Below, one piece after another: positions 1 to 64,000 of a stretch of 64,000 nucleotides of DNA (its first letter is position 1; every line of letters begins with the position of its first letter). This stretch comes from Chamaelirium japonicum. Lineage: Eukaryota; Streptophyta; Magnoliopsida; Liliales; Melanthiaceae. Under the pieces are notes generated by a model. That model was not told the origin of the DNA, ran no database searches, and worked only from the letters and a program-made list of their open reading frames with translations. The DNA lies in NCBI GenBank assembly GCA_947650365.1, contig OX393550.1, positions 73,499,478-73,563,477 on the forward strand. Direction: 5' to 3'. The position numbers were made by a program, and so were the translations under genes.

Positions 1-26
1 TTGACATTATAACGAATAGAAGCCAT
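1..26 (-). CDS. Receptor kinase copy D, first codons only (gene continues left of window)
   Basis: The reverse strand from base 26 down to base 1 reads ATG and then Ala-Ser-Ile-Arg-Tyr-Asn-Val. These are exactly the first eight residues of receptor kinase copies B (from 38730) and C (from 43772). The sequence on both sides of the ATG is also nearly identical to the start region of copy B. I infer that a fourth G-type lectin S-receptor-like kinase begins here and runs off the left edge. Nothing can be said about whether it is intact. The start was chosen by homology with B and C. Confidence 0.8.
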
Positions 27-301
27 GCGTGTAACAGAAATTGTAATCAAAACCTTTGGAACTTCATTGGTATCCTTCAAGAAATTAAAGCCCCCTAAGA
101 AAGTTACGACTCCAGAGAGCTACAAAGAAAAAGGAAGGTTGGTGGAGTTGAATGTTGGGGCGTTCAAACTGCGGTCAAAGTAACGACTTTGTCTTGCGGC
201 CGCCAGATAGAATGTTGGGGCCTTCAAACCGTGGCCAAAACATTCAAAGCATTGAAGGCCAGACCAATTTTTATTTCAAGACAGGTACTAAGGAAAAAAT
301 A
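27..301. other. 5' flank of receptor kinase D, paralogous to the 5' flank of copy B
   Basis: This stretch aligns with the bases just upstream of copy B (38731 to about 39080), including the shared tracts around the ATG, a block reading ttcaaactgcggtcaaag, and an A-rich block near 285-300. No promoter element could be assigned with confidence. The alignment breaks near 302, resumes near 3746, breaks at the LTR element of 3778-6880, resumes at 6881, breaks at 7070 and resumes at 19502. The flank is thus a duplicated segment later split by insertions. Confidence 0.6.
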
Positions 302-466
302 AAAGGAACAAAGTCTTCATGGAGAAATTTCTAAAGGATGAATTTGTGTCCATCCAACTAGTCTATATAACATGGAACGTCGGATTTGTGTTGAATGGAC
401 AAAACGGAATTGCTGACTAAGACAAGCTGACTAGATAAAAAAATTACTCTCTTTTTCTCCATCCTC

Positions 467-508
<42 letters not shown>

Positions 509-1209
509 TCTATCTCTCTCTCTTCCCGATTTTCTCTCTCTATCTCTCTCTCTGTCTCTCTCTCTCTCTCTCTCTCCGTATTTCTTTCTCTTTCCCCGTA
601 AGGAAGGGGGGAATAAGAGAGATCGCGAGGAAGAAGGGGGAGTCACCAGATTTTCGGGGAGAGAGAGGGACGATCACGAAGAGGCTCGGGTACAGCTGCA
701 GACGGCTGGGACTGGAAAGAAGAGAGAGAACCCAAGGTGGGAGTGAGAGAAGTTCGGTCTTTCCCCGTAAGGAAGGAAGGGAATAAGAGAGATCGTGAGG
801 AAGAAGGGGGAGTCGCCAGATTTTTAGGGAGAGAGAGGGACGATCACGAAGAGGCTCGGGTACAGCTGCAGACGACTGGGATTGGAAAGAAAAGAGAGAA
901 CCCGAGGAGGGAGTGAGAGAGAAGTTCGGTTAGAGAGAGATTTAAGGAAGAGAGAGAATCAGATGGCTGCGATCAGTTTTAGAGAGAGAGAGAGAAAGAG
1001 TGGGTATGAGAGAGATTCAGAGAGAGAAAAGATATGGAAAGAGAGAGAGAGAGATTTTCGAGAGGATGCGCAACCTGGTGTCTTGAAGAGGGAAGAGGAG
1101 CGATCGGGGTAGAGAGAGAAGAGATCAGATGAGAGAGAATCGGATGGCTGTGATCAGTTTTAGGAAGAGAGGGAGGGGTTATGAGAAAGATTTAGAGAGA
1201 AAAAGATAT

Positions 1210-1253
<44 letters not shown>

Positions 1254-1778
1254 TCTTGAGAGGGTGCGTGACCTGGTGTCTCGGAGAGGGGAGAGGAGTG
1301 ATCGGGGTAGAGAGAGAATAGATCGGATGAGAGAGAGGTTCTCGAAAGGGTCTGGACGGTTGTGATCTCTGGATCGAGAAAGACAGAGAGAGATCCCGCG
1401 AGGAAGAGTAACGTGCATGGCTGGACACGTTAGAGAGGGGGACGGCTGTGATGCGGACCGTGGACGGTTGCGATCGGGTTCGAGAGAGTATGTGTTGTGT
1501 TTGAGAGAGAGGGATCTGATGAGAAAGAGGACCAGGGACGGTTGCGATTGTGCATGAATGGGCTCCGGTAGGGTGATGAAGATAATGGCAATTGTGCTGA
1601 CACAACTAACCCGTTTAGTAAATGGGTCGGGTCCGGGTATTGTCTCCAACCCGTTTGACCCATTTAAGACCTGTGACGACTCATTTAAAAATCAATGGGT
1701 CGAGTCGGGTCTACCCAGCATCAAACGGAACCGCTGACTAGTATAAGCTGACTAGACAAAAAAATTACCTCTTTTTCC

Positions 1779-1815
<37 letters not shown>

Positions 1816-2461
1816 TGACTCTCTTTCTCTCTCTCTTTTTGATTTTCTCTCTCTCTCCCCGTATCTCTTTCTCTTTCCCCATAAGGAAGGACGGGAATAA
1901 GAGAGATCACGAGGAAGAAGGGGGAGTCGCCAAATTTTCAGGGAGACAGAGGGACGATCACAAAGAGGCTTGAGTACAGCTGTAGACGACTGATATTGGA
2001 AAGAAGAGTGAGAACCCGAGGAGGGAGTGAGAGAGAAGTTCGGTTAGAGAGAGATTTAAGGAAGAGAGAGAGAATCGGATGGCTGTGATCAGTTTTAGGG
2101 AAAGAGGGAGCGGTTATGAGAGAGATTTAGAAAGAGAAAAAGATATGGAAAGAGAGGGAGGGGTTCTCAAGAGGGTGCACAACCTGGTGTCTTGAAGAGG
2201 GGAGAGGAGCGATCAGGATAGAGAGAGAAGAAATCGGATGAGAGAGAATCAGATGGCTGTGATCAGTTTTAGGGAGAGAGGGAGCGGTTATGAGAGAGAT
2301 TTAGAGAGAGAAAAAGATATGGAAAGAGAGAGAGAGAGGTTCTTGAGAGGGTGCGCGACCTGGTGTCTCAGAGAGGGGAGAGGAGTGATCAGGGTAGAGA
2401 GAGAATAGATCGGATGAGAGAGAGGTTCTCGAAAAGGTCTGGACGGCTGTGATCTCTGGAT

Positions 2462-2513
<52 letters not shown>

Positions 2514-3745
2514 CGCTGGGAAGAGTAACGTGCATGGCTGGACACGTTAGAGAGGGGGACGACTACGATGCAGATTGTGGATGGTTGCGATCGGGTTCGA
2601 GAGAGTATGTGTTGTGTTTGAGAGAGAGGGATCTGATGAGAGAGAGGACGAGGGACGGTTGCGATTGTGCATGGATGGGCTCCGGTAGGGTGATGAAGAT
2701 GATGGCAATTGTGCTGACACAACTAACCCGTTTAGTAAATGGGTCGCGTCGTAAACGGGTTTGGTCGTAAACAGGTTGACAAGACTAACCCATTTAGTAA
2801 ACAAGTCGGGTCCGGGTTTTGTCTCCAACCCGTTTGACCCATTTAAGACCCGTGAAGACCCGTTTAAAAATCAATGGGTCAGGTCTACCCGGCATCCAAT
2901 CCCAGTGTGTGATGGGTTCAACGAATGGCTGTGATCAGGACACCCATGATGGTGAGTTGCAACGAAATATAAAAGTATAAAAAATAAAGAATAAATATTT
3001 AAACGGGTCTTACTGGGTCTACCCGTTTATAAACAGGTCGGGTACGGGGTTAGAGTCTAGGCACGATTAGTTAAACGGGTCAGGTCCGAGTTTAGGGGTT
3101 TTGGCACGATTAGTTAAATGGGGTTGGTCTAGGCACGATTCTATCTTGGCCGACCATTAAATGATGGATTTAATGGTCAGCCATTGAACCATTTCATGAA
3201 ACGGGTTTTTTTATCATACCCTCTACTTAATTTGGGTAACTAATTAAACCATTCTATCTTGGCTGACCATTAAAGTTTTTTTAGAGTTCAAATTATAATT
3301 TTAAATATATTTTTATAGCTCAAATAAAGTTTTTCAAATACAATTTTTGATAAATGTGGAGGTTCTCGCTTTGACTGGTGGTTTTGTTGGGGTTGTCGGT
3401 CCATCGGGACGGAGTCGTAGGAGCTAGGTGTTACCGCCGAAGGCCCAATAGTGGTCGCTGTTGGTGGTGTCGGGGTCGACGGTCCGTCGGGACGGGGCCG
3501 CTGTTGGCCGGTGTTGCTATCAAAAGTGTTTTGTTGCAGAAGGCGGTCAGGTGTATTGCCGCCGAATACGACGGTGTGGGTGGGCGGTAGTGATGCCCGG
3601 GGGGGTCTTGCCACTGATTGCGGCCCATTGCATTGCCGGTAGATGTGTTGCCGTTGAAGGTGGTCCGACTGTGTTTTGCCGCCGAAGGCGGCCCGCTACA
3701 GTGCCAACAGGCACAGGCATGCACTAGTTAACCACACAGCATGCT
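302..3745. repeat. GA/CT-rich internally duplicated insertion, family unknown
   Basis: This block is absent from the paralogous flank of copy B, so it is an insertion or expansion of about 3.4 kb. It has two large direct copies, about 404-1728 and 1729-2890, each starting with a motif like gctgactag..aagctgactag. Each copy holds (CT)n, then a GA-rich region, then a stretch rich in acccgttta/aaatgggtcggg (about 1600-1720 and 2715-2890). A unit of roughly 165 bp beginning ccccgtaaggaagg is itself doubled in the first copy (about 593 and 759). Simple tracts include (CT)n at 475-505, (GA)n at 1212-1250, (CT)n at 1784-1810 and (GA)n at 2467-2510. The Arg/Glu-rich frames here are products of the repeat and not genes. 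I found no clear termini and could not assign a family. Confidence 0.55.
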
Positions 3746-3777
3746 GATGGCTATTTGCCGCCGGTAGTCAACGATAC
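3746..3777. other. Short remnant of the duplicated 5' flank
   Basis: About 30 bases matching the copy B flank near 39073-39108 (shared tgccgcc and cgatac). They lie between the GA-rich insertion and the LTR element at 3778. The last five bases, GATAC, are the left target duplication of that element. Confidence 0.55.
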
Positions 3778-3954
3778 TGTTACGAAGAGAGAGGGAGAGA
3801 AAATAGGTTTGGGAAGAAAAACTCATTGTATTATCTCATCAATCTCATTGTCATTACACAAGACTACCTGTCCTTATATAGTGAGAGAATGCACACCTTT
3901 ACATTACCACAACCGAGGTGGGACTAATAGAATACTAACACACTACATCTAATA
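3778..3954 (-). repeat. 3' LTR of non-autonomous element
   Basis: Direct repeat of 6704-6880, beginning tgttacgaagagaga on the plus strand, with only scattered differences. A TATA-like ccttatata lies inside. Confidence 0.8.
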
Positions 3955-4419
3955 TCCCCCGTCAAACTGATGTAAGGTATAAACTAACATCAGTTTGCTT
4001 AATCAAAGAAAGGAGAAAAAAAAAATCAAATATTTCATTTTTATGTTGTAAACGAAAGATAGTGCCAGGGCGACCTGCAAGCAAGTCGTCCTGAAAACCC
4101 GATTGACTTGCAAGCAGGACAACCGGGAAAACCCGGCCAACCTGTAAGCAGGTCAACCGGGGGAACTAGTAATGATCACTAAGGATTGGATCAGAGGAAA
4201 CTGATGGGGATGAAAGCCAATAATAAAGGAGGTCGAAATGAGAGAGATCGGCTAAGAAAAAGATGTTGATGCGTGAGAGCTCATAGGAGGCAAGCATCCG
4301 GCCGAAGCAAGCACTTGACACCTCCTAGAAGATCTCAATCATCACAGACAATGAAGAAAAATAGAGGAAGGAGAGAATGTAGAGTCATAGCTCTGATAGA
4401 GTCACATGGCCAAGGAAAG

Positions 4420-4800
4420 GGAGAGGATCCGAAAGCCGACACAAGTGTGACCGGTAAAAGAGAGGATCCAAAGGCCGGCACAAGTGTGACCGAAGAGAGA
4501 GAGGATCCGAAAGCCGTCACAAGTGTGACCGGAAAGAGAGAGGATCCAAAGGCCGGCACAAATGTGACCGAAGAGAGAGAGGATCGAAGGGTCACATGAC
4601 CAAGGAAAGGGAGAGGATCTGAAAGCCGTCACAAGTGTGACAGGTAAGAGAAAAGATCCGAAGGCTGACACAAGTGTGACCGGAGAGAGAGAGGATTCGA
4701 AAGCCGTCACAAGTGTGACCGAAAAGAAAGAGTATCCGAAGGCCGGCACAAATGTGACCAGAGATAGAGAGAATCCAAGGGTCACATGACCAAAGAGAAA
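4420..4800. repeat. Tandem repeat of about 40 bp
   Basis: Roughly eight head-to-tail units built on gaggatccgaaagccg followed by cacaagtgtgacc, diverged from one another. They lie inside the non-autonomous LTR element. The short frames across them on both strands are periodic and not convincing as genes. Confidence 0.75.
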
Positions 4801-6703
4801 GAGGATAAACCGGCTAAAGAGAGAGACACTGGAGGGAAAAAAAATTAGATCGAAAGGAGGAAGATGATCTCGATCGGCAAGAGAATAAGGGAGTAGATGG
4901 ACCGGTAGAGCACAAGGGCACAAGGCTCAAGTGAAGGGGCAAGACCGATAGGTGCAGGCTGGAGCAAGAGGAGTTCGAGCACAGGGCCGCAACGTAGGGC
5001 CGGGCCGGAGAGGACGGGGGACAAATATGGGAAAAAGGAGGCTGGACACTAGGCACAAAGGGAAGTATCGGGCCGGGTGCAAAGGGCCAAGTGAAAGAGG
5101 GCCGGATCGGGTGTTAGGGCCCTGCCGGGTCATATCGGGAGTAGAGCACGGCGCAAAGTCAAGGGCTCAAACTCAAAAGAGGATCACTGGGTTTTTAGGA
5201 GAGAGAGAGAGAGGAGATAAGGAAAGAGAGAGAAAGAAAGAGAGAAAGGAGGGGGATCAGAGAGAGAAGATCAGAGACGGGAGAGAAATCTGGGCTGCAA
5301 CAACGACATATGGCAGCAGCGAGGGCTCCACGGTGGCCGGGGCACAGGGAGGAGGCCAACGGGCGTGGGATGTGACCGGCACGGATTAGAGGCAGTGGCC
5401 TCGGGCTCCACTGGGAGGCGCACAGGATGGAGCAGGTCTGGCGAGGTCTGTGGCGACAAATCCGGGCGACGAGGGCTCGGGATCTCGCAGAGCCCGAGAT
5501 GTTTGGCATCAAGGCGAGGTGGTCGGGCCGGATCTGGAGCAGATCAGTGTGCAGAAGATAGCGGTCGACCAGATCTGGCCGTGACTGGGAACGCTGGAGG
5601 TGGCGGCCAAACGACGCGGCACAAGACTGAGGTGCAGGGTTGGGCGAGCGCAGGGAACGACGGGCGTGAGCTCGAGGCTGGTGGCAGCGGGCCGAAGCTC
5701 GGGTTGATGGACGACGGGCATAGCACAGAGCCGAGCTTAGACGGCGGACAGCAGTGTGCGTGCGAGCGGACACCGGATCGGATGGTGGGTGGGCGAGCGG
5801 ATGCGGGACACAGGGCTAGATGAGGACGCAGGTGCTGGTGCTGGACGGCGATGCGCAGGCGCAGGGTCAGAGAGGAGGTGGCACAGGCTCAGATCAGGGA
5901 GGAGCAGGTGGCTGACACGATCGATGCGAGCAATAGCAGATCTGGCAGGAGGTGGCACGGGCTCGAGCGGCTCGGTAGCAACGCGAGGGTAGTCAGCACG
6001 CAGGAGGTAGTCGGCCGGTGAGCACAACGGAGGTGGCATGGGCTCGACGGTGGGCTGCAACCACAAGGAGGAGGCCGACGTAGGCGGCTGAGATAAAGCC
6101 GGAGAGAGGCGGCCAGGTGCGGGTTCGCACGGAGTGGATAGTAGACCCTTTGATCGTGAGATGAGGGCGAGATCGTGAGGTCGATCAGAGAAGGGGGTGC
6201 CGCTCTCAGGAGGGGAACTTATTTGAGCATTTATACTGATCGACACGTATTTTATTATACATGGTGCTGATGGAGGAACGAATTTATTGCCACCTTGATT
6301 TGAATGAATTCAACCTAATGTAACCCTAAAACAAATTATGACGCGCCCGAATCCGACGACTGTAACAGCTGACTACGAAAATATCTGCTGGATCACGGTC
6401 TCAGCATTCCCATTGTACTGCATCAAAAGATGGATCATGTCGGCCCTCGGCAACGCCATTGTACTACATCAGAAGATGGATACCATGTAAAAAACATAAC
6501 CTTGGATACCCACCTCCTCACAAAACCGACTTGTAAGGGGAGGTCCAAGGCGGGTATATAAGCAGCTCATCACCTGCTCCCATTACCGATGTGGGACTAA
6601 CCAGTGTGAGGCATGGCCATCTCAACACCCCCCCTCACGCAGGACACGCATGGCAAGGGCACTATCGGGAGGAGCTCCCGGAGCGGGTCTTGCTCTGATA
6701 CCA

Positions 6704-6880
6704 TGTTACGAAGAGAGAGGGAGAGAGAATAGGTTTGGGGAGAAAAACTCCTTGTATTATCTCATCAATCTCATTGTCATTACATATGACTACCTCTCCT
6801 TATATAGAAAGAGAATACACACCTTTACATTACCACAACCGAGGTTGGACTAATAGAATACTAACACACTACATCTAATA
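6704..6880 (-). repeat. 5' LTR of non-autonomous element
   Basis: 177-bp direct repeat of 3778-3954. Its inner edge (6703 downward) abuts the minus-strand Met-tRNA primer-binding site, which sets the orientation of the element. Confidence 0.8.
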
Positions 6881-7069
6881 AATACATTTTTACCATGGGT
6901 TAGGGTTTTAGTGAGGAGGAAGAAAAAGGATAAGGAAGAGTAAGAAGGGGAGAAGGAGGAGGAGGGAGAGGGCAGTGGTTTGCATGGAAACATATTTATA
7001 TATTCAATCCGTTAGATCTTATTACTGCAAGAGTTTGATATCTAAATTCGCGATGAGAAGGGTTCGGAG

Positions 7070-9023
7070 TGTTGGATATTGGATCCGCTAATCAGAGTTG
7101 CAGCGGAAGCAAAAGAAAGATCCGAAGATCATACGGTGTATGTTTCATTACAATTCGTGATACAAAACAATCTACATGCAAATCTACGATCTTAGCATAT
7201 GTGCGGACACCCTAAAGGCATACTACGATCTACGGAAGACATGCATGCATCTACTTAGATGTTTAGATTAATCATACCTTATGGATCTTTGATCCGGAGA
7301 TTACGAAACGATGAAGAACCGCACTTGAATCGCAAGAGAAACTGTCGGATAGCACCTTGTCCTTTGCGAATTGAAGAATCCTCGAAATCCCGTCTCTGAG
7401 TGCAGGGATTACGAGCTGACGGAGGAATCCGTTGCGAAGACGATGGCGAGCCACGAGATTTTCTCCTCCTCTTTCTCCTTTCTTCCTTCTCCTTCCTTCC
7501 CCTTCCTTCTCCCTTCTTCTTCCTCTCTTTTCCTTGGCCGAAACCACAAAGGAGGAGGACTAGGGGTCGGATTTTTGGAGGGGAGGGAGTAGAAGCATTA
7601 GGGCCGGCCCTCCCCTCCCTATTTCCTTTATAGGGCCGGTCTCCCATGGATCCAAGGAGCCTAGGGCCGGCCCCTAGGTGGATAGGGATAAGGGGGGGTC
7701 GGATTTAGGTCTTCCGGGTGTCTATCGTGAAGTCCGGACGAAAACGCCCTTCACGAAAAGCGGAAAACTAAAAGTGAGACTGAGTGAGGTGCGCTACTCG
7801 GAATCGAGTTCCGTCAGCGCCTGTGAGCTCCTGGAATTATTCCGCTCAATCTAAGATCCATATTCAATATGTTCTGAGCCATATTTCAGTATTTACCAAA
7901 ATACCCCTACGGCCCGTAACACATGTGAATTAGGTTCTTTGGCTCCGGGCTTGCGCTCCATCGCGCTACTTCGCATCCAACGTATCCAACTAAGTCAGGG
8001 AATAATTCCTATATGCAACGACAGGGTGGAACATTCAGGGTTCGAGATCTCTAGCTCCAACCGGATCCCTGATTAACTGTTCCGGTGACACACCGAAAGT
8101 TCTGTTAATCAGCCCTAATCCGATTAACCCGCGTAGCCACCCAGAGTGCGACGCGAGTTGAACTCTAGTGATTGTAAACTTATGTTACTCCCTCGTAACC
8201 CTGTTCTCTACTATACTCCGATAATCCTTATCCCTCCTATTACTGGTGCCATGATACGACTCGGGCGGTGGGGAGCACCGTCAGATCCCGATCGATCATC
8301 TGACTAGGGTTTGATGACTTGTCATCTATAACACCACACACCTTCCGGTGCTATGCCTAGCATCTGGAACATCGTCAGTCATACTGACAACCACCAGGCC
8401 TGGGTTAACTGTGTGGACAGATTGACTCATCAAAACGCACCCATCCAATACTGGAAGTCGGATAACCTGTAGGGATTACATGTCACTCAAGCGCCAGCCG
8501 GGTAACCCAACGTACCGTGGTATTGGACTATGGAAGGCCCGCACACGTTGGCACATCAAAGCACCACTCAACTGGTTGGCCCAGTGAGCATGGTCCCTCA
8601 GGGTTAAGGACAGATTATCTATAGTAGTAAGACGGTTTCTGCACCAGTGTCTGAATCACTGAACTGTGCACCGTTTTGGTTCCTGTTCAACACGATCATC
8701 GTGCTTGGTCAGGTGAATGGGAATCCCACGTTCCCGTGGTGGAGACTTCACCACATCCTCTACCTGCCAACAGCTTGTTCTCGGTGAAGCGACCGGCATT
8801 ACCTAAGCTGTGAACTAGTTCTAGGTCTACACAGAACTGGTTCACTGGGTCTCCCAAGCATGGATCCTCCATGCGCCTCAGTGGCCTACTGTGTTCCCTA
8901 GGGCCCTTTTATTATATGAGTATTATCATATACCAGAGTAGTATTCTAATTAAAGCAATAACCAAAGTCATCTTTATTAATGTTAATACAGAAAATCCAC
9001 GCTAAGGACACACGAGCTACAAT
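7070..9023 (-). repeat. 3' LTR of copia copy 1
   Basis: About 1,954 bp, aligning end to end with 17542-19496 and with the split LTR of copy 2 (46347-59629 minus its insertion). The frames at 7272-7647 and their twins at 17759-18119 occur in both LTRs at equivalent places. They are therefore LTR sequence, not genes. Confidence 0.9.
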
Positions 9024-9049
9024 AATCTCCCACTTGGCCTAGCAGGGAA

Positions 9050-12000
9050 CAACAGTCTTAACTCCCATGGCATCCACATGCTTCTCAAAAGCCTTGGTCG
9101 GTAACGCCTTTGTGAAAGGGTCCGCCATGTTATCTGCAGACGCCACCTGAGTCACTGCAACCTCCCCTCGCTTCTGCAAGTCCCGGATAATATAGTATTT
9201 CCGCTCGATATGCTTGCTCTTCTGGTGATATCTTGGCTCCTTGGATTATGCTACCGTTCCACTATTGTCACAGTAAAGGACAATAGGATCTTGAGCTCCC
9301 GGTACGCATCCTAAGTCCGTGAGGAACTTCTTGAGCCACATCGCCTCCTTAGCTGCTTCGCACACCGCAACGTACTCAGCCTCTGTCATCGAATCCGCGA
9401 TGCATCCGTGCTTCACGCTCCTCCAACTGACAGCTCCTCCTCCTAATGAAAACATAAACCCTGACGATCTCCTGGATTCTGGATCTGACGCAAAGTCAGA
9501 ATCCGTATATCCAATCGGCATCAGTTCCTGTGAAGAGTAAACTAACTCATAATCTCTCGTCCTACGGAGATACTTGAGTATACTTTTCACAGTAGTCCAG
9601 TGCCCTGGACCCAGATTTGACTGATACCTGCCCATCATGCCTACTGCATAGCATATATCTGGTCTCGTGCACTGTATGGCATACATCAGACTCCCTACAG
9701 CCAAAGCATAAGGTATCTTTTGCATCTCTGCCCTCTCCTCAGGAGTCTTAGGACCCTGATCCTTGGATAATTTCATTCCATGTCTGAATCGAACCAGTCC
9801 CTTCTTGGAGTTGTGCATACTGAATCTGACCAAGATAGTATCTATGTAGGCTGACTGTGACAGCGAGAGAATCTTGTTCTGGCGATCTCGAGTTACCTTG
9901 ATCCCCAGAACATAACTCGCTTTACCCAGGTCTTTCATGTCAAATTGAGAGGATAACCACACCTTCATTGTAGACAACATTCCAATATCGTTTTCGATGA
10001 GCAGGATATAGTCTACATAAAGCACTAGAAAAACTACTGCAGTCTTATCGCTCCTTTTATAAACACATGGTTCATCCACGTTTTGTTCAAATCCATAAAA
10101 CTGGATAGCCTGATCAAAACGCATGTTCCAACTTCTGGATGCTTGCTTCAGTCCATAAATGGACCTTTGCAACTTGCACACCAGACCTTCCTGACCTTTT
10201 GCGACAAAGCCTAGAGGCTGAGACATGTAGATATCTTCTTCCAAATCCCCATTGAGGAATGCGGTCTTGACGTCCATTTGCCAGATCTCCCAATCATAAT
10301 GGGCTGCAATGGACAAGAGGATCCGGATAGACTTAAGCATAGCCACTGGCGAAAAGGTTTCGTCATAGTCGATCCCTTCTCGCTGGGTATAACCCTTAGC
10401 GACTAGTCTAGCTTTGTAAGTCTCAACGGTACCATCCGGGCCTCTTTTCCTTTTATACACCCACTTATACCCAACAGGTTTAATGTTGTGAGGTGGTGTT
10501 ACAAGTGTCCAGACCGAATTTTGGGACATCGATGTCAGTTCTGCCTCCATGGCTTCCTGCCATGCTGCATGGTCAGTGGATACCATCGCTTCGTCATAGT
10601 TCAGAGGATCATTCTCCTGAAACTCTAGATCAACCATAAAGGCTTCTCCAATGTATCTATCAGGAGCACTTGTGGTCCTCCCACTGCGACGAACCTGCGG
10701 TGGTTCCATAGGAGTCGATTCTACAGTACTGTTAGTCTTAGTGGTATCGGCTCCCACTACGTTTTCTGTCTGCGTACTCCCATCAGTACCAAGCAATTCT
10801 TCAAGAACTACTTTACTGGTGGGCTTATGGTCTATTAAATAATCCTGCTCCAGGAATACGGCGTTCGTCGAGACGACAACCTTTCTATCCTCAGGATCAT
10901 AAAATAGACCACCCTTTGTCCCTTTTGGATACCCAACGAACAGACATACCTTAGTTTTTGACTCCATCTTATCTCGCTTGTCCTTCCGCACATGTGCTGG
11001 ACAACCCCAAATCCTAAAGTGTTGTAGGCTTGGCTTTCGCTTTAACCACAGCTCCCAAGGAGTTAGGGGTACTGACTTTGATGGAACAAAGTTCAAAGTA
11101 TATGTTGCCGTCTCTAGGGCATATCTCTAAAAACTAGGTGGCAATATTGCATAACTCATCATAGTCCGAACCATATCTAACAAAGTTCGATTTCTCCTCT
11201 CAGATACACCGTTTTGTTGTGGTGTCCCTGGTGCAGTCAACTGGGATACGATCCCATGCTCACGCAGGTACCCTATAAATTCATCCGATAGGTATTCGTC
11301 TCCTCGATCTGATCGAAGGGACTTGATACTTTTACCCGTCTGCTTTTCTGCTTCAGCTCTGAACTCCTTGAACTTATCAAAGGATTCAGACTTCCGCCGC
11401 ATTAGGTATATGTATCCAAACCTCGAGTGATCATCCGTGAAGGTGATGAAATACTCGAAGCCTCCTATAACACGGACACTTATGGGCCCACATACATCAG
11501 TGTGTACCAACTCCAATACCTCCTTAGATCTGCTACCTTTGGCTCGGAAAGACCTTTTAGTCATCTTGCCTTCCAAGCAAGACTCACACATCAGTAGGCT
11601 TTCTAAAACATTTGGACTTAAGAGTCCAACCTTAACCAACCTGTGAATCCTGTCTGAGGCTATGTGTCCAAGCCTTAGATGCCAAAGGAGTGTTGGATTA
11701 TCTGAGGGATTTTTCCTTTTAGATGAATTAATCACACAAGCTTCAGTTATGTTATCCTGCTTATGATTGGAGTTAATTACATAGAGATCATTCTGTATCT
11801 TTTCCTTACAAATAAAGGAACCATTCAATTTAATTGACACACCAGAAGTATCAAATAAAACTAAAAACCCTTTATTATTTAATAAAGAAATAGAAATTAA
11901 ATTACGTCTCAAGGACGGTACATAAAGTATGTCTCTAAGTAATAAACTTCTTCCATCAAAGAACTGCAAGATGACATCTCCAACTGTTTCAGCCTCTGCC

Positions 12001-13004
12001 ACGGCCTCAGTTCCCATGCTTAGGATTATCTCCCCATCACCCAGTTTTCTTGTCTCCTTGAACCCTTGCAAATTATTGCAAGCATGGTTAGTGGAACCAG
12101 AATCCAAAATCTATGAAACTAGAGAACAACTAGATGCTACAAGGGATTCCACTATGTGGATTTGAGATATACCTGTCTCAGCCTTCTTGGGAGCCGTGCG
12201 GCAGTCGCCCTTCCAGTGCCCCTTCTTGCCGCATCGGAAACATTTTCCTTTGGGCTTGACCGGACCATTCTGCTTGGGAACCTGCAACTGCACCTGGCCC
12301 ATCTTCACGGGCTTCTTAGACTTTCTTTTCTGAAACTTGCCCTTGGCTTTCAGAGAAGAATTCCGCTCCACGTTTAGGGATTGGGCTCCTGCCTTCATCC
12401 CATCCTCTGCCGCCTGGAGCGCCGCTAGGAGCTCTGCGTTAGACATCTCCAACCGGTTAAGGTTGAAGTTGGTAACGAAGCTCTCAAACGCTCCTGACAG
12501 AGATGCGAGGAAAATGTCGGCTTGGATCTCTACATCCAAGATGACATCGAAGGAACCAAGCTCGTTCATATAGCCAAACAACTTCAGCATATGATCCCGA
12601 ACTAAAGTCCCCTCTGCCATCTTCGTGGGCACCAATTTCTTGATGATCAGGTAACGAGTTACCCGACTACGACCCTCGAACATTTTCTTTGGGTAGAGCA
12701 TTATGTCTGAAGCAAAGGCCATGTCTTCGACTTGCTTCTGAAGGACGGTCTGCAAGGATGCCACAATGTAGCACTTGCACATCTCATCAGCATCTAGCCA
12801 GTCTTTCCATTCCTTTAACTGGGCCTCAGTTGCACGTGGTCCCGGCATGACCGGTTGAGGGGTACTTAGGGCAATTATGTGTTTGCCAACCCTTAGGACG
12901 AGCATTAGGTTACGCTTCCAGTCCTCGTAGTTTGGTCCTGTAAGTTTGTTATCATTAAGTATAGAGGCAAGGGGATCGAGCTTGGTCATGATTTCTGTAA
13001 ACAA
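9050..13004 (-). mobile_element. gag-pol region of copia copy 1
   Basis: Read on the minus strand, this region shows an N-terminal gag part (start near 13004, LTGPNYEDWKRN), a CCHC zinc knuckle (CFRCGKKGHWKGDC), a protease motif (DSGSTNHAC), the integrase zinc and catalytic parts (WHLRLGH, HTDVCGP, TPQQNG), a reverse transcriptase ([11 protein letters not shown]) and RNase H (TEAEYVAV). This order defines Ty1/copia. It is a fossil copy with a few breaks. The same family recurs from 61589 on the plus strand. Confidence 0.9.
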
Positions 13005-13811
13005 TGGTTTAAAGCAATAGTTAGGGTCTACTACAATCTATTTTATGGAATTTAGAAATAGATAATGTCTACTCTAGCCGCTATGTCTTCACCACCTCAA
13101 GTGGAGACATCCAGGAATCTAAATTCCCTGGGCTCGAGCACTGAGACTATCGGCCCTGAATTGGAGACAACATCTCGGTGAGAGCATGCAACCGCTTCTG
13201 CCAACGGAGTTTTTACGACCCAGTCTTCTTCAGAATTACCCACGGCAAACTGAAAGACCTCCCAGTCTCTTTTTGGTCAGCTTTATGTGACCCACGTGCG
13301 CAACAACAGTGGCTTCACACAAGCTTTCGGATGCTTCCCACAAATCTAGGTGGTGTCGGCAGGGGGGTTCATAGACTCCTGCGGTGCAGGATAAAACCGT
13401 CACCCACTGCCACCGGCATCCTCCATGTCCCGAAGGAAACCACTAGGCGAAGCAGCATGGAAGGAAACACAGCTCTCACCCGGTAGGAATATCGAACTGC
13501 GTACCTCCCACCCAGACTCTTAGCCGGTTGATTGTGGAGGCCAGGGGCTCCCCTTTGGAGGGAACCTCTTACACATCCCTTCTTTATGAGGTTTTATGCA
13601 TATCTAGATAGGTCACGACCTCCTAGACATAGACCCTGGTCTACCGTGCTCCCACTAGGATTACAAACCCTCCCGCAAAGCATTAGTATCCTCAGAAAAT
13701 ATCATAGTCCCTACCTTGAATACTCAGCTTTCGCCTTTCTTGCAAGGATCACATTATATAGATTCCAAGGAACCCGATACTTCACTAGTTTGCCCACAAT
13801 CCTAAGATCTG
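13005..13811 (-). other. Leader of copia copy 1, part next to gag
   Basis: Untranslated leader between gag and the inserted element. It aligns with 60765-61588 in copy 2. No gene is supported here; the frames at 13178 and 13532 are not matched as proteins in copy 2. Confidence 0.6.
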
Positions 13812-13816
13812 GAGCC

Positions 13817-16409
13817 AGTTGAGCAGCCAATTTGTGCGAATTATCCTTTTAATATTATGCATATATCATCAGTTTGCTACGTAAAACTTTCATACTACAC
13901 GTAAATTGCATAATTATCTCTGCACCACTGCTTAGTAGACTTTCATACGAACACAGTGATATATTGGTTCGCTTTCATACATTGCATGCATAAAAAATAC
14001 GGAGGCCGAGAGTCTAATTATCTTTCTATCGATAATCGCATCGTGACCTTATGAGCGTCATTTCATGTGTGTTTTTCAGGGAATTGATCCGGTTATTGAC
14101 GCAGTCAGCTCAATGACATCATAACTCTGCCGGGGATATCATTACGGTGATTCGACGGAGGATATACATCTCGCTTGGAGGCCCGTATGACGAGGGATGC
14201 ATGAAAGAACAATTGTTTGAAGCTGACCGATATGACGTCGCCAATTCAACACATCACTAGCTTCGGATCACTGAAGGACTACGCAAATGCCAATGGCCTG
14301 ACATGAAAGAGTTGACGAGTTTGGATGGCTCGGATGGTTACCTAAACCTATTGTTTTCTTCTTTCACTATTTCTCTCTCATATCGTTAGTAATGGATCTG
14401 TCCCTGTCTATGCCTCACTAAATCATAGCCGTCCATTTTACCCAACCAAAATCCCAAGCACGTCCCTCTCCCTCTCTTTCTTTCACGTGTCTGGATCCCA
14501 TCCAAAGGCACGAATGCCGCATGCATGCAGCCCTCTCTTAAACCAAAACCGGACCTCATTCAGCCGTCCGATCTCATTCCATTCCCAACTGATCACAACC
14601 CTATTGCTCCGGATCCTCTCTTCCCCACTGAATCACAGCCGTTCCGTGCATCAAACCCGACACGATCGCTCAGCCCTTCCATGCATGCATGCACGCATGC
14701 ATGTGCACCGGAACCCAGCACCTCCTGATCCGATCCATACCCCTGGATCGTAACATCACAGCCGTCCCTGGCACCCGAGCTCTATCTGCAGTTCCTGATC
14801 AAAACCCCACAGCACTCTCTCTCATTCCCACCATTACAGCACCGTCCGATCCCCATCCTTCCATGCATGCATGCATGCTTGCCTATGCACCGATTCACCC
14901 AGCCGACCCTCTCCTTCCCAACTAATCGTAGCCGTCCGATTCATCACAACCATCCGTTCCACCTATCCAACCCGTGCCAAACCCATGCATGCATGGGCCA
15001 CGTCCTGTCTCACGGAACATTTGATCACAGCCATCCGGAGTCCAAAAATCGCAGCCGTCCGATCCATCCGTGCATCAGCCCATGAACACCGAACCCATCC
15101 TGCTACCCGAACTTCTCTCTCCTCTCTCTAAAACTGAAAACAACCGCACCCTCTCTTTCCCTCCTTGATTCTCTCTCTATTCTTTCCTTTCTCTCTCTAG
15201 AGCTGAAACCCAGCCATGCATGCGACCTTCTTTCCCTCCACCGAACTTCCTTCTCTCTCTTAACCGATCTTCTCTCTCTATCTCCTTCCATAACAAACCC
15301 AGCCCCGATATCTCTCTCTTCCTTATCCCAACCGCACCCTCTCTCTCCCCCCTTGATTCTCTCTCTATATCAGAAACCGAACTTCTCTCCCCCTCTTTCC
15401 TTAACCGTCCAAGCCCAGCTCCGATACTCTCTCTCTTTTCTCTCTCTCTCTCTATCCTATATAGGGAGGGGCTCGGGTAAACCAAAAGGGGAGGGGAGGA
15501 CGAACCTAGAGGGCTGCCATCTATCCAACCCGTACCATCTTCAGCATCTCCGAGCCACGTCCATCACTCTCGAAGCCGCCGCCATCATTGCCGGGTTCGT
15601 CATCTTCAAAGAAGCATCCGTCATCAGCGCACGCATGGCCATGCGAGGCTAACCACCATATTCTAAGACCTGGATGAAGCCCTGTAGTCAGATCTAAACT
15701 CTGTTTTTATGTGTTATTTCCATATTTCCGTTCGTTCAATGAAATAATGTGATCTTATTTATGTCATCAAAAGCTTGATTGGAATTGTATGCAGTAAGTC
15801 TGATTTATTCTCCGTTATTATCAGGGTTTTACAGAAGTCGATTTCATAGTTTTATTCTTCGTTATTACGAAAAGTTTTACGGGGAATTATTACATAGTCT
15901 TGGCTTTTCTTATCACTATGAATTTTACGGAGGATTACTTTATCTTATTCCTATGAAGCGAGAAAGATCGCTATATTTGTTTATCATAACTGTGTTTCTT
16001 ATTGAATACCTTCCGCGGGGATAGATTGACTTCGAATCTCTGTGAGAGTCATGGAAATCATATAAAAATACGGTTTAGATCGCTACTTGTGCGGATTCTA
16101 GGGCTTCGAATATCGCATCCATATCTGAACTTCCATACTGCACCGCATTACCTTAATTAGTTAATCTGCATGCTTTAATCTTGATTAGTTTACTTTTTTA
16201 CAATCTCATAGAACCAAATCAACAATATTGCTCATTAAGTAACTTAGGTAGATAGATTAATAACCTTAGATTAGATAGTTCCCTCATTAGCAATCCCTGT
16301 GGGATCGACCTCGTAATACGTACCGCTCCTACAAAGCGATTCGTGCACTTGCGAGTTATAATTTAGATCAAATTAACCCCTCAATTTAGGATTATTTTAG
16401 ATCGCATCA
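13817..16409 (+). mobile_element. Probable solo LTR (Ty3/gypsy-like) inserted in the copia leader
   Basis: A 2,593-bp block missing from the matching place of copia copy 2 (near 60770). It is flanked by the 5-bp duplication GAGCC (13812-13816 and 16410-16414). It contains a TATA-like tatcctatataggg near 15453, then GC-rich leader-like sequence, and ends with ccctgtgggatcgacctc...cgcatca, a pattern I associate with the U5 end of some plant gypsy LTRs. No coding domain was seen. A solo LTR in plus orientation explains this best, but its first bases lack a clean TG. It also holds CATGC-rich runs (14683-14703, 14862-14880) and many short repeats like cagccgtccgat. Confidence 0.6.
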
Positions 16410-16414
16410 GAGCC

Positions 16415-17526
16415 TAGCCTAAGGTCAATATGGAAAGGACTCCCACTACGATGACGCCTCATTCACAATTTGATGCCTGATGTCATAGTAGACCTCATCT
16501 CATTACAGGTTTCGATGCTGGCCAAATAGGGACATCCGACAACCTCCGCCGGACCTCAACCTAATGGTGGCATAACCAAATCGTGATGAGTTCATACTAC
16601 CATCAAACGTCATCTAGAAACGGGTATCACACAGTGAAATCCTAACCTAACTTGGTCGCTAGGACCACGTGGGGAAAGGGCATCCCACTAGGGTTATCAT
16701 ACTTCTTATGGAGACATTAGTTAATTATCACTAAATAAATCTAACACTGCTTCTATCTCGGTGCACAGTACTTGGCTACCTGAACTACCACGAGGGCGGT
16801 TATCACCTTTCCTTTTAGCTAGCCACCATATTCGCACTTGTTAGAAACATTTAAAGACACCGATGAATTCATAAGCTTAGTACTAACCCTAAGCCTGATC
16901 TAGAGACAAACTCACAAGCAAGAATGATAATCACATTATCATCGGGGTTCTCTAAATACTGAATAAAGAGAAACAACAGAAAAACATCCAAACTGAATCT
17001 AGTCCAGGGTCCGACCCCTGAACCTGAATAGCACAGCCAAGATATCCCGCTCTTCCGTTCTGCACGATCTCTGACGACGATCCCTTTCATCGCCAATATG
17101 CACGCTTTCGCCGGGTCTTTGCACGCCATGGTACCGCTTGCCCGAACCGTGGATGTAGCATCATCTCCTTCTTCCTGTGATCGAAAAACTAACACGCACC
17201 GAGCAAGTGCTCGTTCGTGTACAATTTTGTTAGAAAGAAAAGATGACAATCCTAGAAATATGGCTAGGGAACCGAGGATGGTCAACCCCCACCCTCGCCC
17301 ATCTAGAGCCTTACAATCCACAATAATAATCAATGCAAAATTAAATCCGGGGTCCGACCCCCGGATGCATGCAATCACAGATTACTATTCAGCACGGCAC
17401 TTGCAAAAAGACGATACATAGCACAATCCACATGCATGATCTACGCCGAACCCCGACGAAAACATATGCCATCATATATTCACATGATGTTTTCACGAAT
17501 TCATGCATGAAACATACACTAAAGCG
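16415..17526 (-). other. Leader of copia copy 1, part next to the 5' LTR
   Basis: Aligns with 59646-60765 of copy 2. It is an unusually long stretch between the primer-binding site and gag. The open frame at 16869-17378 is not conserved as a frame in copy 2 and is not called. Confidence 0.6.
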
Positions 17527-17541
17527 TGCTCTAATACCAAT

Positions 17542-19496
17542 TGTTGGATATTGGATCCGCTAATCAGAGTCGCAGCGGAAGCAAAAGAAAGATCCGAAGA
17601 TCATACGGTGTATGTTTCATTACAATTCGTGATACAAAACAATCTACATGCAAATCTACGATCTTAGCATATGTGCGGACACCCTAGAGGCATAGTACGA
17701 TCTACGGAAGACATGCATGCATCTACTTAGATGATTAGATTCATCATACTTTATGGATCTATGATCCGGAAATTACGGAATGATGAAGAACCACACTTGA
17801 ATCACAAGGGAAACTGTCGGATAGCACCTTGTCCTTTGCGAATTGAAGAATCCTCGAAATCCCGTCTCTAAGTGCAGGGATTACGAGCCGACGGAGGAAT
17901 CCGTTGCGAAGACGATGGCGAGCCACGAGATTTTCTCCTCCTCTTTCTCCTTTCTTCCTTCTCCTTCCTTCCTCTTCCTTCTCCCTTCTTCTTTCTCTCT
18001 TTTCCTTGGCCGAAACCACAAAGGAGGAGGACTAGGGGTCGGATTTTTGGAGGGGAGGGAGTAGAAGCATTAGGGCCGGCCCTCCCCTCCCTATTTCCTT
18101 TATAGGGCCGATCTCCCATGGCTCCAAGGAGCCTAGGGCCGGCCCCTAGGTGGATAGGGATGAGGGGGGGTCGGATTTAGGTCTTCCGAGTGTTTATCGT
18201 GAAGTCCGGACAAAAACGCCCTTCACGAAAAGCGGAAAACTGAAAGTGAGACTGAGTGAGGTGCGCTACTCGGAATCGAGTTCCGTCAGCGCCTGTGAGC
18301 TTCTGGAATTATTCCGCTCAATCTAAGATCCATATTCAATATGTTCTGAGCCATATTTCAGTATTTACCAAAATATCCCTACAGCCCGTAACACATGTGA
18401 ATTAGGTTCTTTGGCTCCGGGCTTGCGCTCCATCGCGCTACTTTGCATCCAACGTATCCAACTAGGTCGGGGAACAATTCCTATACGCAACAACAGGGTG
18501 GAATCTTCAGGGTTCGGGATCTCTAGCTCCAACCGGATCCCTGATTAACTATTCCGGTGATACACCGAAAGTTTCGTTAATCAGCCCTAATCCGATTAAC
18601 CCGCGTATCCACCCAGAGTGTGACGCGAGTTGAACTCTAGTGATCCTAAACTTATGTTACTCCCTCGTAACCCTATTCTCTACTATACTCCGATAATCCT
18701 TATCCCTCTTATTACTGGTGCCATGATACGACTCGGGCGGTGGGGAGCACCGTCAGATCCCGATCGATCATCTGACTAGGGTTTGATGACTTGTCATCTA
18801 TAACACCACACACCTTCCGGTGCTATGCCTAGCATCCGAAACATCGTCAGTCATACTGACAACCACCAGGCCTGGGTTAACTGTGTGGACAGATTGACTC
18901 ATCAAAACGCACCCATCCAATACTGGACGTCGGATAACCTGTAGGGATTACATGTCACTCAAGCGCCAGCCGGGTAACCCAACGTACCGTGGTATTGGAC
19001 TATGGAAGGCCCGCACAAGTTGGCACATCAAAGCACCACTCAACTGGTTGGCCCAGTGAGCATGGTCCCTCAGGGTTAAGGACAGATTATCTATAGTAGT
19101 AAGACGGTTTCTGCACCAGTGTCTGAATCACTGAACTGTGCACCGTCTTGGTTCCTGTTCAACACGATCATCGTGCTTGGTCAGGTGAATGGAAATCCCA
19201 CGTTCCCGTGGTGGAGACTTCACCACATCCTCTACCTGCCAACAACTTGTTCTCGGTGAAGCGACCGACATTACCTAAGCTGTGAACTAGTTCTAAGTCT
19301 ACACAGAACTGGTTCACTGGGTCTCCCAAGCATGGATCCTCCATGCGCCTCAGTGGCCTACTGTATTCCCTAGGGTTCTTTTATTATATGAGTATTATCA
19401 TATACCAGAGTAGTATTCTAATTAAAGCAATAACCAAAGTCATCTTTATTAATGTTAATACAGAAAATCCACGCTAAGGACACACAAGCTACAACA
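17542..19496 (-). repeat. 5' LTR of copia copy 1
   Basis: About 1,955 bp. The inner edge at 17542 is followed, on the minus strand, by the primer-binding site TGGTATTAGAGCAC. The outer edge ends ACAACA before the target duplication CGGAG at 19497. Confidence 0.9.
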
Positions 19497-19501
19497 CGGA
19501 G

Positions 19502-22500
19502 AACATCGTAGGTGGCCATTTGTCACGATTGGAAGTTGATTCATTAATTGAGTCTTTACTCATTTATGAAAGTTTTTCTAATGAACAATTGATGCATCTC
19601 TCCTACCAGTGCTTCGTGGTCTTGTCAACTATCTTGCCACGGAACAAATGCCGGAATTATGGCTCAAGCAAGAATAAACTCATTTACTTACCATGGTCAA
19701 ATGGTATTTTTGGGATGAGACATACCTATTCAAATAAAGTCCTGATCAAATCATTCAAAAATGCGTCCCTGATTGCGATCGGTGTCAAATTCTTTCATTT
19801 TGCCAGGACCATACATGCAGTGGTCATTTTAGTGCAAGAAAACCACTGCCGAACTTCTGTAGTGCAACTTTTATTTGCCAATCATTTTTCAAGACTCGCA
19901 CAACTACTGCAAATCTTGTGATCGCCATCAGCGACTAGGAAAAATCTTAAAACGTATTGAAATGCACTTGAACCCAATCTTTATTTTTGAACCTTTTGAC
20001 GTCTGGGGTATCGATTTTATGGGTCCATTCCTTAAGTCGTACGGTTTTAGTACATTCTTATCGGGGTCAACTACGTTTCTAAGTGGGTCGAGACAGTAGC
20101 GTGTAAGAGTAACGACCTCAAAGTGGTGATCCAATTTCTGAAAGAAAATATTTTCGCTCGTTTTGGCAACCCCTGCACAATAATTAGTGATGGGGGAAAA
20201 CATTTATGCAATCGAACTTTTAAAGTCTTGCTAAAGAAATAGTTGGTCACTCATAAGGTATCTATATACGTCGTATCATCCACAGACTATCTCTCAGGTT
20301 GAGATTTCAATCGGAAGATTTAGACCATCCTTGAGAAGACAATTAACCCATCTAGAAAATATTGGTCACTTCGGTTGACTGATGTACTTTGGATGTACCG
20401 TAACGTATAGAAAAACTCCAATTGGAATGTCTCCATATAGGCTAGTCTACGGGATGGCCTATCTACTTGTCAAGATAGAACACAAAGCTTATTAGGCCAT
20501 TAAACACCTTAATTTTGATCTCGATAAGGCTGGAGTGCATAGGAAACTTTACTTGATGAGTTGGAAGAAATTTAAAATAATGTCTACAATTGTGCCAGAT
20601 GATACAAAAATCGCATGAAAGCGACGCATGATAAACTCATCATTCGTAAGGATTTCTACCTAAGACAAAAGGTCTTAACATATAATTCTTGATTATATTC
20701 TCGGGAAAATTAGAGTCCCATTGGACCGGACCATATCTTGTAGAAATAGTTCACCGTACGGTGCAATAGAGATCGACAACCCAAATGATGGTACTAGCTT
20801 CCAACTCAAAGGTCATTGTTTGAAATCATACCTAGAATACCTAAGTCCAGAGGTCAAAGAGATCCTTCGAAAAGATCATGTTTATCAGGATTAACCTCTA
20901 TACGTGCTAGAGATTTTGTTCATATGTATAAATATCTATTTTAATTTGTTCATATTTTTTTTTGTCATTCAGATGTCTACAACTGCTTTCTCCCTCACCT
21001 ATCAATTTTGACCATCCTTTATACTCATGCATCATTGAGGACAATATTTGGTTTAGGTTTGGGGGTGATTTTCTTGATTATCTTTCGTGCTAGCACTTGA
21101 TGTTTTCTTACTTATTTTTGTTTTCTTAAAAAAAAATATTTTCATAAGTTTCATACTATAATTTCTATATACTAAAGTATGACTTTGAGGCACATGGTTA
21201 TAAAATCTTTCAAAAGCCTACTGACTAGCTGGGTAATGTCTAACTGAGTTCTTTTTATTAATACCCTCTTGGAGAGTGTTAAAATATATACTTTGAATTT
21301 TCACTATACTTGGAGGCACATAGTTAGAATTTATGTTTAAATTAGTGGTTGTTAACCTAATAATAACCTAGAGGCCTGATGAACCAAGACTTTCTTGTTT
21401 TGTTTGCTGAGAAGGAAAAAAAATGTTGAGAATATTGGGTATCATTAAAAGAAACTAGTGGATTAGACTAGGTACACTAGAAAAGGGCTACCTATTGTGA
21501 AAGTTATTTGCGGGCTTGTGATGAAAAACTCAAGCATCGGTCTATAAGAAAATATTAATATCTGACACCTTATGCCAACTGGTGTGGGAGCTGTCGATTA
21601 GTGCTCAAGGAAAAGTCACCCCAAGTGGTAAAAGGGCAACAAAAAAAAAGAAGAATTTTGCAAAGAAAAATATATTCATAAGGTGAGAAGAAATTTTTAG
21701 ATAGAATATTTAGTGTGTGTGAACCCTGCGAAAAACAAGTAGTGTGAAAGCCACTATTGTAATATATTAGTCAGCTAGAGCATCACAGATAAAACCAACA
21801 AGGCATTAAAGTGAACGTCATCACCTCTCATTAACCTAGACAAGTTGATTGGTTTTGAATCAATGTGTAAGGGTGTTTTTTAAGAAGTTATTCGTATTAG
21901 CATCTCTTTGACCAATTGAACAATTTTTGTGTATGTCCATACAATATTATGCACACAAGTACAAAAGTTTTGATATTTTTTAACGGGAGAATCACCAAAA
22001 CCCAACCCATATATCTGGAAAGTTAGAAGTCGGGCTAACAAAATTTCAATCTCCGTGTCTTAGATGTCAACACTCAAAGTACATTAAATTATTTTGTGAA
22101 ATTTTATTTTTTATTTTGTTGGTACATTCACAACAATCCCTTACGATACAACACTCGTCCTCAAGGGTAACTTAGGGATTTAACGACTTGTTGCATATGC
22201 AAAGTGCAACTGCGATTCCTACGAAAGTAGGTTAAATAGTTTTTATTTACTTTTGATTTCTTGCTCAATGTCTAGCAAAAGTTAGGTTTGGGGGTGTTTT
22301 AAGCCTCTAAAATTATATTTTCACCCTATTCTTTCTCATGCATTTTCTTTTATTCTACAAGTAAAATGATATTTTTCTTTGCATCACTGATTTGCACGCG
22401 TTTATGTGAATACAATGATTACATTTATACGATGCATGCATGAAAGATATGGAGTCTAGTAAGCAAAAATTATTATTTCTCTATTCTGTATTTTATCGAG

Positions 22501-24000
22501 ACTAATGGACTTTACTTTTATTTATCTTGTATGGAATGAAGACTAATACTCATACTAAAGACTATGACGAACTATGACTAAGATCAACATTATTACTTGG
22601 CTTCAAGAAAGAACACATGAAATGCACGCAGGGCATTCCGAAGGTTAGATGTAAAAGAAGAATATAAAACATTCGGTTGAGAGATGATCTGATCAGGTCT
22701 AAATAGTACACGATACGGAAGACACCACATGCTTTGATGGGCCATACTGAACAAGACGATAGCTCACTCATGTATACTATGCAGAATGAATATTTCCAAG
22801 GCCCAACTGATAGCAAGCCCAAGATCCAATACAAATCCTATACATTGAAACAAATCAACTTTGCCTACCAATTTTGGATTCAAAATTCTACTCATGCATG
22901 TCTCAGTATTTTGGCCATAACTTTTAACTCACATATCCAATAAAGGCAAAATAAGATTCATTGGAAAGCTAATTCAAATATCTAAAAAATTATTTGTCAT
23001 GAAGGTTTTCAAATGCAAACATTTTTGAGGTCAAAATGGGCTGTCAATCACAACCTAAAAATTAATAAAAAAATTCATCCGAAATTTTCCTCTTGAATTA
23101 TGGTTTTCCTAAGAGATGCCTTGGTAAAAGCAAGAGACGTCTATATATAAGGGGTCATGGCCATGGAGAAAGGGAGACTACATTATATAGGCCACTACAT
23201 TGTAAAGAGTGTTGGGAAGAGAGTACATTGTAATGTTGCTGTTTTAAAGGAGGGTGTACTCATTTACTTTCATTAATAAAGTTATTTTAGTTTATGCATT
23301 GTCTCATGCATCTTTTTTTTTTCTTCTGCAATGAAGCCTTGTTCTTCTAATATTTTTACTCTGTTATTATCACCACGGTAGGTTGAGATCATTCTTGCCA
23401 AGGAGAGGGGTCCGATACCATGGTAGTAGTTAGCTTTCTCTTCTTGTATGTTACTCTAGTATACACGTAGATTTTGATTCTTAAGAGAGAAGAAGCTCAC
23501 TTGTACTTTTGTTCAATTGGGATTCGGATAATACTTCAAAACTCATACAGTTAATCATTTATTAAGTAGACATAGTTTTATTCTTATCTAACTAAGTTAT
23601 ACAAACTTTGGCAATTGAAATAGGATTCTTTCTTCACTATAAGAATGATCTTGTTCTTTGTAATTGCGAGGGTATTATATGACAAAGTTAGGTCAAGCGA
23701 CTTAAACTCCAAACCATCTACTTGAGACGGTAAAATTTTCACACTCAAATATAGATTAAAGGGAGCAACATTGTAATAAAAGAGTTTGCTATGACCTAAA
23801 TTAGATGATTCTTCTATGTTGATTTTTCCAAAAAACTTCTAATTTGAATCATTAGCTTCTCATTCTACTTTTTAAAACAAAGCATTTTCAAAACAACAAA
23901 AATCCAAACTCTCTTAAATTTTCATTGGCTTCACTTGTGATTTCTCACTTTTTGGCATCACACTTACGTGTAGTTCAATCCTTTACTTGCCATTATACAT
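19502..24000 (+). mobile_element. Ty3/gypsy relic (integrase part, 3' region and probable 3' LTR)
   Basis: Between about 19680 and 20900 the plus strand carries clear remains of a gypsy-type integrase: the zinc-finger end, a stretch resembling FEPFDVWGIDFMGPF, and a catalytic core remnant. Downstream a purine tract (ggtttgggggtg) occurs near 21056 and again near 22284. A probable LTR starts near 22295, with a TATA-like ctatatataagg at 23141 and AATAAA near 23274. The right end is uncertain. It is heavily broken with many breaks, so old. Part of the same relic occurs upstream of receptor kinase B (39297-39460), so it predates that duplication. Confidence 0.7.
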
Positions 24001-24834
24001 GTCAAACAATTTTATTTACATATATTGGTTTTGATTTCCATCTTTACTAAAAAAAACACAAAAAGCTTTAAATCAAATGAGGAGAGAGATCGATAAACAA
24101 TGGTTTGTAGCCAACTAAGGTGAGAAGAATTGAGATAGATTTAAGCCATAGAGATTGAAATTTTTAAAACAATTTTATCATAGCTTAATCACCATTGCAT
24201 GTAAATTATAAAATGTGGAGGTGCGTCGCGAACTTAGCACAGTTAAATTTTAGATTTACCAAATTCTATCATAGTGCCTATTGATCAGGACGATCATATA
24301 AGTTATAATTTTGTAGAGACCTTCCTCTGGGCGTATCTCCCACTTGTTCCTCCAAGAGGGATCTACCCGTGGTTAGGGTGATTTCAGAAGTAATACCCTA
24401 AATGGTGCTACCACCATGTTTGGGGTGGACTTCACATTTGGGTGCATTCAATCTTGCGAGATTGGGCATTGGTGTCTCCACTTGAGTGAATCAATGGAGT
24501 TTGAGCGGTATCTCGGGTGAGCAACTAAGGCCACTCATATTGGAGCATGGTGAAGTTAATTGGTCGGGCAGGGAGCTTGCAAAGATTTGAAAAAAGCATG
24601 ACGGAAGACAGCGTGGTGTGGAGGGTTTACTCCTATTAGAGCCAGTGTGTACTTATTTCCATGTGTGTAACTGGAACTTTTGCTTAGTGGATTGATCACA
24701 TCGTTCAGCGCGAAGCCGGCAAGGTTTTTCCCATGCAGGGTTTTCTAGCAAAACTATGTGTTGTAGTTTACCTTCTATGTGAAAGCCCTGTATGCTTATG
24801 CCCTAACACTTCCCAGAAACCCTATTCGGATAAG

Positions 24835-24838
<4 letters not shown>
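24001..24838. other. AT-rich stretch without recognised genes
   Basis: No gene seen. A region near 24228-24370 shows weak direct similarity to 25484-25625 (shared pattern gaacttagca, then gacca/gatcagg..aatc, then ggatct), possibly diverged ends of an old element. Low certainty. Confidence 0.3.

Positions 24839-24840
<2 letters not shown>

Positions 24841-24892
<52 letters not shown>
24841..24892. repeat. (GA)n microsatellite
   Basis: Uninterrupted GA dinucleotide run of about 52 bp immediately left of the hAT MITE. Confidence 0.95.
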
Positions 24893-24893
<1 letters not shown>

Positions 24894-24896
24894 ATT

Positions 24897-25461
24897 AGGG
24901 GTGGGACTTGGGCGGGTCTGACCCGAACCCGACCCGCTCAACCCGAACAATGGACAAACATGGACAAAGCTGGTTAAAAACTTGGATGGGTTTGGACAAA
25001 AAAAGATCAACCCAATTTCAATTTGGACGAGTTTGGGCACCGATCTCCCCAACCCGAGGAACCCGAGGAAGTGACACACTAAGGTTAAATGCTTTGATAG
25101 TTTTTTTTTATGGAAATCAAAGACTGCCTATTTGATGTTGAATGATAAGAATTCGTTTGAAATATGTGAGGATATGGGTTGGACTTTATGTTTTTGTTAT
25201 GCAAATCAAAGATTTTTTTTATCCAATTCAAAAATATGTTGGATTTTTTTTCCATCTATTTATGTGCACAAGCATTTCTAATTGGGCAACATGCCCAACC
25301 CGTTTATTATTTTGCAAATTGGGCAACCCGAGGAACTAGAATGGGCAAACACGGGTTGGGCTTCCACGGGCTCCCCGGGTTTCACGGGCAAAACGGGCAA
25401 AGGTTTGTGCAAGTCGGGTTGGGCATGGGCTGACCCTTCAACCCGCCCAAGTCCCACCCCT
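24897..25461. mobile_element. hAT-type MITE with 21-bp terminal inverted repeats
   Basis: The ends are perfect inverted repeats of 21 bp beginning AGGGGTGGGACTTGGGC. They are flanked by 8-bp direct repeats AGAGCATT (24889-24896) and AGAGCATG (25462-25469) that differ only at the last base. The 565-bp length, the 8-bp duplication and the AGGGGTGGG end fit non-autonomous hAT elements. The interior is rich in acccg/cgggt words and has no credible gene. Confidence 0.85.
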
Positions 25462-25469
25462 AGAGCATG

Positions 25470-26147
25470 TAATAATCTAGGGTGAGGAGAGAACTTAGCA
25501 AACCAAAAGTTTAATCGACCGGAGTCTAGCATATTGCTGACCAGGCCAATCGTAGGAGGTAGTTTATTTTAACGTCCCCACCATGCTCCGATCAGACCTT
25601 CCCTGGTCCCACCTAAGACGGATCTGTAGGTAATTTTAAACTCAACACTATAAGGAATACAATATACAATTAAAATTCGAGAACCAAATGCATCAAACAA
25701 ATGAAGCTAGAATAGAATGTAAGACAGGGCTATCTAAGGTTTTATGATTCACATACTTGTCCCTATGAAGACGAATCCATTCTCTTCCACTTGAATCTTC
25801 TTGGTGCAGGTTCAGACTCCCTAGTTCTTGTGCCATCACTAACCAGACTAGAGACTCAAGCACTAACTACTATGACTCACAACATTGAAAGACACATTCA
25901 CAAGTTACCGACCAACACTATCCTAACATAGAACCGATACGAAATTGTACAACCAAAAATCAAGTGTTGCACTTTGTTCATCCCTGAACATCAGACTTGT
26001 TTTGAGTGTTTGAATGCCCATGGCCCCTGAGGAAACCCACGGTATTCGGCTAACATTCTCAGGTCTACTCGAAAAAGGAGATTCAATCGTAATGGAGTGA
26101 ATTCCCCTACACGGTACGTGTCAGATAAATAGAAAAAGTGAACATAA

Positions 26148-26200
<53 letters not shown>

Positions 26201-26373
26201 AAAGATGAAAGAGAAAGGTAGCGAAACAAAAATAATTGAGAAACAAAATAATTGAGCCTTTATTTTTCCCTCTGCCATTGCGTAGTTTGATTCTGCTGTT
26301 TTAGCGCTAAGTCAAAATATAACATTTAGTTTTTACTATGCCATTTACAATATACATTCTATTCTCATAATTG
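25470..26373. other. Spacer downstream of receptor kinase A
   Basis: No gene seen. It holds a (GA)n run at 26152-26198. From about 26272 it matches the 3' flank of copy C (from about 40521), so the end of the spacer belongs to the duplicated receptor kinase unit. Confidence 0.5.
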
Positions 26374-27093
26374 CTACCTTCCCGTAATCATTGTAATTGT
26401 CACATCATTTCCAGTAATGGCTTCAAGGTTAATCTTCGATGGATCAGATCCACTTGACCTTCTCTCGGTCGTAAAAGTGGGCAGTTTGGGTATTTCCTGA
26501 ATGCTAGTATCGCTTCCCAGCATTAGAACTACCAAAGAAATGGTGGGTCTATCCTCCGGACGATCTTGAACACATAAGAGCCCTACTTGTATGCATCTCA
26601 GCACTTCCGAAGGCGAGCAAGTATCCTCCATTGATGCGTCTATAAACTCTCCTGCTCTCCCTTCTTTCCATAGTTGCCATGCCTACAACATCAAAACAAT
26701 TTCCTTAGTTGACATGAGTAAAACAAATGGGAATGTTAAAATTAGCTTCGTTATACTTACATAGCACAAAAGGTTGCGAGAGGTTTCGTAATGCCAGAAA
26801 GTGGTGTTCTTCTTGCCCCTGATGACCTCTAAAATTATTACTCCGAAGCTATAGATGTCAGATTTCATGGAAAACGACCCTTCAATTGCGTACTCAGGAG
26901 ACATATAGCCACTGCAATCCATAAAAAAATGAGAGAGGTATGAAGATGTAGAAGTGACAGAATTTGAAATGGTTGTTGCGTAAAACTTACTATGTTCCCA
27001 CCACTCGCTTGGTTTTTTCTTGGTTTTGATCGCCTCCGAAAATCTTGGCAATTCCAAAGTCTGATATTTTTGGGCTCATCTCTTCGTCCAGTA

Positions 27094-27258
27094 TGTTAAG
27101 ATGTATTAGTGTATATACATACACTTAGGGTATATATGACTCACATGTATTCACCTTATATTGGCGATTGGCCTAATGAGAGATTCATTCCATTCTCTCC
27201 CCAAACCCTAGCTCTCCTTCTCTCTTTCTCTTCCTCTCTTCCTCTAGGGTTTGTCACA
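27094..27258 (+). repeat. 5' LTR of the young copia element
   Basis: 165 bp, TG...CA ends, identical to 32370-32534 except for one base seen. A cluster of tatata-like sequence near 27113-27135 may hold the promoter. Confidence 0.93.
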
Positions 27259-27399
27259 TGGTATCAGAGCAAGGTTGATCGCCGGTGTCGTCAACGGCTC
27301 CCTTGTCTCGTCGCGATCAGATCCAGATCTTCTCCGCGATCAGATCGCGTGATCCAGCCTGCCGATCTGCTCCAGCCCCTCGCGCTCACGATCTCAGCC

Positions 27400-27840
27400 T
27401 CTGCTCGCGTCGCGCGATCTGGCCCTCTCACGCGCGATCTGGCCCCAGCGCTCGCGTCGCGCGATCTGGCCCTCTCACGCGCGATCTGGCCCCAGCGCTC
27501 GCGTCGCGCGATCTGGCCCTCTCACGCGCGATCTGGCCCGCGCGCTCGCGCTCTGCTCCTCTGCTCCCCGCGCGCGCTCTGCTCCTCTGCCCCAGCGCTC
27601 GCGCTCTGCTCGCGCAATCTGGCCCCGCGCGCTTGAGCTCTGCTCCTCTGCTCCCCGCGCGCGCTCTGCTCCTCTGCTCCTCTGCTCCGCGATCGCTTGA
27701 GGATCCTGTGGAGACAGCAGCAGCAGCTCCAGCCTGAGCATCCTGTGGAGACAGCAGCAGCAGCTCCAGCCTGATTTCCCGATCAGATCTGATCTGATCC
27801 TGTGGAGACAACAGCAGCAGATCCTGTGGAGACATAGCAG
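27400..27840 (+). repeat. Tandem repeats in the leader of the young copia element
   Basis: Between about 27408 and 27540 a unit of about 45 bp (cgcgatctggccctctcacg plus a second gcgatctggcccc block) is repeated roughly three times. Near 27700-27830 a unit with gatcctgtggagacagcagc recurs three to four times. The GC-rich frames over these repeats are not called. Confidence 0.7.
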
Positions 27841-27988
27841 CAACACGAGGTCCTTGACGGACTTGTCACGCGTCTCCTCGCGCGCTCCGCTTGCAATCTT
27901 TGGCTCGTCGCGCGTCTCCTCGTCTCCGAGCTCGCAGCATTCCTGATTTGATCCGCTCGAGCTTTTCGAGCCTTCCCTCTCTCCGGAC

Positions 27989-30900
27989 ATGTCCTCGACT
28001 TCTTCAATGACGACTCCGCCGTCTCACCCGGTGACGCGCTATGAGATTCCACGGGATTTTCTCCCGCTCGCCACCGACTTTCTTCTCCAAGAGGCCTCCG
28101 ATTGGCCGGCATGGTCAGCCACAGTGGAATCCACCCTTGAGGGTCGCAATCTTCGAGGACATCTTGATGGCTCTTCCACGTTTTCTGCTTCCGATGCAGA
28201 ATACGGTCCCTGGCGCCTTCGCGATCAGCGCATCAAGGCCTACCTTGTTGCGTCTGTGGACCGTTCTCTTCGCCGGGATATGGTTGGACTTGCCTCTTCT
28301 GCAGCGATTTGGGGTCATCTCACTGCTCGCTTTGTTGAGAAGAGTGGAGCACGTGAGTATCAGCTTCTCACACAGGCCCAGTCGGCACAGCAGGGAGAGT
28401 TGACGGTCCAATAGTTTTACTGTCAAATGCGCTCCTATTGGCGTGATCTTCAGGATCTTGCTCCCGTTCCTGACCCGTCCCGTGCTGTCGAGTATCAGCT
28501 CTACCGGGAGCGCCTTCAGCTCTATCAGCTGTTTGCTGCCCTACGACCAGAGTTCAGTGCTCTGGCAGGTCAGCTTCTTCACCGGGACAGCCTTCCTCGT
28601 CTTGATGAGGCTGTGGCTGAGCTGGTCGCTGAAGAGACTCGTCTGCGTACTCTTGCCTCCAGGGCCTTACCTCTTCCATCCGGTCTTCAGGGTGTTCTTG
28701 CTGTTGCTCCGCCGCCGGTCTCAGGCCCACCAGCTACTGCCTCCCATGGTAGACCGTTTTGCACTCACTGTCAGACACCGGGCCACTTCGTGGACACTTG
28801 CTTCTCACTTCATCCAGAGAAGCGTCCTACCTACAGAGATCGAGGTCGAGGACGAGCTCGAGGTCGTGGTCGCCCTGTTCCTACTGCTGCTGCTGCCTCT
28901 TCCGTCACAGCTGGCGATCTACAGTCTATTCGTGAAGAACTAGCTCAGCTTAGACTTTCTCAGCAGTCTGCCGCTACTCCTGGACCTTCCAGCACCTCAG
29001 CCTTCTCTGCCTCTTCTGGTAGTCCCACTGTTTGGATACTGGATTCGGGCGCCTCACACCACATGACTCCGGATGCCTCCTTGCTCACTGCCTGTCAGCC
29101 TGCGCCACACCTGCCACCGATCCACACTGCAGATGGTTCTCGCTTAGCCATCTCACAGTCTGGATCCATTACTTCAGCCTCCGCCCCTGCTTGCAATCTC
29201 TCCTTATCCTCTGTGCTTCATGCTCCCACACTCCACATGCACCTGATTTCTGTTAGTGCTTTGTGTGACTCTGGCTGCTCTGTGACATTTACCCCTTCCG
29301 CTTGTTCTGTGCAGGATCTGCGTACTGGCCGACCGATTGGAGCAGGTCGTAGGGCAGGCGGGCTCTACCAGATGGAGTTTCTTCACTCTTTGGATCCGTC
29401 ATCATCTGGGTTTTGTGGAGTTGTCTCTCCTAATGCCGACCTGTGGCATAGGAGACTAGGTCATGTGTCGGAACCGCGACTTAAGAGATTACTCCATTCT
29501 GGAGCTCTAGGTCGTGGTCCTTTTTCACCTTTATCTACTTGTACTGGCTGCAAGCTCGCTAAAGCTGCTGCCCTTCCTTTTTCATCAAGTACTTCTCAGA
29601 GCTCTGCTCCTTTTGATCTTGTTCACTCTGATATCTGGGGCCCCTCTCCTCTCCCTTCTATGACTGGGTATTTATATTATGTCTCGTTTGTGGATGATTA
29701 TAGTCGCTACACGTGGGTCTACCTTCTTCGCCGTCGATCGGATATCCTCCAAGTCTATAAGGACTTCACCTCCATGATTCACACGCAGTTTAGTCGGTGC
29801 ATCAAGATCTTTCGATCTGACTGTGCCCTTGAGTATTTATCTACCGCTATGCGCAGCCTTAGTCAGTCCCATGGGACTATTTTTCAGCACTCGTGTCCTC
29901 ACATCCATGAGCAGAATGGTGTTGCTGAGCGCAAGCATCGCCATATTCTTGCGACTACTCGTGCTCTCCTTATTTCTGGTTCTGTTCCTCGGCGCTTCTG
30001 GGCTGAGGCTCTCCTCACCTCCGTCCAGCTCATTAACATCACTCCTTCGTCAGTTCTTCCAGACGACTTATCTCCTCATGAGCGTCTCCTCTCTACCACT
30101 CCTGACTACAGCCCTCTTCGCACTTTTGGGTGCACATGTTTTGTTCTTCTTCCTCTCCATGAGCGCACAAAGCTGTCTGCTCAGGCAGCTAAGTGCATAC
30201 TTCTTGGGATCAGCACTGAGCACAAGGGATACCGCTGCTATGACCCTGTTGCTCGTCGCTTGCGTATCTCTCGACACGTCTCCTTTGTCGAGGATACGCC
30301 CTACTACTCTCCTGAAGCTCAGGATCTCACCTTTCTCGAGGTCTCTTCTCCTGCATCCTCGACACCTATGCCTCCCTCGTCGACCTCTCTAGTTTCCCCG
30401 GCTCTGTCGGCTCCTTCCCCACCACCAGCTCCCTCGGCACCATTGGCTCCTCTGCCAGTTGGTTCCCCCGCCTCTCCAGGGGACTCCTCCGAGGCTTCCT
30501 CCTCTCTGCCCGTGCCTCTCTCTCCTCCCCGGTTTGTCTCTCCATTTCCTCAGGTCTACTCTCGCCGGCCTACCCTTGTGTCTCCGTGTCCTTCCTTCTC
30601 AGCGGATGCCGGCTCTCCTGCTGTTGAGGTCACTCCTAGTCCTTCGCCTCCTGTGCCTGCTCCGTCGTTGCTAGTCGTGGATCCAGGCCCACCTCGCTAC
30701 CCTTCACGCCAGCGTCACCCGCCTGACCGTTTTAGCCACGACACTGGCCCTCCTGATCGTTTTGGCTTTGCCTCTGTATGCAGTTACTCGCCTCAGTTTA
30801 CTGCCTTTCTTACTGCTGTGCACGCAGATCAGGAGCCCCGATCCTACTCTGAGGCAGTTCAGTTTCCTCAGTGGCGTCAGGCTATGGATGAGGAGTTTCA

Positions 30901-32356
30901 GGCCTTTCAGCAGACTCATACCTGGGATGTTGTTCCTCTGCCCTCTGGCGTTAAGCCTGTCAGCTGCAAGTGGATTTATAAGGTCAAGCACCGCCCTGAT
31001 GGATCCATTGAGAGTCACAAGGCTCGGGTAGTGGCTCGTGGATTTACTCAAGAGTATGGCGTTGACTACGAGGAGACCTTTGCTCCGGTGGCTCAGATGA
31101 CCACCGTTCGCACTCTTTTGGCAGTTGCAGCTGTTCATCGATGGGCCCTTCTTCAGATGGACGTGAAAAATGCCTTTCTCCACGGTGACCTGTCTGAGAC
31201 TGTCTACATGGATCCTCCTCCTGGTCTCCGTGTTCCTTCTCAGCACGTCTGTCGTCTTCGTCGGGCCATTTATGGGCTCAAGCAAGCTCCTCGTGCCTGG
31301 TTTGAGCGGTTCCGCCGTGCTGTCCGAGAACTTGGTTATTCAGAGAGCAGTCATGACCATTCTCTGTTTGTCAGGTCGTCCCCGCAGGGCCGGGCGATTC
31401 TACTGTTATACGTGGACGGCATGATCATCACTGGAGATGACTCTGCTGCGATTGCTAGTCTTCAACAGCACTTGAGGAACCAATTTCAGATGAAGGATTT
31501 GGGTACGCTTCGCTATTTTCTTGGTCTTGAGGTAGCATACAGTGCAGATGGCATTCTGCTCTCTCAGCAGAAGTACCTTTCAGACATCCTTAGTCGTGCT
31601 GCCCTCACAGATGACCGCACAGTATACACCCCTCTTGAGCTTCACTCGAAGCTATGTCCTACAGATGGAGTTCCTCTTTCAGATCCCACTCGGTACAGGC
31701 AGATTGTGGGACAGCTCGTCTATCTCTGCATCACTCGGCCTGACATTGCACACGCTGTCAGCATTGTCAGTCAATTTGTTGCAGCTCCACACTCAGTTCA
31801 CTACGGTGCTCTTCTTCGGATCCTCCGGTACCTCAGAGGGACAGTTACTCGCTCTTTGTTATTGTCGTCGTCCTCCTCTCTCAGACTTAGAGCCTATTCA
31901 GATGCAGACTGGGCTGGAGATCCGACTACACGCCGCTCCACCACTGGTTACTGTTTGTTTCTCGGCGACTCTCTGATATCCTGGCGCAGCAAGAAGCAGA
32001 ATGTGGTGTCTCTCTCTAGCACTGAGGCTGAGTACAGGGCCATGGCCTCCACGACTAAGGAGATAGTTCACCTTAGACGTCTCCTCAGTGATCTCGGTGT
32101 TGCTTTCTCCGAGCCTACTCCACTTCACTGTGATAACCGGAGTGCTATTCAGATTGCTAGCAACCCGGTTTTTCATGAAAGGACAAAGCACATCGAGATT
32201 GACTGTCACTTCGTCCGACAGGAGTATGAGGCCATGACAATCTCACTACCTTTCATTCCCTCAGCAGAGCAGATCGCAGACTTCTTCACGAAGTCACATC
32301 CTACACCACGTTTTCGGTCTTTGATTGCCAAACTCTTGGTGCATGATCCACCCTGA
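27989..32356 (+). mobile_element. gag-pol region of the young copia element
   Basis: Coding part in Ty1/copia order: gag from about 27989, CCHC knuckle (CTHCQTPGHFVDTC) near 28760, protease (ILDSGASHHM) near 29035, integrase zinc part (WHRRLGHVS) near 29443, catalytic core (HSDIWGP) near 29620, reverse transcriptase (QMDVKNAFLHGDL) near 31155, and RNase H (STEAEYRAMAS) near 32020. The integrase-to-RT linker is rich in Pro and Ser. It is nearly whole. Confidence 0.93.
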
Positions 32357-32369
32357 GTTTGAGGGGGGG

Positions 32370-32534
32370 TGTTAAGATGTATTAGTGTATATACATACAC
32401 TTAGGGTATATATGACTCACATGTATTCACCTTATATTGGCGATAGGCCTAATGAGAGATTCATTCCATTCTCTCCCCAAACCCTAGCTCTCCTTCTCTC
32501 TTTCTCTTCCTCTCTTCCTCTAGGGTTTGTCACA
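32370..32534 (+). repeat. 3' LTR of the young copia element
   Basis: 165-bp direct repeat of 27094-27258, ending GTCACA before the target duplication CAGTA. Confidence 0.93.
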
Positions 32535-33443
32535 CAGTAAAATGTTGCTGGTTTTTAGATCCCGATGCACTATCCGTAGCCTCGAATCCTCATGGATATA
32601 GAGAAGCCCTCTTGCAATCCCTTGTATTATAGAAAAACGGTTCTTCCTGTATGCGCGGAAAAAAGCACGGGTCGTCTTTATTGCGCAGAACCAGATTACA
32701 AGTGTGGCCGGGACCCGGGTGGCTCGGGTGTAGCGAGTCCGGGTTGCGGCGAGTTTTGATCAGGGGATTGTGGGAAAGATCTTCTGGAGGATCCCTTTGA
32801 TCCGCGTCTCCACGTGGTGTTCGTGCAAGAGCTCTGAAGGGGCTACCCAGGACAGGGGTCTTTACAGGGTGAGGGTTTTGGAGAGGCTAAGGAATGTCCG
32901 CCGTCGCTTTGTCCCTTCCGTGCTTCGCGCTTTCTCGGCTAGGGGGTTTTCCGGCTTCGTTCCTCGGTCTTCGTGTCTTCCTCGCTCCTTGCTTGACCTC
33001 GGCGTCCTTGATCGTCGGTTCGCGGCGTCGATCGTGCTTTTGGCGTCGGCTTTGGCTTCGGCTTTTTGGCTTTGGCTTGGCTCCGGCGTGGCTCTGGCTT
33101 TTGCGTTGCTTCGGCGCTTGCGCTTGGACTTAGCCGGGAGAGACTTGCGATGCTTTCGTTCTTCCGGACTTCGCGTCGTATCGGCTAGAACGTGCGGTGC
33201 TTTTGCTCGTGACCGGCGTAGTCGCTTGGCTTTGGCACTTGCGTTGCTTTGGCGCGGGCTTTACTGGGGCTTTGCTTTGGCTTCTTGCGAAGGCTTTAGC
33301 TTTAGCGTCAACTCGATCTTCTTCTTCGAACGACGTGGGCTACTTCTCCGGTGCTTTGACGGTTTGCGTGTCGACTGGACTTCTCTTCTTCTCCGGGCTT
33401 CTTTGGCGTGATCGGAGTCGAAGAATGCTTTCGAAGATAGTGG

Positions 33444-33683
33444 GGGTAGCACCGCTCTCCGTGCGACGGTTGTGGCGTCGGCTTTTGTTGATGAAGACGA
33501 CGAGGGTAGCGACGATCTCCGTGCGACGGTTGTGGCGTCGGCTTTTGTTGATGAAGACGACGAGGGTAGCGACGGTCTCCGTGCGACGGTTGTGGCTTTG
33601 GCTTTTGTTGATGAAGACGACGAGGGTAGCGACGGTCTCCGTGCGACGGTTGTAGCGTCGGCTTTTGCTGACGAAGACAACGG
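33444..33683. repeat. 60-bp tandem repeat, four units
   Basis: Four adjacent 60-bp units, each with gggtagc and ctccgtgcgacggttgt followed by ggcttttgttgatgaagac. The middle units are the most alike and the outer ones diverged. It lies within the probable solo LTR. Confidence 0.9.
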
Positions 33684-33917
33684 GGGTAGCGACGCTTCAA
33701 GCGGTCTGCTCCAGGCTTTCTTCTTCGTGGATGGCGCAGGCGTTTGTTGAAGACGACGGGGTGATGACACTTCGTTTCTCTCCTCCGGGCTTTGGAGCTT
33801 GATTGGGATCGAGGGTTTGTTGGAGCCGACGGGGTAGTGCCGCTCCGAGCTTCTTCTCCGGCCTTTGCTTCTGGCGTTTTCGGAGTCGAAGGGTCTTCTT
33901 CTCCGAGCTTTCTTCTT

Positions 33918-34167
33918 CGTGCACGGAGTCGAAGTCTTGGTCTTCGTGTGCAAGGGTCTTCACGTCGATGAGAGCTTTCGGTAAGCCGATCCCTCGGGAC
34001 AGGCTTGACCGTGCCTCGTGAAGCCTTGGGTCGATGAAGAAGCGTGCACGGAGTCGATGTCTTGATCTTCGTGTGCAAGGGTCTTCACGTCGATGAGAGC
34101 TTTCGGTAAGCCGATCCCTTGGGACAGGCTTGACCGTGCCTCGTGAAGCCTTGGGTCGATGAAGAAG
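33918..34167. repeat. 125-bp tandem duplication
   Basis: Two adjacent units (33918-34042 and 34043-34167) starting near cgtgcacggagtcga, almost identical to each other. The high identity suggests a late duplication inside the probable solo LTR. Confidence 0.9.
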
Positions 34168-35562
34168 CGTCGCCTCTTCTGCAGAGCTCCCGCGCTTCGT
34201 CTTCGGTCTTCAACCATCGGCCCTTTGAATCTTCCCCCACCCCCTCTATTTATAGGCAAAGGGGTGGGGAGAGAGATATGGGAACTTTTAATTTTAAATC
34301 TCTTTTCTATCTCTCTCATAATTACCCTGGATTTATTCATCCATTGATGAGGGGAATAACGTTTATTTGTTTTCCTTTTCTGGCGAGGCAATTATGGCTG
34401 GATTTCGCACACGAAATCGATGGCGATCGGGCGCTTCGTCTTGTGCGTCGGATCGAGGGATCGGCGCAGATCCGCGTGTGTGCAGACGTCATACGCAACC
34501 TCCCCCCGCGCATGGCGGTTCTTACTTCCTTTTCTTCCTTTTCTTTCCTTTTCTTTTCTTTCCTTTCTTTTCTTTCCTCTTCTTTTCTTTCTTTTCTTTT
34601 CTTTCCTTTTCTTTCCTTTCCTTGCAGGGCCGGCCAGCCCCCCATGGGGTTCGGGTCCTAGTAGGGCCAGCCCCCATGTGGCTCGCGTCCTAGTAGGGGC
34701 CGGCCCCCCTTGAAGTGTGGGGTCCGCTCCTCTTTGCTAGGTGCGAGTCGGGTCCGCGTGTCGGGTTTGCATCCGCGTCGGCCCACATAAGTCGGGTTCG
34801 GGTCCGACGAAATTCGTGTGTCTACACTTCCAATCTAGCATTGCTTGATTCGCTGAACCTATTGACAATCTATTAGATCATGGTTTCTTAATCTATGCAT
34901 TGAAGATTTGTTTCTTGATGGAATTACCCATTAAAATCATATCAATAGGACATGATTGAGTAAGGGCTCACCGAAGATGAAGGCATCCAAGCTTTTGTTC
35001 GGCATGTACTCATAGAGCAGTATCTTCTCCTCTCCTTGAATGCAACAACCTAAAAGCCTAACAAGATTCCTGTGTTGTAACCTTGCGATTAGTGTCACTT
35101 CATTCTTCAACTCCTCTAAACCCTGGTCCGAACTCTTGGAGAGCCTTTTGACAGCTATTTCTCGTCCATCGGGTAGCTTACCCTGAAATGTAGCCGAGTT
35201 TTAGCAGTATTTCTACAGTTTTGCAACTCAGTTACCCTGCTATATTCATTGAAAATGATGGAAGAGATTTACTTTACCTTGTACACGGCACCGAATCCAC
35301 CTTCGCCGAGCTTATTCGAGTCACAAAAGTTGTTGGTGGCTACTGATATGGTATTAAAATTGAACAACACTAGCTCTGGAACTTTTCTCCTTTAGCTATC
35401 TCTAGAATTTTTTGAGCCTAAAATCTCTGTTGCAACTTCTTCACTGAGGCCCAAATCAAATAGTAACATCTCTCGTTCGCTTTCCTTTTTCAAATGATCT
35501 GAGTGGTGCAAAAGATGGAATAAAACTCCAATTTAAGTATACATTCTATTTTCATAAAATTT

Positions 35563-38500
35563 CTACCTTCCCGTAATCACTGTAATTGTCACATCATTTT
35601 CAGAAATAGCGTCAAGGTTAATCATCGATGGATCAGATCCACTTGATCTTCTCTCATTCGTAAAAGTGGGTTGTTTGGGTATTGTCTGAATGCTAGTATC
35701 GCTTCCCAGCATCAGAACTACCAAAGACATGGTGGGTCTATCATCCGGATGATCTTGAACACATAAGAGCCCTACTTGTATACATCTCAACACTTCTGAA
35801 GGTGAGCAAGTATCCTCCATTGATGGGTCTATCAACTCTCCTGCTCTCCCTTCTTTCCATAGATGCCATGCCTACAACATCAGAACTATTTAGATAGTTG
35901 CCATACGTACAACAAATGGGAATGTAAAATATAGCTTCTTTCATACTTACATAGCTCAAAAGGTTCTGAGAGCTTTCGTAGTGCCAGAACGTGTTGTTCT
36001 TCTTGCCGCTGACGACCTCTAAGAGTATTACTCCGAAACTATAGATATCGGATTTCATGGAAAACAACCCTTTCATTGCGTACTCAGGAGACATATATCC
36101 ACTGCAATCCATCAAAAATGAGAGAGAGGAATGAAGGTGGATAAGTGATATAATTTGAAATGATGGTCGACTAAAACTTACTATGTTCCGACCACTCGCT
36201 TGGTTTTTTCTTGGTTTTGATCACCTCCGAAAATCTTGGCAATCCCAAAGTCTGATATTTTTGGGTTCATCTCTTTGTCCAGCAAAATGTTGCTGGTTTT
36301 TAGATCCCGATGCACTATCCGTAGCCTCGAATCTTCATGGATATAGAGAAGCCCTCTTGCAATCCCCTGTACTATAGAAAAACGGTTCCCCCAATCTAGC
36401 ATTGCTTGCTTCGTTGAACCTATTCACAATCTGTTAGTCAGATTTCTTTTGCCAATAATATTATAGATCATGGTTTCTTAATCTATGCATTGAAGATTTG
36501 TTTCTTGGATGAATTACTCATTAAAATCATATCAATAGGACATGATTGAGTAAGGACTCACCGAAGACAAAGGCATCCAAGCTTTTGTTCGGCATGTACT
36601 CATAGAGCAATATCTTCTCCTCTCCTTGAATGCAACAACCTAAAAGCCTAACAAGATTCCTGTGTTGTAACCTTGCGATTAGTGTCACTTCATTCTTCAA
36701 CTCCTCTAAACCCTGCTCCGAACTCTTCGAGAGCCTTTTGACAGCTATTTCTCGTCCATCGGGTAGCTTACCCTGAAATGTAGCATAGTTTTAGCAGTAT
36801 TTCTACAGTTTTGCAACTCATTCACCTGCTATATTCATTGAACATGATGGAAGAGATTCACTTTACCTTGTACACGGCACCGAATCCACCTTCGCCGAGC
36901 TTATTCGAGTCACAAAAGTTGTTGGTGGCTAAAGATATGGTATTAAAATTGAACAACACTAGCTCTGGAACTTTTCTCCTGTTGCCATCTCTAGAATTTT
37001 CCGAGCCTAAAATCTCTGTTGCAACTTCTTCACTGAGGCCCAAATCAAATAGTAATATCTCTCGCTCACTTTCCTTCTTCGAATGATCTGAGTGGTGCAA
37101 AAGATGGAAAAAAGCTCCAATCAATGACTGAAACAAGATATAAGTTGTCATAATATGAGATGAGGTGATGATGAATGTGCTGTGGACCTTTAGCTCTTTT
37201 CTTCCACCTCCATAGGATGTAAATAAATGTGGTAAGAATTATGGCTACCAGGGGAGCAACTAGTATGATAATTTTAAATGTTCTTCTTTCATCTGCAACA
37301 GGAAGGAAGGATCAAAATGTCATTCAATCTTCAAAGAAATCATTAGTCCATTGCAATAGAACTATATGAATTAGATGTAATTTAGGAGAATTACAGAGCA
37401 AGTCCTTACCTAATTCAGATTCTGCGAGCCGAATATAGAGAGTGTACCCACCGCTTGAAAACTGGTAGAGATCCACCAATTCCCGATGCCACACAAAGCA
37501 CCCCATGCCATCAGAGAAAGCATAAGCCATACATGAGCAGTTCTTTAAGCACTCATCCTCACACCCACTGGCATACAAGACATTCGCAATCCCATTCGAG
37601 AAGTCCGGTAGCTTCATCTCTTCCAGTCTCAAGAACCCATCTCCTTTCTGATCCATCTCCATGCTGTTTGTACTGTTCCTCCCACATGTTAAGGGTGTTT
37701 TTCGAACGCAGCCACCCCTCCAATTCCCACTCGTCCATTCATCCACATGTCTCGGCTCGAACCCTCTCAAACAGCTGCACATTGGCCTCCGGCTATCACT
37801 GTAGCTGCACACACCATGCCGCCCACAACGGTTGTAAATCTGGCATTCATCGCTGCCAGGAGACGAGAGGATCAGATTCCACACCTTGGCATCTTCCGAC
37901 CAAATGAGGTACTGATCGGATCCGTACCATGTCAATACGAACCTCACTAGAGTTCCAGCCGACGGGGTGTACGAGTAGTACATCTTCTGGTCATGGTTGA
38001 GCTTGAAGCTGGAGCCTTGGAGGTATGGTTTGTTCGGTATGCCGGTGAAGGCTATGCCGTTCCACAGTCCAGACCTCCAGTATGGCTCTAGTCCTTCCCA
38101 TACAAAGACTTGATTCGAGCCGTGGGGATCCATGCCCATCGAAAAGCTCCCCTGTGAGGGGTCATCATCGCTCCTCCAGGATGTTTGGACTTGGTTTGCG
38201 CCCGTCCTCAGGTCTAGGCCATATGTCATGCCAGGAAGGTAGGTGTCCGTCGGAAAATCGAAGCTCTGCCACACGACGCTTCCCATGTTGCTTCTGAGCA
38301 AGAGGTTTCCGGTATCAGTGAGCTGCACGACCGAATTGTTCGGTACCACCATCGAAGCATTCGATGACCAGATCGTGTTGCTCTTGCCGTCCAAGACTAA
38401 AAGGTTGCCGCCACTTCCGACGGTGAAGCTTCCAGAAGAATCCGGCAGCGGGTGCTCGCGGTTGGCGACCCATACCACCGTCGACGGAGAGATGTCGTGG

Positions 38501-38730
38501 TACCATATCCCGACGTATCGGCTGGTGGACTTGCCGGGGCTGAAGAATCCCAGCTCGAAGATGCGGCCAGCGGAGACTATGGTTTGTCCGTCGAGGAGGG
38601 ATTGGCCTTGTGCTATGGTGTCTGTTGCATGAGAGAAGGGAGAGCTGCAATGGGAGAAGAGAAAGAAGCAAAGGAGGAGGAGGAGGGGGAGAAGTCTTTC
38701 CTTGTTGACATTATAACGAATAGAAGCCAT
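35563..38730 (-). CDS. G-type lectin S-receptor-like serine/threonine kinase, copy B
   Basis: Plasma-membrane receptor kinase; ligand unknown. Seven exons by GT-AG sites: 38730-37410, 37292-37188, 37087-36867, 36772-36562, 36419-36182, 36101-35951, 35871-35563. They sum to 2,556 bp and 851 residues without a stop. Order: signal peptide (about 1-35, Leu-rich), B-lectin domain (about 36-155), S-locus glycoprotein domain with WRSGLWNG, a Cys-rich EGF/PAN part ([12 protein letters not shown] near 400), one membrane helix (about 446-466), then kinase. [10 protein letters not shown] is 540-549, the ATP-binding Lys 561, HRDLK 656-660 with catalytic Asp 658, and DFG 676-678. Seven exons and this order are usual for the S-domain family (SD1/B120 type). 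The start at 38730 was chosen over an upstream ATG at 38754 because it gives a better signal peptide and is shared with copies C and D. It looks intact. Exact lectin and PAN limits are approximate. Confidence 0.9.
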
Positions 38731-39460
38731 GCATGTAACAGAAATTGTAATCAAAACCTTTGGAACTTCATTTGGATCCTTAAAGAAAATCCCTCCTCAG
38801 AGAGTTCCAAAAAAACGAAGGATTGAAAGCATTCAAAGTTGGTGAGTTCAAACTGCGGTCAAAGCATTGAATCTTCTCTAGTCGGTCGGTGGACCGAGCA
38901 TCACCACCGCATGGAGCCGGCCGGAGTCCGATTGACTTTCGGGTCACCTGCCATCCTGCGGCTGTGATGCACGAGAGCGCACCAACCGGGCCGACCGTTT
39001 GGAGAAGACCTAAACTCTAAACAATTCTTCACCAATTTTTCTTGGAGACAGGTGCAAAGAAAAAATAAAAAATTGCCGGTGACTATCTGCCGCCAATAGT
39101 CCCCGATACAATTTTTTTTACGGTGGGTTAGGGTTTTAGTGACGAGGAAGAAAGATGAGAATGAAAAGTAAGAAGGGGAGGAGGAGGAGGGAGGGGGCAA
39201 TGGGTTGCATGGGAATAGATTTGTAGTTTTAATCTGCTGGATCTTATTACTGCAAGAATTTGATATCGAGATTCACGATGAGAAGGGTTCGGAGAACGTC
39301 GTATTTGACCATTTGTCACGATTGATAGTTGATTCATTGAGTCTTTATTCATTTCTGAAAGTTTTCCTGATGAACAATTGATGCATATCTCGATCTCCTA
39401 CCCGTGTTCCTTGATCTTGTTAACTATCTTGCCACGGAACAAATGCCGGAATCTTGGATT
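38731..39460. other. 5' flank of receptor kinase B with a gypsy relic end
   Basis: Holds the promoter side of copy B and matches, in pieces, 27-301, 3746-3777, 6881-7069 and 19502-19650. The part from about 39297 is the start of the gypsy relic also seen at 19502. It shows the empty target sites for the elements at 3778 and 7070. I could not place a TATA box reliably. Confidence 0.6.
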
Positions 39461-39465
39461 GTGGC

Positions 39466-39469
<4 letters not shown>

Positions 39470-39513
<44 letters not shown>
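39470..39513. repeat. (GA)n microsatellite
   Basis: GA run of about 44 bp. The paralogy with the region at 19502 stops here. Confidence 0.9.
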
Positions 39514-39514
<1 letters not shown>

Positions 39515-39515
<1 letters not shown>

Positions 39516-40440
39516 GTCTTAACTCTTGCATTAGGCCGTAGCCACATATAAATATACAAGGATACGTAAAGCCATATGTAACCTATCGTGTGGTAGTGTG
39601 TGACCTAGCATATAGCCACTTGTAACCTACAATATACATACTAACACCCTCCCCTCAAATTCATGGTGGGTCAAACAATGAGAGTTTGCTAATAAAAAAC
39701 TAAAAGCGCGACAAAAGGTTTGACTTTGTGAAGAAGTCAACAATCTTTTCTGTAGAGGAGACAGATGAAAGAGATAGTTCTAGCTTCATATATCTCCTTG
39801 GAGAAGCAGCAGTCGAGCTCGATGTGTTTCATCCTCTCATGAAAGACCGGATTGCTAACAATCTGTATAACACTATTGTTTTCATAATGGAGGACTGTAG
39901 GACCATAAATCTCAACACCTAGATCCCCGTCTGAGGTGAACAATCTCCTTAGTGGTAGTAGTCATGGCCTTAAACTCTATCTCAGTACTGGAAAGAGAGA
40001 CAACCTTCTGCTTCTTACTCTTCTAGGAGATAAGAGAGTCACATAGGAGCAGGCTACTTCCAGTAGTCAACTGGCGAGTAGATGATCACCAGCCCAGTCA
40101 ACATCCGAGTATACATAAAGAATGAGAATAGAGGTCGAGGAGAGGAGAAGTGACCGAATGATGGTTCCCCGAAGATATCGAAAAGCCTGTAGAAGAGCAC
40201 CATATTAAGTGGAGCGAGGTGTATCCACAAATTGACTAAGGATTCTGATAGCATGAGCAAAATTAGGCCAAGAGATGCAAAGATAGACCAACTGACTAAC
40301 AAACTCTCTCATCTGGTAGGATCAGGAAGAGCCTCTCCATCTTTTGGCCAAAGCTTTACATGAAGCTCGAGTGATGTGTCAATAGTCTCCATCTTTTGGG
40401 CCTTTTCTCTTTCCCCCTCTGCTTTTTTTTTTTTTGAGAG
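39515..40440 (-). mobile_element. Ty1/copia relic (3' part of pol and LTR fragment)
   Basis: On the minus strand there are remains of the RT/RNase H end of a copia polyprotein (NPVFHERMKHIELDC near 39835), followed by a purine tract (plus-strand ccctcccctcaa near 39649) and a short LTR-like stretch to about 39515. It is heavily broken, with no intact 5' part, and lies between copies B and C. Confidence 0.75.
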
Positions 40441-40617
40441 GGCTTTGTTAGAGTGATAAGGATATCAAATTTTAATTTGTATTCTCTTGTAATAGTGAAA
40501 TTCCAATATCATTGTTGCCATTGCGTAGTTTGATTCTGCTGTTTTAGTGCTAAGTCAAAATATAACATTTAATTTTGTCTATGCCATTTACAAATATACA
40601 TTCTATTCTCATAATTT

Positions 40618-43772
<3,155 letters not shown>

Positions 43773-44350
43773 GCGAGTAACAGAAATTGCAATCAACACC
43801 TTTGGGACTTCATTCGTAATGGATGAGAAATTGAAATCAATTCATGAGAGCTTCGATCAGAGTTTCTCCTCAGAGAGCTACAACTCCTATCCTTCAAGAA
43901 AATCCCCAAAGACCGAGTGATAGAATGTTCGCTCCGGCAGCTCGTGCCGCGCAACCTGCGGCGGCTCCTCGAGATCTGTCGTCGATCTCCTCAGATCGCG
44001 CCACCTGCCGCCGCCGCCGCCGCCGCCGCCGCCGCTTCCAGACCCTTCTCCACCGGCTTGAGCTACGTGAGCACGTCCACACCTTCTCCGTTGTCTCTTC
44101 CGGATCTGATTTCAAGCAAGTTGTTTGATTTTGTTCATCTGTTTCAGGTCGTGTTTTCGGTAATGACTCCCCCCCCCCCCGCGTGACCACGTCTCTCTCT
44201 CTCTCTCTCTCTTCCTATTTCTTTCCTGGGAAAATTGGGTCAAATTTATCTGTTTCTCTCTCTTTTCCTTTTTCTTTCTCGGAAAAATTGGGTCAAATTT
44301 ATACTACACCATTTGAAGTGAACTACGATGATGTGATTTTTATTTTTTAA
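43773..44350. other. 5' flank of receptor kinase C; GC-rich with GCC repeat
   Basis: Upstream of copy C lies a GC-rich stretch (about 43930-44130) with a GCC trinucleotide run near 44006-44034, then a C10 run near 44168 and a (CT)n run near 44190-44210. Short open frames exist on both strands, but none is recognisable and their Arg or Ala runs come from the GCC repeat. It could be the CpG-rich 5' end of a lost gene on the plus strand; unproven. Confidence 0.35.
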
Positions 44351-46346
44351 GAAATCTCTCTCAGTGAATGAGAGAAGAAGGGGTTCGACCTAGACCCTAA
44401 TCAGTAGATTAAGTAAGAAAGAAAATACAAGAAAAAATAAGAAAATGGTGGATAAACCACCCGTTATATCAAGAAATAAGGGAAATGAGAGAAGTCTTCG
44501 TAGAAGGAGTCAGCTACAGCATCCAGAGATGGGATAATGTCCTGAACGAATCCACCACTCTTTCTGTAGTAAGGAACTTTTGTTGGAAAGTCCATATGTT
44601 CCTCTTTAGCCATATTCCCCAGTTGATCGCTACTACTTATCAAGTTCACTTTGGTGAGAATTTTATCCTTAGTGGCTAGCCGCACAAAGATCTTTGCCTT
44701 GAGGGGACATTTAATTTTCCAGATGCTTCGCTAGGGGACAATTCACTCCTCCAAAGTGGATGAACTAGTAAAAGGAGCTCACCGAAAAATTACCATTCGT
44801 GATCCATCGCCAACTAACCGCATCCTAGCTCCTCTGTAAAGGAGATGGGATGCAGTAGAGCGAGGAGCTCGCCCAACTGAGGGATGATCAGCTCTGTCGA
44901 GAAAGGACTGGAGAATCTGGGATGCCAAGTTATAGAGGATCCCCTGACTAGGGCCTGAGATCTTACCAATGCCATCAAATTTGGGGCTAGGGCAACCAGT
45001 TCATGAAAAAAGAGTACAGAGAGGAAGCTCTCCATCCATATATCCTCCCAAAACCTGGTGTGCACGCCATTCCCAAGGATCAGTCTGTTCCCGCACTGAT
45101 AGATGGTGGATATTCGGTCGCTAGAACTGTAAGATAATACCCGAGATCCAAGAGCGATTGCGTGAAGAGGAAATAACCTCTTGAAGTACCTGCACTTGAC
45201 GACCTCCCTCCAAGAATCGCCCAAGGATTGTTGAAGCCTCCACCACCATTTTCCCAACATGGCTTGGTTAAAATCCCATAGATTGATAATCCCTAAATCC
45301 CTTGAGATTTAGATTTGCATGCTATGCCCCAACTCATAAGAGGGTTGGTCCCTGAGGTACCGTCTGCACCCCTCCACAAAGAAAGATCAACGTAATTTAT
45401 CAATCTTCTTAATAATCCAGATGGGGAGGGAGAAAAAGGAAAGGAAGTAGGTGGGAATGGTTGAGAGTACCGAATTCACAAGCGTCAGCCTTCCACATAT
45501 CGATAAGTGGTTCCCTTTCCATCTTGATAGGCGCTTCTCTACCCTCTAAATGAGTTCCAACCAAGCCTGCTTAAGGAGGCGTTGTCGGAGATAGGCAGGC
45601 CCATGTATTTCAGTGGTAGGGGTTTCTTTTGACAATGGAGAAGTTGGGCCAAGGTACTGCCCAACTGGTCATTGCCCCCCAATGAAATAGAGTGATGACT
45701 TGGAGAAGTTAATCTTCAGGCCTAAGGATAGCTGGAAACATCTAAGAAGAACCTTTAGGATGATGATTTCCTCATAATCCACCACGCAGAAAAGGAGAGT
45801 GTCATCCACGAAGTGGAGATTGGAGACATTCCAAGAGGTTCCTGAGATCCCCAATAGGAGACCCTGAGAGATGGTAGTCCGGATGAGGGTGTCGAAGATG
45901 TCAATAGCGAGAATGAAAAGGAAGTGAGAGAGAGAGCAACCCTGCTTTGCTCCTATATGCATAAAGAAGGTGCTCCCTCTGATATTATTGACGAGGCACA
46001 TTAGCTTGGAGGCGAAGAGGTTGCCCCAAATCCAGTTAAGCCACCTCCTCGAAAGTCCTTTCTGCGCCAGAGCTGACATCAAAAATCTCCAATCCAGCTT
46101 GTTAAAGGCCTTCTCGAAGTTGAGCTTCAAAAGAACAGCCTCCGAGCTGGATTCTCAAAGGTGGAAGAGAACTTCATGTATTGTGGCTCGTTGTCTAGGA
46201 TGTTTTTCCCCTTGATACAAGCGGATTGGGAGTGGTTGACTAGATCCGAGATGACCCTCGAAAGTCTGTTTGTGAGCTACCTTCGTGACTGCCTTATAGA
46301 GACAGTTGGACAGGCTGATGGGCCTGTAATCCCGGATGGAGCCAGC
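44351..46346 (-). mobile_element. LINE (non-LTR retrotransposon), 3' part, cut by copia copy 2
   Basis: On the minus strand the reverse transcriptase begins next to the copia LTR with the DYRPISLSN motif (about 46330-46305), followed by FEKAFNKLDW, GAKQGCSLSHFLF and the catalytic FVDDTLLF (45669-46130). Then comes a KYMGLPIS-type stretch, and finally the zf-RVT-like end (GNGVHTRFWEDIW, 44814-45260). Reading frames change several times and there are internal stops, so it is dead. The 3' end is near an A-rich tract (plus-strand tttttattttttaag at 44339). The 5' half (endonuclease) is missing here; it should lie past the right end of the copia element, outside the window. Confidence 0.85.
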
Positions 46347-47088
46347 TGTTGTAGCTCATGTGTCCTGAGCATGGATTTTCTGTATTAACATTAATAAAGA
46401 TGATTTTAGTTATTGCTTTAATTAGAATACTACTTTGGTATATATTAATACACAGATAATAAAGGACCCTAGGGAACATAGTAGGCCATTGAGGCGCATG
46501 GTGGATCCATGCTTAGGAGACCCAGTGGACCAGTTGTGTGTAGACCTAGATTAGTGTTCACAGCTTAGGTGATGCCGGTCGCTTCACCGAGAACAAGCTG
46601 TTGGCAAGTAGAGGATATAGTGAAGTCTCCACCACGGAAACGTGGGATTCCCATTCACCTGACCAAGCACGATGATCGTGTTGAACATGAACCAAGACAG
46701 TGCACAGTTCAGTGATTCAGACACTGGTGCATAAACCGCCTTACTACTATAGATAATCTGTCCTTAACCCTAAAGGACCATGTACACTGGGCCAACCAGT
46801 TGTGTGGTGCTTTAATGTGCCAACATGTGCGGACCTTCTATAGTCCAATACCACGGTACGTTGAGTTACCTGGCTGGCGCTTGAGTGGTATGTAATCCCT
46901 ACAGGTTATCCGACGTCCAGTGTTGGATGGGTATGTTTTGATAAGTCAATCTGTCCACATAGTTAACCCAGGCTTTGTGGTTGTCAGTAAGACTGATAAT
47001 GTTCCGGATGCTAGGCATAACACCGAAAGGTGTGTGGTGTTATAGATGACAAGTCATTAATTCCTAGTCAGATGATCGATCGGGATTT
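46347..47088 (+). repeat. 5' LTR of copia copy 2, left part
   Basis: Matches, in reverse, the outer part of the copy 1 LTRs (for example 18760-19496). It stops at gggattt, where the CACTA element starts. Confidence 0.9.
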
Positions 47089-47104
47089 CACTACGTCAAA
47101 ATGT

Positions 47105-47370
47105 TTTAAAAACAACGGCCCAAGGCCGTTGTTTTTCATATAATACAACGGCTATAAGCCTTCGTAAGGGCCGTCGTTTTTTAAGACGTGGTTTAATTAT
47201 ACGACGGCTCGAAACCGTTGTTTATTTCGTCGTATTTATACAACGGTTTTAAGCCGTCGTTATTATGTTTTATTACGACGGTTACCACTCGTAGTTTATT
47301 GAAGAAAATGAGTTGCAGCCGTCTATTTCTGTAGTTTAGAGACGGCTGTAGACCGTCGTTTGGACATACA
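47105..47370. repeat. Left subterminal repeats of the CACTA element
   Basis: Short motifs of the type acaacggc / gccgttgt / acgacgg recur about nine times in both orientations within 270 bp. In En/Spm such subterminal motifs bind the accessory transposon protein. Their role here is by analogy. Confidence 0.75.
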
Positions 47371-48260
47371 TAGGTTAAAAAAAAATACAGCAACAATTTT
47401 TCTTTGTTTATGTACACATGTACAGAACCACAAGAAGTACTCTGTTTACATATACATACAGATCCATAATGAATCCAAAAATATCAAAACATCCACAACA
47501 TGAAAATTAATTTTTAATTTCATAATATTCACCACATCCACTTTGTTCAAAAAAATATAACTGAAACAAATTCCATACTAATAGTTTAAACATAAGAATT
47601 GTCGGATTATTACATAACATTTCACATGACTTCTAAAAGCCAAGTCTATAAAGATAAGTAAACCACAAAGAAAGAAGGCCACACTATGATCTCTCCGGGT
47701 GCGCAATCGCCAAACGTAGCGCCTCCCCCATCAAGCAAAGTTTGACTGGCATCGGTAATATCCTCAAGCAAAACTTGTACTGTTGCATTATCAACTGTTG
47801 ACCCTGGAGCTGCATCGATAACCTTTCCTAGAGCAACAGTTGCCTTCTGAAAATTCTTCAAAACATATGGACCGGTCCGTATGGATGGTTGCTCCTCAAA
47901 TGAACTTTGGGGATGTGACGCCTACATAAGAACAATGATAGAAATTTATTATATCCCTCGATCATCAAATAAAGGACATGAGTACAAGACTTCAATTGGT
48001 ATCAAGGTACTTAGAAAAATAAAGATGATTTTCATACTTGCATAGAAGTACAAGGATTAAAATATGCATGTGATATGCAATACAAGATCACATCACAACT
48101 AAAACAAAGAGGATTCATGAGACAGAATGGGAATACATGGTCTTTTGGTTCGATTGAAGGCCTTTGGGTTGGTAATGTTTTAATATTGTGTATCCTTAGT
48201 ATTTACGTAGTTTACATACCCGGTGTATAAATTGACTTCCATGTAATTTGTCACTCTCAG

Positions 48261-48734
48261 TTACACAGTCGAAGCATTGGAAATGTTGCTGTTGCCCATG
48301 GCAAAAGATGCTACCGAAGCCCTTGGCTCAATGGGAAATAATGCTCCCTTGGCTGTAATGTCGAATAGAGAGAAGATTCCATTTGAGTATTTTAAACAGG
48401 TGTTTGCTCAAGTTACAAACAAACCCACCAATTGATCCAATTTGAGAAAAAATAGTTACATCTATGCAGTGCATGATAGGTCCGGAGGGGGATCTTACTG
48501 AAACCACTGAAGAGCAGTGTCATCGCCTCACATTGAAAGGGCCTATTCTATCCGTTGATGAAATGGAAGCTATTAAAAAGATGAACTATAGATGTTGGCG
48601 TAGTAAAGTACTTGATATCACTTATTCTAAAAAGCATGGTCGAAAAGGTTTAGAGGAGACTTTGGATAGGATCTGCTCTGAAGCTCGTTGTTCTATTCGT
48701 GAAGGATATACTACACTGGTGCTGTCAGACAGAG
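48261..48734 (+). pseudogene. Captured glutamate synthase exon (GOGAT, NADH type by recall)
   Basis: The plus strand encodes, with two disruptions, a segment matching plant glutamate synthase: [20 protein letters not shown], then [31 protein letters not shown], and in one open stretch from 48464 [20 protein letters not shown] and [13 protein letters not shown]. This is the central domain that joins the amidotransferase and the synthase parts. By memory it is closest to NADH-GOGAT (GLT1). It starts right after an intact acceptor (tctcag, 48255-48260) and ends at an intact donor (gag|gtaagg, 48735), so one exon with intron edges was taken as DNA. A 4-bp repeat near 48417 shifts the frame and a stop lies near 48450. 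It sits inside the CACTA transposon, opposite in strand to the transposon genes. Not a working enzyme. Confidence 0.88.
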
Positions 48735-49163
48735 GTAAGGGTTATCTATAGCTTAAGAGCTTAATTTTATTCATTCTTGCACAAATTTGTCAATTTAGAA
48801 AAAGGATAATATCATGAACTCCTTTCATAAATAAGATGCATCTATCTTGTTCTCATGTGTTTCAAGGAAAAAGTTGATCCATATCACTATTTTATGTTTC
48901 AAGAAAAAAGTTGATCCATATCACTATTTTATGTCACACTAAAAGAAGCCTTATAACCAAGTACATTAAAGCTCTGTTGATCATATCAAACAAAATTGCA
49001 GCTAACAATTTACCTGATGACTGTTGTCGGCATTGGACGAGTGATCCTGTTGTTTCTTATAAAGATCAACCTTCTTCTTAAGCTTCCGATACTCATTTTT
49101 ATTGCACTCCAGTCTCTCCCTATATCCACCCGAAGCAATAATTGTGGTTTTAGACACTCCACT

Positions 49164-49908
49164 TGTGACGACCAAGATCCAATAGGCCAATAGCCAAGAG
49201 CCAAGACTCCTGAGGCGGAAATGCCAAGATGGATGAGGTGAGGTGAGGTGTACAAGGCCATGAGTTAGCCCCACATCGCTTGGAGAGAAGGAGATCCTGA
49301 GCTACTTATATAATTTTCCCTCCCAAACATAGAAGACGCGTTTTAAAACCGTGCGCCGCTACGGATTTCGTAAGAACTCCGTAGTTAAGCGTGCTCGGGC
49401 GAGAGTAGTACCAGGATGGGTGACCTCCCTGGGAAGTTCTCGTGCTGGCACGGGCAAAACGAACAATATCTTGTGTGTTTGGGGTGGATGTTACAAAATG
49501 GTATCAGAGCCGGTTCTCCTCGCTATGGGGGGGTCTAACCCTACACGAGGACGTGTAGCCCTAAGGGGGGGTGGATTGTGACGACCAAGATCCAATAGGC
49601 CAATAGCCAAGAGCCAAGACTCCTGAGGCGAGAATGCCAAGATGGATGAGGTGAGATGAGGTGTACAAGGCCATGAGTTAGCCCCACATCGTTTGGAGAG
49701 AAGGAGATCCTGAGCTACTTATATAATTTCCCCTCCCAAACATAGAAGACACGTTTTAAAACCGTGCGCCGCTACGAATTTCGTAAAAACTCCGTAGTTA
49801 AGCGTGCTCGGGCGAGAGTAGTACCAGGATGGGTGACCTCCCTGGGAAGTACTCGTGCGGGCACGGGCAAAGCGGACAATATCTTGTGTGTTTGGGGCGG
49901 ATGTTACA
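49164..49908 (+). mobile_element. Cassandra-type TRIM retroelement with 5S rRNA-like LTRs
   Basis: Two 332-bp direct repeats (49164-49495 and 49577-49908), TGTGACG to GTTACA, surround an 81-bp core holding a primer-binding site (tggtatcagagcc at 49499) and a purine tract (aagggggggtgg). Inside each LTR is a 5S rRNA-like stretch (near 49371-49435 and 49784-49848) with gttaagcgtgctcgggcgag and ggatgggtgacc, the 5S internal promoter region. This combination defines Cassandra, a non-autonomous TRIM. It has no coding capacity. It is inserted in an exon of the CACTA second gene. A clean 5-bp target duplication is not visible; only ACT is shared. The LTRs are very similar, about a dozen differences by eye. 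Confidence 0.93.
49371..49435 (+). other. 5S rRNA-like sequence in Cassandra left LTR
   Basis: Matches the central and 3' part of plant 5S rRNA including the pol III internal control region (gaactccgtagttaagcg, then gatgggtgacctcc). It is part of an LTR and not a ribosomal gene. The second copy is at about 49784-49848. Confidence 0.88.
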
Positions 49909-51199
49909 AACTACCCATGGCTCGTACGCGTCCTCGATTGTCACGGCCAATGACCTTTCAAGTATACAAAATACGAGTTACTTATTAATAGTTACTTTAT
50001 AGTCATATAGACATTTACTTAAATTGATTACAAACCTGTGCAACCGGATTATGATTTAAGTCTCTAAATCCGACAGAGGGGTCTTCAGTAATTATTCTTT
50101 TGAGCTCAGTCTTAGAAATAAATAAATAGCTATTACTAAGTCGATAATGACATGCATGATAGTCAAAATAATATTACTATTGTATTAATCTTATTCATAC
50201 TGTATGCTCGGTGGAAGTAGGAGTTGGAGATGTCCCATCCTTTCGAGTATGTGTGGCTATGTATCTCTGTGTCCTATTGAGCGTAATACCAGGATTATTC
50301 TTCATCTACAAAATGTTAAATGTATAAATTAATATAGATGATAAAATCTTAAATTTTTTGACATGTATTCAAATTTATTAAGTCTTACCAGCTCATCTGC
50401 CGTACATGCAGCTCCCCGTCTGCCAGTCGTGTGGGGGCTATGCATCGCCTCTCTTGCTGTCTTCCCCCTTTCTCGAAGTATGTGATAGTCATCCGAGGAG
50501 CACATGTCGACGAACCACTCCCAGTCCTCCCGCCTGACATAAGATGGCACCTCTCTCTTCCTCTTTGCATTTGTGGCTTTGGTATCAATATACTTCTTAA
50601 CCAACTTGTGCTTCCACTCCTTCCATCGTTCATTGGCCTTTTTTAGGATCCAAGTGTGGTATAGTTCAGAAACAATAAATTCTCCCTATTGTAAATGATC
50701 ATATTTATCAGTAGTAAATAAATTGTTATAACTCAAATAGAAAGACTTTTTAATTTAACATGTATTTACCATCAATGAGTCCAATATCTGTTGTTTGCTT
50801 TCTTCTGGCACAGTACGCCAGGAATCATACGCAGGTGAGCAATGTATCCTTGCAAGCGATCCAATCCGTGATGTGAAGGCAGCTTTGTGCTCTCCTATTG
50901 CATGCCCATCTGTGTCCCATCGAACCCTTTTTCGAGTATCTACGATGTAAGACTAAGACATTATTAGAAAATTATTGCACAAATATTATTATGCTTATAT
51001 AAACAAGTGGTATTAAGTAAATATAAGACAATGATTACATTGATCATCGCTAATATCAGTACTCGATTGGCTATGTGTATCGACCACATCTGGTGAAATA
51101 GGTGGTGTTGAGGATGATGCACCACCATGTGTCATATCTCCTGAAATTTATAAAAATCCACTTATAAGAGTGTTATCAAATAAGAAACATTAATTTATA

Positions 51200-52130
51200 C
51201 ATGAACTGTCAATGTGAAAAAGCTAATTGTTAGCATGCTAGCAAGGAAGGGTTCAGTAGGAAAAAGCAAATTTAGGGAATGCCACATATTGAAGGTTCAG
51301 AAGGAAAGTAAAAGTCTATACATGCTAACATGTTTAAAGCCTTTGAATATACACTTTTCTGAAGGCTGCTCAGTTGAGGGCTTCCTTTTGACGCCTGGAT
51401 ATGGTAGTGGTCGCAATTTGGGAGATAGGCAATTTTTTTACGTAAATGATAGACCTGTTGATATGCCGAAGGTCAGCAAACTTGTAAATGAACTATATAG
51501 AAGTTCAAGTACCAGACAATATCCCATTGCAATCATGAACTTTATTATACCAACTTCGTCTTATGATGTTAATGTAACTCCAGATAAGAGGAAGATATTC
51601 TTTTCTGACGAGGGCTCCCTTGTGCTCTCCCTAAGAGAAGCTATGGAGAAGATATATGCTTCACATCATTGCAGTTATTCTATAAATAAAATCGAGGAGC
51701 CCAAGAAAGAATTAGATACTATTGAGTTGGATGTTTATCAAGAGAATCAGGATCACGCTGCAGCATCTAGACCTTTATCTCCTGAAGGTGTTGGGCAAAA
51801 AGAAGCGGCATGTAGTCAGAAGCTCATTGCAGATGATATTTCATCCGAGATGCTACAAGTGCAATCAGAAGTATGTGGAAACGGGAAATGTATATGGTAA
51901 CAAAAGCTCTCCATCAAAGGATTTGAATGTTAATATCTTTGAGATGAACAAATTTGAAAGTCGTTCTCACTCTCAGGATAAGCAGCCAAGTAGCGCCCCC
52001 ATGCCACATGAAAAGTTTGATGGGCAAACTCCTTTCCGCGCAAGATCAGTGAAGAAAGATTTCCAAAGAATGCAGGTTCCTGATGTACTTGTTCTCAAGT
52101 ATCTGACATTCAAGAAATCCAGTAAATTCT
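51200..52130 (+). pseudogene. Captured PMS1 (MutL-type mismatch repair) fragment
   Basis: An open frame at 51214-51900 contains VEGFLLTPGYGSGRNLGDRQ, FFYVNDRPVDMPKVSKLVNE, RQYPIAIMNFIIPTSSYDVN and VTPDKRKIFFSDEGS. These belong to the transducer (second) domain of plant PMS1, downstream of the ATPase domain. It continues into the Ser-rich linker; from about 51870 the linker is carried on in another frame to 52130 (SSPSKDLNVNIF, RSHSQDKQPSSAPM). The ATPase N-terminus and the C-terminal dimer/endonuclease domain are absent, and the first 35 or so residues of the frame fit PMS1 poorly and may be intron. It lies inside the CACTA element, convergent with the transposase gene ending at 52385. A hybrid transcript is possible; a functional repair protein is not. 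Confidence 0.88.
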
Positions 52131-52384
52131 AAAAAAGTAGAACCAGTTTGAGCATATTGATCAATAAAATTCCAATGTCAACAAAGTTTTATTTTTTGCA
52201 TCATCAGTTCCACAACCCATCATGAAATTCCAATATCTGTAGAGAAAGTAAGAGATATAATTAAGATCAATGTACAAAATAAAAAAACAAAAAGAGTCAG
52301 AAAGAAGAACAATGATTTCTATCTTAATTACCTCCGATTTTGAGTTCAACTCATAACCTTCGGATAGCGAATAGAAGACTGGTG

Positions 52385-55300
52385 CTATGATGAATCTTCA
52401 ATTTCTTCTGATTCATCATACTCCATGATATCATCCACTAAGGCAGTTGTAAAAACATCTGAATTCATTCTTGCCTCAAATACTAATGGATCTTCATAAG
52501 CATCAAAATCTTGACTTAATTTCTTCGGAGTATCCAAGGCTACATGCCAATTATCTCTGGTGAGATCCTTAGCGTAGAATACTTGTCTTGCTTGAGTTGC
52601 ATTAATAAAAGGTTCATCATCTTCCCTTGAACGACTTTTGAACCTCCCAAGATTTACAAATATCAAGTTCGTTTCTGGATCAACTATACAACCATTTACT
52701 CTATCTTCTATTCTAACCCAATCACAAAGGAAGACTATTTCTTTGAAGTCATAGTAGTCTAACTCAAGTATTTGTGTGATAATCCCATAGTAAGTAGCTT
52801 CCTCTTGTACAAGGTTCTTATCCTTCCTACTTGCCCTATAACTAGTTATGGCATTTATGGTGACCCCACTGTTTTGTGTAGTCTTACCCATTTCTGATTC
52901 CGCTGTACAAAAAATATATCCGTTCGCCGCATAAGCATTATAGGAAATGGCATGAAAATTTGGACCGGAAGCGAGCCGCTTGCGGTGAGACATTTCATTG
53001 TTTTCAAGTTGATTTCTGAGCCAAGGAATGTATTCTACCACCCTTTCTGCAGCAAACCTTTGTTTTTGACAACTAGATATGATATCTTCTTTGTATATCT
53101 CATATTTCCTCTCCCACTCGGCATTGTCTACAGACTGCTGCAACACCCATCTGCGCACTTGTTGGTACTGCACATTGTCAAGAATATAATTCTTTCCTTT
53201 TTTATCAATTGGGTAGGAACAATCGACATCAGCATCCACCAACATCCTCTGACTTGCCTTATGGCTTCCTTTTCTATCTTCGGATGGCATGTACTCCATG
53301 TAATACGACATTGACTCTTCCATGAGGTATCGTTCTGTAATACACCCCTCTGGGTATGTTTGATTCCCTACATATGATTTATATGTCTTCATCATCCGTT
53401 CGAAAGGAAACATCCATCGATATCGTACTGGTCCACAAATTAGCACCTCCTCTGCCAAATGCACTAAAAGATGCGTCATAGAAACAAAAAAGGAAGGTGG
53501 AAAATACTTCTCAAGCACGCATAATGTCTCCACAATTTGATTTTTTATTTTTGAAAGTTCTCTGCGAGCAATGACCTTTGAGCATATGACATTAAAGAAC
53601 ATCGATAACTGGAGAATAGCAGCACGTGATGCCTTTTGTTCTTTAAATGCATGCATTAGTAGAACTGGTAGTAATTGCTACATGAGGATATGGTAATCAT
53701 GCGACTTCAAGCTTTTCAGTTGAAATTCTTCTAAACTCACATTATGTTTCCAGTTCGCACTGTATCCAATAGGAACCTTCATTGTATATAATGTTTGACA
53801 AATTAACTCCCTGGCCTCTCTTGACGGGATAGACAAAATGGAGCTTTAGGTAAGGACAACTTGTTATTCTTCTCCACCGGCCATAATTTTTTCCGAATCT
53901 TCATAGCCTTAAGATCCAAACGGGCTTCAAGACCATCCTTAGTCTTACCCTTCATGTCCATAATAGTTACAAAATGATTCTCCACCATATTTTTCTCCAC
54001 GTGCATCACGTCCAGATTATGACGAATATGGAGATCTTTCCAATATGGCAAGTCAAATAAGATAGACCTTTTTGACCAGGCAGATGGTGTACTCTCAATG
54101 TCCACACGCTTTTTTCTTTTTTTCCCCGATAGCTTTTCAAACATTGTCTGAATACTTTCCATTTTATTTAATACTTCAATTCCAGTTAACCTGCGAGGCC
54201 TACTCCCATTTTCTTCCTTTCCATTAAACTGTGATTTTTGTGACCTGAAAGGATGTTTTGGATCTGTTAGGAATCTTCTGTGCCCCATATATGCAAATTT
54301 CTTCCCATTTGTTAGCCACACCGAGTCTATCTCTTCACTGCAAACTAGACACCCATACTTACCTGCAGTCCTACAGCCAGAAAGATGGCTATAGGCTGGA
54401 AAATCATGAATAGCCCACAATAAAAGAGCCTCCATCATGAATTTATTCCTCTTATTTGCATCATAAGTATCTGCTCCGGTGGACCATAATTCATTCAACT
54501 CTGCAATTAATGGCTGCAAGTAGACATCAATTTCATGCCCTGGACCATTTTTTCCTGGAATCAACACTGATAACATGGTGAACTCCTTTCGCATGCACAA
54601 GGATGGAGGAAGATTGTATGGAACAATCATAACAGGCTAACAACTATATGAGTTATTCTTATTTCCAAATGGATTGAATCCGTCAGTTGCAAGTCCTAAC
54701 CGAACATTACGTTTCTCAGTAGCAAAATTGCTCCATTTACGATTCACTGATTTCCACTGTGGGGAATCCATTGGATGACGCATATGGGTATCATTTTCCA
54801 TTACACTTGCATGCCATGTCATTTGCTCAGCAATCCATGGTACACTATACAATCTTTGCAACTTTGGTGTTAAGGGAAAATATCTTAACTTTTTCCATGG
54901 TAAACGTTTACCTCTCGAATTACTTTCATTACTCGGTTTCCATCTACTTTCACCATAGCTTGGACAACTATCGTTATTTTCATACTCCCTCCAATATAAT
55001 ATACAATCATTACGGCAAACATGGATAATTTCGTAGCCCATGCGTAAAGATTTCACCAATTTTTTTGCAATGTAGGTGCTCTCTGGCAAAGTGTTCTGAT
55101 TTGGTAAAATCTTCTTTATCATTTGTAATAGCTCTGTGAATCTCTTATTAGACCAACTGTGACGCGACTTCATGCTCAATAACTTAACTGTCACTGACAA
55201 TTTAGTATGCTCATGTTGACATAAGGGGGACAATGGTTGAATGACATCCTCCATCAACTTGCTATAAGCAATATCCTGTCTATCATCAGTCTGATATGGA

Positions 55301-55683
55301 GCCTCGCTTTCATTGTGACTTTCATTCATATATGTATCTAAGTCCTCAGAATAACCACGTCCAAATGTGTCATTCACCATATTGACCATACTTGGGAACA
55401 CATCTTCTTTGTGTTGCAACATAGATGATGTACCAGTAACATCTTTCTCACGATGCAGTATGGGAAATGATTCTCCATGATGGAACCATATTTTATATGA
55501 CTTATCTATACCATTACATATCATATGTTCCTTGATAACATCTGTTGTTTTCTTTCCCTTCAAGTTACGACACTTAACACATGGACAATAATACCAATCA
55601 GAATTCCCTAATGAATCCTTTGTGAACTGGAGGAATAAGTCGACGCCAAATATGTACTCTTTTGTCCATCTCTGTGCATTCAT
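52385..55683 (-). pseudogene. CACTA transposase, TNP2 type
   Basis: Minus-strand coding region starting MNAQRWTKEYIFGVDLFLQF at 55683. Domains in order: transposase-associated domain with CPCVKCRN (about the first 75 residues), a linker, the TNP2 catalytic part (GLATDGFNPFGN; SVLIPGKNGPGHEIDVYLQP; HDFPAYSHLSG; YGCLVCSEE; LDVMHVEKNM), then DUF4218 (SKVIARREL, FPPSFFVSMTHLLVHLAEE, YRWMFPFERMMKTYK) and DUF4216 (YYGIITQILELDYYDFKEIV), ending at 52385. It cuts and moves CACTA elements by binding their ends. Three breaks are visible: a TAG at 54637-54639 where the family has Trp before PVxxxPYNLPP, a frameshift near 53840, and a TAG at 53678-53680 inside a SHDYHILM-QLLP motif. The rest is well kept, so inactivation was not long ago. 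Confidence 0.88.
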
Positions 55684-55699
55684 TCATTCCTTGCTTGGG

Positions 55700-57180
55700 G
55701 GAGTCAAATACATTTTCTACATAGAATAGACAGAGATATCAAATTTTAATTATGACCAGGATTGTGTAAGATTAATAAAAAATAATTATCAAGATATTAA
55801 GTCTTGTCATCTTCTTAATTATCAACAAGGCTTTATTAGGACTTAGATTATCAAGAATAAAAAAAACACATATAGGACAACACTTCGCTAAAAGGAGCAT
55901 AATACAGATATTGAGTTAAAAACATAATACAAGGTTCACCTCATGTCAAGTTATCTATTGCACATCTCATGTGAACAAGCAGATTAAATATCAATATTAA
56001 AAAAAAAACATTGTGATAATGGATCTGCTTAAATTTTTAAAGTAGAAATCTCGGCTTTATTTATATTATATAGCATTATTAATTCCAGTTAGCCACATAT
56101 GTTCTATACTATAGAAACTGTGGAGTGATTTAAAATAGAAATAACTAGAATCATTACCTATTTGTCCAATATCATAGTAAATATGAACAACCCCGGTAAT
56201 GTGAATCATTTAACTATGGGGATATTCTTTGCATAAAGATATAGTACCCGTTAAGGTAGTGGTCTGCTCTAGTCTACCAACATGTAATCATATAAAGGGG
56301 CTTGAAAATACCAAGCATGATATATCATGCTTGTAAATTTTGGTTAATACTATAAAAAAAAAAACACTTTCAATAACGTATAGTTGTACCATAATACAAA
56401 GTTACTAACTACTAATTGAGAAGAGAGAGATATGATGTAATATTATAAACTGGATTCGAACTTCCACACTTTTTATATTTTGTAAGCTTTAATAACTGGC
56501 CAAACAAACTAAGAAAATATCAGATCTATGTAGAAATACCAATCATCCAAAAGTGCTCCTTAAAGAAAAGACCAAACAAGGCATTAGATCTAACATAAGA
56601 AATGAGCTATAATATGCAATTCCCTTTTTTAATCCTTCTTTTGATGTAGTGTTAGGCCCTTTTGTTTGGAAAATACTCATTTTATTTTTATATGCAGCTT
56701 TACTAAAAAAGTGAAAAACCATATAGAAGAGTAATAATTCAGTAAAAAAGTTAGTAACGATTATTTAAAATCACGTTTCATGGTAGCCACTATAGTGATT
56801 TTAATGTAGCTGCTTGACATACTTGTTGCGTTAGGATTTTGTTGTCGATGTTGAATGAGCCATCTAGACCATTGATTGGAGAATATAGAGCCATCTGATT
56901 ATCTTTATAATATGCTACAACTGTTCACAAGCTAACTAGGACAAAAAACCACGGGATAGATCTAGACGTCGATTAAGATCTGAAGGGAGAGAGAGGAAGA
57001 GAGAATTCAAATGGACCATTTTCCCATGTAAATATGACTCTCAGAAATCCGATTAAGACCTACTATAAATATATTAAAAACCTATTGTAAAAATAACAAA
57101 TACATATTCAATAGCATTTAATTGCTATTTGATATTAATTAGTATTTTTTTAATGTTAATTGGTACTCTCTATCTCTAAT
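55700..57180. other. AT-rich region upstream of the CACTA transposase
   Basis: No gene recognised. It presumably includes the promoter and any leader exons of the transposase. An outer inverted repeat arm lies at about 56850-56900 (see 57290-57640). Confidence 0.4.
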
Positions 57181-57289
57181 AAGTAAATCACACTCCGAAG
57201 GCATGTGGCTGTCAGAGTACTAACGGGCACGTCGCCGCCAAAGGCGGCTATCCAAGTGCGGACGGACGTGAGCATTTACTAGTACTTTT

Positions 57290-57578
57290 CACACAGCCAC
57301 GACCTCTGCATTGCACTCATACCCTTTTTATATACAATCAGATTGTTCCCTTTTCTCTTGCATATTAGGTTAAGGCACATATGCCTCACGTAGCATCTGC
57401 AGCGAAATCTCCAAGCAGTAAAATTTTTCTCACTGCTGAAATTTTTTTACCGTGTGGGGATTTTACTGCAAAATGCTGAGTGAGGCATCTGGACGGTTTC
57501 CTAATATGTAGGAAAAAGAGAGCCATCTGATTGTATGTAGAAAGGGTACGAGTGCAGTGCATTGGTCATGGTTGTGTG
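57290..57578. repeat. Foldback (MITE-like) palindrome inside the CACTA element
   Basis: The left arm (cacagccacgacctctgcat, from 57293) is the imperfect reverse complement of the right arm (about 57525-57578, ending atggttgtgtg). The pairing continues inward (gcatattagg with cctaatatg) to a centre near 57440. A further outer pair, about 56850-56900 with 57583-57630, shares atcagatggctct with its reverse complement. No target duplication was fixed. Confidence 0.65.
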
Positions 57579-57834
57579 TAAAGCATAATCAGATGGCTCT
57601 CTATTCTTCCATCAATGGTCCAAATGCCTCACTCAGCATTTGCAGCAAAATCCCTAGGCAGTAAAAAAATTTCCAGCCTTGTCCTGTGACCTCCTGGCCG
57701 TTCCATCAAAAAAAAAACAAAAAAAAAAAAATTTGCGGAAACCCCTATTGTTTAAATTTCTCAATAATTGCTGCAATTGCATTCAAATCTTAAGAGGATT
57801 TCAGAATATATGGCAGGAAAAAAAATCATAATCA

Positions 57835-58200
57835 AAATTTGAGCAAGCTTTTACATAGCACCACCACCACTACCACCTTCATCACCACCAATCGCCGTAG
57901 GATTCGACGATGGATGCAAGAAGGAAGGAGAGGGTGGTAGTTGTGGAGAGAGGAGGATCCGAGGAGGCGGCAGATTTAGAGAGAGACGAACCTGATGATT
58001 CGAGAAAAGAGGACAACAACGGTCCAAGACGAAGGGAAGCACCGATCTGAGGAGAAGGGAGCGGCAGTCGAAGGATGGGGCAATGACGATCCGATGAGAA
58101 TGGGAGCAGCAGTGGCGATTCGATGAGAAGTGGTGGTGCGATCCGATGAGCAGAGGAGCGGCGGTGAAACGAGAGGAAACTAAAGGTAATTAGGGTTATT
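57835..58200 (-). other. GC-rich stretch near the right end of the CACTA element
   Basis: Short imperfect repeats with gatccgatgag and agcggcag and a (CCA)n-like run at 57859-57890. It could be an untranslated first exon or promoter-near leader of the transposase. No protein is recognised in the 63-residue frame here. Confidence 0.35.
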
Positions 58201-58229
58201 AGGTTTCCTTTAAAAAAAAAAGGTTATTA

Positions 58230-58390
58230 TGTTATAAATAACGACGGCCACATCTCAATCGCTGATGCAGCCAGTAACTATTCCCCACCCGTGGCCTCTG
58301 TAAACATCATAAACGACGGCCGTTAGCCGTCACTAAATGCGTGTTTTTTTGCAACGGTCTATGACCGTTGTTTTAGGAGCCGGTAAACAG
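58230..58390. repeat. Right subterminal repeats of the CACTA element
   Basis: About five copies of motifs such as aacgacggcc, gacggccgtt, caacggtc and accgttg in both orientations, the same family as at the left end. Confidence 0.72.
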
Positions 58391-58418
58391 TGGTTTTTTA
58401 GGACCTTTTGACGTAGTG

Positions 58419-59629
58419 TTTGACGGTGCTCCCCACCGCTTGAGTCGTATCATGGCACTAGAAATAGGAGGGACTAAGGATTATCAGAGTATAGTAGAGA
58501 ACAGGGTTATGAGGGAGTAACATAAGTTCAGGATCACTAGAGTTTAACTCGCGTCGCACTCTGGGTGGTTATACGGGTTAATCGGATTAGGGCTGATTAA
58601 CGGAACTTTCAGTGTGTCACCGGAACAGTTAATCAGGGATCCGGTTAGAGTTAGAGATCCTGAACCTTGAAGGTTCCACCATGTCGTTGTGTATAGGAAT
58701 TGTTCCCCGATCTGGATGGATACGTTGGATGCAAAGTAGCGCGATGGAGCGCAAGCCTGGAGCCTAAGAACCTAATTCACATGTGTTAGGGGCCGTAGGG
58801 GTATTTTGATAAATACTAAAATATGGCTCAGAACATATTGAATATGGATCTTAGAATGAGCGGAATAATTTCAGGAGCTCATAAGCGCTGACGGAACTCG
58901 ATTCCGATTAGCGCACCTCACTCAATATCTCTTTCAGTTTTTCACTTTTCGTGAAGGGCGTTTTCATCCAGGCTTCACGATAGACACTTGGAAACCCTAA
59001 AACCGATCCCCCCTCATCCTAATCTCTTTAGGGCCGGCCCTAGCTTGCGTATGGCACGAGGAGGCCAGCCCTATATGTAGATTGGAGGGGGAGGGGCCGG
59101 CCTAAGGTGCTCCCCCTTTCCTAAAACCCGACCCCCTCTCTATCTCTCCCTCTCTGAGGTTTCGGCCAAGGAAGAAAGAGGAAGAAGGAAGAAGAAGGAG
59201 GAAGGAAGGAGAAGGAAGAAGAGAGAAAGAGAAGGAGAAAATCTCGTGGCTCGCCATCGTCTTCGCAACGGATTCCTCCATCGGCTCGTAGTCCTTGCAC
59301 TCAGAGGTAGGACTTCAAGGATTCCTCCCTTCGCAAAGGATAAGGTGCTATCCGACAGCTTCCCTTGCGATTCACGTGCGGTTTATCATCGTTCCGTTCT
59401 CTCCGGATCATAGATCCACAAGGTATGATGATTCTAAACACCTAACTACATGCATGCATGTCTTCCGTAGATCGTAGTATGCCTCTAGGGTGTCCGCACA
59501 TATGCTAAGATCATAGATTTGCATGTAGATTGTTTTGTAGAATTAATTATAATAAAACATACATCGTATGATCTTCGGATCTATCTTTTGCTTTCGCTGC
59601 GACTCTGATAAGAGGATCCAATGATAACA
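58419..59629 (+). repeat. 5' LTR of copia copy 2, right part
   Basis: Continues the LTR interrupted at 47088, matching in reverse 7070 to about 8270. It ends ...gataacaa just before the primer-binding site. Confidence 0.9.
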
Positions 59630-59631
59630 AA

Positions 59632-61588
59632 TTGGTATCAAAGCACGCTTTGGTGTGTGTTTCATGCATGAATTTGTGAAAACATTATGTGAATATATGA
59701 TAGCATATGTTTTCGTCGATGTTCGGCGTAGATCATGCATATGGATTGTGCTATGTATCGTCTTTTTGCAGGTGCCGCGCTAAACAGTAATCTGTGATTG
59801 CATGCCTCCGGGGGTCGGACCCCGGATTTAATTTTGCATTGATTATTATAGTGGTTGTGGATTTTAAGGCTCTAGATGGGCGAGGGTGGAGGTTGACCAC
59901 CCTCGGATCCCTGGCCATGTTTCTAGGATTGTTTCTTTTTCTTTCTAGCGAAATTATACACGAATGAGCACTTGCTCGGAGTGTGTTAGTTTTTCGATCA
60001 CAAGAAAGAATGAGATGATGCTACATCCACGGTTCGGGCAAGCGGTACCATGGTGTGCAAAGACCCAGCAAAAGGTTGCACATTGGCGATGATCGGGATC
60101 GTCGTCAGATATTGTGCAGAACGGAAGAGTAGGTTATCTTGGCTGTGCTATTCAGGTTCAGGGGGCGGACCCTGGACTTGATTCAGTTTGGATGCTATTT
60201 CTGTTGATTCTCTTTACTTAGTGTTTAGAGAACCTCGATGATAATTTAATTATCTATCTTGCTTGTGAGTTTGTCTCTAGATCAAGCTCAGGGTTAGTAC
60301 TTGGCTTATGGATTCATCGGTGTCGCTATATGGTTCTAACACGTGTGAATCCGGTGGCTAGCTAAAAGGAAAGGTGGTAACCGCCCTCGTGGTAGTTCAG
60401 GTAGCCAAGTATTGTGCACCGAGATAGACGCAGTGTTAGATTTGTTTAGAGATAACTAATGTCCCCATAAGAAGTATGATAACCCTAGTGGGATGCCTTT
60501 TTCCCACATGGTCCTTGCGACCAAGTTAGGTTAGGATTCTACTAAGTGATACCCGTTTCTAGTTGACGTTTGATGGTAGTGTGAACTCATTACGATTTGG
60601 TTATGCCACCATTAGGTTGAGGTCCGACAGAGGTTGTCGGATGTCCCTATTTGGCCAGCATCGAAACCTATAATGAGATGAGGTTTACTATGACATCAGG
60701 CATCAAATTGTGAATGAGACGTCATTCTAGTGGGAGTCCTTTCCATGTTGACCTTAGGCTAGGCTCAAGATCTTAGGATTATGGGCAAACTAGTGAGGTA
60801 TCGGGATCCTTGGAATATATGTAATGTGATCCTTGCAAGAAGGATAAAAGCTGAGTATTCAAGGTAGGGACTATGATATTTTCCAAGGATACTAATGCTT
60901 TGCGGAAAGGTTTATAATCCTAGTGGGAGCACGGTAGACCAGGGTCTAAGTCTAGGAGGTCGTGACCTTTCTAGATATGCATAAAACCTCATAAAGAAGG
61001 GATGTGTAAGAGGTTCCCTCCAAAGGGGAGCCTCTGGACTCCACAATCAACCGGCTAAGGGTCTGGGTGGGAGGTACATAGTTCGATATTCCCACCGGAT
61101 GAGAGCTGTGTTTCCTTCCATACTGGTTCGCCTAGTAGTTTTCTTCGGAACATGGAGGATGCCGATAACAGTGGGTGACGATTTTTTCCTACACCGCAGG
61201 AGCCTATAAACCCCCATACAGATACCACCTAGATTTGTGGGAAGCATCCAAAAGCTTGTGTGAAGCCGCCGTTGCTACGCATGCGGGTCACATAAAGCTG
61301 GCCAAAAGGAGACTGAGAGGTCTTTCTGTTTGCCATAAGTAATTCTGATGAAGACTGGGTCGTAAAAACCCCGTTAGCAGAAGCGGTTGCATGCTCTCAC
61401 TGAGATGCTGTCTCTAATTCAAGGCCGATAGTCTCAGTGCTCGAGCCCAGGGAATTTAGATTCCTGGATGTCTCCACTTGAGGTAGTGAAGACATAGCGG
61501 CTGGAGTAAACATTATCTATTTGTAAATTCCATAAAATAGATTGTAGTAGACCCTAATTTTTGCTTTAAACCATTATTTACAAAAATC
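59632..61588 (+). other. Long leader of copia copy 2 with primer-binding site
   Basis: Begins with tggtatcaaagcacg, the initiator Met-tRNA primer-binding site. The following 1.9 kb matches the leader of copy 1 in reverse (16415-17526 and 13005-13811) and lacks the 2.6-kb insertion, thereby showing its empty site near 60770. No gene. Confidence 0.8.
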
Positions 61589-64000
61589 ATGACCAAGCTC
61601 GACCCCCTTGCCTCCATCCTTAATGATAACAAACTTACGGGACCAAACTATGAGGACTGGAAGCGTAACCTGATACTCGTCCTAAGGGTTGGCAAATACA
61701 CAATTGCCCTAAGCACCCCTCAACCGGCCATGCCGGGACCAAGTGCTACTGAGGCTCAATTAAAGAAATGGAAAGACTGGCTAGACGCTGATGAGATGTG
61801 CAAGTGCTACATAGTGGCATCCATGCAGACCGTCTTTCATAAGCAAGTCGAAGACATGGCCTTTGCTTCAGACATGATGCTCTATTTAAAGGAAATGTTC
61901 GAGGGTCGTAGTCGGGTAACTCGTTACCTGACCATCAAGAAATTGGTGTCCACGAAGATGGCAGAGGGGACTTTAGTTCGGGATCATATGCTAAAATTGT
62001 TTGGCTATGTGAATGAGCTTGGTTCCTTCGATATCATCTTGGACGCAGAGATCCAGACCGATATTTTTCTCGCGTCTCTGTCAGGATCGTTTGAGGGCTT
62101 CGTTACCAACTTTAACCTTAACCGATTGGAGTTGTCTAACGCAGAACTTCTAGTGGCGCTCCAGGCGGTAGAGGACGGGATGAAGGCAGGAGCCCAATCC
62201 CTAAACGTAGAGCGGAAGTCTTTTCTGAAAGCCAAAGGCAAGTTTCAAAAAAGAAAGTCTAAGAAGCCCGTAAAGATGGGCCAGGTGCAGTCGCAGGTTC
62301 CTAAGCAGGATGGTCCGGCAAAGCGCAAAGAAAATTTTTTTCGATGCGGCAAGAAGGGGTACTGGAAGGGCGACTGCCGCGCAGCTCCCAAGAAGGCTGA
62401 GACAGGTATATCTCAAATCCATATAGTGGAATCCCTTGTAGCATCCAGTTGTTCTCCAGTTTCATATATTGTGAATTCTGGTTCCACTAACCATGCTTGT
62501 AATAACTTGCAGGGGTTCAAGGAGATAAGAAAACTGGGTGATGGGGAGATGATCCTAAGTATGGGAACTGAGGCCGTGGTAGAGGCTGAAGCAGTTGGAG
62601 ATATCGTCTTGCAGTTTCTTGATGGAAGAAGTTTATTACTTAGAGACATACTTTATGTATCGTCCTTGAGACGAAACTTAATTTCTATTTCCTTATTGAA
62701 TAATGAAGGTTTTTCAGTTTTATTTGATGCTTCTTGTGTGTCAATTAAATTGAATGGTTCCTTTGTTTGTAAGGGAAAGATACATAATGGTCTCTATGTA
62801 ATTAACTCCAATCATAAACAGGATAACATAACTGAAGCTTCTGTGGTTAATTCATTTAAAAGGAAAAATCCCTCAGATAATCCAACACTCCTTTGGCATC
62901 TAAGGCTTGGACACATAGCCTCAGACAGGATTCACAGGTTGGTTAAGGTAGGACTTTTAAGTCCAGATATTTCAGAAAGCCTACCAACATGTGAGTCTTG
63001 CCTGGAAGGTAAGATAACTAAAAGATCTTTCCGAGCCAAAGGTAGCAGATCTCAGGAGGTATTAGAGTTGGTAAACACTGATGTATGTGGGCCCATAAGT
63101 GTCCGTGCCATAGGAGGCTTCGAGTATTTCATCACCTTCACAGATGATCACTCGAGGTTCGGTTACATATACCTAATGCGGTGGAAGTCTGAATCCTTTG
63201 ATAAGTTCAAGGAGTTCAGAGCTGAAGCAGAAAAGCAGACGGGTAAAAGTATCAAGTCTCTTCGATCAGATCAAGGAGGCGAATACCTATCGGATAAATT
63301 TATTGGATACCTGCGTGAGCATGGGATCGTATCCCAGTTGACAACACTAGGGACACCGCAACAAAACGGTATATCTGAGAGGAGAAACCGAACTTTGTTA
63401 GACATGGTTTAGACTATGATGAGTTATGCAACATTGCTACCTAGTTTTTGGGGATATGCCCTAGAGACGGCAGCATATACTTTGAACTTTGTTCCATCAA
63501 AGTCAGTACCTCTAACTCCTTGGGAGCTGTGGTTAAAGTGAAAGCCAAGCATACAGCACTTTAGGATTTAGGGTTGTCCAGCACATGTGCGAAAGGACAA
63601 GCGAGATAAGATGGAGTCAAAGACTAAGGTATGTCTATTCGTTGGGTATCCAAAAGGGACAAATGGTGATTTATTTTATGATCCTGAGGATAGAAAGGTT
63701 ATCGTCTTGACGAGCGTCATATTCCTAGAGCAGGATTATTTAATAGACCATAAGCCCACCAGTAAAGTAGTTCTTGAAAAATTGCTTGGTATTATTGGGA
63801 GTATGCAGACAGAAAACGTAGTGGGAGCCGATACCACTACGATAAACGATACTGTAGAATCGACTCCTATGTAACCACTGCAGGCTCGTCGCAGTGGGAG
63901 GACCACAAGTGCTCCTGATAGATACATTGGAGAAGCCTTCATGGTAGATCCAGAGTTTCAGGAGGATGATCCTTTGAACTATGACGAAGCGATGGTATCC
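61589..64000 (+). mobile_element. gag-pol region of copia copy 2 (partial)
   Basis: Starts MTKLDPLASILNDNKLTGPN and runs through gag, the zinc-knuckle region near 62340, protease region near 62475, integrase (WHLRLGHIASDRIH near 62895; NTDVCGPIS; TPQQNG) and the start of the integrase-to-RT linker at the window edge. It is highly similar to copy 1 along its length. Broken, with a few breaks. Confidence 0.9.

Follow-up and report, generated by a model that had tools for sequence, protein, structure and literature searches.

How a single plant transposon comes to carry pieces of two unrelated host genes beside transposase genes of its own, and whether such pieces arrived together or one after the other, are the questions raised by an element in the window (the whole 64,000-nucleotide stretch of Chamaelirium japonicum DNA that was analysed). 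A complete CACTA element occupies window positions 47089-58418. Its 24-nt terminal inverted repeats (TIRs) begin with 5'-CACTA, as is typical of the CACTA (En/Spm) superfamily, and they are located at 47089-47112 on the plus strand (starting CACTACGTCAAAA) and at 58395-58418 on the minus strand, with 88% complementarity over the 24 nt. Subterminal repeats, which are another characteristic of this superfamily, are present near both ends (repeat family D2 and inverted pairs I7 and I13) and reach to about 47380 on the left side. A perfect TTT duplication flanks the element on both sides, with the right-hand copy at 58419-58421. An empty site for the window copy is also evident, in that a query made by fusing the two flanks across a single TTT aligned with a dispersed repeat over positions 2-168 at 95-96% identity in each of the 40 places scored (of 2,966 candidates), 39 of which show the same net length. 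The clear CACTA ends and the TTT duplication noted in the preliminary description of this DNA are therefore well founded.

The minus strand encodes a TNP2 (TNPD-type) transposase, as expected for the CACTA superfamily. The gene spans 52388-55683 and matches the Pfam families PF02992 (Transposase_21; E=1.7e-59), Transpos_assoc (1.9e-18), DUF4218 (1.1e-36) and DUF4216 (1.6e-12), which agrees with the earlier proposal that the element has its own transposase genes on this strand. In the window copy, the gene is interrupted and split into three ORFs (54640-55683, 53806-54636 and 52388-53677). It includes a 5-nt insertion, and the intact gene of an autonomous CACTA element is lacking. Thus, the phrase 'nearly complete autonomous-type' is apt for the structure of the element but not for its coding capacity. 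Additional minus-strand ORFs between 47649 and 50952 sit where the second gene of a CACTA element is expected, and we take these to represent a TNPA-like gene; a Pfam search of these ORFs returned nothing above the curated cut-off. This putative gene includes a predicted last exon at 47649-47921 (an ORF whose acceptor TGTAG ends at 47922), a predicted penultimate exon at 49014-49160 (based on motifs in an inferred gene model, with an uncertain upper limit) and further ORFs at 50332-50952 (GEFIVSELYH... and DTRKRVRWDT...).

Host-derived sequences occupy two stretches of the element. Slot 1 corresponds to the predicted intron of the TNPA-like gene, as judged from motifs and ORFs, and is adjoined by a GTAAAT donor motif at 49008-49013. 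Slot 2 is the spacer that separates the TNPA-like gene from TNP2. The window element belongs to a CACTA (En/Spm-like) family that is young and low in copy number, for which a genome search yielded 12 close 5'-end matches, including the window copy, among 40 that were scored; the other 28 are more distant (69-75%). Target site duplications of 3 bp are perfect in all seven complete copies and differ from one another. Of the eight copies read in their entirety, two (C7 and C195) have an uninterrupted TNP2 frame, which is open over 1,108 codons, and both slots carry cargo in these two.

Slot 1 of the window copy holds a piece of a glutamate synthase (GOGAT) gene, presumably of the NADH type, at 48116-48903 on the plus strand. 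It comprises exons and introns, with intron sequence kept on both sides of the exons, and includes the GOGAT central domain (PF04898, E=2.4e-46). The fragment had been placed at 48261-48734; it is real, but the capture is wider. Relative to its donor at C8:62492109-62492893, to which it is 96% identical, the piece has 26 substitutions in 779 sites and a 4-nt insertion that breaks the frame. The left junction is common to all seven rows that were aligned, which come from copies on several chromosomes and exhibit derived changes. These comparisons indicate that GOGAT was captured once, in an ancestor of the family, and is the oldest cargo of slot 1.

Slot 2 carries a plus-strand piece of PMS1 at about 51314-52101, which is narrower than the 51200-52130 originally suggested and is composed of two parts from a donor gene at C12:58.00 Mb (96% identity). 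Piece a (51314-52060) is 96% identical to C12:58002208-58002956, whereas piece b (52056-52101) falls within C12:58006719-58006773 at 93%. Both are exon-internal stretches that are 3.8 kb apart in the donor gene, and they are joined at a short shared stretch away from splice sites. The left limit is soft, given that 7 of the first 26 nt are unlike the donor. The assignment is supported by a PMS1/PMS2 domain (PF01119, E=4.7e-22) and by PDB matches to PMS2/PMS1 with E values down to 5e-19. The comparison with the donor gives 20 substitutions in 716 sites. Changes of the C-to-T type, considered as a possible trace of methylation-related mutation bias, make up 10 of these and 12 of the 26 in GOGAT, and we draw no conclusion about such a bias from these raw counts. 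A remnant at 52095-52164 on the plus strand, which is probably an older filler of slot 2, matches C10:19.8 Mb (90-91%) and, in part, the sister copies C9 and C4 (88-89%).

Searches for donors, as had been recommended, thus located both of them on other chromosomes (C8 and C12), each at 96% identity. The parallel search for other copies with the same cargo succeeded in part, with traces of GOGAT in 10 of the 12 close copies but PMS1 in the window copy only. Sequence comparison therefore suggests that PMS1 is the later cargo and private to this copy. The presence of two host-gene pieces in one transposase-bearing CACTA element is confirmed, but the pieces do not reflect a single event.

In the sister copies, the two slots contain other host-derived sequences. 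In the eight copies read through, foreign-looking DNA is confined to the two slots with two exceptions, namely one 129-nt insertion common to three copies and a nested retroelement in the window copy. Outside the slots, the seven sisters match the window copy except for the 129-nt run (counting runs of at least 40 nt), while inside the slots 1.4-3.8 kb per copy matches 11 fetched loci. This test is partly circular, since slot sequence served as the only query for source loci, and the regions outside were screened for any sequence that the window copy lacks. The restriction to slots could also partly reflect shared ancestry. Large deletions do occur outside the slots, including one in C4 from 50393, one in C3 at 50848-54711, one in C8_49 from slot 1 to 57143 and one at 56311-56812 in C9 and C4.

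The slots of the relatives contain overwritten and nested pieces from nine loci other than the GOGAT and PMS1 donors, such that the two slots hold different mosaics in different copies and, in some of these, one piece interrupts another. Copy C1 carries a piece of an ARM gene from C10:38.79 (99%), which we presume resembles a cellulose synthase-interactive protein, together with C5:76.66 (94%); a solved-structure search with the ARM piece gave no match. Copies C9, C4 and C8_49 share a piece of a SURP gene from C11:30.43 (99%) that is interrupted by C10:31.98 (98%), and the slot-2 filler of C9, at about 1.1 kb, is matched outside the family only over 224 and 50 nt (C10:19.8 Mb). In C195, C5:45.22 (98%) is interrupted by C8:18.78 (98%) and followed by C10:44.08 (98-99%). 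Deletion-like versions of this mosaic are present in C7 and, without C8:18.78, in C3, and C2 carries C10:44.08. Copy C7 also has C10:46.97 (96-97%) interrupted by C8:65.86 (99%, with an equal match on C311). Pfam searches of ORFs from the other slot pieces led to no assignments apart from the weak kinesin-like match described below, and one further hit below the cut-off was judged to be due to chance. Two of the 12 copies (C7_14 and C8_50) gave simple-repeat or TRIM matches only, and the 5 kb read from each contained no identified cargo. By eye, these two copies contain LINE-like and Helitron-like ORFs.

Copies C7 and C195 differ by 6 mismatches in 10,686 nt (0.06%), yet they exhibit three large differences in or touching the slots, one of which also takes in 182 nt of element spacer beyond slot 2. 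Their slots have therefore diverged far more than their point substitutions. Copy C2 has a left module that is 1.6% from C1 and 6.1% from C7, and a body that is 0.46% from C7, which shows it to be a recombinant of different family copies, with the changeover located in slot 1.

Given these observations, we consider it probable that copies of this family repeatedly take host DNA into two non-coding stretches, with gap repair accompanied by template switching as the most likely route. Breaks or excision gaps would be filled by synthesis-dependent repair that is abortive or interrupted, and the repair synthesis may switch its template to an unlinked host locus or to another copy of the family. 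Only changes that keep the transposase exons readable, or that can be compensated in trans, would survive, and cargo would accumulate in the intron and spacer for this reason. For those slot pieces that are not tied to a gene, movement into the element rather than out of it is likewise presumed. Microhomology of 4-5 nt is present at 6 of 22 joins versus 0.43 expected (P=3e-6), where the joins are a hand-listed subset of the total and the join finder allows single mismatches that the random control does not. Another 11 of the 22 joins have no clean overlap, with 1-14 nt between pieces unassigned, and the excess of microhomology is thus limited to a subset of joins rather than universal. More speculatively, the lineage typified by C7 and C195 might be self-mobile and serve as a rewritable exon shuffler, wherein nearly every move would renew the content of two fixed non-coding bays through repair templated by unlinked host genes. 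Splicing would keep this cargo out of the transposase message, such that cargo capacity and self-mobility coexist. We regard this extension as tentative and rather doubtful.

Among the alternatives, the one that survives best, although we judge it unlikely, is that two elements inserted near each other and an aberrant excision by their outer ends enclosed the DNA between them. This corresponds to the model that Catoni et al. published for Arabidopsis Pack-CACTA elements, as summarised in PMC13317346. A 49-nt near-duplicate (90%) of element positions 48021-48069, located to the right of the cargo in C2, C7, C195 and C3, could derive from such overlapping copies. However, the source loci of the cargo are numerous and lie on other chromosomes, and the pieces interrupt one another, so that many rounds would be needed. 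Moreover, the GOGAT and PMS1 donors (20 kb fetched) contain no family sequence except the cargo, and the assembly of PMS1 from distant parts of one gene is not readily accommodated.

A still less probable reading is that the cargo is retained for its action, either because it gives rise to RNA, antisense or hybrid, that acts on GOGAT and PMS1, or because its likeness to host genes camouflages the element against silencing. The camouflage idea is raised in PMC8978399. The GOGAT, PMS1, ARM and SURP pieces are all antisense to the transposase genes, as this reading would favour. A weak kinesin-like piece in sister copies (E=0.0045, below the Pfam cut-off) reads in the sense direction, and because of it we dropped the rule that cargo is always antisense, which the four identified genes fit. 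The broken GOGAT frame and the substitutions that both pieces have accumulated relative to their donors also argue against retention, and gene-specific retention does not predict that sisters as close as C7 and C195 would already carry different cargo.

Misassembly that misplaced the fragments is very improbable. The assembly does comprise 3,253 contigs, and the sequence of copy C195 passes into Ns, but the GOGAT junction is common to copies on several chromosomes, the target duplications are perfect and distinct, and the window copy has an empty site. Least credible is the insertion of reverse-transcribed pieces of host mRNA, which we rejected for GOGAT and PMS1 because, despite the splicing-like union of distant PMS1 parts, the GOGAT piece keeps its introns and the PMS1 joint lies at microhomology off splice sites.

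Capture of this kind is already known, and the present family is a well-resolved variant. Host coding DNA lies between the TIRs of the window element, as in Pack-CACTA elements, but the packFinder rule reserves the Pack-TYPE label for non-autonomous elements without a transposase match, whereas this element gives a strong TNP2 match, though with an interrupted frame. The preliminary description held that cargo-bearing CACTA elements usually lack transposon genes, which is at odds with transposase-bearing cases in print from grapevine and Chenopodium. The grapevine elements Cactavine-5, Hatvine-6 and Pifvine-3 belong to transposase-bearing families and have captured host sequence. Downstream of its transposase ORF, Cactavine-5 has a PPR piece that is oppositely oriented, and Hatvine-6 combines similar transposase and ends with a variable region that is partly host-derived, but the available text of PMC2528002 describes no layered overwriting, locus-by-locus mosaic or two-slot CACTA family. 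Chenopodium CACTA elements likewise combine transposase domains with captured gene pieces that lie beyond the coding sequence, and their authors remark that some regions seem prone to capture, but those pieces are upstream of ORF 1 and repeated exchange among sister copies is not described in the portion available (PMC8978399).

The Tpn1 family resembles the one described here in that its members have the same ends, make 3-bp duplications and contain diverse pieces of captured host genes, but its capturing copies are described as non-autonomous, with host DNA in place of their internal sequence (PMC5105172, PMC8195511), whereas several of our copies retain the transposase region, and most of their changes fall in two stretches. 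Similarly, soybean Tgm-Express1 is a single CACTA element with exon and intron pieces of five unrelated host genes, but this 5.7-kb element is, in the account available, composed of those pieces (PMC1947982), while the present element keeps its transposase region. The gap-filling model for animal Pack-TIR elements also invokes microhomology-guided template switching at DNA-transposon breaks, but more than half of the cases cited in the available text are within 15 kb of the parental copy (PMC8277862), whereas our placed copies and their donors are on different chromosomes, and the resulting elements continued to transpose.

Gap repair with template switching and hybrid formation between neighbouring copies are thus both in print as routes by which DNA transposons capture host gene pieces. 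What this family adds is a readable, copy-by-copy series of host-DNA pickup and overwriting by CACTA elements, comprising two constant stretches, an ancestral cargo, interrupting captures with source loci, partial microhomology, near-identical sisters and a recombinant copy. The series also suggests that capture entails no necessary loss of transposase when cargo sits in introns or spacers.

Finally, the window copy contains a nested retroelement at 49164-49908 on the plus strand that was not mentioned in the preliminary description, and which we take to be a Cassandra-like TRIM. It has two LTRs of ~330 nt, each with a 5S rRNA-like stretch that matches RF00001 (49336-49454, and 49749-49863 with a score equal to the gathering threshold), and the direct repeat is 96% identical over 300 nt. 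This TRIM is absent from all six sister copies that span the site, and C7 provides the empty site.

The family of transposons to which the CACTA element at 47089-58418 belongs appears to have repeatedly gained and overwritten host DNA at two places, and we consider this family history, rather than the possibility of hybrid transcripts, to be the claim of weight. The window copy carries 24-nt inverted ends that start CACTACGTCAAAA and are 88% complementary, with more subterminal repeats beside them, and TTT lies at either side. Because the flanks, when fused with a single TTT, match a dispersed repeat across the joint (95-96% in 40/40 scored places, 39 of them with no net length difference), the element is inserted in this repeat and its empty site is seen. 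TNP2, located on the minus strand, exhibits the Pfam domains Transpos_assoc, Transposase_21, DUF4218 and DUF4216, but in this copy it is broken into three ORFs and holds 5 nt that are inserted in comparison with six aligned relatives. The ends, the TTT on both sides, the empty site and the TNP2 domains bear out the CACTA assignment of the preliminary description. A nested Cassandra-like TRIM (49164-49908), with two LTRs that each hold a 5S rRNA-like stretch, is not present in the six sisters spanning its site. An inverted-repeat cluster at 56827-57673 (arms 73-96% complementary) recurs in sister copies and perhaps consists of nested insertions of a MITE-like or foldback type.

With the 5′ end as query, 40 places were scored, of which 12, the window among them, are close (86-100% identity); 11 of these cover all 292 nt and one, C195, nucleotides 49-292, and identity falls to 75% or less for the remaining 28. 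Seven copies were examined complete (window, C1, C2, C7 at 41.05 Mb, C9, C4 and C8_49), C195 complete save its first 48 nt, with its sequence running into Ns, and C3, C13, C7_14 and C8_50 over 5-kb stretches. Perfect 3-bp duplications occur in all seven complete copies, each different (TTT, GTC, CTT, AAT, GCT, CCA and AGA). At C8:50760301-50765300, the sequence shared with a diverged member ends at window position 48118, which is the junction of the glutamate synthase (GOGAT) cargo, and Helitron-like helicase ORFs are visible by eye in or next to this member (bases 2764-5000).

In most copies, the blocks shared with the window copy break off and restart inside 48184-48995 (slot 1) and 51278-52382 (slot 2). 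The exceptions are C4, where shared sequence finishes at 50393, C3, which lacks 50848-54711, C1, where everything between the slots is replaced, and C8_49, which passes from slot 1 directly to 57143. Outside the slots, seven sisters show a single run of at least 40 nt that the window copy does not share, an unassigned 129-nt insertion carried by C9, C4 and C8_49 (near window position 57735); the window copy, for its part, also holds the nested TRIM. Within the slots, 1.4-3.8 kb per copy matches 11 fetched loci. Slot 1 is placed between ORFs that we take to be TNPA-like, for which a Pfam search gave no match, and probably lies within a predicted intron (47922-49013) with canonical donor GTAAAT and acceptor TGTAG. 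The donor is present in 6/8 copies, missing in C1 and C8_49 because both have lost that part, and the acceptor in 7/8, the exception being C3, whose examined stretch begins beyond the site. Slot 2 falls between TNP2 and the first of the TNPA-like ORFs. No special sequence need be supposed at the slots, which may simply be where changes leave the transposase genes usable.

Both host fragments previously described in the window copy are real, and each now has a donor match. The GOGAT piece (PF04898, E=2.4e-46) aligns over 48116-48903 with C8:62.49 Mb, with 757/790 columns identical and intron sequence at both sides; when its central part was searched as protein against the genome, two places matched, the window and this locus (five candidates scored). 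The piece of the DNA-repair gene PMS1 (PF01119, E=4.7e-22), which among solved structures comes closest to PMS2 and PMS1, is 96% identical to C12:58002208-58002956 and, past a joint, 93% identical to C12:58006719-58006773. It consists of two parts of a single gene, 3.8 kb apart, copied from genomic DNA, since the donor continues past the joint with no splice site there and the two sides share AGAT (the join finder scores an overlap of 5 nt).

GOGAT remnants with an identical left junction occur in 10/12 copies, the fullest in the window copy, and derived changes at this junction shared among the seven aligned copies point to a single capture before they diverged. In slot 1 of other copies, GOGAT has been overwritten. 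C9, C4 and C8_49 have there part of a SURP-domain gene that matches C11 at 99% and is broken by DNA from C10:31.98 (98%; contig and Mb position). C1 has an ARM-repeat gene, matched at 99% by C10:38.79 and at 85% by a second locus, and C5:76.66 DNA (94%), and C195 has C5:45.22 DNA, interrupted by C8:18.78 DNA, then C10:44.08 DNA. Reduced versions of the C195 arrangement occur in C7, the C3 version lacks C8:18.78, C5:45.22 alone is seen in the 5-kb stretch of C13, and C2 has C10:44.08 DNA. In slot 2, the window copy, C9 and C4 carry a remnant related to C10:19.8 Mb, while C2, C7 and C195 carry C10:46.97 DNA, interrupted in C7 by a piece from C8:65.86, which contig C311 matches equally. Of the two cargoes of the window copy, GOGAT recurs, and PMS1 turned up there alone, in slot 2. 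The matching loci are 11 mapped plus C10:19.8; Pfam families were assigned to GOGAT, PMS1, ARM (4.5e-5) and SURP (3.7e-12); a kinesin-like piece has a weak match (E=0.0045). We assume that pieces without an assigned gene moved from locus into element.

This turnover can be fast relative to substitution. C7 and C195, which are separate insertions because their 3′ flanks differ, have 6 mismatches in 10,686 aligned bases, yet show three large differences (~0.76, 2.1 and 0.86 kb), two within slots and the third in slot 2, extending 182 nt into the adjoining spacer; both retain an open TNP2 frame of 1,108 codons. C2 is a recombinant whose changeover falls within slot 1: its left module differs by 1.6% from that of C1, by 3.3% from that of the window copy and by 6.1% from that of C7, and for its body the distance is 0.46% to C7 and 1.4% to C1.

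Interrupted gap repair with template switching fits these data, because pieces from unlinked loci interrupt one another, joins show microhomology, short duplicated stretches adjoin cargo, near-identical sisters show slot turnover, and a switch between family members falls in the same slot. Repair of a gap in the element would be interrupted, and synthesis would switch template to unlinked loci or other family copies. Among 22 joins, half (11) overlap cleanly, by 3.4 nt on average, and the other 11 leave 1-14 nt unassigned. Overlaps of 4-5 nt occur at 6/22 joins, where joining these sources at random predicts 0.43 (P=3e-6), and of at least 2 nt at 10/22, where it predicts 3.8 (P=0.002); these values are indicative, as the joins are a subset compiled by hand from the map and the join finder permitted one mismatch, the random control none. 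A tandem-copy hybrid model for cargo capture fits less well, because the cargo is the sole family sequence found in the 20 kb fetched at each of the GOGAT and PMS1 donors.

The observation is real and its structure richer than originally described, but its kind is already known. Uptake of host DNA by CACTA elements has been described often, for Tpn1 (PMC5105172), Tgm-Express1 (PMC1947982) and 140 events on wheat 3B, and published cases include transposase-bearing elements with captured DNA in grapevine, one with an antisense PPR piece (PMC2528002), and transposase-bearing CACTA elements of this sort in Chenopodium (PMC8978399). Among the papers listed in literature searches, no title or abstract opening describes a transposase-bearing CACTA family in which two slots, in intron or spacer, were overwritten again and again; this covers neither Kawasaki and Nitasaka 2004 nor Wicker et al. 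2010.

Elsewhere in the window, two long minus-strand ORFs (37324-38796 and 42384-43841) resemble S-locus/G-type lectin receptor kinases by eye and are perhaps tandem paralogues. Copia-like gag-pol ORFs are likewise visible at 9246-13037, 28415-32356 and 61541-63412, the second being one open frame of 1,313 codons.
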